Below are positions 1-55,210 of a stretch of DNA of 55,210 nucleotides, one piece after another (within the stretch, counting starts at the first letter, position 1; each line of letters opens with the position of its first letter). The stretch is taken from the NCBI GenBank assembly GCA_017525525.1, contig JAFXSQ010000072.1, positions 1 through 55,210 on the forward strand. Direction: 5' to 3'. Under the pieces are notes generated by a model that was not told where the DNA came from, searched no databases, and was given only the letters and a program-made list of their open reading frames with translations. The position numbers and the translations under genes were made by a program. Origin of the DNA: Lachnospiraceae bacterium. Its GTDB lineage: Bacteria > Bacillota > Clostridia > Lachnospirales > Lachnospiraceae.

Positions 1-190
1 AATATGCGCAGGCGTACCGAGAAGTAAATGTCAGCAAAAGCTGACCGGTACGCCGCGCGCGGGCAGGATACGACTACGTCTTACCTGCCCGATAAAATAT
101 GCGCAGGCGTACCGAGAAGTAAATGTCAGCAAAAGCTGACCGGTACGCCGCGCGCGGGCAGGGTGCGACTACGTCTTGCCTGCCCGATAA
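1..190. repeat. Tandem pair of 95-bp two-hairpin repeat units
   Basis: Positions 1-95 and 96-190 are two nearly identical 95-bp copies. Each begins with a nested hairpin: outer arms GGCGTACCG and CGGTACGCC (11-19 with 46-54) enclose a perfect GTCAGC-AAAA-GCTGAC stem. A second hairpin follows with arms GGGCAGG and CCTGCCC. The copies differ only near the second hairpin (GGATA/TTACC in copy 1, GGGTG/TTGCC in copy 2). The array ends 10 bp before the Shine-Dalgarno of the first gene, so it would be transcribed as its 5' leader. Related GGCAGGAT hairpins occur at 7244, 22339 and 55171. I see no promoter in this stretch. Confidence 0.9.
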
Positions 191-208
191 AAAAAGGAGG
201 TTAATAAC

Positions 209-748
209 ATGAAGGAGAAAAAGAGAAACTTACTTAAGATGCTTGCGGAGGAGCTCCTGCTTTCAGAGGATATAGACAGGGCTGAATTCTTCACTGCGGA
301 GGAGCTTGAGGCTCCGGTGGACATCACGAGGGCAGTCGTAACCGAGCTTGGGGCTGAGCTTATATCGGTTCTTGCCGAGTTTTATTTCATGCCGTTTGAG
401 AATGAGGATATGCTGTACTTTTCAAACGTCATAACCATCACCGATGATATCCGTGATGATGAGAAGGCTGATCTTGCCCTTGCCGTTGCGGGGCTAAACT
501 ATCATCTTCCCTGCGGCTGCTTTGCTTTGAATGATACTGCCGATATGCTTGTTTACCGCTATACGGTTCCGATCCTCGCGGATCAGGATGAGACTGCCAT
601 AAAGAAGATCATGCTCACCTCTGTGGATGCTGCGATCAATACGGCTGACAGCTTCGAGAGTTATCTTATGCTTGTTTTAGAGGGCAATATGACTCCCGAA
701 GAAATGATAAAGATGATAAAGGGCAATGCAAATAACGATGAAGCTTAG
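209..748 (+). CDS. YbjN/secretion-chaperone-like small acidic protein
   Basis: This acidic 179-residue protein has no signal peptide or membrane segment. It starts at ATG 209 behind a strong AAGGAGG. The alternating strands from about residue 65 to 130 (FSNVITITDD, LPCGCFALND, ADMLVYRYTVP) followed by a helix ending near ESYLMLVLEG recall the YbjN/type III secretion chaperone-like fold. That is pattern recognition only. The gene lies 17 bp upstream of the 1006-residue protein and is surely cotranscribed with it. A small acidic protein next to a large protein with hydrophobic helices is the usual layout of a chaperone and its secreted client, so I infer a chaperone role. An unrelated regulatory role remains possible. 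Confidence 0.5.
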   Translation: MKEKKRNLLKMLAEELLLSEDIDRAEFFTAEELEAPVDITRAVVTELGAELISVLAEFYFMPFENEDMLYFSNVITITDDIRDDEKADLALAVAGLNYHLPCGCFALNDTADMLVYRYTVPILADQDETAIKKIMLTSVDAAINTADSFESYLMLVLEGNMTPEEMIKMIKGNANNDEA

Positions 749-765
749 GAAGGGGTGGGAATGAT

Positions 766-3700
766 ATGCCACATGATGAACAGGACACAACAATACAAAA
801 AGCACCCGTAGAGCTTCAGGAAAATGTGCAGGAGCAGAAGGAGGCCGAGAAGGAGCAGGTCAAGGAAAAAAAGATGAGCTCCTATATGAATGTCGGAGAT
901 ACCATGCTGGAGCACATGGACGCGCCTCTGCAAAAGCAGTTAAAGAAGCTGCCGGAGTTAAAGGACCTTAATAGACCGACGAAGAAAATGGTTGTTGCGG
1001 CTCATAAGGATCTGGGCTTAATCGTGTCGCAGTACAGCTGGAAGCACCCGAAACGAGTTAAGAAGGCCAAGGCTAAATTCAAAAAACAGGAGCAGCTTTT
1101 AGCAAAACAGAACAAGACTTATGAGCCGGATGATGAATTCCTTGAGATAGAGATAAACAGGATCATGAACCTTGATCTGACAAAGCTCCTGTACGAGGAG
1201 GACGAGAAGGGAGCGGATGAGGTTCTCCTGAAGCATTGGGACAGGCTTCATCAGACCTTTGCCTACATTGATTCCTGCGCTGAGCATCTGCAGGCCGATA
1301 AGGCGAAAGAGAACCTGACCGATTTTCAGAAGGATGATCTGTGCAGGCAGGAGGCTCACATCAAGGCGCTGGTTGATGTGAGAACCTACTATCAGGTTCA
1401 GGAAGCCCTGATGAAGAACAGATATTATGCTCTTTTGCCGAGAGAAGAGATGAAGAACATCTCGGAGAATAACTTAAGAGTTTACATAGCAAAGCTTTAT
1501 GAGAAGAGACCGGGGGAGAGGAATGTCGAGCTGATAGACTACTATCAGAACCTTCTCAGACTGAAAACTCTCGGCATAACCGACGGCAAGAGCTTAAAGA
1601 AAAAGCAGGACCGCTACTACAGGGAGCTTTCCGGAGCAAAGCTTGAAGACAGGCGCAACGCAAAGGATGAGATGAACAAGATCTACGATGCGTACAAGAA
1701 GCTTCTTGATGTGTGGACCAAGAAGGGTTCACTTTATAACCTTTCCGAAATGTACAAGCGGGAGGATCAGTTCTTCGGAATCCTCGGCAAGGACATAGAG
1801 AAATTCAAGGAAGACAGCGGCTTTACCGAGAAGAGAACCCTTATCAGACGCTACAACGAGTGGAAGGCCAGAAAGGAAAGAGATAAGGATAAGAAGTATA
1901 ACGAAACCATAGGAAACTATGTGGAAAAGAACATGGACGGTGAGTCCGTCCCGTTTGAGAAGAGAGACAATCCGCTTGAAGGCATAACCTTAACTCCTGC
2001 ACAGAAGGACGGAATGCAGAGGATACAGGGACTTCTCTTAAGGCGGGCATGGCAGGAGAGAAACTCCAAGGACTCCTTCGTGTACAGCTTTCTTCAGACT
2101 CCGCCCGAGCAACAGATTGTTGTCTTTTACCTTATCGAAAAGGGCAAGGAGAAGAGCGCCGTACCCGCTGATCTCTACACGGCGATAAATACCTATGAGC
2201 CGAATCTGGACGCTTTTCGCGAGAAGATCAACGCAAAGCTTCTTTCTTTGGATAGCACTCAGTGGAGTAAGATGAGCTTTGCCGTTCAGGCAGTGAAGGA
2301 ATTAAGCAGTGAGATAAAGGACTATGCCGATCTTAAAAATGCGACGCAGAAGGCGGACAATGAACTGATCGCTGTCGAGAAGGATAACAGCGACGCCAAG
2401 CTTCAGGGAAGGAAGACCATAGAGGCCATATCATACCATACCGCAGCATTAAAGCAGATGTACAGCAACTCGGGCTTAGGAGACGATATGCCGCCTGATC
2501 TTGCACAGGATGAAAAGCTCAGGCAGAGAATGTACACCGAGTATGACAGGGTTATGGAGCTTACCGAAAAGCTTGTCAAGATAATCGAGGATAACCCCGA
2601 GCTTGCGGCCGAGATAGAAGCAAGTGATAAAGCGTTTAAAGAATCAAAGTTCGAGGAGAAGAGAGAAAAGGGTTTTTTCGCCAAGACCTTCGGTGTAGGC
2701 AAGACGTACAAGCAGGCTTTCAATATCACAAATACTGTTGACGGTATCGGCTTTGGGGCCATAGGTTTTCTTTCGGGGACCGTTAAGAAGTTCCGAAGCG
2801 AAAACAAGTATTACAACTCATCCTTCAGTTCACTCTCCGAGCTGGCGTCCATAGTCGGCTTTATAGACAATATAGTCGGAGCGTTCGACATGAAGAAGGA
2901 GGAAACCGTCTCGCTGTCGGATAATATAATTAAGTGGACAGGCAAAGCAAACAGCTTGGTGGGAGGAGCCAAGGGACTTGTGTCCGGTGGCTTGAAAATC
3001 TTAAAATACACCCGGGTTGTCGATACAAAATCTAAAACAGTAGTTAAGATGAATACGGGCTTTGATGCGATCAGTCTTATCACAAGCGGAGTATCGGTCG
3101 GTCTCGGGGTTGCAAAGCTCGGAAGTATTGTTGACTCGGGTAAATCCATAAAAGTCGGCAATAAGATGCTGGAGCAAAGAAAAAAGAACAATAATAATTC
3201 AAAGGATGATGAGAAGCTGGCCCGGTTCTTTAAGCATCAGGGCAGGGAAAACAAGAGAATGACAGTATCAGCGGCTTTTGATATCGCTAAGGAAGTAATA
3301 AGCTTTACTACGAGTCTGTCCGGTCTGACAGGCATCCTTGCGCCGGTTGCCGGCATATTGAAGATTGTTAACGGAGCAGCCGGGTTTGCGTTCAATCTGC
3401 TTTACAACAGCAGGAAGAGAAAGGCTAACATCAAGAAGGCTGTGGATGAGTACTTAGGCGTGGACAAGATGATTGAAGGCCTGAAGGAGAGAAAGATAAT
3501 ACTTGACGAAAAGGTCGACGATAAGACCAGAAAGATGGTCAGGGATGAGGCTTTGGGCCGGCTTGGTTATGCGACACATAAGGAGTGCTTTAATGACATA
3601 TGCCGTCAGTTTGCAAAGCTTATCTACGGTAAGATCTTTCTGGGCGAGTCAAAGGATGCGGATGAGTGGAACATGTACAACAGAGCCCTCGGATCTCTTG

Positions 3701-3786
3701 GGTTTGACATGGTAAAGTACAAGAAGGACTTCGGTACCGATCCGAAACCGTCCTTTAATGCGATACTTACAAAGGTCTTAGGCTAA
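766..3786 (+). CDS. Large coiled-coil protein with hydrophobic C-terminal helices (candidate CIS cargo)
   Basis: This 1006-residue protein has no signal peptide. Residues 1-640 are very rich in Lys and Glu and predicted helical. Residues about 640-900 contain several Gly/Ala/Ile-rich hydrophobic stretches (around GIGFGAIGFLSG, ASIVGFIDNIVGAF, VSVGLGVAKLG, GLTGILAPVAGIL), of the kind seen in pore-forming or membrane-inserting proteins. A charged 100-residue tail follows. I recognise no enzyme motif. It starts at ATG 766 behind GGAAGGGGTGGG and follows the chaperone-like gene by 17 bp. Presence beside a contractile injection system, lack of a secretion signal and hydrophobic helices fit an injected effector, but this is inference. 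It could instead be a membrane-associated scaffold. Confidence 0.45.
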   Translation: MPHDEQDTTIQKAPVELQENVQEQKEAEKEQVKEKKMSSYMNVGDTMLEHMDAPLQKQLKKLPELKDLNRPTKKMVVAAHKDLGLIVSQYSWKHPKRVKKAKAKFKKQEQLLAKQNKTYEPDDEFLEIEINRIMNLDLTKLLYEEDEKGADEVLLKHWDRLHQTFAYIDSCAEHLQADKAKENLTDFQKDDLCRQEAHIKALVDVRTYYQVQEALMKNRYYALLPREEMKNISENNLRVYIAKLYEKRPGERNVELIDYYQNLLRLKTLGITDGKSLKKKQDRYYRELSGAKLEDRRNAKDEMNKIYDAYKKLLDVWTKKGSLYNLSEMYKREDQFFGILGKDIEKFKEDSGFTEKRTLIRRYNEWKARKERDKDKKYNETIGNYVEKNMDGESVPFEKRDNPLEGITLTPAQKDGMQRIQGLLLRRAWQERNSKDSFVYSFLQTPPEQQIVVFYLIEKGKEKSAVPADLYTAINTYEPNLDAFREKINAKLLSLDSTQWSKMSFAVQAVKELSSEIKDYADLKNATQKADNELIAVEKDNSDAKLQGRKTIEAISYHTAALKQMYSNSGLGDDMPPDLAQDEKLRQRMYTEYDRVMELTEKLVKIIEDNPELAAEIEASDKAFKESKFEEKREKGFFAKTFGVGKTYKQAFNITNTVDGIGFGAIGFLSGTVKKFRSENKYYNSSFSSLSELASIVGFIDNIVGAFDMKKEETVSLSDNIIKWTGKANSLVGGAKGLVSGGLKILKYTRVVDTKSKTVVKMNTGFDAISLITSGVSVGLGVAKLGSIVDSGKSIKVGNKMLEQRKKNNNNSKDDEKLARFFKHQGRENKRMTVSAAFDIAKEVISFTTSLSGLTGILAPVAGILKIVNGAAGFAFNLLYNSRKRKANIKKAVDEYLGVDKMIEGLKERKIILDEKVDDKTRKMVRDEALGRLGYATHKECFNDICRQFAKLIYGKIFLGESKDADEWNMYNRALGSLGFDMVKYKKDFGTDPKPSFNAILTKVLG

Positions 3787-3801
3787 GGGGGGGGCGCGAT
3801 T

Positions 3802-4620
3802 ATGGAGATTACAAGAATAACAGAGAAAAACGAAGCCGCATTTGAACATGTGTTGAATGACACTTCGCAGAAGGCGTACCCCAATATGGTGAGAATCGGT
3901 GCGGTAGACGATGACAAAAACGGAGTTGCGGCTCTTTCGGCGCTTATTGATGCCGATTTTATTGAGATTACTTCATTGTATGTGCAGCCTAAGTATAGGA
4001 AGCAGGGTTATGGCAAGGCTCTTATTGATACTCTGTGTGAAATGGCAAAAGGCGATTACACAGCAATAACTGCCTATGTGCTGAATGATGACGAAACAGA
4101 GGAATTCCTTGAAGAAATGGGCTTTGATTTGTTTGATTCAACGGAATTCTACTATGTGAGATTAGGCGCGCTGCTTCGCGCGGAGAAGTGCAGAAGAGCT
4201 CTTTTGGACAATGATACGGATGAAATAAAAAACATATCGGAGCTCGATGCTAAAGAACAGAAAATTTTTTCTCTGTTTTTATCCGAGAACGATATGCCTG
4301 TGCAGGGCGGCTATAATCCGGAATGGAGCACGGTAAGATTTGACGGGAATGAGGTTGCGGATCTTGTTCTGGCGGAATGCATGCAGAATGATGTTATGAT
4401 TATATGGCAGAGCTTTGACAGGAAGAATCCCAAAAGGATTGCAGATCATATGACAAAGCTTATAAGCCTGATTGAGTTTCAGGACAATATGGGAAATGAT
4501 ACCAGAATCAGTTTTACGGCGTACAATGAAAAATTCCTGGAAGTCTTAAGCATACTTACCGGCAATCCCGCTCATGTCAGCTTCGGCGGAAGATTCAGGA
4601 AGGGAATTAAGTTATTGTAG
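3802..4620 (+). CDS. GNAT family N-acetyltransferase with extra C-terminal domain
   Basis: The 272-residue product has a complete GNAT acetyl-CoA site at residues about 57-74: the strand ITSLYV is followed by QPKYRKQGYGKAL, matching the Q/RxxGxG/A pyrophosphate-binding loop. The fold ends near residue 125 (EEMGFDLFDSTEFYYVRLG). Residues 150-272 form a second domain similar in layout to the C-terminal halves of the next two gene products. It would transfer an acetyl group to an unknown amine in the cytoplasm. The start at ATG 3802 follows a GGGGGGG-rich Shine-Dalgarno, 15 bp after the previous gene. Of the three linked GNAT-like genes it is the only one with an intact-looking cofactor loop. 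Confidence 0.8.
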   Translation: MEITRITEKNEAAFEHVLNDTSQKAYPNMVRIGAVDDDKNGVAALSALIDADFIEITSLYVQPKYRKQGYGKALIDTLCEMAKGDYTAITAYVLNDDETEEFLEEMGFDLFDSTEFYYVRLGALLRAEKCRRALLDNDTDEIKNISELDAKEQKIFSLFLSENDMPVQGGYNPEWSTVRFDGNEVADLVLAECMQNDVMIIWQSFDRKNPKRIADHMTKLISLIEFQDNMGNDTRISFTAYNEKFLEVLSILTGNPAHVSFGGRFRKGIKLL

Positions 4621-4640
4621 GCGCGGTTATAGGAGGTATT

Positions 4641-5522
4641 ATGTCAGACAGTATACAGAATGAAAACGGTGTGATCATAAAGAAGCTTACGTCTGAAAAT
4701 ATGCATGAGTATGAGAAGCTGATTCCGCCCGATGTAGTGGAGAATTCCGTGGATCGCGAACACCACAAGGGTGTTGCGCTATACAGGGAAGAGGACGGCG
4801 AGCCGCTTTGTATCCTTATGTGCGCGACCACGGGAGCAGGCTGGGACGGCAATGTTAAGGCGCTTGTTATAGAGTGGATCTATGTTGCGGAAGCCGAAGC
4901 ATTTAACATTCTTCTTGATAAGGTCAGAGAGGAGGCCGCTAAGGAGGATGTTGTCAGGCTGAGAGTGGAAATCCCTAAAGATGATACCGTGAAGAAACAG
5001 ATGCTTCTTGATAACGGCTTTGAGATGCACAGCAGGGAAAGCCTTATCTTAGAGACGAGTGTAAATGAGATTGCGAAGATTAAGCAGTTTCAAGGAAATA
5101 TCAAGGGTGATGTGGTGCCCATAGATGAGCTTTTTACAAGAGAATTCAGAAGAGCTTTGACCAACTTCATCTTCCACGGAGCAAGAGGACTGCTCGAGGA
5201 TGCGGAAACCTTGCCTATGACCTGGTTTGATCCGGAGCTTTCCTGCTGTTTCAGGACGGGAGAGAAGATAACGGGCATGTTCCTGGTCAAGAGGACAGTA
5301 AGCGGAATACTGATACCGGTTTTGATGTTTGCTTTTGAACCGGATGCCGGGGTAAAGCTGATGATGCTGCTAAGGTATTTTGTGCAGACGGCGGAGGATA
5401 TCATGCCGGGGGATACAAGGGTATTGTTATGCCGGTTTAACGAGAATGTCAGAGCGCTTACGGATAAGCTCCTGCCGGGCAAAAAAGGGGCAGATGTACT
5501 TTATTTTGAAAGAGATGTATAA
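4641..5522 (+). CDS. GNAT-like protein, degenerate cofactor loop (paralogue 1)
   Basis: This 293-residue protein begins with the same opening as its neighbours (IIKKLTSENMHEYEKLI). It has the strand and helix order of a GNAT domain to about residue 145, ending in LLDNGFEMHSRESLILE. The RxxGxG/A acetyl-CoA loop is not visible where expected (VIEWIYVAEAEAFNILLDKV), so catalysis is doubtful. The C-terminal half (FTREFRRALTNFIFH, then LPMTWFDPELSCCF, then FAFEPDAGVKL) is shared almost block by block with the product at 5642. It starts at ATG 4641 behind ATAGGAGG, 20 bp after the first GNAT gene. It may be a binding or regulatory GNAT relative; the substrate is unknown. Confidence 0.65.
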   Translation: MSDSIQNENGVIIKKLTSENMHEYEKLIPPDVVENSVDREHHKGVALYREEDGEPLCILMCATTGAGWDGNVKALVIEWIYVAEAEAFNILLDKVREEAAKEDVVRLRVEIPKDDTVKKQMLLDNGFEMHSRESLILETSVNEIAKIKQFQGNIKGDVVPIDELFTREFRRALTNFIFHGARGLLEDAETLPMTWFDPELSCCFRTGEKITGMFLVKRTVSGILIPVLMFAFEPDAGVKLMMLLRYFVQTAEDIMPGDTRVLLCRFNENVRALTDKLLPGKKGADVLYFERDV

Positions 5523-5641
5523 AACCGGTTACGGAGGGTGCATCAGGTACTTCGGTCCCGCATATTAGATTTTTTTCTTGTTTTTTTAAAGGATAGAGGT
5601 TAAAATGAACAAGTTAATTATTTCTATCTATGGAGCGCACT

Positions 5642-6496
5642 ATGGAGATTAGAAAGATCACTGATGACAATATAGATGAATATGAGGACTTTATCGATGA
5701 GGATATCGCTCAGAGTATAGGTCGTGAGTTCTACAGGAGTATAGCCATTCACGATGACGGTGAGGAGGAACCGGTAGCTGCCGTTGTCTGGGAGTTAAAG
5801 GACTTTGAGGAGGACCGGGACACAGAGGCTGAAATCGAGTGGCTTTACATCAAGGACCCGAAAGCCGGCGATATGCTTATGGAGGAATATAAGAACGAAA
5901 TCATGGATGACGAGGTGAAACGGAGCTTTTTTGAGTTTGAGTCGATGGACAAGAATTCCTCGGCCGTTATAAAAAAGTCCGGTTTTACCGCAGAGAAGGC
6001 TGAGAGCCGTGACATAGTCGTGACGGTGGAGGATCTGAACAATCTTTCTCTGGTCAAGAAGAAAACTCCGCCTTATATTACCAGCATAAACGACCTGATG
6101 GTTCGTCAGTTCAGAAAAGGCATTACCAACTGTCTCTTTCATAGCAGGAAGGGTATCCTTGAGGATTTGGCGTTTCTTCCGATGAGTTGGTATGATTCGG
6201 ATGTCTCATGCTGTGTTCAGACAGATGAGAAGGTGAACGGCTTTCTTTTGGTTCACAGAAAGGCTTCGGGGGCGCTTGTGGTCGATTTGTTGTTTGCCTT
6301 AGAGCCTGATGCGAAGATTAATCTTCTCAACATGATACGATATTCCATAAATGCAGCTTATGATAAATTCCCACCCGAAACAGAAGTCATATTGCGAAAG
6401 CATAACGGTATGACGGAAGCACTTATACATAAGCTCTTCCCGAATAAGAAGGGTGCTGAAGTGATAAAGGGCGAGAAAAAAGAGGAGTACGAGTAA
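5642..6496 (+). CDS. GNAT-like protein, degenerate cofactor loop (paralogue 2)
   Basis: I place the start at ATG 5642 (MEIRKITDDN), which aligns with the openings of the two preceding proteins and has GGAG 6-9 bases upstream. The in-frame ATG at 5630 would add four residues. The 284-residue product matches the one at 4641 along its length: FVRQF-type segment VRQFRKGITNCLFH, then LPMSWYDSDVSCCV, then FALEPDAKINL. As in that protein, the GNAT acetyl-CoA loop is replaced by acidic sequence (IEWLYIKDPKAGDMLMEEY). This is a recent-looking tandem duplication whose members are probably non-catalytic. A 119-bp gap upstream breaks the tight spacing of the operon. Confidence 0.65.
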   Translation: MEIRKITDDNIDEYEDFIDEDIAQSIGREFYRSIAIHDDGEEEPVAAVVWELKDFEEDRDTEAEIEWLYIKDPKAGDMLMEEYKNEIMDDEVKRSFFEFESMDKNSSAVIKKSGFTAEKAESRDIVVTVEDLNNLSLVKKKTPPYITSINDLMVRQFRKGITNCLFHSRKGILEDLAFLPMSWYDSDVSCCVQTDEKVNGFLLVHRKASGALVVDLLFALEPDAKINLLNMIRYSINAAYDKFPPETEVILRKHNGMTEALIHKLFPNKKGAEVIKGEKKEEYE

Positions 6497-6502
6497 AGAG
6501 AT

Positions 6503-7210
6503 ATGGAGCTTTCACACAGAAATTATGCCAGCCTGTTTTTGAACGGCGCAGCTATATTCATATTATTGGGTATGATAGCCAATACAACTATCTACAGGAA
6601 GAGAGGAAGGAAGGACGATAAGCTCTTCTTTTTCATGATGCTTGCAGATATAGCGGTTGCCTTATGTGACAGTGTCGTCGCTTTGGCGAACGGACGTGAC
6701 TTTACGGGCGCAAAGGCATTGAATTTAGCGGGTTACACCGGTATATACTTGGCTGAGTCGGTAGTGGCGTATCTTATGCCGCTTTATCTTATCTACAGAT
6801 ATACGAGAAAAGAAGAACTGTATCGCAGGGCGGCCTGCATCTCGATTATCCCTGCGGGAATCGTGTTTGCGGCTTATCTGATCGGGCTTCCATTCAAGCT
6901 TTTCCTATATGTCGATGACGACAATCAATATCAATACGGAAAGTATTACCTTATTCCGCTTTCCGTTTTGCTTGCTTATATGCTTGCGGGCTTTATCATT
7001 CCGATTGTAATAAAGGTTAAATCCGGCAGGCTTAAGCATATGCATATTTGGCTTTATCTGCTACCCGTAGCGGGGTTTGCCGTGCCGTATGTATTTAAGC
7101 TTGCGGCAAATGCATCGGTGGTCTATGCGGTTATCTTTGCATATCTGCATATGAGCGCAATGAATGAGGAATTTTTTGACGACAGATATGGCAGGGAGGC
7201 ACGATTATGA
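6503..7210 (+). CDS. Seven-TM membrane protein, sensor module without output domain
   Basis: The 235-residue protein consists of seven predicted membrane helices (starting near residues 11, 41, 77, 107, 147, 178 and 203) and a 16-residue tail that ends soon after HMSAMNEEFFDDRYG. The same junction in the next gene (HFSLMNERCYRDEETGFYN) leads into a GGDEF-like domain. This product therefore looks like the same sensor module with its output domain missing. The start at ATG 6503 is six bases after the previous stop, with AAAGAG upstream. Its ligand is unknown. It may pair with, or compete with, its neighbour. Confidence 0.7.
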   Translation: MELSHRNYASLFLNGAAIFILLGMIANTTIYRKRGRKDDKLFFFMMLADIAVALCDSVVALANGRDFTGAKALNLAGYTGIYLAESVVAYLMPLYLIYRYTRKEELYRRAACISIIPAGIVFAAYLIGLPFKLFLYVDDDNQYQYGKYYLIPLSVLLAYMLAGFIIPIVIKVKSGRLKHMHIWLYLLPVAGFAVPYVFKLAANASVVYAVIFAYLHMSAMNEEFFDDRYGREARL

Positions 7211-7296
7211 CGAAGTCAGAATTTGCATCGTGCCGACCGTTTGGGCAGGATTACGAAGTAATCATGCCATTACCTATTAAGGAGGCACGATTATGA
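7195..7296. repeat. Hairpin element bracketed by a 16-bp direct repeat
   Basis: A 16-bp sequence (GGAGGCACGATTATGA) occurs at 7195-7210, covering the stop codon of the upstream gene, and again at 7281-7296, where it supplies the Shine-Dalgarno and ATG of the downstream gene. The 70 bp between hold two hairpins: arms GGCACGAT/ATCGTGCC at 7198-7234 and arms GGCAGGATTAC/GTAATCATGCC at 7244-7268. The first has a close relative at 55078-55115 and the second at 22339 and 55171. The layout suggests an element inserted at, or duplicated from, a former ATGA stop-start overlap. Confidence 0.8.
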
Positions 7297-8324
7297 GCTT
7301 TCACGGTGAGGTAATAACAACTCTATACGTCGAGGGCACGGCTCTTGCGCTTGTCATCGGTCTTATGGTCAATACTGCGGGAACCAGGAGAAAGGACGGA
7401 GTAAGAGATAAGATATTCAAGCTTCTGATTATCCATGCGTTGTTTTTGAGCGTAACCGACGCCTTAAGCTTTGGTTTCAGGTATCAGAGCTTTGACGGCG
7501 CAACGATTATCACACGGGTTTCCAGAAACTTAAACGAGGTTTTAGTGCTCGGGTTTTTATTTCACTGGATGATTTTCGTAGATTATCTTCTTTACGGAAG
7601 CAGGGACCATCTGGAAAGAAAGTACCGTCCCACAACTATTCCTATAATTGTATGTGTAGTGGCACTTTTTGTTAATACATTTACCAACTTCCTGTTTGAG
7701 TTTGACGATAACCAGATATTTATTGCAAAGCCTGCTTATTGGGTTATAGTTGCGATAGAGTATCTGTATATGCTTGATACGGTGGTGCTGCTGTTAAAGT
7801 TCTATGCAAAGTCCTCGGGGCCGAGATTTATAAGGGTGCTGCCTTTTATCGTTCCCTTTGTTGCAGGTTCTGTAATCAGCAGATTATCACCTTACGAGGT
7901 TCGTTCTCTCGGAATGGCGGTCGGTCTTGTGCTGCTTCATTTCTCTTTGATGAATGAGCGCTGCTACAGGGATGAGGAGACAGGCTTCTATAATGTAGCT
8001 TTTCTTAAATATATTGCGGGTTTTGCGGCGGAACACGATTCTGAAGGCGGTTGCTCCATAATCTTTGACGGAGCCGAAAAAGAGGAGGAGCTTGGAGCCA
8101 TAATCAGGGATGAGCTGCCGGGCAAATGTGCCGTGGTGAATATGGGACACGGCAGATTCATGGTGCTTGCACAGACTCAGAGTAAAACCGCAATCAATCT
8201 TTTCATAAACGCCGTTAAGGAAGCGGCTCATGAGGAGAATATGGAGATAAGCGCAGATTACTCCATAAGAGATGCTTCGAACTCCGGAGAGACGTTTATT
8301 AAAGGCATAATCGAGAAAATATAA
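7293..8324 (+). CDS. Seven-TM sensor with truncated, degenerate GGDEF domain
   Basis: The 343-residue product has seven membrane helices in residues 1-225, like its upstream neighbour. Residues 230-343 begin with DEETGFYNVAFLKYI, which corresponds to the D-x-LTGLxNR start of GGDEF domains. The region then covers only about 110 residues instead of the usual 160, and I find no GG(D/E)EF signature; the equivalent stretch reads NMGHGRFMVLAQ. It should therefore not make cyclic di-GMP. At most it is a binding or dimerisation remnant. The start at ATG 7293 has AAGGAGG upstream, within the 16-bp repeat. It may be a signal-input protein for the locus. Confidence 0.7.
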   Translation: MSFHGEVITTLYVEGTALALVIGLMVNTAGTRRKDGVRDKIFKLLIIHALFLSVTDALSFGFRYQSFDGATIITRVSRNLNEVLVLGFLFHWMIFVDYLLYGSRDHLERKYRPTTIPIIVCVVALFVNTFTNFLFEFDDNQIFIAKPAYWVIVAIEYLYMLDTVVLLLKFYAKSSGPRFIRVLPFIVPFVAGSVISRLSPYEVRSLGMAVGLVLLHFSLMNERCYRDEETGFYNVAFLKYIAGFAAEHDSEGGCSIIFDGAEKEEELGAIIRDELPGKCAVVNMGHGRFMVLAQTQSKTAINLFINAVKEAAHEENMEISADYSIRDASNSGETFIKGIIEKI

Positions 8325-8407
8325 TCAAAAAAATATAATCGATAATAAATAATCGAAGAAGAATATTCTGTGTTGAATATTTAATTCCGAAAGGAACTGA
8401 AAACGAA

Positions 8408-9367
8408 GTGAGAACAGACGAGAAGCAGTATTATGCTATATCCGAAGAATTAAATAATAAGCTTAAAGACAGAGGTTATCGACAGGTAGCTGTAGAGGAT
8501 GAACCGTTATTTGATACATATTACGATAAGATGAACGCGCACTGGTCATCATCGACCTGTGTGTGCAATATGATATGCTGGCAGGATACATTCCCAACCT
8601 TCTTTAAGATAGCAGACGGCATGCTGCTTTGCTTAAATTATGTAAGCGAGGACGGCGTTTTGACCGGCATTCCTATGATAGGGGAGTACACCGAGGAAAG
8701 TGTGAAAAAGGCGGTTACCACACTTAAAAGCGATTTCGAGTACTTCGGTGAAGAATTCAGCATAATTGATGTGACCAACTGGATGCTTCCGTATTTTGAA
8801 AAGAGCGGTGTGGAATTCGAGGTGGACGACAGGCGTGATCTTATGGATTACGTCTTCACTCCGGAGATGTTCCTTGCCGGCATGGAAAAACAGGACGATC
8901 GTTATCGCTACAGATATTTTATGAGAAAGAATAACTATGAGGTTGTAGAAATCACGCCGGAGCATGCGGATGAAATTCGCGAGCTTATGGAGCGTATATG
9001 GTGCGAAGGCCTTTCATGCAGCCACTGCCATTACGGATGTTTGTCTAACGTGGTAGTCACCTTGACTAAGGTATTCGACAAGTTGAGAGTGCACGGCTTG
9101 CTGGTGCGCGTGGACGGTAAGGCGGTCGGTTTTGCGATGTGCAGCGTAAAAAGAGATTTCTGCGTGTTTCAGTACAAGAATGCCGACAATCGCATTAAGG
9201 GCCTGAATGAGTTTCTGTTAAGAGAGACCTTTGACAGATATATGGGCGGCGTCACCGAGATAAATTACACAGAAGATATAGGTTTGGAGAACTTAAGACG
9301 TTACAAGATGAATATGGCGCCGGAGTTTAAGCTTTCCTCAAAAATGATACTTACCGCAAAGGGATAA
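8408..9367 (+). CDS. DUF2156 family (lysyltransferase C-terminal-like) protein
   Basis: The 319-residue protein matches the DUF2156 / phosphatidylglycerol lysyltransferase C-terminal family: two GNAT-like halves, the segment VDGKAVGFAMCSV, a QYKNADNRIKGLNEFLLRE helix, and the near-terminal EDIGLENLRRYKMNMAPEF block. There is no membrane domain, so it is the soluble stand-alone form. Family members that carry the membrane half move aminoacyl groups from tRNA to lipids; the soluble forms are mostly uncharacterised. The start is GTG 8408 with AAAGGA 11 bases upstream. The 83-bp AT-rich gap before it holds no clear promoter. With the three GNAT-like proteins upstream, this is a run of four GNAT-fold genes. 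Confidence 0.75.
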   Translation: MRTDEKQYYAISEELNNKLKDRGYRQVAVEDEPLFDTYYDKMNAHWSSSTCVCNMICWQDTFPTFFKIADGMLLCLNYVSEDGVLTGIPMIGEYTEESVKKAVTTLKSDFEYFGEEFSIIDVTNWMLPYFEKSGVEFEVDDRRDLMDYVFTPEMFLAGMEKQDDRYRYRYFMRKNNYEVVEITPEHADEIRELMERIWCEGLSCSHCHYGCLSNVVVTLTKVFDKLRVHGLLVRVDGKAVGFAMCSVKRDFCVFQYKNADNRIKGLNEFLLRETFDRYMGGVTEINYTEDIGLENLRRYKMNMAPEFKLSSKMILTAKG

Positions 9368-9372
9368 AGAAT

Positions 9373-12351
9373 ATGTCGTTAGCAAAATCCGGTATAAAAA
9401 TGTCAACCGGTATAAATATTATCAAGAAATCAAGAACGCTTCCGATGATTATTGTGATGATCGCACTTGTCGGAACAGTATTTTTTGTATACAAGTATAG
9501 TAAGTGGTCCAGGATTAATCCGTTTACCGCATACGAATACGAGGATGTTGCATCGGCCACAAAGGACAGAGAAGGTAATACTTATGTGATAGCCGGTTCA
9601 GGCAAGGATATCCTCAAGATATCACCGGACGGAAAACTGGTTGCAAAAATATCGGGAAGTGACAGCGGCTTTTCCGGCGCAACGCATATTGCTGTCGGAG
9701 GTGATGAAAGAATTTATGTACACACCGTCAATTATTCGGAGGGTGTGCACATAGGAGACGAGGGGCTTATCCGTTTTGATAAAGACGGAAAGCGGGATGA
9801 GAGCTTTAATGTTACTGTATTCTGTATGGGTGGTGACTTGAAGCAAAATATCGCCGGACTGATACCTACGGAGAACGGGCTGATATATATCCGCAAGGAG
9901 AGCTTCGGAATAGCCCTTTATAATCAGGATAAGCGATTTATAGATACATTTTCGCTGGCAGATGCTGATGAAAACGTTATATCCGTGACCTATGACAAGG
10001 CATCGGACACTTTGTATTACACAACATATTCGGGACAGGTATTCTCTTTTACAAAAGGCGGTGAGCCGAAGGAGATATTTAAGTGCACGGATATAGAGGG
10101 AAGCATACCCCAGGATATATGTCTTTGCGACGGAAGAATATATGTGGCGGATGTAGGTCTCAAAAATGTTTTGGTTTGGTCATTGAAGGATAAAAGCTGG
10201 AGCGTTGTAACTGAGGCTAAGCCGGTATACGACAGAGAGGTTGCTGCCGTTATTACCGCCGGAACGGGCGGCGTTGTTCTTACATCGGAAAACTCGGTGT
10301 ATGATGTTACGACGGAGACGGTAATATGTCAGGATTATCCGGACTTGTCAACCATGAGTCTGATCAAGGTGCTGGCTATATGGGTTGCCAGTATTTTATG
10401 CGCCGTTCTTTTGATATTATCGGTTGTAACCTTTTTTATCCATATGAGCGGAAGCTCGAATACAGGTACACAGATAACCTTCGGAATCATTATTGTCGTG
10501 ACAGCCATCGGAGCGTTATTCCTAGGCACGCTTTTCCCAAATTTCCAGGAGCAGTTCGAGAATGAGGTGTACGCAAGGGAACAGCAGGTTGCCAAGACAA
10601 TCATTAACTCGATAGAAGATTATTCGGTATTTGATATAAAGGGTCCCGCGGATAGCGAGCTCCATAAGTATCCTGCTATTAAGATGACTGTAGACTTCTC
10701 CTTCTTAACAGGTGAGATAGATGATTTTTACTGTATGATATATCATTTTGACGGTGATACGGTAAGGATAGTTTATTCTCTTGAAGACATATATTTCGGG
10801 TATCCGTCCGACTACACGATGGAGGAATTAGAGGATCTCAGTGTCGGCGAATTTCAGAGAGTTAAAAGCAGTACGAGCCAGGGTACATATATCTATGTTA
10901 TGTACCCGTACACAGATGATAACGGTGAGATAGCAGGCTTTATAGAGGTTGGTACCGATACCGAGAAGATAAGCGAAAAGAATATAGCGCTTTTAAAACG
11001 ACTTATAATAAACGTTCTTGCCATGATTGTTGTCTCGGTGCTTGTAGTGATTGAGGCTGCATCCTATATAAGAGGAAAAGCAAAGGTTGACCTGATGATA
11101 GCGGAGGGGAAGACCGTTGACAGGCTTCCTCCCGAGCTTTTCAGATTTATAGTGTTCATCATATTCTTCTTTACGAACCTTACCTGCGCGATTCTTCCGA
11201 TTTATTCGATGAGGCTGGCACAGGATCTGTGGGCGGGCGGAAAAGAAGCGGAGCTTTTCGCGGCTATCCCGATATCGGCAGAGGTTTTATCCGGAGCAAT
11301 ATTCTCCGCTATAGGCGGCTCGATTATTAGAAAGCTAGGCAACAAGAGGACGATAGCATTAACCTCGGCGCTCTTTACAATAGGACTTGCTTTAAGGGTT
11401 GCGCCAAATCTGGTGACGTTAACCTTAGCGGCGTTTGTTCTCGGGGCGGGCTGGGGCGTGCAGCTTCTGATGGTAAATGTACTTATTGCGAGATTGCCCG
11501 AGGAAGAGAAGGACAGCGGTTATGCTCATTACAACATAGCTTCGCTTGCCGGCGCGAACAGTGCTGTCGTTTTGGGTGGTTTCCTTGTTCAATGGATAAG
11601 CTACGACCAGCTTTTTGTTATAACCGCGGTTTCAAGCGTAATGCTTTACTTTGTTTCGAGAAAGTACCTTGTTGATGTGCAGATTGATGACGATGACAAG
11701 ACCGAGGATGAGGAGGGCATGAAGAAACAGCACATCAATGCCTTAAGGTTTGTGTTTAAGCCGAAGGTCTTGATATTCTTCCTCTTTATGCTGACGCCGC
11801 TTTTGATTGCGGGATATTTCCTGCAGTACATGTTCCCGATAATCGGTTCAGAGTGGGGCATATCGGACACCTATATCGGCTACTCCTTCGTGTTGAGCGG
11901 ACTGTTCTCGGTAATTTTCGGTTCGAAGACCACGGAGTTCTTCTCAAAGAGACACAGGAAAGGCATAGGGCTTTTTATCACGGTGGTTATCTATGCTTTG
12001 GCATTCCTGCTGGTGGCCGAAAAGCAGACCGTTGTCTCGCTTTATATAGCGCTTGTGATGCTGGGTATAGCTGATAGCTTCGGCATACCGCTGCTTTCGA
12101 ATTATTTTACGGATCTAAAGGAGGTAGCACTGGTCGGTTATGACAAGGCCTTCGGAATCTACAGCCTGTTTGAGAACGGTGCTCAGTCTCTCGGCTCACT
12201 GGTGTTCGGTTCCCTGTTTATCATAGGTGTTGATAAAGGCCTTAAGATACTTCTTGCAATACTGCTTTCAATGGCATTCATATTCCTTATTACTTCCTTC
12301 TTCGGAAGAGGAGAAAAGGTAAGTACGAAGAAGGAGGCCTCAGAAACATAA
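9373..12351 (+). CDS. Sensor-MFS fusion membrane protein
   Basis: This 992-residue protein has a modular layout. A membrane helix lies at about 24-42 and a beta-propeller-like region at about 50-310 with repeated GGDERIYV/CDGRIYVADVG-type blades. Two helices follow at about 330-355 and 371-388, then an extracytoplasmic Cache-like domain at 390-540 and a helix at about 544-566. From about 590 to 985 there is a twelve-helix major facilitator domain, with the typical IGGSIIRKLGNKRT loop. The combination suggests that ligand sensing is coupled to transport or that the MFS part acts as a receptor. It starts at ATG 9373, five bases after the previous stop, and its own stop abuts the ATG of the phosphatase gene. 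The propeller, paired helices and Cache-like region resemble those of the product at 19794. Confidence 0.75.
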   Translation: MSLAKSGIKMSTGINIIKKSRTLPMIIVMIALVGTVFFVYKYSKWSRINPFTAYEYEDVASATKDREGNTYVIAGSGKDILKISPDGKLVAKISGSDSGFSGATHIAVGGDERIYVHTVNYSEGVHIGDEGLIRFDKDGKRDESFNVTVFCMGGDLKQNIAGLIPTENGLIYIRKESFGIALYNQDKRFIDTFSLADADENVISVTYDKASDTLYYTTYSGQVFSFTKGGEPKEIFKCTDIEGSIPQDICLCDGRIYVADVGLKNVLVWSLKDKSWSVVTEAKPVYDREVAAVITAGTGGVVLTSENSVYDVTTETVICQDYPDLSTMSLIKVLAIWVASILCAVLLILSVVTFFIHMSGSSNTGTQITFGIIIVVTAIGALFLGTLFPNFQEQFENEVYAREQQVAKTIINSIEDYSVFDIKGPADSELHKYPAIKMTVDFSFLTGEIDDFYCMIYHFDGDTVRIVYSLEDIYFGYPSDYTMEELEDLSVGEFQRVKSSTSQGTYIYVMYPYTDDNGEIAGFIEVGTDTEKISEKNIALLKRLIINVLAMIVVSVLVVIEAASYIRGKAKVDLMIAEGKTVDRLPPELFRFIVFIIFFFTNLTCAILPIYSMRLAQDLWAGGKEAELFAAIPISAEVLSGAIFSAIGGSIIRKLGNKRTIALTSALFTIGLALRVAPNLVTLTLAAFVLGAGWGVQLLMVNVLIARLPEEEKDSGYAHYNIASLAGANSAVVLGGFLVQWISYDQLFVITAVSSVMLYFVSRKYLVDVQIDDDDKTEDEEGMKKQHINALRFVFKPKVLIFFLFMLTPLLIAGYFLQYMFPIIGSEWGISDTYIGYSFVLSGLFSVIFGSKTTEFFSKRHRKGIGLFITVVIYALAFLLVAEKQTVVSLYIALVMLGIADSFGIPLLSNYFTDLKEVALVGYDKAFGIYSLFENGAQSLGSLVFGSLFIIGVDKGLKILLAILLSMAFIFLITSFFGRGEKVSTKKEASET

Positions 12352-14496
12352 ATGGACGCTAATTTTGAAGAGAAAAAGAAAAGCAATAAGCTCTCAAAGA
12401 GAATAACGAAGTTCATAGTGACTATTATGGTTCTCATAGTAATGGTCATACTTATCGGTTCGTCGATAGCTTCGTTTATCCTTACTACCAGGGTGTATAA
12501 AGAAAAAACCATGCAGGTCGCCGAAATTCTGGCCAAGAAATTCAATGGCGCCGATATGATGGAAAGAATACACGATATCGTTGTTACCGATGAGTATCAG
12601 GAGATAAGAAGCAGGGCGGAGGCAGAGGATAATGACCAACTCATAAGGGCCTATTTTGTAAAGCAGGGCGACGCCTTAATGGAGCTTGTGTTCGTCGATT
12701 TGTTCAACTCGCTGAATAAAGAGGTTGAAGCCCTACAGCAGGACATGGATGTGAAGTTCCTGTACATTTCCATCATAGAGGACGGCTATTCGTACGACAT
12801 ATTCGACCCTGATGAGCAGTACTTTGCAATAGGCAGGAAAACGGAGCTTTCCAAGTATTTCAAGGATGTTAAGGGAAACGAGAGGATAGAGCCGCGTACC
12901 TCCTGGTCAGAATACGGATGGCTGTCTACGGGCGGTGTGCCGATAACCGATTCCGAAGGGAAAGCGGTTGCGGTTGCCTTCTGTGACATAAGCATGAACA
13001 AGGTTCTTACGGACTCGCTTATGTTCTCGCTGGCGGTTGCCAGTGTGGCGACAGGCGCGCTTGTGCTTACATCCCTTATCTTAAAAAAGATGGTTCAGAG
13101 AAGAATCACGGCGCCGATAGAGCTGCTTACCGATGCCAATGACAGATTTGCCAAAAAAAACAGCGGAAGATATACCAAGGAGGATATAATTCAGCTTGAT
13201 ATAAACACCGGAGATGAGATAGAGGAGCTTTATCACGCGACTAGGTTCATGCAATCGAGTCTGATTGATTACATGGATAATCTTACGAGGATGACTGCGG
13301 AAAAGGAGAGATTAGGCGCTGAGCTTAATGTCGCGACACAGATACAGGCGGATATGCTTCCGAGAATTTTCCCTCCGTTCCCGGAAAGAACTGATTTGGA
13401 TATATATGCCTATATGACACCTGCCAAGGAGGTCGGCGGAGACTTCTACGATTTCTTCCTTATCGACGAAAAACATTTGGGATTGGTAATGGCGGATGTA
13501 TCCGGAAAGGGAGTCCCGGCGGCGCTCTTCATGGTTATAGCCAAGACGCTTATCAAGAACCGAGCATTAAACGGTGAGCTTTCGCCGGCCGTTATCCTAT
13601 CGAATGTTAACGACCAGCTCTGCGAGGGTAATGAGGCAGAGCTATTCGTAACGGTATGGCTGGCGATAATCGATCTCAAAACCGGTAAGGGTAAGGTGGC
13701 CAATGCCGGGCATGAACACCCTGCCATAAGAAGGGCGGACGGAAAGTATGAGCTTTCGATATACAAGCATTCGATGGCTTTGGCAACTATGGAGGGATTG
13801 TCCTTTAAGGAACATGAATTTCAGCTTTACCCGGGCGACAGCGTATTCGTATATACCGACGGCGTATCCGAGGCGACGGATGCGAACAACGAACTCTTCG
13901 GTACGGACAGGATGCTTGAAGCGTTGAATATCGATCCGGATGCCTCTCAGGAGCAGATATTAAAGAATGTTAAAAAGAGTGTTGACGAGTTCGTGGGCAA
14001 AGCGGATAAGTTCGACGATTTGACAATGCTAGGATTTAAATACTATGGAAGTAAAAAGAATAAAGGGGTGATAACTATGAGCGAAAAGGCAAAGGAACTT
14101 GATGTTGATGCAACGGATGATATGCTGGAGACTGTCATCAATTTTGTGAATGACGAACTTGAAAAGGCGGGAGCTGACATGAAATCTACAACCCAGATAG
14201 ACATAGCGGTTGAAGAGCTTTTTGTCAACATAGCTCATTATGCATACAACCCCGAGACAGGTCCGGCCAAGGTCAGGGTAGAGGTTGATGACGATCCTCT
14301 TGCGGTATCCATTACCTTCTTCGACAACGGAATTCCGTACGATCCGCTTGCTAAGCCGGATCCGGATGTAACTCTTGACGTCTCCGAAAGACAGATAGGA
14401 GGTCTTGGCATATTCATGGTTAAAAAGAGTATGGACAATGTGGAGTACGAGTACAAGGATGGCCAGAACATACTTAAGATTACAAAAAAATTGTAG
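12352..14496 (+). CDS. Membrane SpoIIE/RsbU-type phosphatase fused to RsbW-like ATPase
   Basis: The 714-residue product has a helix at about 21-45, an extracytoplasmic sensor to about 220, a second helix at 222-244 and a HAMP-like linker. A PP2C/SpoIIE phosphatase follows at about 325-560 and an anti-sigma-type HATPase domain at about 580-714. The phosphatase metal ligands are present (GGDFYD, ADVSGKG, DGVSEA, FDDLTML), as are ATPase motifs (AVEELFVNIAHYAY, FFDNGIPYDP, GGLGIFMVKK). So one chain carries both opposing activities of a partner switch acting on an RsbV-like STAS protein; one is encoded at 53660. ATG 12352 directly follows the previous TAA. An internal ATG at 14077, six bases after AAAGGGGTG, could also yield the 139-residue ATPase alone. 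Confidence 0.88.
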   Translation: MDANFEEKKKSNKLSKRITKFIVTIMVLIVMVILIGSSIASFILTTRVYKEKTMQVAEILAKKFNGADMMERIHDIVVTDEYQEIRSRAEAEDNDQLIRAYFVKQGDALMELVFVDLFNSLNKEVEALQQDMDVKFLYISIIEDGYSYDIFDPDEQYFAIGRKTELSKYFKDVKGNERIEPRTSWSEYGWLSTGGVPITDSEGKAVAVAFCDISMNKVLTDSLMFSLAVASVATGALVLTSLILKKMVQRRITAPIELLTDANDRFAKKNSGRYTKEDIIQLDINTGDEIEELYHATRFMQSSLIDYMDNLTRMTAEKERLGAELNVATQIQADMLPRIFPPFPERTDLDIYAYMTPAKEVGGDFYDFFLIDEKHLGLVMADVSGKGVPAALFMVIAKTLIKNRALNGELSPAVILSNVNDQLCEGNEAELFVTVWLAIIDLKTGKGKVANAGHEHPAIRRADGKYELSIYKHSMALATMEGLSFKEHEFQLYPGDSVFVYTDGVSEATDANNELFGTDRMLEALNIDPDASQEQILKNVKKSVDEFVGKADKFDDLTMLGFKYYGSKKNKGVITMSEKAKELDVDATDDMLETVINFVNDELEKAGADMKSTTQIDIAVEELFVNIAHYAYNPETGPAKVRVEVDDDPLAVSITFFDNGIPYDPLAKPDPDVTLDVSERQIGGLGIFMVKKSMDNVEYEYKDGQNILKITKKL

Positions 14497-14524
14497 AATA
14501 TGTCGTTAAAAGGATATAAAATTA

Positions 14525-14553
14525 TTGCTATTTTTTGTAAAAAGTGATAAAAT
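14525..14553 (+). promoter_or_regulatory. Vegetative (sigma-A-type) promoter
   Basis: TTGCTA at 14525-14530 and TAAAAT at 14548-14553 are separated by exactly 17 bp. This is a good match to the primary sigma factor consensus, within a 206-bp AT-rich gap. It would drive the nucleosidase, histidine kinase and response regulator genes. No transcription start has been measured. Confidence 0.6.
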
Positions 14554-14609
14554 TTTGCGTGTGTGTTGTTAGGGATGAATAGGCTTTTTGTGTAAAGTTC
14601 GATGAAAAG

Positions 14610-14645
14610 TTTAATGAAAAGTTTAATGAAAAGTTTAATGAAAAG
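14610..14645. repeat. Three perfect 12-bp tandem repeats
   Basis: The unit TTTAATGAAAAG occurs three times in a row at 14610-14645, preceded by a diverged partial copy (CGATGAAAAG). It lies between the putative promoter at 14525 and the nucleosidase start, in the untranslated leader. Copy number could vary between strains. No function is evident. Confidence 0.9.
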
Positions 14646-14653
14646 GCGCGCTC

Positions 14654-14685
14654 TGTGTCATTCTGGGCGAAGCGAAGAATCTTAA
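14654..14685. repeat. Family A interspersed repeat (single arm)
   Basis: A single arm of the dispersed repeat TGTCATTCTG(A/G)GCGAAGCGAAGAATCTTAA lies directly upstream of the nucleosidase Shine-Dalgarno. Paired arms of the same family occur near 19705, 23720, 36932, 52334 and 54993. Repeats of this type are common between genes in many bacteria. Confidence 0.8.
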
Positions 14686-14702
14686 TTAAGAGGTACAACG
14701 TT

Positions 14703-15395
14703 ATGATCGGTATCATAGGTGCAATGGAAGAAGAGGTTGCAATCCTGAAGGACAGGATGGAAAACTGTACCGTAACTACAATAGCTTCCATGGATTTTTA
14801 TGAAGGAATTCTATCGGGGAAGGAGGCTGTTGTCTGCCGCAGCGGTATAGGAAAGGTAAATGCGGCGGTATGCACACAGGTTTTGCTTGACAGGTTTAAT
14901 GTCGATACGGTTATTAATACAGGTATTGCGGGCAGCCTGAATTCGACAATCGATATAGGAGACATCGTTTTGTCTGTTGACACGCTGCAGCATGATGTGG
15001 ATGCAAAGGGCTTCGGTTATGAACCGGGAGTGATTCCGAGAATGGAAACCTCGATTTTTAAGGCTGATGAATGGCTTGTTGCGCTTGCGAAGGAGTGCTG
15101 TGAGAGAGTAAATCCGGACATAAAGGTATTTACCGGAAGGGTTTTGAGCGGTGATCAGTTTATATCAGACAAGATACTAAAAGCGAGACTTACCTCTTTC
15201 TTCAGAGGAGATTGTACGGAGATGGAGGGCGCCGCGGTTGCGCAGGCGGCATACCTAAACCACATTCCTTTTGTAATAATAAGGGCTATTTCGGACAAGG
15301 CAGATGATTCGGCAACGGAGGATTATCCGGTGTTTGAGAAAAAGGCTATAGCTCACTGTGTGGCTCTTGTTACGGAGCTGCTCAATAAAATGTAA
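14703..15395 (+). CDS. mtnN: 5'-methylthioadenosine/S-adenosylhomocysteine nucleosidase
   Basis: The 230-residue product has the standard family length when started at ATG 14703 (MIGIIGAMEEEV) behind AAGAGG; a longer in-frame start at 14655 lies inside a dispersed repeat and is unlikely. It has the GAMEEEV catalytic glutamate motif, the GIAGSLN phosphate/ribose loop, SGDQFI, the substrate-binding CTEMEGAAVAQ and the catalytic aspartate in RAISDKAD. It cleaves adenine from MTA and SAH, recycling methyl-group by-products and yielding the autoinducer-2 precursor. It is a housekeeping enzyme sharing a promoter region with the two-component genes; a functional link to them is not shown. Confidence 0.97.
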   Translation: MIGIIGAMEEEVAILKDRMENCTVTTIASMDFYEGILSGKEAVVCRSGIGKVNAAVCTQVLLDRFNVDTVINTGIAGSLNSTIDIGDIVLSVDTLQHDVDAKGFGYEPGVIPRMETSIFKADEWLVALAKECCERVNPDIKVFTGRVLSGDQFISDKILKARLTSFFRGDCTEMEGAAVAQAAYLNHIPFVIIRAISDKADDSATEDYPVFEKKAIAHCVALVTELLNKM

Positions 15396-15413
15396 CAAAA
15401 AGACGAGGACATC

Positions 15414-16169
15414 ATGCTGATAGAGGGGAACGATTATAATAAAATCCTGCTTGTGTATTCGATAGCCGTTACGGTGGCGCTTTTGGGCATCGTATGTTTT
15501 TTAATTGTTTCAAGCAGCAAGAAAAAGGCTCAGGCGGAGCGCATGGAGAAGGCGAAGCTTGAGATTATGTTCAGCCAGATTAGACCTCATTTTGTATATA
15601 ATGTTCTTAATTCTATCTATTATCTGTGCGAGATAGATCCGATGAAGGCTCAGAGAGCCATAGAGAATTTTGCGGATTATATGCGCACAAACCTTGATTC
15701 CATTGACGGACAGAGCTTAGTCACCTTCGACGAGGAGATGACACACATAGAAAAATATATGGAGCTTGAGAAGATGCGCTTCGGCGACGATCTCACCATA
15801 AAATACGATATTAAGGTAACGGATTTTAAGCTGCCGTCCCTTTCTATACAGCCTCTTATGGAAAACGCGGTTAAGCACGGTGTGGGCGCAAGCGAAAACG
15901 GCGGCAGCGTAATGCTGGCGACCGAAGAAACGGACACTGATTATGTAGTAACCGTAAGCGACTCCGGGGTGGGCTACAATCCTCATTTCAAGAACAAATC
16001 CAAGGATGACCAGGGGGGCAACAGATCGCATGTGGGTCTTCAGAATGTCAGGGAGAGACTTGATATCATGTGCGGCGGAAAGGTGGATATCTACACTACA
16101 GACGGCACCGGCACAAGGGTTGTGGTCAGAATTCCGAAGGAGAGCAAGGCAGGAAAAAAGTACAAATGA
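15414..16169 (+). CDS. LytS/YesM-type histidine kinase
   Basis: The 251-residue product has one N-terminal membrane helix (about residues 10-32) and no separate sensor domain. The His_kinase (LytS/YesM) block follows with the phosphoacceptor in IRPHFVYNVLNSI near residue 60. A HATPase domain has the N-box PLMENAVKHGVG, the G1 box SDSGVGYN and the HVGLQNVRERL lid. It should autophosphorylate at the membrane and pass phosphate to the response regulator encoded 26 bp downstream. The lack of a sensing domain suggests that it reads a partner membrane protein. It starts at ATG 15414, 18 bp after the nucleosidase gene. Confidence 0.92.
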   Translation: MLIEGNDYNKILLVYSIAVTVALLGIVCFLIVSSSKKKAQAERMEKAKLEIMFSQIRPHFVYNVLNSIYYLCEIDPMKAQRAIENFADYMRTNLDSIDGQSLVTFDEEMTHIEKYMELEKMRFGDDLTIKYDIKVTDFKLPSLSIQPLMENAVKHGVGASENGGSVMLATEETDTDYVVTVSDSGVGYNPHFKNKSKDDQGGNRSHVGLQNVRERLDIMCGGKVDIYTTDGTGTRVVVRIPKESKAGKKYK

Positions 16170-16195
16170 TAAATCGAACAGGGGGTGAAGGATAG

Positions 16196-16999
16196 TTGGA
16201 GATTATTGCAGTTGACGACGAACAGCTTTCGTTAGACGGACTTATTGCTGCATTAAGTAAAGTAAATATTGACGCCAATGTGATGGGCTTTAAAAAGGCC
16301 TCAGCCGCGCTGGAATATGCATACAAGCATAAGATAGATGTTGCTTTTTTGGATATTCAGATGCGTGGAGTGAACGGCATGGAGCTTGCGGCAGATTTGA
16401 AAAAGCTCCACCCGTACATTAATGTAATCTTCACCACGGGCTTTTCGGAATATGCGGGTGAGGCGCTGAGTATGCATGCCAGCGGTTACATCATGAAGCC
16501 CATTACCGCAGAGAAGATTAAGAAGGAGCTAGCAGATCTTCGCTATAAGGGCGGACAGGAGGTGTCCAAGAAGAAATTCAAGATAGTGACCTTCGGCAAC
16601 TTCGCGGTGTTCGATGGGGAGAATCCCGTGAAGTTCAAGTACAGGAAGAGCTACGAGGTCTTGGCATACCTTGTTGACCGACACGGATCCTTTGCCTCAA
16701 ACGGAGAGCTTATCGCTGCTCTATGGGAGGATGACGGCGACTATGAAGGAAGGATATCCTACCTGAATAACATCCGGGCCGACATCAAAAACACACTGGC
16801 GGCGCTTGGGTACGGTGATATCATTTTAAGACAACGAGGGCATCTTGCGATAGATGTGAACGAAGTGGATTGTGACTACTTCCGGTACATAGGCGGCGAT
16901 AAAGAGGCGCTGAAGAGTTATCATGGCGAATATATGAGCCAATACAGCTGGGCTGAGCTTACCAACGCAAGTCTGATGAACGAAACCGGTCTACTGTGA
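16196..16999 (+). CDS. Response regulator with SARP-type winged-helix domain
   Basis: The 267-residue product starts at TTG 16196 behind GAAGGA. Residues 1-120 are a receiver domain with acidic pocket D7/D8, phosphoacceptor D53 (VAFLDIQM), T80/T81 and K101 (IMKPIT). Residues 130-225 are an OmpR/SARP winged helix, followed by a short start of the BTAD region ending SYHGEYMSQYSWAE. This receiver plus SARP layout is common in Lachnospiraceae. SARP proteins bind direct repeats with 11-bp period overlapping the -35 region. Three such repeats occur downstream, the first overlapping this gene's own stop codon. I infer it is the activator of the three operons starting at 17063, 23814 and 32669. Confidence 0.92.
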   Translation: MEIIAVDDEQLSLDGLIAALSKVNIDANVMGFKKASAALEYAYKHKIDVAFLDIQMRGVNGMELAADLKKLHPYINVIFTTGFSEYAGEALSMHASGYIMKPITAEKIKKELADLRYKGGQEVSKKKFKIVTFGNFAVFDGENPVKFKYRKSYEVLAYLVDRHGSFASNGELIAALWEDDGDYEGRISYLNNIRADIKNTLAALGYGDIILRQRGHLAIDVNEVDCDYFRYIGGDKEALKSYHGEYMSQYSWAELTNASLMNETGLL

Positions 17000-17028
17000 C
17001 TATAGTGTGACCGAATAAAAGATATAAT
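16996..17028 (+). promoter_or_regulatory. Putative SARP-regulated promoter 1
   Basis: GTGAC at 16996-17000 and 17007-17011 (11-bp period) is followed, after exactly 11 bases, by TATAAT at 17023-17028. The first half-site overlaps the TGA stop of the response regulator gene. The start codon of the next gene is 35 bases past the -10. The same spacing recurs at 23667 and 32606. There is no good -35 hexamer, as expected for an activator-dependent promoter. Confidence 0.75.
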
Positions 17029-17062
17029 AAAATGATTTATAATGCAGAAAGGGAGTTAGCAT

Positions 17063-18853
17063 ATGAACAATAACAAGCTCTATCCATTTGAGAGAAACAG
17101 GTATTATGCGGGCAAGATGCTCACAAGCTCGGATTTCCAGACGGAGCAGACTTATTTTAACAATAAGAGACGTTTCCTGAATACCCTTATGTACGGCGCG
17201 GGGATTGTGTGCGGTCTCGGTGTATTCTCTTTGGACGACCTCTCAATCCTAGTAGAGAGCGGCGTGGCCATCGACGGTATGGGAAGGGAAATTGTCATCG
17301 AGTCCTCGGTGGTTAAGAAGCTTTCAGCGGTTGACGGCTTTGAAAAGCTGAAAAGCAACGATGTCAGCCTGTGCCTTTCCTATCAGGAGAAGGAGGTACA
17401 TACGGTTTACGCCATCAATCAGGTCAACACCGACAAGGAGTATGAGTACAACCGTATAGCAGAAGGCTATAAGCTTTTCCTTATCGACAAGTCCGATATT
17501 CCGCTTTCCTTCGAGATGGAGTCTGAATTTTTAGCAAAGGGTGAGCTTTTTGAGGATGAGAACTTCCGTATAGAGATGATGATGCCTGCGACGGTAAGCC
17601 GCGGCAAGAATGTGAAGATATCCTTGAAGGTAACCAAGATATCAGACAAGGATATAAGGTTCTCCTACCAGGGTAAGCTTCAGATACCCGCATTTACCGC
17701 ACCGGATGGCTCAAGAGAGATAGATGTAGCGATAAACGATTTGATGCTCGAGCCGGGAAGGTCAAAGGATTTTGACTATTGGATGGCAGTTGACGAGACC
17801 CCGGCATTAGAAACCAATGTTATCTTAAAGAGCGGTTCAGCCAGCGCCTTCGAGAACGGCGAGCAGATTACGGCCCCCGGCAACTTCACGTTGAGAGTTC
17901 TTCTTTCGGACGCAAAGCCGAGAGAGCTTGTTACCACTGAGATTGGCCGTATGAACCTTGAGATGAAGGGGATAGGAACTCAGGGCGATTATATAAGATT
18001 GGCAGACTTAAAGCTTGTAAGAACGGATCAGGCTTACATCATAGAACAGGTTACCGAGGCTCAGGTAAAGAGATACGTAACCGCGCCTTCACAGGAGATG
18101 CTTCGCGAATCCTACATGGAGTTCTTCAACAAGGAGGCGGATATTGCTCCCGGAGTTGTACAGATAAGCGGCGTTGCGCCCGAACGTCCGGGTAGAAACT
18201 ATGAGTCAAGACAACCCCAGCTTGCTACGGGCGTCTTAGAGATTCCTCTCGGCGAGAATCCGAGAAAGGGCGAGATTTATTACTCCGGCGAGATTATGCA
18301 TGGTTTAGGCAGAGGCAATGTGTATGTGGAGGTCGGTTATGAATTCTTAAATGACGACAGCTCCATAGCCTCAAGCGCAAAGAGCACCATCTTCGGCAAT
18401 CCCGAGTTCTTCAACGGCGAGCAGATGACCGTTGTGAATGCCGAGACTGCCATAAGAGTATTGAATGATAAGGGAAGCTTTATAGTAGCCGCAAAGCTTC
18501 TTGAGAATGTTGATTATCTTATGCTCACCTATCGTTGGGTTGCGGTTAAGTTCCCGGCAGGCAACGACCTTGAGCTTGAGGAGGATGTAACGGGCAAAAG
18601 CATCTCTGCTGTTACGCCGACGGTTGTTCTCGGAACCAAGGAGAGTCATTTCTTCGGAGTAGAGTACCACAACATGGATGCGGTATCCATTGCTTACGAG
18701 CTCACGGAGCCGGGAAGCGGCGAGATTACTGCGGACGGTATCTACACTGCTCCAAACAAGGAAGGCGTATACGAGATTTGCATTTACTGCACGGATATGC
18801 CGATTATTTGTACCTATGCTTACGCGATTGTTAAGAAGAAGGGTCTGGAGTAA
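17063..18853 (+). CDS. CIS-associated accessory protein with C-terminal Ig-like domain
   Basis: The 596-residue protein opens with LYPFERNRYYAGKMLTSSDF and continues QTEQTYFNNKRRFLNTLMYG then AGIVCGLGV. I recognise this opening as that of a protein recurrent in contractile injection system gene clusters of diverse bacteria; its role is not established. Residues about 500-590 look like a bacterial Ig-like domain (GSGEITADGIYTAPNKEGVYEI). There is no signal peptide or membrane helix, so it should be cytoplasmic or part of the particle. It starts at ATG 17063 behind AAAGGGAG and is the first gene after the putative SARP-type promoter. It may be an adaptor on the particle or its membrane dock. 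Confidence 0.7.
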   Translation: MNNNKLYPFERNRYYAGKMLTSSDFQTEQTYFNNKRRFLNTLMYGAGIVCGLGVFSLDDLSILVESGVAIDGMGREIVIESSVVKKLSAVDGFEKLKSNDVSLCLSYQEKEVHTVYAINQVNTDKEYEYNRIAEGYKLFLIDKSDIPLSFEMESEFLAKGELFEDENFRIEMMMPATVSRGKNVKISLKVTKISDKDIRFSYQGKLQIPAFTAPDGSREIDVAINDLMLEPGRSKDFDYWMAVDETPALETNVILKSGSASAFENGEQITAPGNFTLRVLLSDAKPRELVTTEIGRMNLEMKGIGTQGDYIRLADLKLVRTDQAYIIEQVTEAQVKRYVTAPSQEMLRESYMEFFNKEADIAPGVVQISGVAPERPGRNYESRQPQLATGVLEIPLGENPRKGEIYYSGEIMHGLGRGNVYVEVGYEFLNDDSSIASSAKSTIFGNPEFFNGEQMTVVNAETAIRVLNDKGSFIVAAKLLENVDYLMLTYRWVAVKFPAGNDLELEEDVTGKSISAVTPTVVLGTKESHFFGVEYHNMDAVSIAYELTEPGSGEITADGIYTAPNKEGVYEICIYCTDMPIICTYAYAIVKKKGLE

Positions 18854-18859
18854 AACTAT

Positions 18860-19702
18860 ATGGTATTTCAGTCACAGAAAATGCAGCTCCAAAGCGTTAG
18901 AGTGGTCTTAAAGAACCCTGTAAACGAGCTGTATGTATGCAGAAATTTGAATGAGAGCGGAGGAGGCTTCTACTCCGTAATATGCGTCAAGGATCACGAG
19001 GTCGTAAAGCGCTTTCTCTCTATATGCGAGACCACGGAGGTCAAGGGAGATTTCTTCGTGGACTGCTTTTCCGACGGGGATAACCAGATAATAGTTTTCC
19101 CCTACAACAAGGAGAGAAATCTGTTTGATTTTTATCGTCCGGATGTTCTGTCGCTTGCCGAGTGCGAGGATGTGTGCATCAACGTGATTATTGCCTGCAT
19201 GAGCGCCAAATTGCCTTGGCAGCTGCTTTATCTTATCTTAAAGCAAAGGCAGCTCAATCTGTCTCGCGACGGTTCGGTGTACCCAAGCTATTTCATCGAT
19301 TTTTCGGAGCTTAAGGATGATGCTTCGGAGAAGGATTGTACCGTAAGATGCGCGGAGATACTTCTTGAGCTCTTAAGGCCGAAGGAGGGCAGACAGGCAA
19401 ACAGCTTGAAGCTTCTTGACAAGAAGGTGGGCAAGCAGAGCTACACGAAATTCGTTGAGCTTTACAAGGATGTCAGGATTTCGGCGGCGCCGCGTGAGAA
19501 GGCAACCCTTTGGAGACGTATTAAAGCGTGGTTTTCACGAAACAAGGACAAGCTTTTTAAGATATTGCTTTGGATAAGCATTATTCTTGCGCTTTTTGTA
19601 ATCTTGTCGTTTTTAACGCAGCTGATATTCGGAGATGTTCCATGGCTGAGACTGTTTATTAAAACCTTCGAAACCATAGGAACCGAGAGTTTGCTGCAAT
19701 AA
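18860..19702 (+). CDS. Membrane-anchored pseudokinase-like protein
   Basis: The 280-residue product has a soluble N-terminal region (1-225) and one membrane helix at about 236-258 near the C terminus. The soluble part has features of a protein kinase fold with lost catalysis: a VVKRFLS strand, a helix SLAECEDVCINVIIACMSA, then LPWQLLYLILKQRQLNLSRDG where HRDxKxxN would lie, and YFIDFSEL where DFG would lie. The kinase HRD and metal-binding residues are absent. The arrangement resembles the type VII secretion subunit EssB/YukC (pseudokinase plus one helix) in general design only. It starts at ATG 18860, six bases after the preceding stop. It could dock the particle at the membrane. Confidence 0.5.
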   Translation: MVFQSQKMQLQSVRVVLKNPVNELYVCRNLNESGGGFYSVICVKDHEVVKRFLSICETTEVKGDFFVDCFSDGDNQIIVFPYNKERNLFDFYRPDVLSLAECEDVCINVIIACMSAKLPWQLLYLILKQRQLNLSRDGSVYPSYFIDFSELKDDASEKDCTVRCAEILLELLRPKEGRQANSLKLLDKKVGKQSYTKFVELYKDVRISAAPREKATLWRRIKAWFSRNKDKLFKILLWISIILALFVILSFLTQLIFGDVPWLRLFIKTFETIGTESLLQ

Positions 19703-19704
19703 TA

Positions 19705-19779
19705 AAAGATTCTTCGGACCGTGTCCTCAGAATGACACATTTTATATACTGTTATCCTGAGTGAAACGAAGGATCCTAA
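19705..19779. repeat. Family A interspersed repeat (inverted pair)
   Basis: Two arms in opposite orientation fill the gap between genes: AAGATTCTTCGG...CTCAGAATGACAC at about 19706-19739 and ATCCTGAGTGAAACGAAGGATCC at about 19754-19777. A GTG at 19761 inside the second arm is in frame with the next gene but is unlikely to be its start. Confidence 0.85.
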
Positions 19780-19793
19780 TGATAGGAGATACT

Positions 19794-22328
19794 ATGTCAA
19801 AAAGATTAGTTACAACGTTGATTATAATATGGACACTGCTCGGTGTTCTTGCGATGGTATGGTACTATGCGCCGGCTGCAAGTAAGACAGACGGTATTAC
19901 CACCTATGACGATTATGCGGTTACGCAGAGCAATGTATATATTTCGGCCGCTGCGGACGGCTATTCTATTGTATACAAGCTCACTCCGGGCGGAGCTCTG
20001 GACGATTACTGGCTTCAGAGAAGAGATGCATATTACAAGAAAATTGAGTTGTTCGGAATAGAAAAGATTGTATATAAAGATGATCTTTATGCTGTATGCC
20101 GCGGACTCTTTCATGCCGGTGGCACGGATAACTTAGGCTACAGGGTTATAAGGTTTGACGAGAAGCTTGTTCCCTGTATGGACAGCGGATGGCTTGTGAT
20201 AGACGGACATGTGACAGGCTTAAGCGCAGATGAGGACAGGCTTTACATTACAGGTTTAAGCCCCGATGATACAAGGCTTGCCGTGTATGAGATAAAATAT
20301 GATGACCTCAAGGAGATAGAGACTAAGAAGAAAAATAAGTCCTCAGAGAGCAAGAGCGGCAATTCAAACAAGGACAGTGACGAAGAGGATGAGGAATTCG
20401 TCGAACTGACTCCTGTTATGACTGATGTTGCCGATACAGGCAGAACGTATGTGGACGCATGCTACGAGCCTAGCAAGCTTCACGTGAGGTATGATAACCA
20501 GAGTGTTAACGAGGATGATTACTTCCTCGTGGATAAGAGCGCTGCAAACGCTTATGACAAGTTAAAGATCCCGGCGAAGCTCGTAAAGGAAGAATACGGT
20601 CTCTACCCGGGTTTAATAGTCCTTATATGGATTATAGGAATACCGGTTCTTGTGCTTATATGCGTTATCTTCCACAACAGAGGACATTTTATATATTCGG
20701 CTGTTATTATGACAGTGGTGATAGCTGCGGTTATTGCAGCGGGAACCTTCGCTTCGTTTGTAACAAGAGCAAACATAGCGGAAAAGCAGTATGCTGACTT
20801 TTCGGCTTATGTCTTAGGCAGCGTGTTCGATAAAATGGATTTAGCAGCAGTCGGCGAAGAGATGGGTGTCAAAGAGAGAGTAAGCTCCGACACCAGCGCC
20901 GAGGAGCTTGAAGCCAAGCTTAAAGCGTTCTACGACAGCGAGACCTGCAAGCAGATGCTGGCTGATTTCGATACAAAGGTAAGGCTTTCGGAAGAGGGCG
21001 AGGGTATATACGGCTTCGTGCTTGTTAAGAGATCTAACGGTGAGGTGCTGCTTTCCAATGTCGGGGCCTCGCGTGATTATATCGGACACTTATTCGGTAA
21101 GACCGCAGCGGATCTTGCGACCGCCAATTCCTCGGGTTCACATATAAGGACCGCATCCATTGATAACGGCAGGGTGGTGTTCCTTGCGAGAAGCCTTGAT
21201 GAGCAAGGGCTTTACGGCTGCTCGGTAGTCGCGCTTTGTGATTACGGTCAGGATGTTATTGAAATAGCCCGAGAGAACAAGAAATACATTGATACGGCTA
21301 TAAAGATATTCCTTATAGCTACGCTGCTTGTCATCTTCGTGCTTTATCTTCAGTCGAGGGATGTGCATCTTATTGCGCAGATGCTAAAGGCGATGGCTGA
21401 GGGAAAGAGCAACATCAAGAAGCCAAATGTAAGGGGCTCCGATCTGGTTGCCATGAAGAATAGCGTCTATGAGATAGAGAAGAATATAAGAAGCGTAAAC
21501 AGAGCGAAATTCATGACCTTTGAGGCGTATTATCGCTTTGCTCCGAAGTCCATAGAGAAGATACTCGGCAAGAACTCAATTGTTGAGGTTGACGTAGGAG
21601 ATGACACAAGACTCATGGGCACGGTAGCGATTGTTGCCACAAAGGGCAATGTGGTTGCCTTCCCTGAGAGGACTAACAGGATATTTGAGATTTTAGAGGA
21701 GAGCAGGAAGGAGCAGAACGGTATCTACATTACCTGCAACGAAACTCTTTCGTCGGCTCGTTTCCTCTTCGCAGACAAGAATTCCAATGCTGTTGCCTTC
21801 GGTAACGAGGTGCTTAACGGCACAAGAGAGCTTACCAACCGCGAGTATACCAATACATTGGTGTTACTCCACTATACTCGTTTCTCCTACGGTGTTGTGG
21901 GAACTAAGGAGCAGAGTGTGGCATACCTCGGTTCAAATGAGGTCGAGACCTTGGCAGCTTACACAGATTGGCTGAGAGGCTTCAGGCTTTCTTATGTGGC
22001 AACAGGTTCGGTAATCGAACATGAAAACTGCGGAGATGTGAGATACATAGGCTTTATTATTGCAAGCGACAAGACCAAGATAGACCTCTATGAGTTACTC
22101 AGCGGGTCGAGCACAAGGGTTAAAGAAGCAAAGAAGAAGCTTGCAAAGCCTTTTGAGGATGCGTTGCAGCTCTTTTACGCGCAGGATTTCTTCCTCGCAA
22201 GAAATGCATTTACGGATATATTAAGAGACTTCCCGGAGGACGAGCTTGTAAAATGGTACCTTTTCGAGTGCGAGTCCAGACTCAACAACGATACGGAAGA
22301 GGTATTTACGGGCGCGCTTCACAAGTAA
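19794..22328 (+). CDS. Membrane sensor with degenerate class III nucleotide cyclase domain
   Basis: I start this gene at ATG 19794, six bases after ATAGGA, giving 844 residues. A helix lies at 5-25, an extracytoplasmic propeller-like region at 30-265 with a Ser/Lys/Asp-rich insert near 180-203, helices at about 269-293 and 299-322, a Cache-like domain at 325-500 and a helix at about 501-520. A cytoplasmic class III cyclase-like domain spans 560-780, with a TPR-like end (AQDFFLARNAFTDILRDFPED). The cyclase C-terminal landmarks are visible (SYGVVG, AYLGSNEVETLAAYTDWL, IDLYELLSG). The metal-binding FxDIxGFT motif is replaced by MGTVAIVAT, so it should not make cAMP. I infer a signalling or docking pseudo-enzyme. 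Confidence 0.7.
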   Translation: MSKRLVTTLIIIWTLLGVLAMVWYYAPAASKTDGITTYDDYAVTQSNVYISAAADGYSIVYKLTPGGALDDYWLQRRDAYYKKIELFGIEKIVYKDDLYAVCRGLFHAGGTDNLGYRVIRFDEKLVPCMDSGWLVIDGHVTGLSADEDRLYITGLSPDDTRLAVYEIKYDDLKEIETKKKNKSSESKSGNSNKDSDEEDEEFVELTPVMTDVADTGRTYVDACYEPSKLHVRYDNQSVNEDDYFLVDKSAANAYDKLKIPAKLVKEEYGLYPGLIVLIWIIGIPVLVLICVIFHNRGHFIYSAVIMTVVIAAVIAAGTFASFVTRANIAEKQYADFSAYVLGSVFDKMDLAAVGEEMGVKERVSSDTSAEELEAKLKAFYDSETCKQMLADFDTKVRLSEEGEGIYGFVLVKRSNGEVLLSNVGASRDYIGHLFGKTAADLATANSSGSHIRTASIDNGRVVFLARSLDEQGLYGCSVVALCDYGQDVIEIARENKKYIDTAIKIFLIATLLVIFVLYLQSRDVHLIAQMLKAMAEGKSNIKKPNVRGSDLVAMKNSVYEIEKNIRSVNRAKFMTFEAYYRFAPKSIEKILGKNSIVEVDVGDDTRLMGTVAIVATKGNVVAFPERTNRIFEILEESRKEQNGIYITCNETLSSARFLFADKNSNAVAFGNEVLNGTRELTNREYTNTLVLLHYTRFSYGVVGTKEQSVAYLGSNEVETLAAYTDWLRGFRLSYVATGSVIEHENCGDVRYIGFIIASDKTKIDLYELLSGSSTRVKEAKKKLAKPFEDALQLFYAQDFFLARNAFTDILRDFPEDELVKWYLFECESRLNNDTEEVFTGALHK

Positions 22329-22338
22329 TGTCGAACCG

Positions 22339-22363
22339 GGCATGATTACTGAGTAATCACGCC
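22339..22363. repeat. Family B hairpin
   Basis: Arms GGCATGATTAC and GTAATCACGCC flank a three-base loop with a single mismatch. Related hairpins lie at 7244-7268 and 55171-55196, where the arm sequence changes but pairing is kept (GATTAC/GTAATC against GATTGC/GCAATC). It sits in the 74-bp gap before the MORN gene. Confidence 0.75.
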
Positions 22364-22402
22364 ACTATAAATAATATTACACAAGGCAGGTGAGAAGAAT
22401 AA

Positions 22403-23644
22403 ATGGGCAATAATCTGTTCAGCGTAATGTGGAACGCCATAAAGGCGCGATTTACGCGTATAGTTACAAAGATAAGAATGTTCACACGTCCCGATTATAT
22501 CAAGACACGTGTGATCGAGAAGATTCGTCAGTTCTTCCAACGCCTGTTTGACGTTAAACCACGTGATAAGGATGATTATTACGGCTTCTTCGGTTGGCTT
22601 GTGAGCAAGAAGCTTGCATTTGCCATAGTCATCATAGTCGGCGTTTTGAGCTTTGTCTATGTATACATTACTTATCCTTCGCTTTTCCCTGGAAGGAAGA
22701 GCGATCATATCAAAACTTATTCCTATAATTCCATACTTCTTAAATTTGCTTCGGGCACTGTGCGTATTAAGGGAAAGTCCGGTTATCTTGCCTATGAGGG
22801 CGAGGTAAGCAAGGGATATTGCAACGGGCAGGGAACGCTTTACAACCCGCAGGGCAATATAGTCTATCAGGGAGAGTTTGAGAAAAGCAAATACGAGAAC
22901 CAGGGAACATTTTATTATCCCGACGGAACCCTGCATTATACAGGTACCTTCCATGAGAACCTATTCTCGGGAACAGGCACGCTATACAGAAATAACGGAA
23001 GCATGGAGTATGAGGGTGACTTCCTGCTGGGCATGAAGGAGGGCAACGGAAAGCTCTACGACATGGGCAAGAATAACATCTTCACCGGAAGCTTCACCCA
23101 GGATGAGATTAGATACAGCGAGCTTATCGGCAAGTCGTCACAGGAGATTGCCACCGCCTACACTGGTGATGTGGTCATGTACGACACGGGTATAGACAGG
23201 GTAAGGTTCATGAGGGACATAGAGGCTCTCACCTTAGAGACTGCTTCCGATGAATCCGTGGAGGATGAGTATACCGCTGATAAGGTATACGTGTTAAAGA
23301 ACAGCATACGTTTCGGCGGACAGGATTATACAAGCATTGATGCGCTTGTTAAGGTCCTCGGCAATCCTACCTACGAAGGTGTTGCCAGAGCCATCCTTCC
23401 GGAGATTATAGCCATCAATTCCATCAACGAGAGCAGAGAGGCCTTCGGAGGTCCGGTTGAGGTTACCACGGACGATCTCTATAAGGAATACGTTCAGGTC
23501 ACAGACTATAACAGGAATTACGAGATTTATCTTGTAAGCTTTAAGAAGGAAGGCTTGGAGTACAATTTCGTAACCATGCCGGGCAGAGATACGTTTGAAT
23601 TCTATTATATTCTCACAGAGGATATGAGCGATCTTGCCAAGTGA
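22403..23644 (+). CDS. Membrane-anchored MORN-repeat protein
   Basis: The 413-residue protein has a basic, cytoplasmic N-terminal segment (1-67), one membrane helix at about 68-93 (AFAIVIIVGVLSFVYVYI) and at least five MORN repeats at about 125-235 (YEGEVSKGYCNGQGTLYN, YQGEFEKSKYENQGTFYYPDG, and so on). A further 170-residue domain of unknown type follows. MORN repeats form an elongated beta scaffold for protein or lipid contacts. The N-terminal positive charge predicts that the repeats lie outside the membrane. It starts at ATG 22403 behind GCAGGTGAG and is the last gene before the second putative SARP-type promoter. It is a candidate envelope partner of the injection system. Confidence 0.8.
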   Translation: MGNNLFSVMWNAIKARFTRIVTKIRMFTRPDYIKTRVIEKIRQFFQRLFDVKPRDKDDYYGFFGWLVSKKLAFAIVIIVGVLSFVYVYITYPSLFPGRKSDHIKTYSYNSILLKFASGTVRIKGKSGYLAYEGEVSKGYCNGQGTLYNPQGNIVYQGEFEKSKYENQGTFYYPDGTLHYTGTFHENLFSGTGTLYRNNGSMEYEGDFLLGMKEGNGKLYDMGKNNIFTGSFTQDEIRYSELIGKSSQEIATAYTGDVVMYDTGIDRVRFMRDIEALTLETASDESVEDEYTADKVYVLKNSIRFGGQDYTSIDALVKVLGNPTYEGVARAILPEIIAINSINESREAFGGPVEVTTDDLYKEYVQVTDYNRNYEIYLVSFKKEGLEYNFVTMPGRDTFEFYYILTEDMSDLAK

Positions 23645-23655
23645 TTTTTTGAAAA

Positions 23656-23699
23656 GTGTGATTTATGTGACACTTATGTGACTAATACTGTTGTATTAT
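23656..23699 (+). promoter_or_regulatory. Putative SARP-regulated promoter 2
   Basis: GTGAC at 23667-23671 and 23678-23682 (11-bp period) is followed after 11 bases by TATTAT at 23694-23699. A weaker half-site GTGTG sits one further period upstream at 23656-23660. It lies 12 bases after the MORN gene stop and would drive the three exported-protein genes, with a leader of about 110 bases that contains a family A repeat. Confidence 0.75.
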
Positions 23700-23719
23700 G
23701 CGCTACAAGAAATAAATTC

Positions 23720-23793
23720 AAGGTTCTTCGCTTTGTGAAGAGGATGACCTAAAGTTCGGTGTCATGACTTACGCGAAGCGAAGGATCTTAATC
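23720..23793. repeat. Family A interspersed repeat (diverged inverted pair)
   Basis: Arms AAGGTTCTTCGC...GAGGATGACC and GTGTCATGAC...GCGAAGCGAAGGATCTTAA lie in the leader between promoter 2 and the first exported-protein gene. The last arm ends 20 bases before the ATG. Confidence 0.75.
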
Positions 23794-23813
23794 CAATTTG
23801 AAAGGTGTAGCAC

Positions 23814-25988
23814 ATGAATAATAAAATGCTTCATAACTTAACAAAAAGACTAATCGCAATGTTCGTTGCGGTTTGTTTTGTTCTCTGCATAATTCCATGT
23901 GGATTTACACCTTTAGCTGCAAGAAACAAAGGCGGAAAGCAGCTTAATTTAGTAACCGCCATGAAGCTTGCTGTTGCAAACAGCGAGAAGATAGAAGCAA
24001 TCGATATGCAGATTGAGGCAAAGAAGGCCGCTAAGCAGTCGGCTATCAAGTCTCTCAATGCCAAGAAGAAAAATATGTCTACCCTGAGGTGGTCTCCACT
24101 TCTTAATTTCAAGCTTCCGACCAAGCCTAACGAGCAGGAAGCCTTTGAATTCCAGTTCAAACCCACACAAATCCAAAGCGAGATTGACAAATTAGAGCAC
24201 AAGAAGCAGGCTCAGAAGATTGAAGAGTATGCTGCTGTTCGTTCGTATTTTGTCGATATAGTTTCATGTGAGAATATCATAACCTTTAATACGGAGAGGT
24301 TGGAGAGCTTAGATGATGCGAAGAAAAAGCTTTCTGCCAAGCTGAAGCTCGGCCAGGCCCAGCAGGGTGATATTGATAAGGTCGAGGCAAAAATCGGAGA
24401 ACTCGAAACCAAGATAAGCAACGCAACTTCAAAGCAGCTGAGAGCTGAGAAGAAGCTTTCGACCGCAATCGGAATTGATGTTACAAGCGGCTATACATTT
24501 GAAAATCCGTTTGTTTCCTCCGAGATAGGAAGAAGCGCCGTTAAGTACCTTGAGAATTACGCGGTTGACCACGATCAGGGTTATTACGAGGCAAAGATGG
24601 ATGCGGATATGGAGATGCTCTCGCTCCAGATTAACTATAACCTGATTAAGAATAAGTACGGCGGCAAGGTTAACTCTATTGCATCTTTTGTGACACAGGC
24701 CATGAACGGCGGCAACATAAACAAGAAGGCTTTCAAGAAGGCTTACGATGAGTTTCTTACCAAGATTGACGATCCATGGAGAGGCAACTACAAGATTCTC
24801 TTCTTCAAGTTCCCGAAGGAAAGACTTAAGGGAGATAACGACGGTACTAACTGGATTGAGGATGATCCTTACACCCTTTACAGCAATGCGCTTGATTATG
24901 TATCGGCGAAGAAGGACAAGGATAACACCGAGTTAGACTTAAGAGGCGCAGTGGATGATGGATTTGATAATTATGCGGCGGCAAGAACCGAATACAAGAA
25001 AGCGGTTAAAACTCTTACAAGCGCCAAGAACGCGCTTCTTACGGCTGAAGTATTAAATGCTTTGGGAGAGCTGAACGACTCGGAGTACAACGACATAGAA
25101 GAGGCTTACAACACGGCAAACAGCGAGGTTGAGAGCACTCTTACGAACTACAGTTCAATTACCTATGAATTCGACAAGACAACCTGCGGCGGTGTATCGG
25201 CTTACCTTGAGATGCAGGGCATAACCCTTGGCTCTTCGGATACCGCGGCAGCAAACGGACTTAAAACCTTAGTTCCGGTGTATGAGGACGGAATCATTTA
25301 TTCACTCGATTTTATGGCAGAGGAAAGTCTCTTTGACTTAAGGATTGATGTGCCCAGTGATTTCTCAGTTGAGAACATAAACTATTACGAGCTTTGGTGC
25401 AACAATATCCAGGTCGGGCCGAGAACCTACATCAAGAATCCAATAAGACACCTGTCCATAGCATTAGAGGGCACGGACAAGTGTGAGGTACGCTTCTACA
25501 AGAATGCAACCGGCCAGACCGCTCAGGATTATATAGCAACCTCGGAGTTTGATCCGACTGTTTACAGAGGCCAGCTTGCCTTCATTAAGGATTACAATAC
25601 ATTTACCCAGGAGGGTATGGTAATCGGTTCTTATGAAGTCAACAACGAAGCCAAGACCGGAAGCATAAAGCTTAAGTTAAAGCTGGACAATACCTACGGA
25701 GTCGCAAAGTACGGCATAAAGGTCGGAAATATCTATAGCGAAAACGGCGACTTAAGCGCGGATGACAGCAAGAAGAGCTACTTAAGAGAGGGTACCGCAA
25801 GCAAGTTTGTTGATATCGATAAGGAATATACCTACCTCGACGCTGTGGGCGGAGGTCTGGCAAATGTAACCATAGAGTTTACCGATGCGGACGGCAACAA
25901 ACTATTTGATGCGATTATGAAGGTCGGTGACGGAACGGTGGTAGTACCGAGATCGCAGTTAGAGTACATAATGAATTATCAGGGGTAA
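23814..25988 (+). CDS. Exported TolC-like coiled-coil protein
   Basis: The 724-residue product has a signal peptide (helix RLIAMFVAVCFVLCIIPCGF, cleavage probably near residues 33-37). The long helical region that follows has outer membrane efflux protein character: LNLVTAMKLAVANSEKIEAI, repeated Ala/Lys/Glu helices, KLSAKLKLGQAQQGDIDKVE, then KKLSTAIG. These are the marks of TolC-type hairpin repeats, yet the rest looks monoderm. Residues 460-724 are a beta-rich domain (LDFMAEESLFDLRIDVPSDF). I infer a surface or cell-wall-zone coiled-coil barrel or tether, not an outer-membrane porin. The start is ATG 23814 behind AAAGGTG. It is first of three exported proteins and lies four bases upstream of the next gene. 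Confidence 0.65.
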   Translation: MNNKMLHNLTKRLIAMFVAVCFVLCIIPCGFTPLAARNKGGKQLNLVTAMKLAVANSEKIEAIDMQIEAKKAAKQSAIKSLNAKKKNMSTLRWSPLLNFKLPTKPNEQEAFEFQFKPTQIQSEIDKLEHKKQAQKIEEYAAVRSYFVDIVSCENIITFNTERLESLDDAKKKLSAKLKLGQAQQGDIDKVEAKIGELETKISNATSKQLRAEKKLSTAIGIDVTSGYTFENPFVSSEIGRSAVKYLENYAVDHDQGYYEAKMDADMEMLSLQINYNLIKNKYGGKVNSIASFVTQAMNGGNINKKAFKKAYDEFLTKIDDPWRGNYKILFFKFPKERLKGDNDGTNWIEDDPYTLYSNALDYVSAKKDKDNTELDLRGAVDDGFDNYAAARTEYKKAVKTLTSAKNALLTAEVLNALGELNDSEYNDIEEAYNTANSEVESTLTNYSSITYEFDKTTCGGVSAYLEMQGITLGSSDTAAANGLKTLVPVYEDGIIYSLDFMAEESLFDLRIDVPSDFSVENINYYELWCNNIQVGPRTYIKNPIRHLSIALEGTDKCEVRFYKNATGQTAQDYIATSEFDPTVYRGQLAFIKDYNTFTQEGMVIGSYEVNNEAKTGSIKLKLKLDNTYGVAKYGIKVGNIYSENGDLSADDSKKSYLREGTASKFVDIDKEYTYLDAVGGGLANVTIEFTDADGNKLFDAIMKVGDGTVVVPRSQLEYIMNYQG

Positions 25989-25991
25989 AAT

Positions 25992-28808
25992 ATGAAAAAA
26001 ACAGGCACAAAGAAAACTGCATATAAGATACTTGTAGCAATCGCCTTTGTGCTTGCTGTGGGCGGAGCGGCTATTTTTGGAATAGGCCGCGCGAAGAAGG
26101 CGGAGGCAGACACAAAGAGTAGGGCCTTGTCGCTTCCGACAAATGTAACGGAGAACGCCCTTACCTCAAACAAGGCCAAGCTTTCACAGGCGGAGTATGA
26201 GAAGCTGGTCGAGAAGGACTACAAGGAAAGCGGCGGTATGGTTAAATTCGGCAATTACCGTCAGCGCTTTGATGTGAACAAGGCTACCTACTTTATAGGC
26301 ACCTACCTCATAGAAATCGACGGTATGAACGAAACCTACTATCGTTCGGCAACACTCTCCAAAACCCAAAGGAAGCAGGAGATAGCTTACTACAAGTCGG
26401 AAATCCATCAAAACGGCGCAAACGGCTCGGGAGAGGATGTGTGGGCAGAGTTAGCGGGAGCATCCCTCAACTCACTTACCAAGGGAGATGTCCTTCAGGA
26501 AAGCGCCATGGATCCTTACTGGATAAGCCACGTTGTTACCGGTGACGGAGTCTACGATCCGATGACCGGAGACAAGATAGATCCTTCGCTTGACAGCCTC
26601 TATGATTTGCTCAATCTTCCGGAGCTTCTTCCGTTAAAGAAGAAGTACGACGAGATAGAGGACAAGGATATCAAGACCGAAAATGAGAAGCAGCATAATT
26701 ACTACACAAGGAATATGCTTGTTTCGACAGACGGAGACTTGAACGAGACTGACAAATTAAGCTTTGCTCCTTACGAGAAACACGGACGGAACGATATCAC
26801 GAATCGCTGTGATATAGAAATAAAAACTCTGATGACTTATCACGACAAGCTGGAGGCCGCATCGGAGGACAAGAGGGCAGAGGTCATCTTAGACCTCTAC
26901 GCAAGGGATGATGTAAAGAGACATGTGGAGGTCTACAAATTCCTCTGTATGGAGGTAGACGGCAATCCTTCGGCGCTCTCAAAGATAAGCGAGATGTTAA
27001 ACGCTAAGAAGAACGAGACAGGAAGCGGTTTTGTGTTGGATGAGGACTACGCTTCGGCCGTAGCTGAGAGTCTTCAGAACTGCAAGAATACCTACTATGC
27101 GCTTTTATCCTCTCTGCTTTCGTCGAACGGAACGGTTATAGCGGATTACAGGTACACCTGGAGCACAGAGATACTCGACTATGCTTATGACAACAAGCTT
27201 GACGCGGAAGCGGACAGCCGAGCCGATTACATCTCGGCCGCAAACAGCATAGGAGAGGGCAATCAGGATGATGTGGAGCTTGAGACGGTTGTTCTTGAGA
27301 ATTCCTTCCTTCCCGAGGGCGTAAAGAGATTTGAGAATAAGGTTCTGTGTCCTGTTACATCCGAATATACGAAGGCCTTAAAGGAAGAAAAGTCGGAGGC
27401 AACCTTAAATGACATACTTGAGGAGCAGTATAACGGCGCCATAAAGCAGATGCTTGAGCTTGAGTTTCTGGTTACGGCGGAGACCGGCAGGATAAGCGCT
27501 CAGGATGCCGCGCATCTGATTCAGGAGCACATTATAATGGCTAAGCTCTGGAAGACCATGGTATTCGACGATCCTTACGGTCCCTTGGCAGAGATAGTAA
27601 TAGACAAGTATTTAGACTGGCTTTATAAGAAGTACAAGGAGATAACCGGTGAAGATTACGAACCGGAAGACCCGACAGGAGGTCTGGGCGATCCGCCGTA
27701 TGACGATCCCGAGACGGAAAGGATGGTAAACATTCTTAAAGGTGAGGGCAACGGCAGCGACAAGAACGGCAGCAATTCGGATTATACCGATAACAGCGGC
27801 GAAAATGCAGATGATTTTGCAAACAGGATAAAAGGTCTTGACACCGACGGGCTGTTAAAGGAGCTTGGCAAGCTGGTGGGAGACGACTTGAACAAGAATA
27901 ATTTCGGTTCGCTCGAAGGACTTGCAAGAATAGCCGGAGACCTGGGCAAGGGAGATAAGTTAGGAGATTTGCTCGGTACAGGAAACGGCGGTAACGGCGA
28001 TGGCAATGGAAACGGCAAGTTCGGAGGCGACATAGACGACCTGCTCAACAGGGGCTTAGGCGACGGCGAGGACAGAAACGGCAACAGAAATAACGAGAAT
28101 TACGGCGACAATTACGGCGACCGTGACGGCAAGGGCGGAGATGACGAGAACCCGTGGGACAACAATCAGGGCTTACTCGACAAGCTCGGCGCCAACGATG
28201 CTAACATCTATGATTTAAGCGATGACCTACTGGCGGCTTTCCTGGAAAGCTATTTCGGAGATGCCTTCGCCAACCTTCCGGCTGACATGAAGGCTGCGGC
28301 GATAGTGGCAATTCATAGGTATGGCATAAGGCATAATGCGGTAAACTGCATAGCATACGCTAGAAAGCTGTTGAACGAGATTATAGCCGAGAAGAACCCG
28401 CTTGTGTACGCACAGTATGATGGCGATGTGACAGCGGAGTATATAAGCTTCGGAGCAGTAGACTACAGTCAGGAGTATACCGGCTTCAGGTTTGTAAACG
28501 AAGATAACAACAAGACATTGGCAAGAACCGGAACCACATCCTCCTATTCATTTAGTGATCAGAGGGTAAATATTTCGGACGGAAGCATAAAGGACTTAAG
28601 AAATCCTCTGGGTTACCAGATTGATTATTATATATCCGCGGGCAATAAGACCTTCCCGTATATCTGTGAGGAGGATGCCAAGGATTACTTAAAGGAGAAT
28701 GCGGAGTACATAACCGATACCGACTGGGGTATAGTGGTAACCGAGAAGATGGAGAACGAAACAGTGAAGATAATCGCAGAGCTTGAGAGCTTTGTGGAGA
28801 ACCGGTAA
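25992..28808 (+). CDS. Exported protein with Gly/Asn/Asp-rich linker (paralogue 1)
   Basis: The 938-residue product has an N-terminal export helix (about residues 12-32; KILVAIAFVLAVGGAAIFG), a helical region to about 575, an acidic Pro/Asn/Gly-rich stretch and a Gly/Asn/Asp-rich linker at about 655-725. A folded C-terminal domain spans about 730-938. It has no LPXTG sorting signal and no C-terminal membrane helix. Blocks shared with the next product include YYKSE near the N terminus and NPLVYAQY, EYTGFRFV, FPYICEEDAKDYL near the C terminus. I know no family for it. It starts at ATG 25992, three bases after the TolC-like gene. It may be a structural surface partner of the injection system. 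Confidence 0.7.
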   Translation: MKKTGTKKTAYKILVAIAFVLAVGGAAIFGIGRAKKAEADTKSRALSLPTNVTENALTSNKAKLSQAEYEKLVEKDYKESGGMVKFGNYRQRFDVNKATYFIGTYLIEIDGMNETYYRSATLSKTQRKQEIAYYKSEIHQNGANGSGEDVWAELAGASLNSLTKGDVLQESAMDPYWISHVVTGDGVYDPMTGDKIDPSLDSLYDLLNLPELLPLKKKYDEIEDKDIKTENEKQHNYYTRNMLVSTDGDLNETDKLSFAPYEKHGRNDITNRCDIEIKTLMTYHDKLEAASEDKRAEVILDLYARDDVKRHVEVYKFLCMEVDGNPSALSKISEMLNAKKNETGSGFVLDEDYASAVAESLQNCKNTYYALLSSLLSSNGTVIADYRYTWSTEILDYAYDNKLDAEADSRADYISAANSIGEGNQDDVELETVVLENSFLPEGVKRFENKVLCPVTSEYTKALKEEKSEATLNDILEEQYNGAIKQMLELEFLVTAETGRISAQDAAHLIQEHIIMAKLWKTMVFDDPYGPLAEIVIDKYLDWLYKKYKEITGEDYEPEDPTGGLGDPPYDDPETERMVNILKGEGNGSDKNGSNSDYTDNSGENADDFANRIKGLDTDGLLKELGKLVGDDLNKNNFGSLEGLARIAGDLGKGDKLGDLLGTGNGGNGDGNGNGKFGGDIDDLLNRGLGDGEDRNGNRNNENYGDNYGDRDGKGGDDENPWDNNQGLLDKLGANDANIYDLSDDLLAAFLESYFGDAFANLPADMKAAAIVAIHRYGIRHNAVNCIAYARKLLNEIIAEKNPLVYAQYDGDVTAEYISFGAVDYSQEYTGFRFVNEDNNKTLARTGTTSSYSFSDQRVNISDGSIKDLRNPLGYQIDYYISAGNKTFPYICEEDAKDYLKENAEYITDTDWGIVVTEKMENETVKIIAELESFVENR

Positions 28809-28810
28809 GA

Positions 28811-28845
28811 AAGAATCCACCGCAAGCGGTACCCTTATGACGAAA
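28811..28845. repeat. Family D dispersed repeat, inverse copy of one at 55120-55160
   Basis: The segment AGAATCCACCGC-AAGCGGTACCCTTATGACG, just after the stop codon of the 938-residue protein gene, is the reverse complement of a segment at about 55122-55154. It contains the small hairpin ACCGC-AA-GCGGT. It sits in the 86-bp gap between the two paralogous exported-protein genes. Confidence 0.75.
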
Positions 28846-28894
28846 TGCGAGGGCTTGCGAAGCAACAGGAAGAGTCTTATAAAAGGAGTAAAGA

Positions 28895-31800
28895 ATGAAG
28901 AAAAGTAAAAGCCGTAAAAAACTGAATATCAAACGCAAGCTTGCGCTTTTACTTTGCCTTGTGTTCGTGATGGCGACGATTAACACGGGCTCCGTGGTAA
29001 TCGGGGATGAAGCTGCTTCGGCGGTCAGAACAAGTATTGTTTCCGCTACGGATGTTGCTCTTGCCGATAATGAGGTCGACTCCATAGAGAAGCTCCCGGG
29101 CGTAAAGTTCTCGAGCATAAACAGGAACTACCTTACCAACGGCATGATGCTAATCGGAGCTTTCCTTATACATAAGGATTATATGAATGACGCGATTTAT
29201 AACCTTGCAGTCAACAGCATGGCGCAGTATAACCAGCCCATATTCTACTATAAGTCAGAGCTTGCGGGCGGAAAGTGGATAGATGTTCTCTCGGCAAGTG
29301 ACTTAAACGAATTAAGAGGCGTGACCGGCGGTGTCCTTAACGATAACGACTTGAACGATTATAAGGTTTGCGGAGTTATCTACAGTGACGGTATCATGGA
29401 GACGGTGGGCTCGGACAGCGGCAATAATATCTTCAGTATAACCAATCCTTATGATTATAAGAATTTAAGTGAGATATCCGCTTTGGCGACTCTTTATGAC
29501 GGGATAAATGTAAATATCAAGTTTGACGGAGCTGCTCCGATAGCGGACGGCGATAAGCTCTCGGATGTATATATGAAGGTCTGGGCCGGCAGGCTGTTGT
29601 TCGGCGGAGCACCCGGAGATACAAACGGTCAGGCCATAATGTCGGCCATAGGAGACGGTCAGAACGAGACAACCAAGTCTATGGATGAAGCACTTGATAA
29701 GATGAGGGCCATCTATTCTGAGCTGAGCAGGAACGGCTATGACAACGATTACCTTGAAGCCATGACGGAGGCTATGGGACAGGCAGACTCCATAAGGCGT
29801 TCGGAGATATACTATATGCTTGCCTTCAACGGTGCGGGCAGCATATATGACGCCATCTGCAACAGGCAGTATGACAAGCTTATGACCAAGGAACAGTGGG
29901 CAGATAAATTCATGGCCAACAACTGGGGGTCGGACTGGCGGCATAATGATAAGTGGTCTGCTGCCATAGATAAGTGTCTCGATAATTGTTCAAGAAAATG
30001 GGCTACATGGAGCTCTGTTGATTACGGTAAAATCGAGAGAACACTGACAGATGTCTATCTTCAGATGAACCCTACATCCTCCAAGGCCTACCTGGATGTA
30101 CTCAAATTCCACGGATTTTCGGACCGATACGGAGTATATCCTTCGTCGATATTCGGTATTGAATGGTATAGATTATTTCAGGCGGCAGCCGTTTCCGGTT
30201 CAATCCTTCCGGGTGGTTTGGATGCAAATATATATATGTATCAGAACAAAATTGACAAGAATGACAAGAATCGCTATTCAATCGTATATCTTGCCTCGGA
30301 ATACGGCTGGGCAATCTCACAGGCCGGCGACCGTATCGGCGATGTGAAGCATTGGGCGGACAGGGGACAGTACCTGAAGGCCTTCAACAATTATATGTCT
30401 CTTATCCAGAGAACTAATTTCAGAAGAGACGGGGTTTCGGATTATACTGATCAGACTTATGTTATCCCGGGGTCGGGCAGACTTAACGACCTTCTTGACA
30501 GACTGCAGGCAGGTTCGGGTCTCAAAGCGGAGGACAGGGCGAATTATACAGCGAACTCTGAGTACATCGAGGCTGTAAAGACGGCTATAGAGGCTTGTGA
30601 GCAGGCATATTATAATTATAACGCGCTTATTGTTCAGTCGGATAATACCGTTATCGGTGATGCCAAGTATAATGCAATAACCTATCTTGTGGAGCATGCC
30701 AAGGACGGGCTGAACCAGAATTATCTGGACAATATTAAGATGTATGTCACCATAAGAAATGTAATGGATGATATAATAGCGGACAGGACTGCGGAGTATG
30801 ACTATATTATAGGCACCCTGCTTCCGGCAACAGCCTCCAATTACACTTCGGCTCTTTACGCCGGTCCTAACCAGCTCTATATAGATTCGGTTAACGAGGG
30901 CGCGCCGGAGGATACCCAGAAGGGACACTTGAACAACCAGAAGGGCGCCTTGGACGGAAAGCTTGCGGAGTATGAGTTCGCAATTTCGGCAAGGGTTTCG
31001 CGTATGGCTCTCGCGCAGAGAGTTCCTTACATAGACCAGATGCTTGTCACGGCAGAAAGTCTTAAGGACAGCATAGGCGATACGGCCTTCAAGAGCTATG
31101 CCGAGACCTCTGTGGATGAGTTCATAGAGTGGCTTAACAACCTAAAGAAGGACATCTTAGGCGCAAGCACCGGAGATTCAGAGCTTGACGGACTTAACAG
31201 CCAGAAGGCTGCTTTCCTGGATGCTTACCTGGATGCTCTTGATGAGGGCGACTTAGATGCGGCAGCTGATTACAAGAATGCCTTAGACGACCTTCTCTCT
31301 AAGATTAAAGGCATTCAGGACAGCGCATTAAATGATTTCATAGACGGCGATGCGGCGGCAGCCTCGGATGCATTGAACAAGTTAGGAGGCACCGATACAG
31401 AGCTTGCCAACAAGCTTCTCGGCAAGGCGGGAGATGAGATCGGTGACGGAGACTTTGACAATATAGACGGCTACATAGACGCCTTAAAGGAATTGGGCGA
31501 TGAAGACGGTTTAGATAAGCTTAAGGGCATGCTTCAGGATGCCGGAGCGGACGACCACCTGCTTAACGCAACGGACAGGGCGTTAAAAGACCTTAAGAAC
31601 GGAAAGGGTAACGGCGCAGGCGGAGACGGAACCGGAGGCGGCAACGGCAACGGCAACGGTAACGGAGACGGAACCGGAGGCAACGGTGTAGGAGACGGCA
31701 ACGGTAATGGAGATGACAATGGCAACGGTAACGGCAACGGCGATGAAGACGGCAGAGGAAGAAACGGCAGTCACGGCGACGATTACGGAAAGAACGGCGA

Positions 31801-32434
31801 CGGCTTAGACGACCTGAGCAATTTCGGCGACAGGGATGACGAGAGATATGACGGCTTAAACGACCTCTTAGACCGTTTTGGTGACTGGGACAATATGAAC
31901 CCCGAGGATAAGGCTGCAATTGTATGCGCGCTCTTTGCTTATGACGGCATGGACAAGACGCTTGCTAGACAGCTTGCGATGCTCCTCTTAGACCAGTTAC
32001 TCTCTGAGGGTAATCCTTTCGTCTACGAGAAGTATCACGGAACCGAGACCGAGCTGCTGTGCGTGAACTTAAAGGCAGTAGATAGATGTATGGAATACTC
32101 GGGCTTCAGATACGTACTCAAGAATGGACTTCATACCATGAGCCAGACCATGGGTTCAGCAAGCTATATGTTCGAGGACGGACTTGCGACAGTATTAAGG
32201 TCCGACGGAAAGCGCGACAACATCAACATCTCGCCGCGCTCACAGACAGACGTGACCATCGATAAGACCGAAACGCTGAAGTATCCTTATATATCCAAGG
32301 AAGACAGCGAGACTTACCTGAATGTAAGTTGCGTCTACATTCCGGACACCATATATGCTATACTTAAGACCGAGAACATGGACGAGCGTGTGCAGGAACT
32401 CCTGAATCTGCTCGAAGTTGCATATGGTGAGTAA
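28895..32434 (+). CDS. Exported protein with Gly/Asn/Asp-rich linker (paralogue 2)
   Basis: The 1179-residue product has a signal peptide (RKLALLLCLVFVMATINTGSVVIG). A long helical body runs to about 900, including Asp/Ala/Leu-rich helices at 760-880. A low-complexity linker at about 903-955 is built of short Gly-Asn-Gly and Gly-Asp-Gly units, and a C-terminal domain spans about 985-1179. The C-terminal domain matches that of the upstream product: NPFVYEKY, EYSGFRYV, YPYISKEDSETYL correspond to NPLVYAQY, EYTGFRFV, FPYICEEDAKDYL. It lacks cell-wall sorting signals. It starts at ATG 28895 behind AAAAGGAG. It ends 235 bp before the structural operon. Its function is unknown; surface assembly or particle docking is my inference. 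Confidence 0.7.
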   Translation: MKKSKSRKKLNIKRKLALLLCLVFVMATINTGSVVIGDEAASAVRTSIVSATDVALADNEVDSIEKLPGVKFSSINRNYLTNGMMLIGAFLIHKDYMNDAIYNLAVNSMAQYNQPIFYYKSELAGGKWIDVLSASDLNELRGVTGGVLNDNDLNDYKVCGVIYSDGIMETVGSDSGNNIFSITNPYDYKNLSEISALATLYDGINVNIKFDGAAPIADGDKLSDVYMKVWAGRLLFGGAPGDTNGQAIMSAIGDGQNETTKSMDEALDKMRAIYSELSRNGYDNDYLEAMTEAMGQADSIRRSEIYYMLAFNGAGSIYDAICNRQYDKLMTKEQWADKFMANNWGSDWRHNDKWSAAIDKCLDNCSRKWATWSSVDYGKIERTLTDVYLQMNPTSSKAYLDVLKFHGFSDRYGVYPSSIFGIEWYRLFQAAAVSGSILPGGLDANIYMYQNKIDKNDKNRYSIVYLASEYGWAISQAGDRIGDVKHWADRGQYLKAFNNYMSLIQRTNFRRDGVSDYTDQTYVIPGSGRLNDLLDRLQAGSGLKAEDRANYTANSEYIEAVKTAIEACEQAYYNYNALIVQSDNTVIGDAKYNAITYLVEHAKDGLNQNYLDNIKMYVTIRNVMDDIIADRTAEYDYIIGTLLPATASNYTSALYAGPNQLYIDSVNEGAPEDTQKGHLNNQKGALDGKLAEYEFAISARVSRMALAQRVPYIDQMLVTAESLKDSIGDTAFKSYAETSVDEFIEWLNNLKKDILGASTGDSELDGLNSQKAAFLDAYLDALDEGDLDAAADYKNALDDLLSKIKGIQDSALNDFIDGDAAAASDALNKLGGTDTELANKLLGKAGDEIGDGDFDNIDGYIDALKELGDEDGLDKLKGMLQDAGADDHLLNATDRALKDLKNGKGNGAGGDGTGGGNGNGNGNGDGTGGNGVGDGNGNGDDNGNGNGNGDEDGRGRNGSHGDDYGKNGDGLDDLSNFGDRDDERYDGLNDLLDRFGDWDNMNPEDKAAIVCALFAYDGMDKTLARQLAMLLLDQLLSEGNPFVYEKYHGTETELLCVNLKAVDRCMEYSGFRYVLKNGLHTMSQTMGSASYMFEDGLATVLRSDGKRDNINISPRSQTDVTIDKTETLKYPYISKEDSETYLNVSCVYIPDTIYAILKTENMDERVQELLNLLEVAYGE

Positions 32435-32446
32435 TGCAGTAAACAG

Positions 32447-32576
32447 ATCCGGCGCAATAAAATAATGAAATAGAGTGAATTCTCGGCGCGAGGTACATGT
32501 TTTTTCAGAGGGTATCACAATATCCCTCTGGAAAAATATGTCCGGGAGCCGAGCCGTGTGCTTTAAAGCGCCGGAT
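32447..32576. terminator. Three-tier nested palindrome, probable terminator
   Basis: Three nested stems share one centre. The outer arms are ATCCGGCGC (32447-32455) with GCGCCGGAT (32568-32576). The middle arms are CTCGGC (32482-32487) with GCCGAG (32548-32553), continuing as ACATGTTTTTT against AAAAATATGT. The inner arms are CAGAGGG (32506-32512) with CCCTCTG (32524-32530). The T-run flanking the inner stem on one side and the A-run on the other fit a bidirectional terminator. It separates the exported-protein operon from promoter 3. It could also act as a folded RNA. Confidence 0.6.
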
Positions 32577-32594
32577 TGTCAAATTATTAAAAAT

Positions 32595-32638
32595 GTGAAA
32601 AAACAGTGACTGTTTAGTGACTGTTTGTGTGATAGACT
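32595..32638 (+). promoter_or_regulatory. Putative SARP-regulated promoter 3 (structural operon)
   Basis: Three half-sites lie in phase at 11-bp spacing: GTGAA 32595-32599, GTGAC 32606-32610 and GTGAC 32617-32621. After 11 bases comes TAGACT at 32633-32638 as the -10. The two complete half-sites are part of a perfect 11-bp tandem repeat (AGTGACTGTTT at 32605-32626). The ATG of the first structural gene is 31 bases past the -10. Spacing is identical to promoters 1 and 2. Confidence 0.78.
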
Positions 32639-32668
32639 ACGAACATAACAAGAAAGGAACGAACCCTT

Positions 32669-33259
32669 ATGGCTGATTATCCTATTATTGCAGACGTAAG
32701 CGCATATATCGTCAGGACCTTAAGACAGAAGATGTGTCCGGAGCCGATACCTTCACCGAACAATATAGAGATATCGTCCCCGGCGTCCCAGGACGTTGAC
32801 TATATCTTAGGACTTTACCTCTATGATGTGAAGGAAGAAAACGACGTTACCAGACCGCCGAACATGACACGCGGAAAGGTACAGCTCACATTACCGCCAA
32901 GACCGTATAGCCTTTACTATATGGTTTTCATAAACGGATCCTCCCAGATGGGACTAAAGGCTCCGGATATACAAAAAATCATTGGTCGTGTGGCACAGAT
33001 TATCAACGATAACAATTCAGTGCTGCCGAACCAGCTGCAATCCTGGCTGGAAACACAGGAACCTCCGATTGTACTGTCTCAGGCGAAGATAAGTCTGGAG
33101 GAAAAGGTAAGGGTGTGGAGCGCTATCAACAAACCATATCAGATTAGCCTCTTCTACAAGGCGGCACCCGTATTCTTATCCAGCGAGGTTGTTATCGATA
33201 CACCGAGAGTTGTTGATGCAAGCTTTGGTGTACACATTACCGGCGAAGGGGGGGAGTAA
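32669..33259 (+). CDS. CIS terminal cap protein, DUF4255/Pvc16 N-terminal family
   Basis: The 196-residue protein matches the DUF4255/Pvc16_N family: an N-terminal helix with IIADVSAYIVRTLRQKM, the strand DYILGLYLYDVKEENDVTRP, the block LPPRPYSLYYMVFING and the helix IQKIIGRVAQIINDNNSVL. In characterised extracellular contractile systems the Pvc16-type protein caps the distal end of tube and sheath. The start at ATG 32669 has AAAGGAAC upstream. It is first in the structural operon, six bases ahead of a GTG-started gene. Confidence 0.88.
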   Translation: MADYPIIADVSAYIVRTLRQKMCPEPIPSPNNIEISSPASQDVDYILGLYLYDVKEENDVTRPPNMTRGKVQLTLPPRPYSLYYMVFINGSSQMGLKAPDIQKIIGRVAQIINDNNSVLPNQLQSWLETQEPPIVLSQAKISLEEKVRVWSAINKPYQISLFYKAAPVFLSSEVVIDTPRVVDASFGVHITGEGGE

Positions 33260-33264
33260 TGTAA

Positions 33265-34005
33265 GTGGAAGACGGTGCTGTAATCCGTTGCAGGCTGGAT
33301 CTTTTAGTCCGGCTCATTGACACAACGACGGGGCAAGCCGTAACCGAACGCAACGTGGTCTTTAAAAACGGCGACAAAAAGCTAGCCGCTCAAGGCAGGG
33401 GCGATGGCAACTATATCTTTATAGATACAGGCAGAGATAATTATCTTATGACGCTATCGGTTTTTGGCTACGAGGACAAGCTTATCGACGTAAATTATGA
33501 GACACTTGATGAAAGGATGCCTTCCATAGACGCATTCCTGCTACCGGCAGAGAATACAAACTATGATACAATTACTCTTTCGGGAAAGCGTACCGGTCTT
33601 GTGGCTGTTGAGGCGGTTCAGATTGGTAAACCGGTTTGCAGCATAAGCGAATTCAACAAAAAGGATTTAAAGATGACGCTCTTTCTTGCTAATAAGCAGA
33701 TGAACATGGAGGGCGGTCATTACGGGCTCTTACACGGCGAGGACAGTTATGAGCATATCTTTGTGGAAAAGCAGTTCAACCCCACATTGTTAAAGCTTAA
33801 AGAGGAGCTTGCCGAAGAGTTCACGGTCAACAGCCCAATATGCAGGGTTGTGTTCGGAGAGGTCGGTCCAAAAGGAGCATTCAGATTAAGAATAAGAGAC
33901 TCCGGAGGCGATCTTAGATACCTTGTCAGATATCAAATCAAGGACAAGGTTAAGTTCAAGGTTATTGATTTTAAGAATGATGACCTTTCCGAGATTAAGC
34001 TTTAA
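33265..34005 (+). CDS. Protein with N-terminal prealbumin-like (carboxypeptidase regulatory) domain
   Basis: The 246-residue protein starts at GTG 33265, eight bases after GGGGGGAG. Residues about 8-95 look like a transthyretin/carboxypeptidase-regulatory beta-sandwich (DLLVRLIDTTTGQAV, GDGNYIFIDTGRDNYLMTLSVFGYEDKLIDV). The remaining 150 residues are mixed alpha/beta, ending KVIDFKNDDLSEIKL. It lies between the cap gene and the PAAR-like gene, so a role in cap or tip assembly is likely. I do not know a named family for the C-terminal half. Confidence 0.6.
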   Translation: MEDGAVIRCRLDLLVRLIDTTTGQAVTERNVVFKNGDKKLAAQGRGDGNYIFIDTGRDNYLMTLSVFGYEDKLIDVNYETLDERMPSIDAFLLPAENTNYDTITLSGKRTGLVAVEAVQIGKPVCSISEFNKKDLKMTLFLANKQMNMEGGHYGLLHGEDSYEHIFVEKQFNPTLLKLKEELAEEFTVNSPICRVVFGEVGPKGAFRLRIRDSGGDLRYLVRYQIKDKVKFKVIDFKNDDLSEIKL

Positions 34006-34023
34006 GAGACATGAGGTGGCAAC

Positions 34024-34413
34024 ATGGGACAAGTAGTAACAACAGGCGCACAGCTGATGTGCAGCTTCGGAACAACGCCGGGTAACCTGACAGCGACCAA
34101 CCAGCAGACGGTCCTGATTGAGGGCAAACCGGCAGCGACATTATCAGATACGGCGCCAATGGTGAACATAACACCCTTCGGGATGTGCACTTCACTGGCA
34201 AATCCACAGGTGGCGGCAGCTACGGCAGCGGCACTCGGAGTACTTACACCGCAGCCATGCATACCGGCCCCGGCGGGCACATGGATCCCAAGCCAGTCAA
34301 CGGTTTTGGCCGGAGGCACACCGTGCCTCACAAACGACTGCAAGCTCATGTGCTCTTATGCGGGATCAATATCCATAGTAAATCCCGGACAGGTAAAAGC
34401 AAGTATAAATTGA
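34024..34413 (+). CDS. PAAR-like spike-tip protein (DUF4280 family)
   Basis: The 129-residue, Cys- and Gly-rich protein matches DUF4280: the opening QVVTTGAQLMCSFG, the segment TPFGMCTSLANP, and the closing block GTPCLTNDCKLMCSYAGSISIVNPGQ. DUF4280 proteins are PAAR-like tips that sharpen the spike of contractile systems, and the several cysteines could hold a metal. The gene starts at ATG 34024 behind GAGGTGG and lies 14 bp upstream of the sheath gene, far from the split spike genes at 44604-46746. Confidence 0.85.
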   Translation: MGQVVTTGAQLMCSFGTTPGNLTATNQQTVLIEGKPAATLSDTAPMVNITPFGMCTSLANPQVAAATAAALGVLTPQPCIPAPAGTWIPSQSTVLAGGTPCLTNDCKLMCSYAGSISIVNPGQVKASIN

Positions 34414-34427
34414 AAGGAGAAAACTAA

Positions 34428-36134
34428 ATGGCTGAATATTTTTCACCGGGCGTATATGTAGAGGAGTATGATAATTCTCCGAGAAGCATAGAGGGTGTCG
34501 GCACAAGTACAGCCGGCTTCATAGGCTTCGCTGAGAAGGGTGCAACAGAGGGAGCACCGGCGCTCGTAACCAATTTCAAGAGCTTCAAGAAGCAGTTTGG
34601 CGGTTTCTTATCGGAGTACACACACGGAGAGTATCGTTTCCTTGCCAACAGCGTAGAGCAGTTCTTCGCAAACGGCGGAACACGCTGCTATGTAACAAGA
34701 GTTATTCCTTCAGATGCTGCAAAGGCTAAGAAGAAGGCGGGCATCCTTACATTTACCGCTGCTAACGAGGGTAAGTGGGGCAACCGTGTTCAGATATCTT
34801 TCGCAACGGTTACAAAGCGCAAGATGCAGCTTATCGCTAAGTCAGGCGACTCAGCATACGTTGCTAAGAGCGTAGATGGATTTAAGGAAGGCGACATCGT
34901 AGTAGTTAACGGCGAGTACAATCGCATCGCAACTATCTATGATGAGACAGTAACCTTCGAGAACAAGTTCAAGGCTGAGGTTGTAGACGAGAGCGTAATC
35001 CCGAAGACAGTTCTCTACCTTGTAACCTTCGATGTTCAGATAAGATTTAACGATGATGTTGAGAACTACTCAGAGCTCTCATTAAACATTTCTTCACCTG
35101 ATTACATCGGCGCAAAGCTTGCAGTAAGCGAACTCGTTAAGGTTGAGGTTGCTGCAGCTAAGGAGATTGGCAATCCTGTTGAGGCAATCCTCGGCAAGGG
35201 TGTTGCAGACGGAATGGTTACTCTTGAGGGTGGTACAGACGGTACAATGTCCAAGGTTAACGCCGGCACATTTATCGGTGTTGACGAGGGCCCCGGCAAG
35301 CGTACAGGTATCCAGTCATTCCTTGAGAATGACATCGTAAGCATGATTGCAATCCCCGGTGTAACAATTCCTGAGGTTATCGTAGCACTCGTTGCACATT
35401 GCGAGAATACAAGAAGCCGCTTCGCAGTTATCGATATGCCCGGAGACAAGTATAAGACAGAAGATCTTATCAACTACAGAAGCATGATCGATTCTACATA
35501 CGCAGCTATGTATCACCCCTGGATCCAGGTATTTGACAGAAGCTCAAATAAGCCTGATTTCATCCCGCCTTCAGGCGCAGTTATGGGTGTTTACTCAAGA
35601 ACAGACATCAACCGCGGTGTTCACAAGGCACCTGCTAACGAGGCTGTATTCTGTACAGGCCTTAAGGTTAACTACACCAAGGAGGAGCAGGATATTCTTA
35701 ATCCCGAGGGCATCAACCTCATCAGGAATATCCCGGGCTCAGGCATCCGTATCTGGGGCGCAAGAACAGCAAGCTCCAACAAGGCATTCAAGTATGTCAA
35801 TGTCAGAAGACTTTTCATCTTCGTTGAGGAGTCAATCAAGGCTAACACCAACTGGGTTGTATTTGAGCCGAACGATCCTACACTTTGGCAGAGAGTAAGC
35901 TTAACGGTAAGCTCATTCCTTGACAGTATGTGGAGATCGGGCATGCTTTCGGGTACATCACCTGCTGAGGCATACTTCGTGGAGATCGGACCTTCAACCA
36001 TGACAAGAGACGACATCATGAACGGTCGCCTTATCTGCAACATAGGTATAGCGCCTTCAAGACCGGCAGAGTTCGTAATCTTCCGCGTTACACAGCATAC
36101 CGCTGAGTCAGGCGGAGCAGCAGAGGAAAGCTAA
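34428..36134 (+). CDS. Contractile sheath protein
   Basis: The 568-residue protein is a phage tail sheath family member. It begins MAEYFSPGVYVEEYDNSPRSIEGVGTSTAGFIG (quoted only to its conserved features: the SPGVYVEE start and the GVGTSTAGFIG turn), has the ANGGTRCYVTRV segment and the C-terminal NTNWVVFEPNDPTLWQRV and FVEIG blocks. Only one sheath gene is present, unlike the three of Afp/PVC. Codons lean to T- and A-ending choices such as GTT, GCT, ACA and GCA more than in neighbouring genes, which fits high expression. The start is ATG 34428 behind GAAAGGAG. It polymerises around the inner tube and contracts to drive it out. Confidence 0.97.
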   Translation: MAEYFSPGVYVEEYDNSPRSIEGVGTSTAGFIGFAEKGATEGAPALVTNFKSFKKQFGGFLSEYTHGEYRFLANSVEQFFANGGTRCYVTRVIPSDAAKAKKKAGILTFTAANEGKWGNRVQISFATVTKRKMQLIAKSGDSAYVAKSVDGFKEGDIVVVNGEYNRIATIYDETVTFENKFKAEVVDESVIPKTVLYLVTFDVQIRFNDDVENYSELSLNISSPDYIGAKLAVSELVKVEVAAAKEIGNPVEAILGKGVADGMVTLEGGTDGTMSKVNAGTFIGVDEGPGKRTGIQSFLENDIVSMIAIPGVTIPEVIVALVAHCENTRSRFAVIDMPGDKYKTEDLINYRSMIDSTYAAMYHPWIQVFDRSSNKPDFIPPSGAVMGVYSRTDINRGVHKAPANEAVFCTGLKVNYTKEEQDILNPEGINLIRNIPGSGIRIWGARTASSNKAFKYVNVRRLFIFVEESIKANTNWVVFEPNDPTLWQRVSLTVSSFLDSMWRSGMLSGTSPAEAYFVEIGPSTMTRDDIMNGRLICNIGIAPSRPAEFVIFRVTQHTAESGGAAEES

Positions 36135-36181
36135 AAAACCTTAAAAGTTAGAGGAATAAAACAGTAAAGGAGAATTAAGTT

Positions 36182-36682
36182 ATGGCAGGTAATCCATATC
36201 AGAACAGCAAAGGGCTTGCTTATCCCTTAACTAAGATGAACTTTAAGGTGAGTGTAGCTAATGTAGAGGGTACAGCAGCTTTCTCACAGGTTACGGGCAT
36301 AGAGGCAAGCGTCGATGTTATAGAATTCAGACAGGGCAATGCGAACTCACTCGCACCGGTTAAGATTCCGGGCCTTGTAAAGCACGGCAATGTTACTCTT
36401 CGTTTCGGATACACACTTGATTCCGCATTCAAGACATGGATTCAGGAGTGCGTGAGCGAGACAAGAGGTGAGATTCCGAGAAATGATGTTCAGATTGAGC
36501 TTGTGGACATCAACGGCGGTGCTCCGCAGCAGTACGCAACAGCAATCACAGGTACGAGAGTATGGCTCCTCACCAACGCGTGGGTAACCAAGTATACCGC
36601 ACCTGAGCTTGACGCAAAGACAAGTGATGTTGCTATCGAGTCTGTAGAGCTTGCTTACGAGGAGCTCATTATACCAAACTAA
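36182..36682 (+). CDS. Inner tube protein (gp19/Hcp-like)
   Basis: The 166-residue protein belongs to the T4 gp19-like tube family: the opening NPYQNSKGLAYPLTKMNFKV, the SQVTGIEASVDVIEFRQGN segment, the IPGLVKHGNVTLRFGYT strand and the closing VAIESVELAYEELI. It stacks as hexameric rings inside the sheath. The start is ATG 36182 behind AAAGGAG. A strong hairpin begins 15 bases after its stop, consistent with sheath and tube being made in excess over later genes. Confidence 0.96.
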   Translation: MAGNPYQNSKGLAYPLTKMNFKVSVANVEGTAAFSQVTGIEASVDVIEFRQGNANSLAPVKIPGLVKHGNVTLRFGYTLDSAFKTWIQECVSETRGEIPRNDVQIELVDINGGAPQQYATAITGTRVWLLTNAWVTKYTAPELDAKTSDVAIESVELAYEELIIPN

Positions 36683-36696
36683 GATATTACATTTTT

Positions 36697-36730
36697 CCAC
36701 ACCAGGGCCCCTTTTGGGGTCGTGGTGTGG
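36697..36730 (+). terminator. Hairpin terminator or attenuator after the tube gene
   Basis: Arms beginning CCACACCA (36697-36704) and ending TGGTGTGG (36723-36730) also pair GCCCC with GGGGT near the loop. T-rich sequence follows (TTGTTTGTTGTTTTT to 36757). It probably gives partial termination, lowering expression of the baseplate genes relative to sheath and tube. Confidence 0.65.
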
Positions 36731-36930
36731 TCTGGTATATGGTTGTTTGTTGTTTTTAGGATTTTTTGAGAGTTTTCGCGGCACGTAAGTCATGGCCCAC
36801 CTGCCTGGGGATGAGTTTTTAAGTCGCTTTGAAATACTCCTTCAAACACATCCCTGGCGCGGTGGGTTGAAGGGTATAGAGGGAATGCCGCTTACTTTGG
36901 GAAAAACGAGCATATATCAGACCACACCAC
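36722..36930. other. Long-range inverted repeat in the 364-bp gap after the tube gene
   Basis: GTGGTGTGGTCTGGTATAT at 36722-36740 is complementary to ATATATCAGACCACACCAC at 36912-36930 over 19 positions, with a single G-U pair if RNA. The left arm is also the 3' arm of the terminator hairpin at 36697, so the two foldings exclude each other. Inside, CCCACC...GGGGATG (about 36793-36810) pairs with CATCCC...GGTGGG (about 36847-36864). No convincing gene is present in this gap. It could be a structured RNA, an attenuation switch or a miniature element with terminal inverted repeats. Confidence 0.55.
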
Positions 36931-36931
36931 A

Positions 36932-37027
36932 GTGTCATCCGGAGCAAAAGAAAGATTCTTCGCTACGCTCAGAATGACACAAAAGAAAATCAATTCTGTC
37001 ATCCGGAGCAACGCGAAGGATCTTAAA
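36932..37027. repeat. Family A interspersed repeats, three arms
   Basis: Three arms follow each other: GTGTCATCCGGAGC (36932), AAGATTCTTCGCTACGCTCAGAATGACAC (about 36953-36980), and CTGTCATCCGGAGCAACGCGAAGGATCTTAA (to 37027). They fill the space before the small gene starting at 37047. Confidence 0.85.
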
Positions 37028-37046
37028 TATGAGGAGGATTAACATA

Positions 37047-37409
37047 ATGGAAACAGTATACGAGTTCACATTACCCAAAGGGTATATAGACGCTAACGGG
37101 GACATACACAGGAACGGTAAGATGAGGCTGGCAACGGCGGGCGATGAAATCAGCGCCACCAGGGATCCTCGAGTATTATCGAATCCTTCATACCTGACGA
37201 TAGTTATTCTTTCAAGGGTTGTGACCGAGCTTGAGGGAGTGCAGACGATAAGCGCAACTCTCATAGAGAGACTGTTTACCGCAGACCTTGCTTTTCTGCA
37301 GGATATGTACCAGAGGATTAACGACATAGAACCGCCGGCAATGCAGGTTGTATGTCCGGATTGCGGAAAGACCTTTGAGGTGCCGCTAAATTTTACCGTA
37401 GGGGAATAA
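37047..37409 (+). CDS. Tail-assembly-protein-like small CIS protein
   Basis: I start this gene at ATG 37047, nine bases after GAGGAGG, giving 120 residues beginning METVYEFTLPKGYIDANGD. An ATG at 37029 overlaps the Shine-Dalgarno. The middle is helical (NPSYLTIVILSRVVTELEGV, then LFTADLAFLQDMYQRIND) and the end has a zinc-finger-like CPDCGKTFEVPL. It lies between the tube gene and the next tube-fold gene, where phages encode tail-assembly chaperones. Its reading frame overlaps an alternative frame that leads to the DUF6760-like protein, with a slippery heptamer at 37388-37394. It may act in the loading or assembly of tube components. Confidence 0.75.
   Translation: METVYEFTLPKGYIDANGDIHRNGKMRLATAGDEISATRDPRVLSNPSYLTIVILSRVVTELEGVQTISATLIERLFTADLAFLQDMYQRINDIEPPAMQVVCPDCGKTFEVPLNFTVGE
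37388..37394 (+). promoter_or_regulatory. Candidate -1 ribosomal frameshift site
   Basis: A AAT TTT in the frame of the upstream gene is a canonical X-XXY-YYZ heptamer. A -1 slip here leads to TAC CGT AGG GGA and onward without a stop into the DUF6760-like sequence. The zero frame stops at 37407-37409. The -1 frame is open from 37379. No strong downstream pseudoknot was seen; a small GAGAT/ATCTC hairpin lies at about 37439-37456. Confidence 0.5.
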
Positions 37410-37441
37410 GTCTCTATCCGGAGGAGGAACTCTACCGCGAG

Positions 37442-37621
37442 ATGGCATTTATCTCTTATTACTTCCACTGGAGCGAGAAGGAGGTAATGAATATGGAACA
37501 CGGCGAACGCCGTAGGTGGTGTAGCCAGATATCCTCCATAAACACGAGCTTAAACCCCGCAGATAAGAACAGAGAGAAGAGCATCCTTGACATGGTTCCC
37601 ACGAACAGTGTCAGGATGTGA
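37442..37621 (+). CDS. Small DUF6760-like (Pvc6-type) CIS protein
   Basis: This 59-residue reading frame from ATG 37442 encodes MAFISYYFHWSEKEVMNME then HGERRRWCSQISSIN. I recognise this as the short helical protein found after the tube genes of extracellular contractile systems (Pvc6/DUF6760; typical motif AFIAYHFHW...LEHxERRRW). The family signature appears to begin before the ATG: the same frame upstream reads LYPEEELYRE, and no ATG, GTG or TTG is available between 37379 and 37442. Either translation starts at 37442 behind GGAGGAGG, or the full form is made by a -1 frameshift from the preceding gene. Its role in baseplate or tube assembly is not settled. Confidence 0.75.
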   Translation: MAFISYYFHWSEKEVMNMEHGERRRWCSQISSINTSLNPADKNREKSILDMVPTNSVRM

Positions 37622-37648
37622 GTATAAGATTTAGAGAGGTAACAGCTT

Positions 37649-39322
37649 ATGGCAATGGGTTTTAGTCAAGATGCATTTGGCGATATAAGCGGTGTATCCG
37701 ATCCTACCAAGGACAATCCCCCAATAGTCAACTTTAACTTTGTGCTAAGAGTTGAACTGTTATGGGATATCGCCTGTAAGTCCATCAGAATCGAGAGAAA
37801 AGAAAATGAATTCGATCTTATACAGGAGGGTGGTTTAAACGACTACCCACACAGGATAAGAAAACCGATAACGAGGATGTTCACCTTAAGGGTTGAGCAG
37901 TATGTAGGAGCAGGTTTCCTGGATCCCCTTTCGTTGGGAACCAAGCTGGTGCTCCCTCTTGTGTTGTCTGTGGGCAGATACACAAGTCCTACGTTGTTTT
38001 TCCCGGACAGGCAGTATATATTCACGGGCTGTGAGGTTACGGCCAAGGAACCCGGCGAGCTTCAGTCGGAGAGAAGCGGACTGCTTACCGAGAGCACGAC
38101 TATTGCCTACGAGAGCATGTTCACCATAGATTCGCCCTTTGAAACAGAGAAGAAGATCTGGCAATTTGACGGCTTTGCCAAAAGCGGCAAAGGCGATTCA
38201 AGTCGAAATAAGACCATGGAGGCATTCGAGCTTACTCAGAATGAGATGACTGCAAGGACACAGCGCTGGAGTATGTCAAAGCAGCATGGCGACGGTTCGG
38301 AGGAAAGAACAGAGCCTTCTGTAGGTTCAAGACAGAATCTTTACCTTAATACAACCGAGGCCTCTGCCAACGAGTTTGCGAAGAAGCATAAGCTGTGGAC
38401 CTTTGATTCTGCCGATGCCGGCGAATACGATCCGATGAAGGACAGGAATTATCAAGGCAAGGGTGATGCTTCACGCCAGAATATAGCAAAGAACATGACG
38501 GATGTTCATAAAGCGGATATGAAGAGTAAAGCATCTCTTTGGACCTTTAACCCCGAGGATGAGAAAGTAAAAGAATTTGATAAGAAGAGTAAGTCGGGCG
38601 CAGGTAAGGCTGCAAGGCAGAATTTAAGAGCGCCCTTCAGTGAAAATGCCGAAGCTGCGAGAGACGATCTGGCAAAGAAAAGCCGTCGTTGGGACTTCGA
38701 TGAGAATGATAAGAATAATACCACTCCGCCGAAGGGGACCAAGGGCCAGGGAACCTCTTCAAGGTTCCAATACGATGAAGAGACCGAGAAAAAGCTCAAT
38801 CCTTCCGTGGAAAAGATGCGTGAGAATGCAAAGCAGTGGGAGTTTGACCCGAGTGATGCAACGGTGACCGATCCCTTTGCAAAGAGGCATCCAAAGGGCA
38901 CGGGAGATATTTCAAGACAGAATGAGAAGATGAAGGCCGCCGACCCCGACAGAGACACCATGATTAATGCAGCAAAGCAGTGGGGCTTTGATGAGAAGGA
39001 TGTCAACAATTCAGGGCTTCAGAATATAAACAAGAAGGGCAACGAAAAAGCCTCGGCTCAGAAGCAAAACGACGAAGAGGTAAGCAGGGATAATCTTGCG
39101 AAGAAGAGTTCGCTTTGGACCTTTGATCCTGCAGATGAGGGTAACGCCTCACCGAACAAGAATAAAGAGGGCAAGGGAAATGCCGCAAGGCAGAACCTTC
39201 GCGGAGATTACACCGGCATAGCCGAGCTTTCAAAGGATCAGATGAAGGACAAGGCAAGCCTCTGGCCGCCGAAGCAGAGCGCGCAGAATATAGCCGACTT
39301 CCTTTCGGGAGGAAACAAATAA
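37649..39322 (+). CDS. Tube-fold (gp19-like) protein with Trp-containing repeat tail
   Basis: Residues 1-165 of this 557-residue protein form a gp19-like tube domain (NFNFVLRVELLWDIACKSIRIER, LSLGTKLVLPLVLSVG, LFFPDRQYIFTGCEVT), equivalent to the second tube protein (Pvc5-type) near the baseplate. The tail, residues about 165-545, is a series of eight units of about 36-50 residues. Each is centred on a (L/Q/R)W(T/E/D)FD motif (Trp at about 171, 207, 250, 298, 348, 397, 445, 490 and 539) and usually followed by G(K/T)GxASRQN. Known Pvc5 proteins lack such a tail. The units are hydrophilic and probably disordered, and could thread into the tube lumen or bind cargo. The start is ATG 37649. Confidence 0.8.
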   Translation: MAMGFSQDAFGDISGVSDPTKDNPPIVNFNFVLRVELLWDIACKSIRIERKENEFDLIQEGGLNDYPHRIRKPITRMFTLRVEQYVGAGFLDPLSLGTKLVLPLVLSVGRYTSPTLFFPDRQYIFTGCEVTAKEPGELQSERSGLLTESTTIAYESMFTIDSPFETEKKIWQFDGFAKSGKGDSSRNKTMEAFELTQNEMTARTQRWSMSKQHGDGSEERTEPSVGSRQNLYLNTTEASANEFAKKHKLWTFDSADAGEYDPMKDRNYQGKGDASRQNIAKNMTDVHKADMKSKASLWTFNPEDEKVKEFDKKSKSGAGKAARQNLRAPFSENAEAARDDLAKKSRRWDFDENDKNNTTPPKGTKGQGTSSRFQYDEETEKKLNPSVEKMRENAKQWEFDPSDATVTDPFAKRHPKGTGDISRQNEKMKAADPDRDTMINAAKQWGFDEKDVNNSGLQNINKKGNEKASAQKQNDEEVSRDNLAKKSSLWTFDPADEGNASPNKNKEGKGNAARQNLRGDYTGIAELSKDQMKDKASLWPPKQSAQNIADFLSGGNK

Positions 39323-39359
39323 AGAAACAAATAGATTTTAATTATAAGGATAACGGCGT

Positions 39360-41504
39360 ATGCTTAAGATCAAGGCACCTATAGAATGCAAAACGAATAC
39401 TGATGTGACAACCGTAGGTGACGCCTTTGGCGAGAGAATACGCGGGAATTACGGTGTTATGGGCTCCGGGATAAACGGTGAGGAGCTCCTTCACTTAGTA
39501 AGTCAGCCGCCTGAAATATACTTGGGCGACGGAGGTATGACCAACCTGGTGGCGCAGACAAATGTAGCCAATCGCCAGGAGACAAAGGTCAATATCATCA
39601 ACAACTTTCTTAACAGGGTTGCGGTAGGCGTGGATGCTAAGCTTACCTACCAGGACAGGGTATTTATCTCGAATGTATTAAACCAGCTCGGCATAAGGGA
39701 CGAGAAGAGCTTTATGCAGGAGGTTATGAATGTCAAGAATGAGGTAAAGCAGACCGAGAACCTGGTAAACCTTTATTGGAACAACCTGTCAAGACTTGAG
39801 AACATAGTCTCCGAATATCAGGAGAATGTGGCGGGCGACAATGTGAACATGGAGGAAAAGAGCGAGAGCACAGAGCTTCATCTTCATGAAGACATCATGA
39901 ACAGATTAAGCACCGCGGCTATATACAAGATAGTCAGTAATTTTAATTCCCGCACGGCGGGCGATACATTTATAACCAATGAAGAATACAGGCTTTCGGA
40001 GCAAAGCAGGATAACCGAAAATGTACTCTTAACCAGACTTCAGGGTATGGTTACCGGCGAGAGAACGCCTCTGGTGTTCAGACACGAGAATGTGTATGAG
40101 GAAAGCTACGGAGGAGATACGATAGTAGACCGCTCACAGGTTGAAAACAGGGTTACCTCGGCGGTATTGCTTAATCTGATAGACAACATCTTCCAGACAA
40201 GGCATGAAACCATGAGAAGGGGTGGAGATAAGTTCTACCACATGGAGGATTCTTTCTTCGAGAGCGCCGAGAACACGATTAACAGGATTGAGAACAACAC
40301 AGACCGTTCATTGAGCCTGATTAACAATTATTCCTCATCGGAAAGCAGGGTTGAGGCCCTGTCCGAGGAGATAGACATGGTTACCAACATCCTCCACGAG
40401 AGCAGGCTCTTAGAGCAGAGGATAAAGGTAGACGCGGACCTAAGAAGCTATCGTTCGGATATGAACGCCGAAGGAGCAAGGATAACCTACAAGACCACCC
40501 GTGAGGGCGATATCCTCGAGGGCGATCAGGTGTCGAGAACGGAAATAAGTTCAAGGTCCGGAGACAGCATAAGAGAAGGCGACACCTTCGTAAGAGAGGG
40601 AGACAGCTTAGTACATAAAGAAGGCGATAATGTTCAGGTCACAGAGCAGCTTGACGAGGCTGAGGCTATAGTTAAACAGCTCGAGATCATGAATCAGCAG
40701 AATATAGAGAGAACCAGAGAGTATCAGAACAACCTGCATGAACTTGTAAGGGAGTATAAGGAGGTACCTAAGGAGAATTCTCGCAAGCGTCAGCTTGCCG
40801 ACAGCTTAAAGGCTTTAGAAAGCCCAATGCAGTTTTTGAGAGAGGCCAAGGCCGAGGATGCGCAGGGCAAGGTTCGTGAAAAGGATCTTGAAGCGGCTAA
40901 GGAAGCTCTGCTTGACGAGAAGGATCAGAGGACGCTTAACTTAGTAAGAGAGTATGTGGAGCGCCCCGAGAGATTTATAGAGAGCAATATAGTCACAAGA
41001 GACAACTTCCTTGAGCTTGAAAGAGACATACAAAGGGTAGAGAGACAAAGAGCTTCGAAGGCAGAACAGAAAAAAATCGAAGAAGATGAGGCTGCAAAGC
41101 AAAAAACTATCGAAACTGTGACTGAAACTGTGACTGAGACTGTGAGAGAATTAAGGCGTAAGGAGCCGGGCATCATGGTTGACGAGAGACCTGCCGAGAA
41201 GCTGTCGCTCGTACATAAGCGCCAGGATACACAGATAGATGAGGAGCTTCTCGAGGAGATAGTCAATCAGAACAGAAGGATAGATCAGCAGACCGAAAGA
41301 ATAGATACTATAGTCAATAATACCACCACCGAAAAGCAGACGGTGGTGAACAATGTAGAGAAGAACACGGTTCTTGAGGAGAATTACGACATCACCGAGG
41401 CTGTTGCGCGCAGCGTGAGAGGCCAGGTGGATACAATAACCGAGAAGGTGTACGACAAGCTTTCAAGAAGGCTTGCGGATGAGAAGAGAAGAAGAGGAGT
41501 ATAG
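39360..41504 (+). CDS. Large coiled-coil CIS protein (tape-measure candidate)
   Basis: The 714-residue protein is mostly helical and highly charged, with no membrane segment. Residues about 380-425 contain a short repeat rich in (R/L)EGD (REGDILEGDQ, SIREGDTFVREGDSLVHKEGD). Residues 585-595 contain ETVTETVTETV. The C-terminal end (VDTITEKVYDKLSRRLADEKRRRG) has the form of a helix seen at the end of proteins in other CIS clusters. No other gene here resembles a Pvc14 tape measure, so this long helical protein is a candidate by elimination. It could instead be a baseplate organiser. It starts at ATG 39360 behind AAGGA. Confidence 0.5.
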   Translation: MLKIKAPIECKTNTDVTTVGDAFGERIRGNYGVMGSGINGEELLHLVSQPPEIYLGDGGMTNLVAQTNVANRQETKVNIINNFLNRVAVGVDAKLTYQDRVFISNVLNQLGIRDEKSFMQEVMNVKNEVKQTENLVNLYWNNLSRLENIVSEYQENVAGDNVNMEEKSESTELHLHEDIMNRLSTAAIYKIVSNFNSRTAGDTFITNEEYRLSEQSRITENVLLTRLQGMVTGERTPLVFRHENVYEESYGGDTIVDRSQVENRVTSAVLLNLIDNIFQTRHETMRRGGDKFYHMEDSFFESAENTINRIENNTDRSLSLINNYSSSESRVEALSEEIDMVTNILHESRLLEQRIKVDADLRSYRSDMNAEGARITYKTTREGDILEGDQVSRTEISSRSGDSIREGDTFVREGDSLVHKEGDNVQVTEQLDEAEAIVKQLEIMNQQNIERTREYQNNLHELVREYKEVPKENSRKRQLADSLKALESPMQFLREAKAEDAQGKVREKDLEAAKEALLDEKDQRTLNLVREYVERPERFIESNIVTRDNFLELERDIQRVERQRASKAEQKKIEEDEAAKQKTIETVTETVTETVRELRRKEPGIMVDERPAEKLSLVHKRQDTQIDEELLEEIVNQNRRIDQQTERIDTIVNNTTTEKQTVVNNVEKNTVLEENYDITEAVARSVRGQVDTITEKVYDKLSRRLADEKRRRGV

Positions 41505-41510
41505 TGAGGC

Positions 41511-42443
41511 ATGGGAGTTGGAGATTGGTTTTCGGATAAAGGAAATACGCTTTTGGGAAAGGCGCCGAAGGCTATACTTTTCGTGCAGAAGAGAGCTTCG
41601 AGCGCAGCCGATTATACTACCACAGAAGGAAAAAACAGCATCAATGACAGTGTAAGCGCTTTGAGGGCTCTTGCCAAGGCAAAGAAGCAGAAGTCGGTTG
41701 CTTCGCGCGCGGGGCAGACCTTAACCCAGGGCAGTCAGGCTATGGGAGTGGACGACTTAGACAAGCTCTTCACCGAGGATAAGGCCAAGGCCGCCGAGGT
41801 AGGAACTGCAATGGCCGAGAAGAACTTCCTCAAGATGGAGGTTCAGTACAATCCTAACAGCATACAGTTCTCGACCGCTGCCGGCCGTCATAAGGACTTC
41901 AGAGCCATGGGTGATTCGGGCGCTCAACAGCTCGTTACCATAGAGCGTAAGGCAACGACCATGATGAGCGTCCAGCTTGTGTTTGAGGATGTGAACACAC
42001 AGGATGCTTTTATAAGAGAGAACCTCAATCCCAATGTAGGCAATTTGAAGGATATGGCTGCCAACCTCATAACAAAAGCAGCCGGAGGTTATTCCATAAA
42101 GGAGAAGGTAGAGGGACTGCTCTCACTGCTTGTATCCAACAGAACAAGAAATGTGGTATTTGTCTGGGCGGACATGTTCTTTCACGGTCAGCTAAACCAG
42201 GTAGACGTGAATTATACCATGTTCAATAAAAAGGGCGAGCCGATAAAGGCAACGGTTAATCTAACAATCCGTCAGGCTTCCGGAGAGAAGGAGTTTAAGA
42301 CGGACAAGGAATACTGGGAAGAGGCTTACAAGGCTGCATTTAAAGACAGGAATATGGTTGGCGATCTGGGTGAAAATGTGGCTGACATAGGCGGAAATGT
42401 GAGCGGCAATGTAGCAGGAGCCGTAGGAAATCTATTGAGTTAA
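41511..42443 (+). CDS. CIS_tube domain protein 1 (Pvc7 N-terminal-like, no LysM)
   Basis: The 310-residue protein has a contractile injection system tube/gp53-like domain at about 105-280: FLKMEVQYNPNSIQF, VTIERKATTMMSVQLVFEDV, NRTRNVVFVWADMFFHGQL, VNYTMFNKKGEPIKATVNLTI. In Afp/PVC the Pvc7 protein couples this domain to LysM repeats at the baseplate hub. Here the C terminus is only a 40-residue Gly/Asn-rich tail (VADIGGNVSGNVAGAVGN) with no LysM. It starts at ATG 41511 six bases after the coiled-coil gene. The next gene encodes a second copy of the domain. The stop codon lies inside the first unit of a 17-bp tandem repeat. Confidence 0.85.
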   Translation: MGVGDWFSDKGNTLLGKAPKAILFVQKRASSAADYTTTEGKNSINDSVSALRALAKAKKQKSVASRAGQTLTQGSQAMGVDDLDKLFTEDKAKAAEVGTAMAEKNFLKMEVQYNPNSIQFSTAAGRHKDFRAMGDSGAQQLVTIERKATTMMSVQLVFEDVNTQDAFIRENLNPNVGNLKDMAANLITKAAGGYSIKEKVEGLLSLLVSNRTRNVVFVWADMFFHGQLNQVDVNYTMFNKKGEPIKATVNLTIRQASGEKEFKTDKEYWEEAYKAAFKDRNMVGDLGENVADIGGNVSGNVAGAVGNLLS

Positions 42444-42515
42444 TAAATCTATTGAGTTAATAAATCTATTGAGTTAATAAATCTATTGAGTTAAGAAGTC
42501 TATTGAGTTAAGCGG
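42431..42515. repeat. Five 17-bp tandem repeats covering the gene 3' end
   Basis: TCTATTGAGTTAATAAA occurs at 42431, 42448 and 42465, with diverged units at 42482 and 42499. The first unit encodes the last residues and stop codon of the upstream gene. The array lengthens the gap to the next start to 80 bp. It looks like slippage amplification of a gene end. Confidence 0.95.
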
Positions 42516-42523
42516 AGAAATCT

Positions 42524-44602
42524 ATGGGAGTATGGGATAGTATAAAAAGTACAGCTAAAGAGTTTCTGGCGGGTGAAGTCAGCAAGGCTATCATTCTTGT
42601 TCGCGAGGATGAAGAAGCCAATCCTGAACCGAAGGAGCCGGTTCAGCCTAAGTCAAAGTCAGGCTTCGGAGGAACGAACATAGGAGACGCGTCCTCCTCC
42701 GCTTTTGATGCTGCAAAAAATGTGGCGGAAAGCCAGGTTCCCGATGCGATTAAATCCAGCGCAAGCAAGGTTGCAAACGGACTTGCGGGTAAGATGACCG
42801 GCGTAAAGGGATGTATAAATTATAACAAGGAATTTGAGGTTCAGTTTAACCCATCGACTCTTAGAATAAGCTCTCAGAGGTATGAGGATGAGGATGTCAC
42901 GAAGGTTAACTCCGCAGGCGGAGCCGGAGATATAACCAGAGGCGCAAACTATCCTTACATGGAGCTTCATGTGACGCTTGTGTTCGAAAGAATCGTTCCG
43001 AACAAGGCCTTTATAAGAGATTCGGCTTTTTCAAATGCTTCAACCGCGATGTACAGCGCATATAACAGCATCCTTAAGGAATGGAATCCCTTTGGAGCCT
43101 TTGACAACCGTTCGGTTCAGACCATGGTTGAGGGCTTTACGGCCGCCATCAGAAAGACCAACACAAGGCAGGTGGCTTTCTGCTGGTCTACCATGATGTA
43201 CGAGGGAATACTGAAGAATGTAAGAACCAATTATACAATGTTCGATGTGCAGGGAAGGCCGATAAGAGGCGAGGTTGCCATGACCATTCAGCTCTCGGAT
43301 ACGGATGTCAACTCCACGAATATGGGTTACTGGATGGAGGCTTATGATGCGGCCTTCGAATATAAGGAGAGCGGGGTATTCGGCAAGGTTAAGGGCGCTA
43401 TGGATACCGTAGGAAATGTGTTGGATACCGTTTCGACCGCTGCGACCTCAATAGCAAGTACGCTTCAGGGAATCACCGGACTCGGACTTACGATAGGCGG
43501 AGCTATAGCCGGTCTGGCCAGCGAAAAAGATACAACCCCCGCGTATGAAAAGTATAAAAAACAGATTATAAAAAAACAGGAGCAGAGGACAAAGAGAGCT
43601 GAAAGAAACTTTAAGTCGGGAAGCGTAAACGACGTTAAGGTCTCGATTTCCGATGAAAAGCTCAAGGAGTTTGAAGAAAAGCGCTCAATGGATAGACTCA
43701 TAGCATCAAATGAGGCCAGGATTGAAAGAGCGAAGAAGATAGAAGATTCCGCAACAAAGGGAGAGAGTTATACCGAAACAGAGTCCGAAGAGGTAGAAAG
43801 AGAATATAATGCCGCAAAAAAGAAAGAGGACGAAGAAAAATCCCCAAAATCCGGTAATCCCGATAATTCGCAGAATGTTCATAATGACGATCAGGATTCG
43901 GGTAATGATTCGGAAAACAAGGAGAAAAAGGATACAAGAACCGATGCGGAGAAGGCTTATGACAGCGCGGTAGAGGATTACAACAAGGCTCTTGAAGAGG
44001 AGAACGCCGTGGCTGCCACGATTAATAAGCTGGAGGATGATCTTGAAAAAGAGGAAGCTAAGCTGGCCGATTTAAAGACCGCCGAGGAAAAGGCAAAGAC
44101 CGAATACGAAACTGCTCAAGGCGAGGAGAAAACGGCAAGGGAAGCATCCGAAAATGCGGAAAAAGCAGAATCCGAGGCTAAGGAAAAAGTCAATCAATTA
44201 AAGGATGATCTCAACAAGATGGATGAGAACGATCCCAACAGAGCAAGCACTCAGGCACAGTATGAGGCTGCGAAGAATGACTATACACAAAAGCAGGAGG
44301 CGGCCAAGACAGCCAAGACAGAGCTTGATAAGAAGGAAAAGGTCAGCAAAGAAAAAAATCAGGCCGTTATCGATGCGCATCATGCCGTGAACGAGCAGGA
44401 GGTTGAAGTCGGTAAGGCAAAGGATGACCTTGACTATGCAAAGTACATGCTGCCGACCTACGAGGAAAAGACCGATGCGGCAGAAAAAAAAGTCGATGAG
44501 GCTTATGAGAAGGTTGAGAAGGAAGCTGAGGAGGCAAAGAAGAACTCTTCCATCAATGATATAATCAATAACTCCGGAAGCGGAGGGATAGCGGAGATAT
44601 AA
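42524..44602 (+). CDS. CIS_tube domain protein 2 with long coiled-coil tail
   Basis: Residues about 95-285 of this 692-residue protein repeat the CIS_tube domain of the previous gene (FEVQFNPSTLRI, MELHVTLVFERI, TRQVAFCWSTMMYEGIL, TNYTMFDVQGRPIRGEVAMTI, NMGYWMEAYDAAFEY). The order of blocks is the same, so this is a tandem duplication. A hydrophobic Gly/Ala-rich stretch at about 300-335 (TLQGITGLGLTIGGAIAGL) is followed by about 340 residues of Lys/Glu/Ala coiled coil with no LysM. The start is ATG 42524 behind GCGGAG. The coiled coil could tether the baseplate or span to the membrane; this is inference. Confidence 0.82.
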   Translation: MGVWDSIKSTAKEFLAGEVSKAIILVREDEEANPEPKEPVQPKSKSGFGGTNIGDASSSAFDAAKNVAESQVPDAIKSSASKVANGLAGKMTGVKGCINYNKEFEVQFNPSTLRISSQRYEDEDVTKVNSAGGAGDITRGANYPYMELHVTLVFERIVPNKAFIRDSAFSNASTAMYSAYNSILKEWNPFGAFDNRSVQTMVEGFTAAIRKTNTRQVAFCWSTMMYEGILKNVRTNYTMFDVQGRPIRGEVAMTIQLSDTDVNSTNMGYWMEAYDAAFEYKESGVFGKVKGAMDTVGNVLDTVSTAATSIASTLQGITGLGLTIGGAIAGLASEKDTTPAYEKYKKQIIKKQEQRTKRAERNFKSGSVNDVKVSISDEKLKEFEEKRSMDRLIASNEARIERAKKIEDSATKGESYTETESEEVEREYNAAKKKEDEEKSPKSGNPDNSQNVHNDDQDSGNDSENKEKKDTRTDAEKAYDSAVEDYNKALEEENAVAATINKLEDDLEKEEAKLADLKTAEEKAKTEYETAQGEEKTAREASENAEKAESEAKEKVNQLKDDLNKMDENDPNRASTQAQYEAAKNDYTQKQEAAKTAKTELDKKEKVSKEKNQAVIDAHHAVNEQEVEVGKAKDDLDYAKYMLPTYEEKTDAAEKKVDEAYEKVEKEAEEAKKNSSINDIINNSGSGGIAEI

Positions 44603-44603
44603 A

Positions 44604-45923
44604 ATGGCTGAATTTACATTTGAAAGCTTAAAAAAAGATTACGGATTATTCAGAGAGCCCTATGTGGGTATAGAGATTGGCGGAGTTAATATAGCCGAGA
44701 ATAAATTCGGCTTTGCCGTGTCTGATGTGAGGGTTGAGCTTTCCGCAGGCATGGAGGCTTCCATGGCAAGCTTCGTTATATACAATACCTATGATTTTAT
44801 AAGCGCAAGCTTTAATATGGACAAGCTCAAAAAGTATATTATCTTAGGCTCCTCAGTGATTATAAGGTTTGGGTATTCCTCAGGCGTCAGAGAGGTGTTC
44901 AGAGGCTTTATATCCAAGGTTAATTTCATATTCGATGAGGAGGATATCCCGGGAGTTATGGTTTCGGCTCTTGATATAAAGGGAGTTATGATGGCCAATA
45001 ATTCATCAAGGCAGCTTAAGGCCAAGTCCTATTCGGCCGCCATGAAGGAAATACTTGATGCGGAGCCTTACAGCACCATGATGTCGGAGGGAGTCTACAC
45101 AGGCTATGAGTTAGAGGATACAACGGGCAAGGGACAGACCATAGTATCCGGTGCTCAGGCGGCGGCGAATCCGGCTTCCGCAGCCTCTGCAGCTACTACG
45201 GCGCAGAATCCTGCCGCAGGGACAGGCGCCGCAGCAAAGGATCAGGCAAGCGCTCAGCAGGCCTCGGATATCTTCACGGTAGAGATGGTTGCGGAGAGTG
45301 ATTACGAATTCTTTGTGAGAGCAGCGAAGAGATATAATTGCGATTTCTTCGTAATAGGCGGAAAGCTTTACTTCAGGAAGGCGAAAAGTGATTCGAGCAT
45401 ATTGATAGAATTAAAGCCCGATACCGGAATTAAATCTCTGAATGTTGAGTATGATATAACAGGTCTTTACGGAAGCGTAGAGGTAAGAAATGTCGATGCG
45501 GGAAAAGGGAAACTGATTTCCGGCAAGGCTAAGGTCAATAACAAGATATCCCAGGGCAGCAAGGCTAAGAGCATAGTCGGAAAGCTTACAAAGGTCTACA
45601 TAGACCCGACCGTTGAGTCAAAGGATGATGCAACCAAGAGAGCCGAGTCCTTAGCGGAGATGATGAGCTACCGCTTCGCAACCTTAGAGGCTACGATGGT
45701 CGGACTTCCGGAGATGATTCCGGGCAAGTTCATTACCTTAAGCGGTATGAATCAGGGGCCTGACAATACTTATTATCTCCAGGAGGTAATACATATATTC
45801 TCCGGAGAGGGTATATATACGACAAAGCTGATAGGCAAGGCCGCAAAGCTTGACTCTGTAAGCGCCGCTGGCGCAGCGGGAGGCGCGGCCGGCGCAATGT
45901 CGAAGGTAGGAGGATTCTTATAG
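44604..45923 (+). CDS. Spike hub protein, VgrG gp27-like half
   Basis: The 439-residue protein corresponds to the gp27/late-control-D part of VgrG: KFGFAVSDVRVELSAGMEASMASFVIYNTYDF, IRFGYSSGVREVFRGFISKVN, then FTVEMVAESDYEFFVRAAKRYNCDFFVIGGKLYFRKA and the closing LEATMVGLPEMIPGKFITLSG. An Ala/Gln-rich flexible insert lies at about 182-218. It forms the trimeric hub on which the spike sits. The gp5-like spike half is a separate gene starting two bases later, whereas in Afp/PVC and type VI systems the two are usually one protein. The start is ATG 44604. Confidence 0.9.
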   Translation: MAEFTFESLKKDYGLFREPYVGIEIGGVNIAENKFGFAVSDVRVELSAGMEASMASFVIYNTYDFISASFNMDKLKKYIILGSSVIIRFGYSSGVREVFRGFISKVNFIFDEEDIPGVMVSALDIKGVMMANNSSRQLKAKSYSAAMKEILDAEPYSTMMSEGVYTGYELEDTTGKGQTIVSGAQAAANPASAASAATTAQNPAAGTGAAAKDQASAQQASDIFTVEMVAESDYEFFVRAAKRYNCDFFVIGGKLYFRKAKSDSSILIELKPDTGIKSLNVEYDITGLYGSVEVRNVDAGKGKLISGKAKVNNKISQGSKAKSIVGKLTKVYIDPTVESKDDATKRAESLAEMMSYRFATLEATMVGLPEMIPGKFITLSGMNQGPDNTYYLQEVIHIFSGEGIYTTKLIGKAAKLDSVSAAGAAGGAAGAMSKVGGFL

Positions 45924-45924
45924 T

Positions 45925-46746
45925 ATGGGTTTGTTCGATGTTATAGAGGATATATCCGAGAAGAATATAATGAAGACCGAAACGGGCGATAACCGTATCT
46001 TCGGAATAATAGTCGGAGAGGTTGTGGACAACTACGATCAGGAACGCTCGGGCAGGATATGCGTCTCGATACACACCAGAGATTCCGATGCGAATGTCCT
46101 CAAATGGGCGAAGGTTGCGGAGCCCTACATAGGAAAAAGCTGGGGCATGTTCTTCCTGCCGGAGGTCGGAGATCAGGTGCTTGTAGCCTTTGATCAGGGC
46201 AATATAGAGAGGCCCTATGTGATAGGCTGTATCCCCAAGGATTCCGATAAATTCCTGACAAAGTCCAAGGATGAGCAGAACCAGAAGAAGAGGATAGTCA
46301 CAAGACACGGAAATGCCATCGAGTTTTTCGACGGAGAACCGGATGAAGGCACCGCGGAGAATAAGGACAGTATAACAATCACAACGCCCGAATCAAAGCA
46401 TTCGATTGTGCTGAACGACGAAAAGCAGATAATAACCATTAAGGATAAAGATGAAAACTGTAAGATAGAGATGAAGACCAAGGATGGTCAGATGACGGTC
46501 AATGCCAACAAAAAGCTGACTTTGACGGTGGGAGATTCCATAAAGATTACCTTAAACGGTGACAGCGGAAAGGTTTTAGTCGAGGCAAAGGACGTGTCGG
46601 TGGAGTCCTCGGGTAAGATGGCGCTTAAGGCAACGAACAAGACGGACATTACAGGAGGCGGCATAACCGTAGAATCTACAGGTATGCTTAAGCTTTCGGC
46701 AGGCGGAATGATGACAGCCGAAGGAAAGCCGGTTAAGTTAGGATAA
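45925..46746 (+). CDS. Spike protein, VgrG gp5-like half (OB fold plus beta-helix)
   Basis: The 273-residue protein has the gp5 OB-fold at about 20-105 (NRIFGIIVGEVVDNYDQERSGRICVSI, WAKVAEPYIGKSWGMFFLPEVGDQVLVAFDQGNIERPYVIG). A repetitive beta-prism follows at about 150-260 (SIKITLNGDSGKVLVEAKDVSVESSGKMALKATNKT). The opening and WGMFFLPEVGDQVLVAF segment are diagnostic of VgrG spikes. No extra enzymatic domain is attached. The start at ATG 45925 follows GGAGGATTC, overlapping the end of the hub gene. Its tip should be completed by the DUF4280 protein encoded at 34024. Confidence 0.9.
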   Translation: MGLFDVIEDISEKNIMKTETGDNRIFGIIVGEVVDNYDQERSGRICVSIHTRDSDANVLKWAKVAEPYIGKSWGMFFLPEVGDQVLVAFDQGNIERPYVIGCIPKDSDKFLTKSKDEQNQKKRIVTRHGNAIEFFDGEPDEGTAENKDSITITTPESKHSIVLNDEKQIITIKDKDENCKIEMKTKDGQMTVNANKKLTLTVGDSIKITLNGDSGKVLVEAKDVSVESSGKMALKATNKTDITGGGITVESTGMLKLSAGGMMTAEGKPVKLG

Positions 46747-46759
46747 GGAGGGAGAAGAT

Positions 46760-47218
46760 TTGGCAGGTAAAGAATTTTTGGGTCAGGGCATGAAGTTCCC
46801 TCCGCAGATAAACAAGGCAACAGGACGGTTTATGACCGTATCGGAGGATCAGAGTGTTAAGGAATCCATATACCTTATACTTATGACCTCCTTGGGAGAG
46901 AGGCCACTTCGGGAGGATTTCGGAAGCAATCTGGTCAGCTATACATTTATGGATATGTCTATCACGAGACTAAACATAATGATTAGGACACTTAAGGATG
47001 AGATACTTAATCAGGAGCCGAGGATAGACGAGCTTTCCATAAAGCCCGATCCCGAGTCGGGAGACGGCAGAATTATATTCAACATAGAATATACAGTTTC
47101 AAGCACCAACACAAGGGACAATATAGTATTCCCGTTCTATCTGAACAGGAATACGGAGATGAGAGAGGAAGAACCTGAGCATTATGAGTATGAACCGGTT
47201 GAAGAAATTGAATATTGA
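46760..47218 (+). CDS. Baseplate wedge protein, gp25-like
   Basis: The 152-residue product starts at TTG 46760 behind AAGGAGGGAG. It has the gp25/IraD pattern: VKESIYLILMTSLGERPLREDFGSNL, a helix with NIMIRTLKDEILNQEPRIDELSI, and paired strands GRIIFNIEYTVSSTNTRDN. The conserved E-R-P segment nucleates sheath assembly in this family. Its last 35 bases overlap the start of the next gene, suggesting translational coupling. Confidence 0.95.
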   Translation: MAGKEFLGQGMKFPPQINKATGRFMTVSEDQSVKESIYLILMTSLGERPLREDFGSNLVSYTFMDMSITRLNIMIRTLKDEILNQEPRIDELSIKPDPESGDGRIIFNIEYTVSSTNTRDNIVFPFYLNRNTEMREEEPEHYEYEPVEEIEY

Positions 47219-50200
47219 TGCCAGAACCGAAGCCGATATCGAGCGTGAGGTAGCCGGTCTTGCCGCTTCATACGAGACGGGCTGGGTTCCGGATTCTGAA
47301 AATCCCGATATAGGTTCTGCACTTGCAAAGGTATTTGCGAGTCAGGTGGCTGAGAATATCGGACGGATGAACGAGGTTTTGGATCGCTACCATACTGAGT
47401 TTGTGAACATGCTTGACATATCGCTTTTGCCGGCGAGACCGGCAAGTTGTATGGTGGTCTGCGGACTTACTGATGACACAGTACCCGGAACGGGTATTAT
47501 GAAGGGCACGAAGCTCCTTACCGAGACAGAGGAGCCGGTTGTGTTCGAAACCGATCACAGTGTGTATGTCACCAGCTCAAAGCTTGTCTATTCATTTATG
47601 GCTGACCGTGAAACGGGGGCTATAATTCCGTTAAAGGGCAACTTTGAGAATCCCGAGCTTGTGGAGGGGGAAACCTTCCTGGCAGACCTTGAAGAGGCGC
47701 CGGAAAAATCGGAGGAGGGAGACGGTTCGTTAAAACCATTTATCCTCTTTGGAGAGAGCGGCGGCATAGACAGGAATGTGGTAGCATTTTATCACAGGAC
47801 GGTGTTCGATTGTGAGCATGACGACATCTTCGTTAAGATAGATGGAGGAGAAAAGCTTATTGAGGATATTCAGTCAAAGAGAGTGCGTTTTGCCTATATC
47901 TCAGAGAACGGGATAAAGGATTATCCTTCGGTTACGTTAAAACCGGACGGAAACACATTCGTCTTAAAGAAGTTTGAAAAGAACAAGAAGATAACGCTCG
48001 GAGAGGAAAGCTACAGCCTGCTTCTTATGATAGCAAAGGAGGTTCCGGAGGAGTCGAGAAGAGTATCGAAGATTACCTTCGCTTCGCAAGGACATCCGGT
48101 TTTGGCGGACAGCGTGAACAACGGTTCCAATGATATGGATACCGGCACATTTCTTCCGTTTACCGATACGGTTGCGCTTTACGGAGAGTGCTATCTGTGT
48201 CATGATAATTATTTCTCGAAGGCGGGCTCAAAGGTTACCGTTAGCTTCGACCTTTCCTTCGATGAACACAAGGTAAGCTTTACGCCGGAGCAGATAGAGG
48301 ATTCACTGAAGGTCATCAAGAGAAAGCCAAAGACGTCCACAAGAGAAATTCCAGGCGATTGCTACGCGGACGAGACTGCTGTCGAGTATTTCAACGGAAC
48401 CGGCTGGAAGAAGCTGCCGGTAACAGACTTGTCAAATCTGTTCTCGTCAGTTGATATGACGGGGCATAAGGAGATAACCTTCGTGTGTCCGGATGACTGG
48501 ATGCCGATTACGGCCGGAGCTTATGAAGGCAGATGCATAAGGCTGCAGGTGATTAAGGCAGACAACTGCTATATGAGGCCGTGCATACATCATTATCCTA
48601 TAATATCAGATCTTAAGATTACATATACCTACGAGGAGGCTTACGTGGAGCCCGACAGGCTTTTCTCGATAGTGGGAACCAAGAAGCTTGAGGTTACGCC
48701 GGACATTAAGTCCGAGAAGGGTTACCTTACCTTCCTTACAGGCGGCTATGCCGATGACGCTTTGTACTTAGGCTTCTCTGAGCGCATGGAGTCGGGGCCG
48801 ATAAGCATATTCTTCAATATGGCTGACAGCCTGAAGTACGAGGGCTTAAGATGCAGGTTCGAGTATTATTCGGCTGAGGGCTTCAAGCCCATGAAGGTGC
48901 TTGATTACACCCAGGACTTTACAAGATCCGGAGTGGTTATGTTTCTTCCGCCGGCGGACTTTCACAAGTCCGAGCTCGAAGGCAGGCAGGCATACTGGAT
49001 AAGGGTTGTGAGGGTTACTCCCCAGACAGAGGATGAAATAGTAGAGAATCTGCCGCACATAACGAATGTTATGCTCAATGCGGTTCAGGTATCCAATATA
49101 GAGACCAGACCTCTTCAGGAATTCTTCGTGGAGGAGATAGAGCCGGGCATGACCTTTTACCTGGGCGTGAACAATATTCTTGACGCTGATGTATGGGTTA
49201 ACGAAATGGGACGGCACTCGAGAGACAGGATGCAGATGATGCTTGCCGATGAGCCCGACACCACCTATGTCGAGTATGATATAATGGGCGGCATTACCGC
49301 ATTTTATAAGAAATGGACCGAGGTGACAAGACTTGAAACCTCGGACAATCCGAGATGCTACCTTTTAGACAGACTTCAGAATACCATAATCTTCGGAGAC
49401 GGAGTTAACACCTGGGTGCCCTCCGTTACCGATAATGTAGCAATCAGACTGACAGTTCGCTGCTGCAACGGTAAGCTGGGCAATGTGGGTGTGGATACGA
49501 TAACAGACTCACAGGGCTATATTAAGTTTATAGGTGATATAACCAATCCGGTTAAGGCCTATGGCGGAAGCAATATCGAGGAGGTTGAAACGGCGCTTAA
49601 GAGAGGCGCGAGCATTTTAAGCTCACGAAACCGACTTGTGACCATGCAGGATTACACAAGGGCCATACTTGCCTTCTCGGATACCATAGACCAGGTTAAG
49701 GGCATAGCGGGCATGGGCAAGAACGGAAAGGCTTCCCCCGGTGATTTGACCTTCGTGCTTCTTATGAAGGATTATGCGGAAGGCTCCTATGCTTTCCACA
49801 GGATAGCCGGCAGCCTTAATGAGTACCTTCTTTCTAAGTCGGAGATAACGGTTACGCAGGAGAAGCTCCACATAGTAGAGCCTGTGTTCGTGGACTTGTC
49901 GATAGCCGTATGGATTAACGTAATCAATATGGACGACAGCTTTGAGATACAGAACCTTATGCAGCAGGCGCTTTCGGCTTACCTTGATCCGTTGGGCATA
50001 AACCAGGGAAGAGGCTTCAGAATAGGAACTCTGCCTAAGAGGTCACAGCTGCTCATGAGGTTAAACGGTTTGAAGAATAAAGCCATAGTTAAGAAATCGG
50101 TGGTTATCGCAAGCTACCGTGATGAGAACGGCTACCACGAGATGGACTTAGAGGATGTGAAGATCACACCGTTCATGATAGCAAGAAACGGAAACCATAA

Positions 50201-50219
50201 GGTGCACATTTTGAATTAG
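47184..50219 (+). CDS. Baseplate J-like protein, large (Pvc11/gp6-type)
   Basis: The 1011-residue protein begins with a helix RTEADIEREVAGLAASYE and has WVPDSENPDIGSALAKVFAS. The centre is beta-rich. Residues about 745-860 contain the baseplate J signature (YLLDRLQNTIIFGDGVNTWVPS, NVAIRLTVRCCNGKLGNVG, LKRGASILSSRNRLVTMQDYTRAI). The C-terminal third follows the gp6 fold (LDPLGINQGRGFRIGTLPKRSQLLMRL). With the next protein it should form the wedge ring that triggers contraction. ATG 47184 lies within the end of the gp25 gene; an in-frame ATG at 47190 is an alternative. Confidence 0.9.
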   Translation: MSMNRLKKLNIDARTEADIEREVAGLAASYETGWVPDSENPDIGSALAKVFASQVAENIGRMNEVLDRYHTEFVNMLDISLLPARPASCMVVCGLTDDTVPGTGIMKGTKLLTETEEPVVFETDHSVYVTSSKLVYSFMADRETGAIIPLKGNFENPELVEGETFLADLEEAPEKSEEGDGSLKPFILFGESGGIDRNVVAFYHRTVFDCEHDDIFVKIDGGEKLIEDIQSKRVRFAYISENGIKDYPSVTLKPDGNTFVLKKFEKNKKITLGEESYSLLLMIAKEVPEESRRVSKITFASQGHPVLADSVNNGSNDMDTGTFLPFTDTVALYGECYLCHDNYFSKAGSKVTVSFDLSFDEHKVSFTPEQIEDSLKVIKRKPKTSTREIPGDCYADETAVEYFNGTGWKKLPVTDLSNLFSSVDMTGHKEITFVCPDDWMPITAGAYEGRCIRLQVIKADNCYMRPCIHHYPIISDLKITYTYEEAYVEPDRLFSIVGTKKLEVTPDIKSEKGYLTFLTGGYADDALYLGFSERMESGPISIFFNMADSLKYEGLRCRFEYYSAEGFKPMKVLDYTQDFTRSGVVMFLPPADFHKSELEGRQAYWIRVVRVTPQTEDEIVENLPHITNVMLNAVQVSNIETRPLQEFFVEEIEPGMTFYLGVNNILDADVWVNEMGRHSRDRMQMMLADEPDTTYVEYDIMGGITAFYKKWTEVTRLETSDNPRCYLLDRLQNTIIFGDGVNTWVPSVTDNVAIRLTVRCCNGKLGNVGVDTITDSQGYIKFIGDITNPVKAYGGSNIEEVETALKRGASILSSRNRLVTMQDYTRAILAFSDTIDQVKGIAGMGKNGKASPGDLTFVLLMKDYAEGSYAFHRIAGSLNEYLLSKSEITVTQEKLHIVEPVFVDLSIAVWINVINMDDSFEIQNLMQQALSAYLDPLGINQGRGFRIGTLPKRSQLLMRLNGLKNKAIVKKSVVIASYRDENGYHEMDLEDVKITPFMIARNGNHKVHILN

Positions 50220-50230
50220 GAGAATGACTT

Positions 50231-52333
50231 ATGCTTGAATATATAAGCAGTGACAGAAAAACCTATCAGGAGCGCTTTGATGAGGCTGTATCGCGCATAC
50301 CTCTTTATACCAAGGACTGGACAAATTTTAATCCCTCCGATCCGGGTATAACAATTCTTGAGGTGCTTACGGGTTATGAAACATTAACACAGGAAAGGAT
50401 TGACACCATCCCCCCGATAGTTCGCGAGAAGCTCCTTAATATGATGGGCTTTCATGTGAAAAAGGGAAGACCGGCCAGACTTCTGCTTGCGTCCCAGGGA
50501 TTGAAAAAGGATGCTATCCTTGCCCAGAATCACAGGTTCATCATAGGCGATATAGTGTTCGAGACCTCGAAGCAGACAGAGCTTTGTGCCATGGATATGA
50601 TAGCGGCCTTCAGACATAATGAGAACGGTTTTAAGGATGTATCCATGCTGCTCGACAGGGAGGTAAGGGTGCCGATACCTATTTTCGGTAAGGAGCCTGT
50701 GGAGGGAAATTCCTTCTACCTTGTGACCAGTAAGCTTCCGGATCCGGGACAGGAGCTCATACTGTATGTGGACTTAAAGATGTCCATGAACAGAAATCCG
50801 CTCAACGACAAGCTGAAGAACCCATTTGCCGATGTAAGCTTCGAGGTTCTTACATCCGCAGGCTATAAGGAGTGCAAGGTAAGAGATTACACCAATGCCT
50901 TTTTGAAGAGCGGTGAGCTAAGGCTTCGCATGCCTGATGAGCAGACCGTACAGGGAGATGATACTCCGGTAAGCGGTTTTATCCTCAAGGTGACCCTGAA
51001 GGAAGCGCACTATGATGTTGCTCCGAAGGTAATAGCAATACACGGTCCTTTGTTCGAGGTATGGCAGAAGTTTTCGCTTTCGGAGAGTCATACTTATCAG
51101 AGGCTTTCTGACATAGTATTGCGCAGCTCCATCATAGGAGAGGCTTACATAGATGTATACTGTAAGGAGGAGAAAGGAAACTCCTACAGGAAGTATGAGT
51201 ACCTTCCGTCGCTTGATATGGAAGGACGTTATTACCGACAGACCATGAGTGAGGACGGCTTCTACCATATAGATTTCGATAAGAGCCGTACCGGTTACGG
51301 TCCCGAGAAGGTAAAGAACTGCGTCAAGGTTGTGTGCTATACCGAAGCGGTAATGAGACAGTATGCCATAGGCAGGGTGCTCGGCTACGACAATCAGGAG
51401 ATAAAGCTGCCGTTTAAAAATCTTGTGGGCGATGGCTTCTCGATTATAGCAAGACGCGAGGACGGCGAGGGCGGATATTTATACGATTTTGTGCGACCCG
51501 ATTTTGAGGAGGACGGAGCATTATTCTACCGCCTTCTTGAGAATGACGGCAAGATACTTATAGAGGATGCGGGTGACTTTATAGGAGCAGATCTCTTCCT
51601 TGCGGGCATAAGCATAACCAAGGGAAGCGAGGGCAATATAAGGGCCGGCAACGAGCTTCTTACCTCCGTTAAGATTTCTGAGAATCCGGTATTCTTTTAC
51701 AATCCCGGACCGGGTACGGGCGGTCAGGAGAGGGAACGCGTGGAGGATGTGAGAAAGCGTTTCTTAAAGGATATGGAGGATGCTTACACGGCTGTCACCG
51801 AGTCGGATTATGAACAGCTTGTAAAGCAGACGCCGGGACTTATCATCCATAAGGCAAAGGCCTATATGGATGAGGAGAGAAACATAGTAAGGATTGCTGT
51901 TAAGCCCGGCACCGAGGAGGATTTCCCCGGGCTTACGGAGCATTATAAGAGCATAATACATGATCACCTTGAGTTAAGAAGACTTCTATCTACGAGAATA
52001 GAGCTTCTTCCTCCGGTTTATACCAAGGTAAATGTAACAGGAACGGTCTATGTCAAGCTTAACTACGACAACTGTCGCGAGCGCATAGAGGAGTGCATAA
52101 GAGAGAGGATAGACTACATAACCACCGAGAAGAACTTCGGTGATATGCTTGTATTTGACGATGTGTTCCATGCGGTAGAGCTTCTCGATTGCGTGGAGAA
52201 CGTGTACGATCTTTCTGTGCTGCCTCACTCGACGGCATATGTAAGGCTTGAGGATGCTAATTTACTGCCGGATAAGAATTGTCTGCTTTATCCGGGAGAT
52301 ATACATATCGAAGTGGTAACTTATGACAAGTAA
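50231..52333 (+). CDS. Baseplate J-like protein, second (Pvc12-type)
   Basis: The 700-residue protein opens with the family hallmark DWTNFNPSDPGITILEVLTGY at residues 30-50. It includes RFLKDMEDAYTAVTESDYEQLVKQTPGLIIHKAKAY, the baseplate J domain linker, and ends with a gp6-like ring domain (ERIDYITTEKNFGDMLVFDDVFHAVELLDCVENVY). It pairs with the larger J protein in the wedge. It starts at ATG 50231 behind TTAGGAG, 11 bp after the previous gene. Confidence 0.92.
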   Translation: MLEYISSDRKTYQERFDEAVSRIPLYTKDWTNFNPSDPGITILEVLTGYETLTQERIDTIPPIVREKLLNMMGFHVKKGRPARLLLASQGLKKDAILAQNHRFIIGDIVFETSKQTELCAMDMIAAFRHNENGFKDVSMLLDREVRVPIPIFGKEPVEGNSFYLVTSKLPDPGQELILYVDLKMSMNRNPLNDKLKNPFADVSFEVLTSAGYKECKVRDYTNAFLKSGELRLRMPDEQTVQGDDTPVSGFILKVTLKEAHYDVAPKVIAIHGPLFEVWQKFSLSESHTYQRLSDIVLRSSIIGEAYIDVYCKEEKGNSYRKYEYLPSLDMEGRYYRQTMSEDGFYHIDFDKSRTGYGPEKVKNCVKVVCYTEAVMRQYAIGRVLGYDNQEIKLPFKNLVGDGFSIIARREDGEGGYLYDFVRPDFEEDGALFYRLLENDGKILIEDAGDFIGADLFLAGISITKGSEGNIRAGNELLTSVKISENPVFFYNPGPGTGGQERERVEDVRKRFLKDMEDAYTAVTESDYEQLVKQTPGLIIHKAKAYMDEERNIVRIAVKPGTEEDFPGLTEHYKSIIHDHLELRRLLSTRIELLPPVYTKVNVTGTVYVKLNYDNCRERIEECIRERIDYITTEKNFGDMLVFDDVFHAVELLDCVENVYDLSVLPHSTAYVRLEDANLLPDKNCLLYPGDIHIEVVTYDK

Positions 52334-52410
52334 AGATTCTTATGTCGTTTGCGTTTCTCCTCTCAGAATGACAGCGGAGTGTCATCCGGAGCGAAGCGAA
52401 GAATCTTAAT
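52334..52410. repeat. Family A interspersed repeat (inverted pair) inside the structural operon
   Basis: Arms AAGATTCTT...CTCAGAATGACA (about 52333-52373) and GTGTCATCCGGAGCGAAGCGAAGAATCTTAA (about 52380-52410) occupy the gap between the two baseplate genes. This is the only large gap between 42524 and 53504. Confidence 0.85.
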
Positions 52411-52427
52411 ATAGTAGAGGTATGATT

Positions 52428-53504
52428 ATGGCAAGAACTGTATATTCAATTAAAAAGAACCGACTGAGGCGTTCCTACGGTGACGGCTTTGTAATGGACG
52501 GAGCCGGGAATCTGTACTTAGATGAGAATTCACCCACGCACAGGCTTTACCTTACACCGATAGATTCTGCTGAGAATGATTCGGAGTGGGGAAGACTGTC
52601 CTTCAAGGTTAGGCTTTCTGAAGAGCAGGTGCTCTATGTGTATGCTTTTGCAACCAACGAAAAAGAATTGAAGATGGGTGAAGAGATGGTTAACATCGAG
52701 CGTTTCGTGGTTTCCGACGGAATCCAGGATTCGGCAAAGAAGCTCCTCTACAACAACCCGGAGGCAAAGCGTTTTGTGGATAAGAATGATGTGCTGCTTT
52801 ATGATCTGAAGGGCAGATACCTCTTCGTATGTATAGAGATACTCGGACTTGGAGGCGGTATGCTTTACAACATCCGCGCCGAGCGCGGCTCAGACGAGTT
52901 TATCGATGCGTTCCCTGAGGTTTACAGGGAGAATAATGATTTCTTCAGGCGTTATATAAGTGTGTTCAATAGCATTTATAACGATTTTGAGTCTTCCATA
53001 GAGAGGTTGCCGGAGCTGCTGAATTTTGACAAATGTCCGGATGAGCTTCTTCCGACCTATGCGTCATGGCTCGGGATAGATGTTCAGGGTGATTTTATGA
53101 AGCCGGAGGCTTTAAGGCAGCTTGTAAAGGAAGCCTATATACTCAACCGCATGAAAGGCACGAAGGAATGCCTGAAGAGACTTCTTACCATAGCGCTTGA
53201 AGAGACTCCTATCATCCTTGAGGCTAATCAGATGAAGGAATATGCCGAGAGTGAGGGAGAGGGAGTATTCGATGTTACTGTGCTGGTGAAAAAGCAGTTC
53301 TCCGAGAATGAACGCTTCCAGCTTATGTATCTGTTAGAGCAGTTCATGCCCGTAAGATGCAGGCTTAAGATAGAGACCTTAAAGGATAATAGCATACTTG
53401 ACAACAGAGTTTACCTTGATATGAACGCTCAGGTTCAGTATCTTGAGGATGCAAAGCTTGACGAGTATATGTCTTTGGACGGTCAGCTTGTTCTTGAGGA
53501 GTAG
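52428..53504 (+). CDS. Phage tail protein I-like baseplate protein (Pvc13-region/P2 gpI family)
   Basis: I start at ATG 52428, seven bases after AGAGG; ATG 52422 is too close to that site. The 358-residue product has an N-terminal beta-rich domain (to about 155) and a P2-gpI-type domain at about 160-290: AFPEVYRENNDFFRRYISVFNSIYNDFESSIERLPELLNFDKCPDELLPTYASWLGI, then NRMKGTKECLKRLL (features quoted in order). It completes the baseplate edge. No tail-fibre gene follows, so target binding must be provided elsewhere. Confidence 0.9.
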   Translation: MARTVYSIKKNRLRRSYGDGFVMDGAGNLYLDENSPTHRLYLTPIDSAENDSEWGRLSFKVRLSEEQVLYVYAFATNEKELKMGEEMVNIERFVVSDGIQDSAKKLLYNNPEAKRFVDKNDVLLYDLKGRYLFVCIEILGLGGGMLYNIRAERGSDEFIDAFPEVYRENNDFFRRYISVFNSIYNDFESSIERLPELLNFDKCPDELLPTYASWLGIDVQGDFMKPEALRQLVKEAYILNRMKGTKECLKRLLTIALEETPIILEANQMKEYAESEGEGVFDVTVLVKKQFSENERFQLMYLLEQFMPVRCRLKIETLKDNSILDNRVYLDMNAQVQYLEDAKLDEYMSLDGQLVLEE

Positions 53505-53601
53505 GAGTATTAGGCATAAGGCGGCATTCCGCGTGCCTTAGCAAATAGAATCTTATGCTTCGCAGATACAAAAACTTTTTATAGAAAAAAACATATAAAA
53601 G

Positions 53602-53610
53602 TGATATAAT
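53602..53610 (+). promoter_or_regulatory. Extended -10 promoter before the STAS gene
   Basis: TGATATAAT at 53602-53610 is an extended -10 element (TGn-TATAAT) without a clear -35 at 17 bp. It lies 50 bases upstream of the STAS start. It has no GTGAC repeats, so this gene pair seems to be outside the SARP regulon. Confidence 0.5.
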
Positions 53611-53659
53611 ATCGGTTGTAACTATAGCCTATTATACATATTCACAGGAGGAAAACAAA

Positions 53660-53959
53660 ATGATTATCAATGAAGTAAAAAATGCAGACAGCATCCAGCT
53701 TGATGTAGACGGAAGGGTTGATACCACAACCGCGCCACAGCTCCAGAACGCGCTTCTTACCGCGTTCCAGAAGACTAAGACGATTGTTATCAATTTCGAT
53801 AAGGTTGCATATATCTCCAGCGCCGGCTTAAGGGCTCTTCTTATCGGACAGAAGACCGCTACATCCAAGGGTGGCAGCATGACCATTATCAACGCAAATG
53901 ATTCGGTTAAAGAGGTCTTTGAGGTTACAGGCTTTATTGATATCCTTACATTAGCATAG
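53660..53959 (+). CDS. STAS-domain anti-sigma factor antagonist (RsbV/SpoIIAA-like)
   Basis: The 99-residue protein is a complete STAS domain: IQLDVDGRVDTTTAPQLQNAL, IVINFDKVAYISSAGLRALLIGQ with the phosphorylatable serine in YISSAGLR near residue 57, and the closing VKEVFEVTGFIDILT. In the RsbV paradigm the unphosphorylated form binds an RsbW-like kinase, and a PP2C phosphatase resets it. Both partner activities are fused in the product at 12352, which makes these two likely, but unproven, partners. The start is ATG 53660 behind CAGGAGG. Confidence 0.93.
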   Translation: MIINEVKNADSIQLDVDGRVDTTTAPQLQNALLTAFQKTKTIVINFDKVAYISSAGLRALLIGQKTATSKGGSMTIINANDSVKEVFEVTGFIDILTLA

Positions 53960-54010
53960 AACATAAATAAAGTCTTTTGAACCTATCTATTCAGGAGAGA
54001 GGATTTTGTT

Positions 54011-54991
54011 ATGAAAAAAGGTAAAATCGTTTTTCTTGCGTTTATGATTATATCATATGCGTTGTTTGTGTACGGCTTTATGGTAGATGAGAGGACGCTC
54101 TATATGGCGTCATTCATAGCCTTCACAGTATTTCTTCTTGTATTCGTTTTGCTTGCTTTTATTGACAAGGAGAGCAAGACGGGTGAATCGGATTCCGAGC
54201 TTACGGAGGACGAAAGTGTTACTCAGATTGATTTAGGTGAGACAGCAACAAACGGAAATATATCAAACGAGGATTTATCAAACGAGAACACATCAAACGA
54301 GCTCAAAGAAAAATATATCTCCGAGATTAAAGGTCTCAAGATAGCGATGGAGGATCAGCGTGATTCCTACGAGACTCAGTTGGATGAGCTTGAACAGAAG
54401 CTTTCCGTTGCAGAAACAGAAACTAACGCTCTGAAGCAAAAGATAGAGGAGCTTACGGGGCTCGGTTCCGAAGAGGCCATAAGGAAAGCTTTCGAGAAGA
54501 AGGACGCGGCAGCCTCCATACTTCCGGAGATGACCGGTAACGGTTCGGAGACAATAGACATAGTAGGCGCCGCAAGAAGCGTTGCCGACGAGCTTAAATA
54601 TGCCGCATCAACTGCAGGCATGAGAATTCAGGTTTCATCTTCAGACGATCATATCTTAGTAAAGGCCGATGCAGGCCTTATTCGCGTTCTCTTAAGAAAT
54701 ATAGTTGACAATTCAATTAAATACATGCGACGTCAGGGAACCTTGGTCATCACGCTTTCAACGATAGCTGACGACCTTTTTGTGGTATTAAAGGACAACG
54801 GCGAGGGATTGTCCGAGTCTGAAACGGAGCACATATTTGAGCTTAATTACCAGGGTTCGAACCGTATATCCGGCAATGGCCTCGGTCTTGCTCAGGCTAA
54901 GGCAGTTGTTGAGTATTACGGAGGAAATATCTACGCCAAGTCTTCACCCGGCGGCGGCATGGGAATATATATCCAGCTTCCGACAACGTGA
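54011..54991 (+). CDS. Membrane protein with histidine-kinase-type ATPase domain but no H-box
   Basis: The 326-residue protein has two N-terminal membrane helices (about residues 6-24 and 32-52), an acidic Asn/Glu linker with repeated SNE units, a coiled coil at about 95-150 and a HATPase_c domain at about 190-326. The ATPase boxes are present (N-box LRNIVDNSIKYM, G1 KDNGEGLS, G2 GNGLGLAQAKAVVEYYGG). I find no HisKA-type phosphoacceptor: the helix preceding the ATPase domain has no suitable histidine. It could phosphorylate the adjacent STAS protein or work with another dimerisation partner. The start is ATG 54011, 51 bases after the STAS gene. Confidence 0.8.
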   Translation: MKKGKIVFLAFMIISYALFVYGFMVDERTLYMASFIAFTVFLLVFVLLAFIDKESKTGESDSELTEDESVTQIDLGETATNGNISNEDLSNENTSNELKEKYISEIKGLKIAMEDQRDSYETQLDELEQKLSVAETETNALKQKIEELTGLGSEEAIRKAFEKKDAAASILPEMTGNGSETIDIVGAARSVADELKYAASTAGMRIQVSSSDDHILVKADAGLIRVLLRNIVDNSIKYMRRQGTLVITLSTIADDLFVVLKDNGEGLSESETEHIFELNYQGSNRISGNGLGLAQAKAVVEYYGGNIYAKSSPGGGMGIYIQLPTT

Positions 54992-54992
54992 T

Positions 54993-55062
54993 AAGATTCT
55001 TCGGGCTACGCCCTCAGAATGACACGATGTAAGTGTCATCCTGACGCTGCGAAGGCTCTTAA
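54993..55062. repeat. Family A interspersed repeat (inverted pair)
   Basis: Arms AAGATTCTTCGGGC...CTCAGAATGACAC and GTGTCATCCTGACGCTGCGAAGGCTCTTAAA directly follow the stop codon of the kinase-like gene. They form a long imperfect hairpin. Confidence 0.85.
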
Positions 55063-55077
55063 AGTATAAAAAAGGGA

Positions 55078-55196
55078 GGTGCGATTATGACGAAGTCATA
55101 ATTTTGCATCGCACCGACTTTCGTCATAAGGGGTACCGCGAAGCGGTGGATTCCTTATGACATTAGACTGGGCAGGATTGCTTTAGCAATCGTGCC
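55078..55196. repeat. Composite of hairpin families C, D and B
   Basis: Arms GGTGCGAT/ATCGCACC (55078-55115) enclose a perfect inner hairpin ATTATGAC-GAA-GTCATAAT; this is a covarying relative of 7198-7234. A family D segment follows at about 55117-55160, the reverse complement of 28811-28845. A family B hairpin lies at 55171-55196 (GGCAGGATTGC/GCAATCGTGCC). No gene is seen from 54992 to the end of the window. Confidence 0.8.
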
Positions 55197-55210
55197 ATTA
55201 CATATTATAC

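Follow-up and report, generated by a model that had tools for sequence, protein, structure and literature searches.

Three predicted promoter boxes of one design stand before three operons of a locus that, judged by its gene content, is an extracellular contractile injection system (eCIS). We read them as activator-dependent promoters of one regulon, recognized by the regulator encoded at 16196, which would co-activate the injection machine, its loader and its cargo; we give this reading a probability of about 0.8. The window analysed is a whole contig of 55,210 bases from a genome of 3.19 Mb in 75 contigs (labelled G000). For Lachnospiraceae-type bacteria the box would supply a code of nanosyringe regulation that can be put to the test, and it would predict unlinked genes that belong to the machine, namely loader, cargo and partner proteins.

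The three boxes and the operons behind them

The pattern GTGAC-N6-GTGAC-N11-TANNNT matches the window exactly at 16996, 23667 and 32606. These sites and the features around them are:

15414..16169, + strand: predicted partner histidine kinase (PF06580 and HATPase_c), 251 aa
16196..16999, + strand: candidate activator, receiver, OmpR-type winged helix (sub-threshold) and short tail, 267 aa, TTG start
16996..17028, + strand: site 1, predicted activator box with -10 TATAAT (17023-17028), before the CIS13-like (accessory) operon
17063..23644, + strand: operon behind site 1 (limits predicted from gene order), CIS13-like, 280-aa, 855-aa and MORN-repeat 413-aa proteins
23667..23699, + strand: site 2, predicted activator box with -10 TATTAT (23694-23699), before the exported-protein operon
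23814..32434, + strand: operon behind site 2 (predicted limits), OEP-like 724-aa, 938-aa and 1179-aa proteins
32595..32599, + strand: weak third half-site GTGAA, one period upstream of site 3, not conserved across sites
32606..32638, + strand: site 3, predicted activator box with -10 TAGACT (32633-32638), before the structural operon
32669..53504, + strand: operon behind site 3 (predicted limits), structural eCIS genes

An earlier, sequence-only reading of this DNA had described two GTGAC half-sites of 11-bp period, a gap of 11 bases and -10 hexamers at 17023, 23694 and 32633. All of these are present as described. The boxes were also said to precede an accessory, an exported-protein and a structural block, which is seen at all three sites and recurs in congeners. 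The first GTGAC of site 1 overlaps the stop codon of the regulator gene (16196-16999). With up to two mismatches allowed, further places in the window are limited to 6009 and 28417, both within listed genes, and no box is found upstream of the kinase-regulator pair.

The locus carries sheath, tube, spike, baseplate and Pvc16-like genes, and the AAA+ genes counted with them lie in contig C50 of the same genome and in a one-contig locus of a congener (G027). Domains found in the structural operon are Pvc16_N, DUF4280/PAAR-like, sheath, tube (gp19) and two CIS_tube, together with gpV-like, gp25, gpJ-like and Tail_P2_I. The CIS13-like protein matches NF053767 with 94.5 bits, below the cut-off of 370. 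Proteins of the site-2 operon are read as exported from their hydrophobic N-termini, judged by eye. Named relatives of the sheath protein are mostly Lachnospiraceae or genera of that family, and many are rumen assemblies. On the flanks of the eCIS genes (9373-14496 and 53660-54991) are encoded an MFS-domain protein, a SpoIIE phosphatase with HATPase, a STAS protein and a HATPase protein; together these genes possibly form a second, partner-switch-like control layer.

An alignment of 24 distinct sites refines the box. It was obtained by collapsing 29 rows, and the sites of G046, G042:C5, G002 and G085 as well as those with incomplete flanks were excluded. The consensus unit is GTGACTGTTnT, T or C always follows the second GTGAC (24 of 24 sites), and the -10 is TATAAT-like, with A in 20 of 24 at position 5, which the pattern leaves free. 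The flanks are unrelated between sites. A third half-site had been claimed for two of the three window sites. GTGAA at 32595 bears this out, but at 23656 there is just GTGTG (3/5). The corresponding columns (-11 to -7) carry at most 0.48 bits across the 24 sites, and because of this low information a third half-site is rejected as a general feature.

No exact match occurs in 100 shuffles of the window. In the whole genome there are seven exact matches against none for the reversed control, and 13 against one when one mismatch is allowed, so that the motif is rare elsewhere and the identical spacing at three places is, as had been argued, hard to ascribe to chance. Among the 100 GTGAC pairs listed of 108 with spacers of 0-30 bases, 12 have spacer 6; TANNNT follows at N11 in seven of these, at N10 in one and at N13 in one, and the remaining three, inside open frames of 292-335 codons, have no TANNNT within N5-N17. 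Spacer 28 (period 33) exceeds every other spacer with 14 pairs among those listed, and the three of them that were inspected fall within open frames, 169-917 codons long. GTGAC spacing alone is therefore only modestly telling, and the rarity comes from the GTGAC pair combined with a -10 at N11. The one-mismatch sites at C4, C37, C43 and C45 were viewed by eye, and the C43 site overlaps an apparent ribosome-binding site and start.

The candidate activator and its proposed action

The protein encoded at 16196 has a receiver domain (PF00072, E 6.6e-21), and a histidine kinase is encoded beside it, as expected of a two-component system. Homologues of kinase and regulator are adjacent in L218, L222 and L223 and about 760 bp apart in L220. 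The match to the OmpR-type winged helix (PF00486, Trans_reg_C) reaches 19.1 bits against a cut-off of 26.2, and a short tail alone follows this domain. In eight queries, two of which are the window protein taken whole and its C-terminal part, PF00486 scores below the cut-off in six and is absent in two, and BTAD (PF03704) has no match at E up to 5 in any of them. The single-sequence AlphaFold model of the regulator has a mean pLDDT of 35 and was not used, and a search of solved structures with the C-terminal half gave no useful match. The regulator had previously been called a receiver-SARP. It has a receiver and a sub-threshold OmpR-type match, but BTAD, which helps to define SARPs, is undetected, and we therefore call the protein just SARP-like. 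At sequence level the predicted target box has the make-up of a SARP box, with direct repeats of 11-bp period that overlap the -35 region.

We propose the following course of activation. The histidine kinase (15414) would phosphorylate the response regulator (16196), and two regulator molecules would sit side by side on the two 11-bp direct repeats GTGACTGTTnT. These repeats would replace the -35 element and span -39 to -18 if the -10 hexamer is placed at -12 to -7. The bound dimer would then recruit RNA polymerase with the housekeeping sigma factor at the TATAAT-type -10, so that the CIS13-like, exported and structural eCIS operons are turned on together. Further copies of the box would turn on the AAA+ operon and putative cargo/GNAT-like modules elsewhere in the genome.

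The closest known system is that of AfsR and its afs box among the Streptomyces SARPs. In the parts of the two sources used here, the likeness lies in a pair of 11-bp direct repeats that overlap the -35 region, about 8 conserved bp with a loose tail, a DNA-binding domain of OmpR type (a sub-threshold match here) and a box centred near -29 (-28.5 here, as placed from the -10) (PMC10936776, PMC10972967). In AfsR, two SARP molecules occupy two 11-bp repeats that extend from -40 to -19; they touch the leading 8 bp of either repeat, and over the -35 element they engage sigma region 4 (PMC10936776). Since the present repeats span -39 to -18, we favour activation in the manner of AfsR, with phosphorylation of the receiver as the trigger. 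The system differs from AfsR in that a receiver precedes the putative DNA-binding domain and BTAD is undetected, and from its Streptomyces counterparts in its Lachnospiraceae-type host and its targets, an eCIS and scattered modules. If the predicted binding is true, the SARP-like promoter architecture would be extended from Streptomyces to receiver-type regulators of the 16196 family. Regulators of BTAD and GerE type are likewise encoded beside eCIS operons, and some of the GerE regulators come with a histidine kinase; within the excerpt of Geller et al. 2021 (PMC8213781) used here, they appear without a named binding site, promoter layout or unlinked regulon. Titles and the starts of abstracts in the open-licence literature gave no description of an eCIS binding code or of receiver-SARP regulators in Lachnospiraceae.

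The same regulator and box could also work by another kind of activation, as ordinary PhoB/OmpR-type promoters which are not SARP-like. We regard this as doubtful, and as the alternative that survives best. Among the NCBIfam models, those of VanR, CreB and PhoB match the protein across the receiver and the winged helix, each with a score far under its cut-off, and its Trans_reg_C match is sub-threshold too. PhoB is itself a response regulator with a winged helix, and the 11-bp direct repeats that it uses take the place of the -35. However, the pho box ends about 10 bases before the -10 and is thus further from it than the boxes here, whose repeats end 5 bases before. This latter distance is close to that of AfsR, with repeats to -19 (PMC10936776). 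Since the fold is common to both, the distinction between SARP-like and PhoB/OmpR-type action is one of degree.

Conservation in the genus and related regulators outside it

The scan was extended to 117 relatives, 37 genomes of the same genus and 80 outside it. At least two exact sites occur in seven of the 37 (G000, G012, G016, G018, G023, G027 and G030), and these are precisely the genomes with a regulator ortholog of at least 70% identity. The co-occurrence (7/7 genomes with the ortholog, 0/30 without; Fisher 1e-7) agrees with the link to the regulator that had been drawn from the window. Two more congeners have one site each: G014, which has a sheath gene and no regulator ortholog found above 38%, and G002, with neither sheath gene nor regulator ortholog. 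Outside the genus, there are four exact sites (G042, two in G046, G085) against three reversed controls (two in G061, G064).

Comparison of intergenic regions from related genomes, proposed earlier as a check, finds the box again at orthologous promoters of congeners, where it is retained while the flanks differ. Counting G000, the promoter of the structural operon has an exact box in all six genomes with upstream sequence, and that of the accessory operon in six of seven testable genomes, with none in G018. For the exported operon the box is exact in five of seven, with one mismatch in the other two. In G016 a contig breaks off at the structural start, and another contig has, at its end, the same box as G023. 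In G018, which has the regulator and no sheath match, tube- and baseplate-type homologues follow one box. A one-mismatch box also separates the gpV-like gene of G027 from its gp25-like gene (L296, C1:128808), possibly an internal promoter.

This conservation has a narrow reach across eCIS loci. Of 80 named Lachnospiraceae-type loci, nine were excluded for lack of a usable Pvc16 start or with less than 120 bp upstream. Four of the 71 testable ones (L117, L118, L120, L121) have an exact GTGAC box before the structural operon. The other 67 show none before Pvc16, with at least three mismatches each, and no repeat of any word in the box layout reaches 7/8 (four reach 6/8). The box is therefore rejected as a universal eCIS code, and by this distribution the exact GTGAC word is close to genus-specific. 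The eCIS structural promoters of L144, L147 and L148 show GTTGC-N6-GTTGC-N11-TATnnT, with GGTGC as second repeat in L144. In G046, of another genus, GTGAC boxes (L213, L214) precede short proteins with sequences that, by eye, resemble double-glycine leaders.

Some related regulators outside the genus are flanked by the same frame with other words. We took 89 loci of homologous regulators, picked by regulator and not by eCIS; they are not independent, as some come from one genome or are closely related (for example L097/L099). The search was free of any given word: an 8-mer repeated at 7/8 or better, with periods from 7 to 16 and, after a gap of 3-19, a hexamer like TATAAT. Period 11 with gaps 10-12 is found in 23 of the 89 loci, where shuffled sequences give 1.6 on average (at most 5 in 30 shuffles), and periods 9, 10, 12 and 13 give 2, 7, 2 and 2. 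The other 66 loci have no box at this threshold. The -10s of period-11 hits stand 20-220 bp after the regulator in 16 of 27 cases, versus one in 21 when periods 8-10 and 12-14 are taken together, and site 1 of the window is placed likewise, directly after the regulator gene. This geometry beside related regulators supports the idea of an activator-type promoter code.

Under a stricter register for listing words, 22 sites are kept, 20 of them outside the genus. The repeated words differ, being GTGTCCTTTTT in G070, GTCACGGTTCT in G088 and GTCATATTTTT in G035 and G006, with GTTGTCCATTT, GCAACGCTTTT and GGAACACTTCT among those at other related regulators. In G070 (regulator 52% identical) the word GTGTCCTTTnT is found at three places genome-wide, with a control of 0, and no sheath match is found. 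In G088 (regulator 46%, sheath 71%) the word GTCAC occurs once genome-wide, after the regulator (control 0), and does not occur within 200 bp upstream of the Pvc16 gene. Where the words differ, so do the sequences of the recognition helices. Half-site distance correlates weakly with helix distance at Spearman 0.19 (7 of 1000 permutations as high) and with whole-protein distance at 0.12 (74 of 1000), in a small test of 18 sites that kept one congener and dropped L261, L263 and L285, which lie inside or far upstream of the regulator.

We lean towards a wider reading of these data. Lachnospiraceae would possess a large family of receiver plus winged-helix activators, each with its own 11-bp word, usually right after the regulator gene, in a fixed frame that consists of two repeats and, 11 bases past base 5 of the second, the -10. 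The word would drift with the recognition helix, systems would be decodable from DNA alone, and the word of the eCIS lineage would tag unlinked cargo operons made together with the machine. This would open a sequence-only route to pairing many orphan regulators with their targets. The word GTTGGACATTT is also seen in box geometry upstream of regulators, in L093 of G023 (position 3115, minus strand), roughly 830 bp before the regulator begins and probably ahead of the kinase, and in L103 of G038, 75 bp upstream of a regulator. A regulator cascade is possible there.

The box might instead be bound by an unlinked regulator that travels with the eCIS, the receiver protein acting elsewhere. The SpoIIE-, STAS- and kinase-type proteins of the locus would offer room for such a factor, and G014 has a site with no close regulator ortholog found. 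Against this, the geometry recurs at loci of related regulators, in most cases directly behind the regulator gene, although their genomes were selected for the regulator and not for an eCIS; the 52% homologue of G070 has its own word at three places with no sheath match; we consider this reading unlikely. An alternative sigma factor, released through the SpoIIE/STAS switch of the locus and reading GTGAC as its -35, is far less probable still: partner-switch-type genes are present (12352, 53660, 54011), but the -10 is TATAAT-like, 22 and 11 bases separate it from the ends of the two GTGAC words, two copies at an 11-bp period are needless for a sigma -35, and other words in the same layout stand by other regulators. 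Chance or a dispersed repeat element has almost no likelihood and is rejected on the shuffles, the reversed control and the 117-genome distribution; the near-equal counts outside the genus would fit it, but the flanks are unrelated and the 30 congeners lacking a close regulator ortholog hold two sites in total (G002, G014).

Further boxes: the loader and putative cargo

Reading by the 16196 regulator would extend to boxes elsewhere in the genome. Behind the C50 site are encoded two AAA+ ATPases, a protein of 2181 aa and a GNAT-like protein. G027 has the locus on a single contig, and there orthologs of AAA1 (87%) and AAA2 (53%) lie downstream of the structural genes; C50 is therefore probably part of the locus. 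A fourth box of G027 follows AAA2 and precedes a 1340-aa protein. Other sites of the window's genome front a pair of 507 and 478 aa (C54) and a 743-aa protein (C73). A one-mismatch site (C44) stands before a protein of 1028 aa that contains a protease domain of calpain type. The site at C1:27063, with an N10 gap, fronts a GNAT protein and then a large protein cut by the contig end. In G018, one box fronts a GNAT-like protein and a 1057-aa protein related to the 1340-aa and 869-aa proteins of G027, and another a protein with surface-type repeats.

By this company and by their charged low-complexity N-termini (judged by eye), the large proteins behind distal boxes are putative cargo. Most of those scanned have no Pfam match at E 0.01, the exception being the calpain-type domain (L050). 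In the Photorhabdus system an AAA ATPase loads cargo via N-terminal signals (PMC11495950).

Large Pfam-less proteins repeatedly neighbour GNAT-like proteins of about 270-320 aa, as seen in the window (766-6496), G027 (L297/L199), G018 (L204) and contigs C54 (L045) and C1 (L299) of G000. These pairs are possibly modules of cargo and partner, the latter a chaperone, modifier or immunity protein. At a one-mismatch box of G000 (L048 6411-6443, C17:59411) the next genes downstream are tRNA-Gly and tRNA-Pro on the other strand, and the box is perhaps an orphan promoter whose gene was lost. The C71 site has just a short frame behind it (L046, C71:107933), which has an N-terminal FVTKDN motif in common with the 743-aa protein of C73 (L047, C73:56271); perhaps the former is a remnant, the latter is intact, and both share one loading signal.
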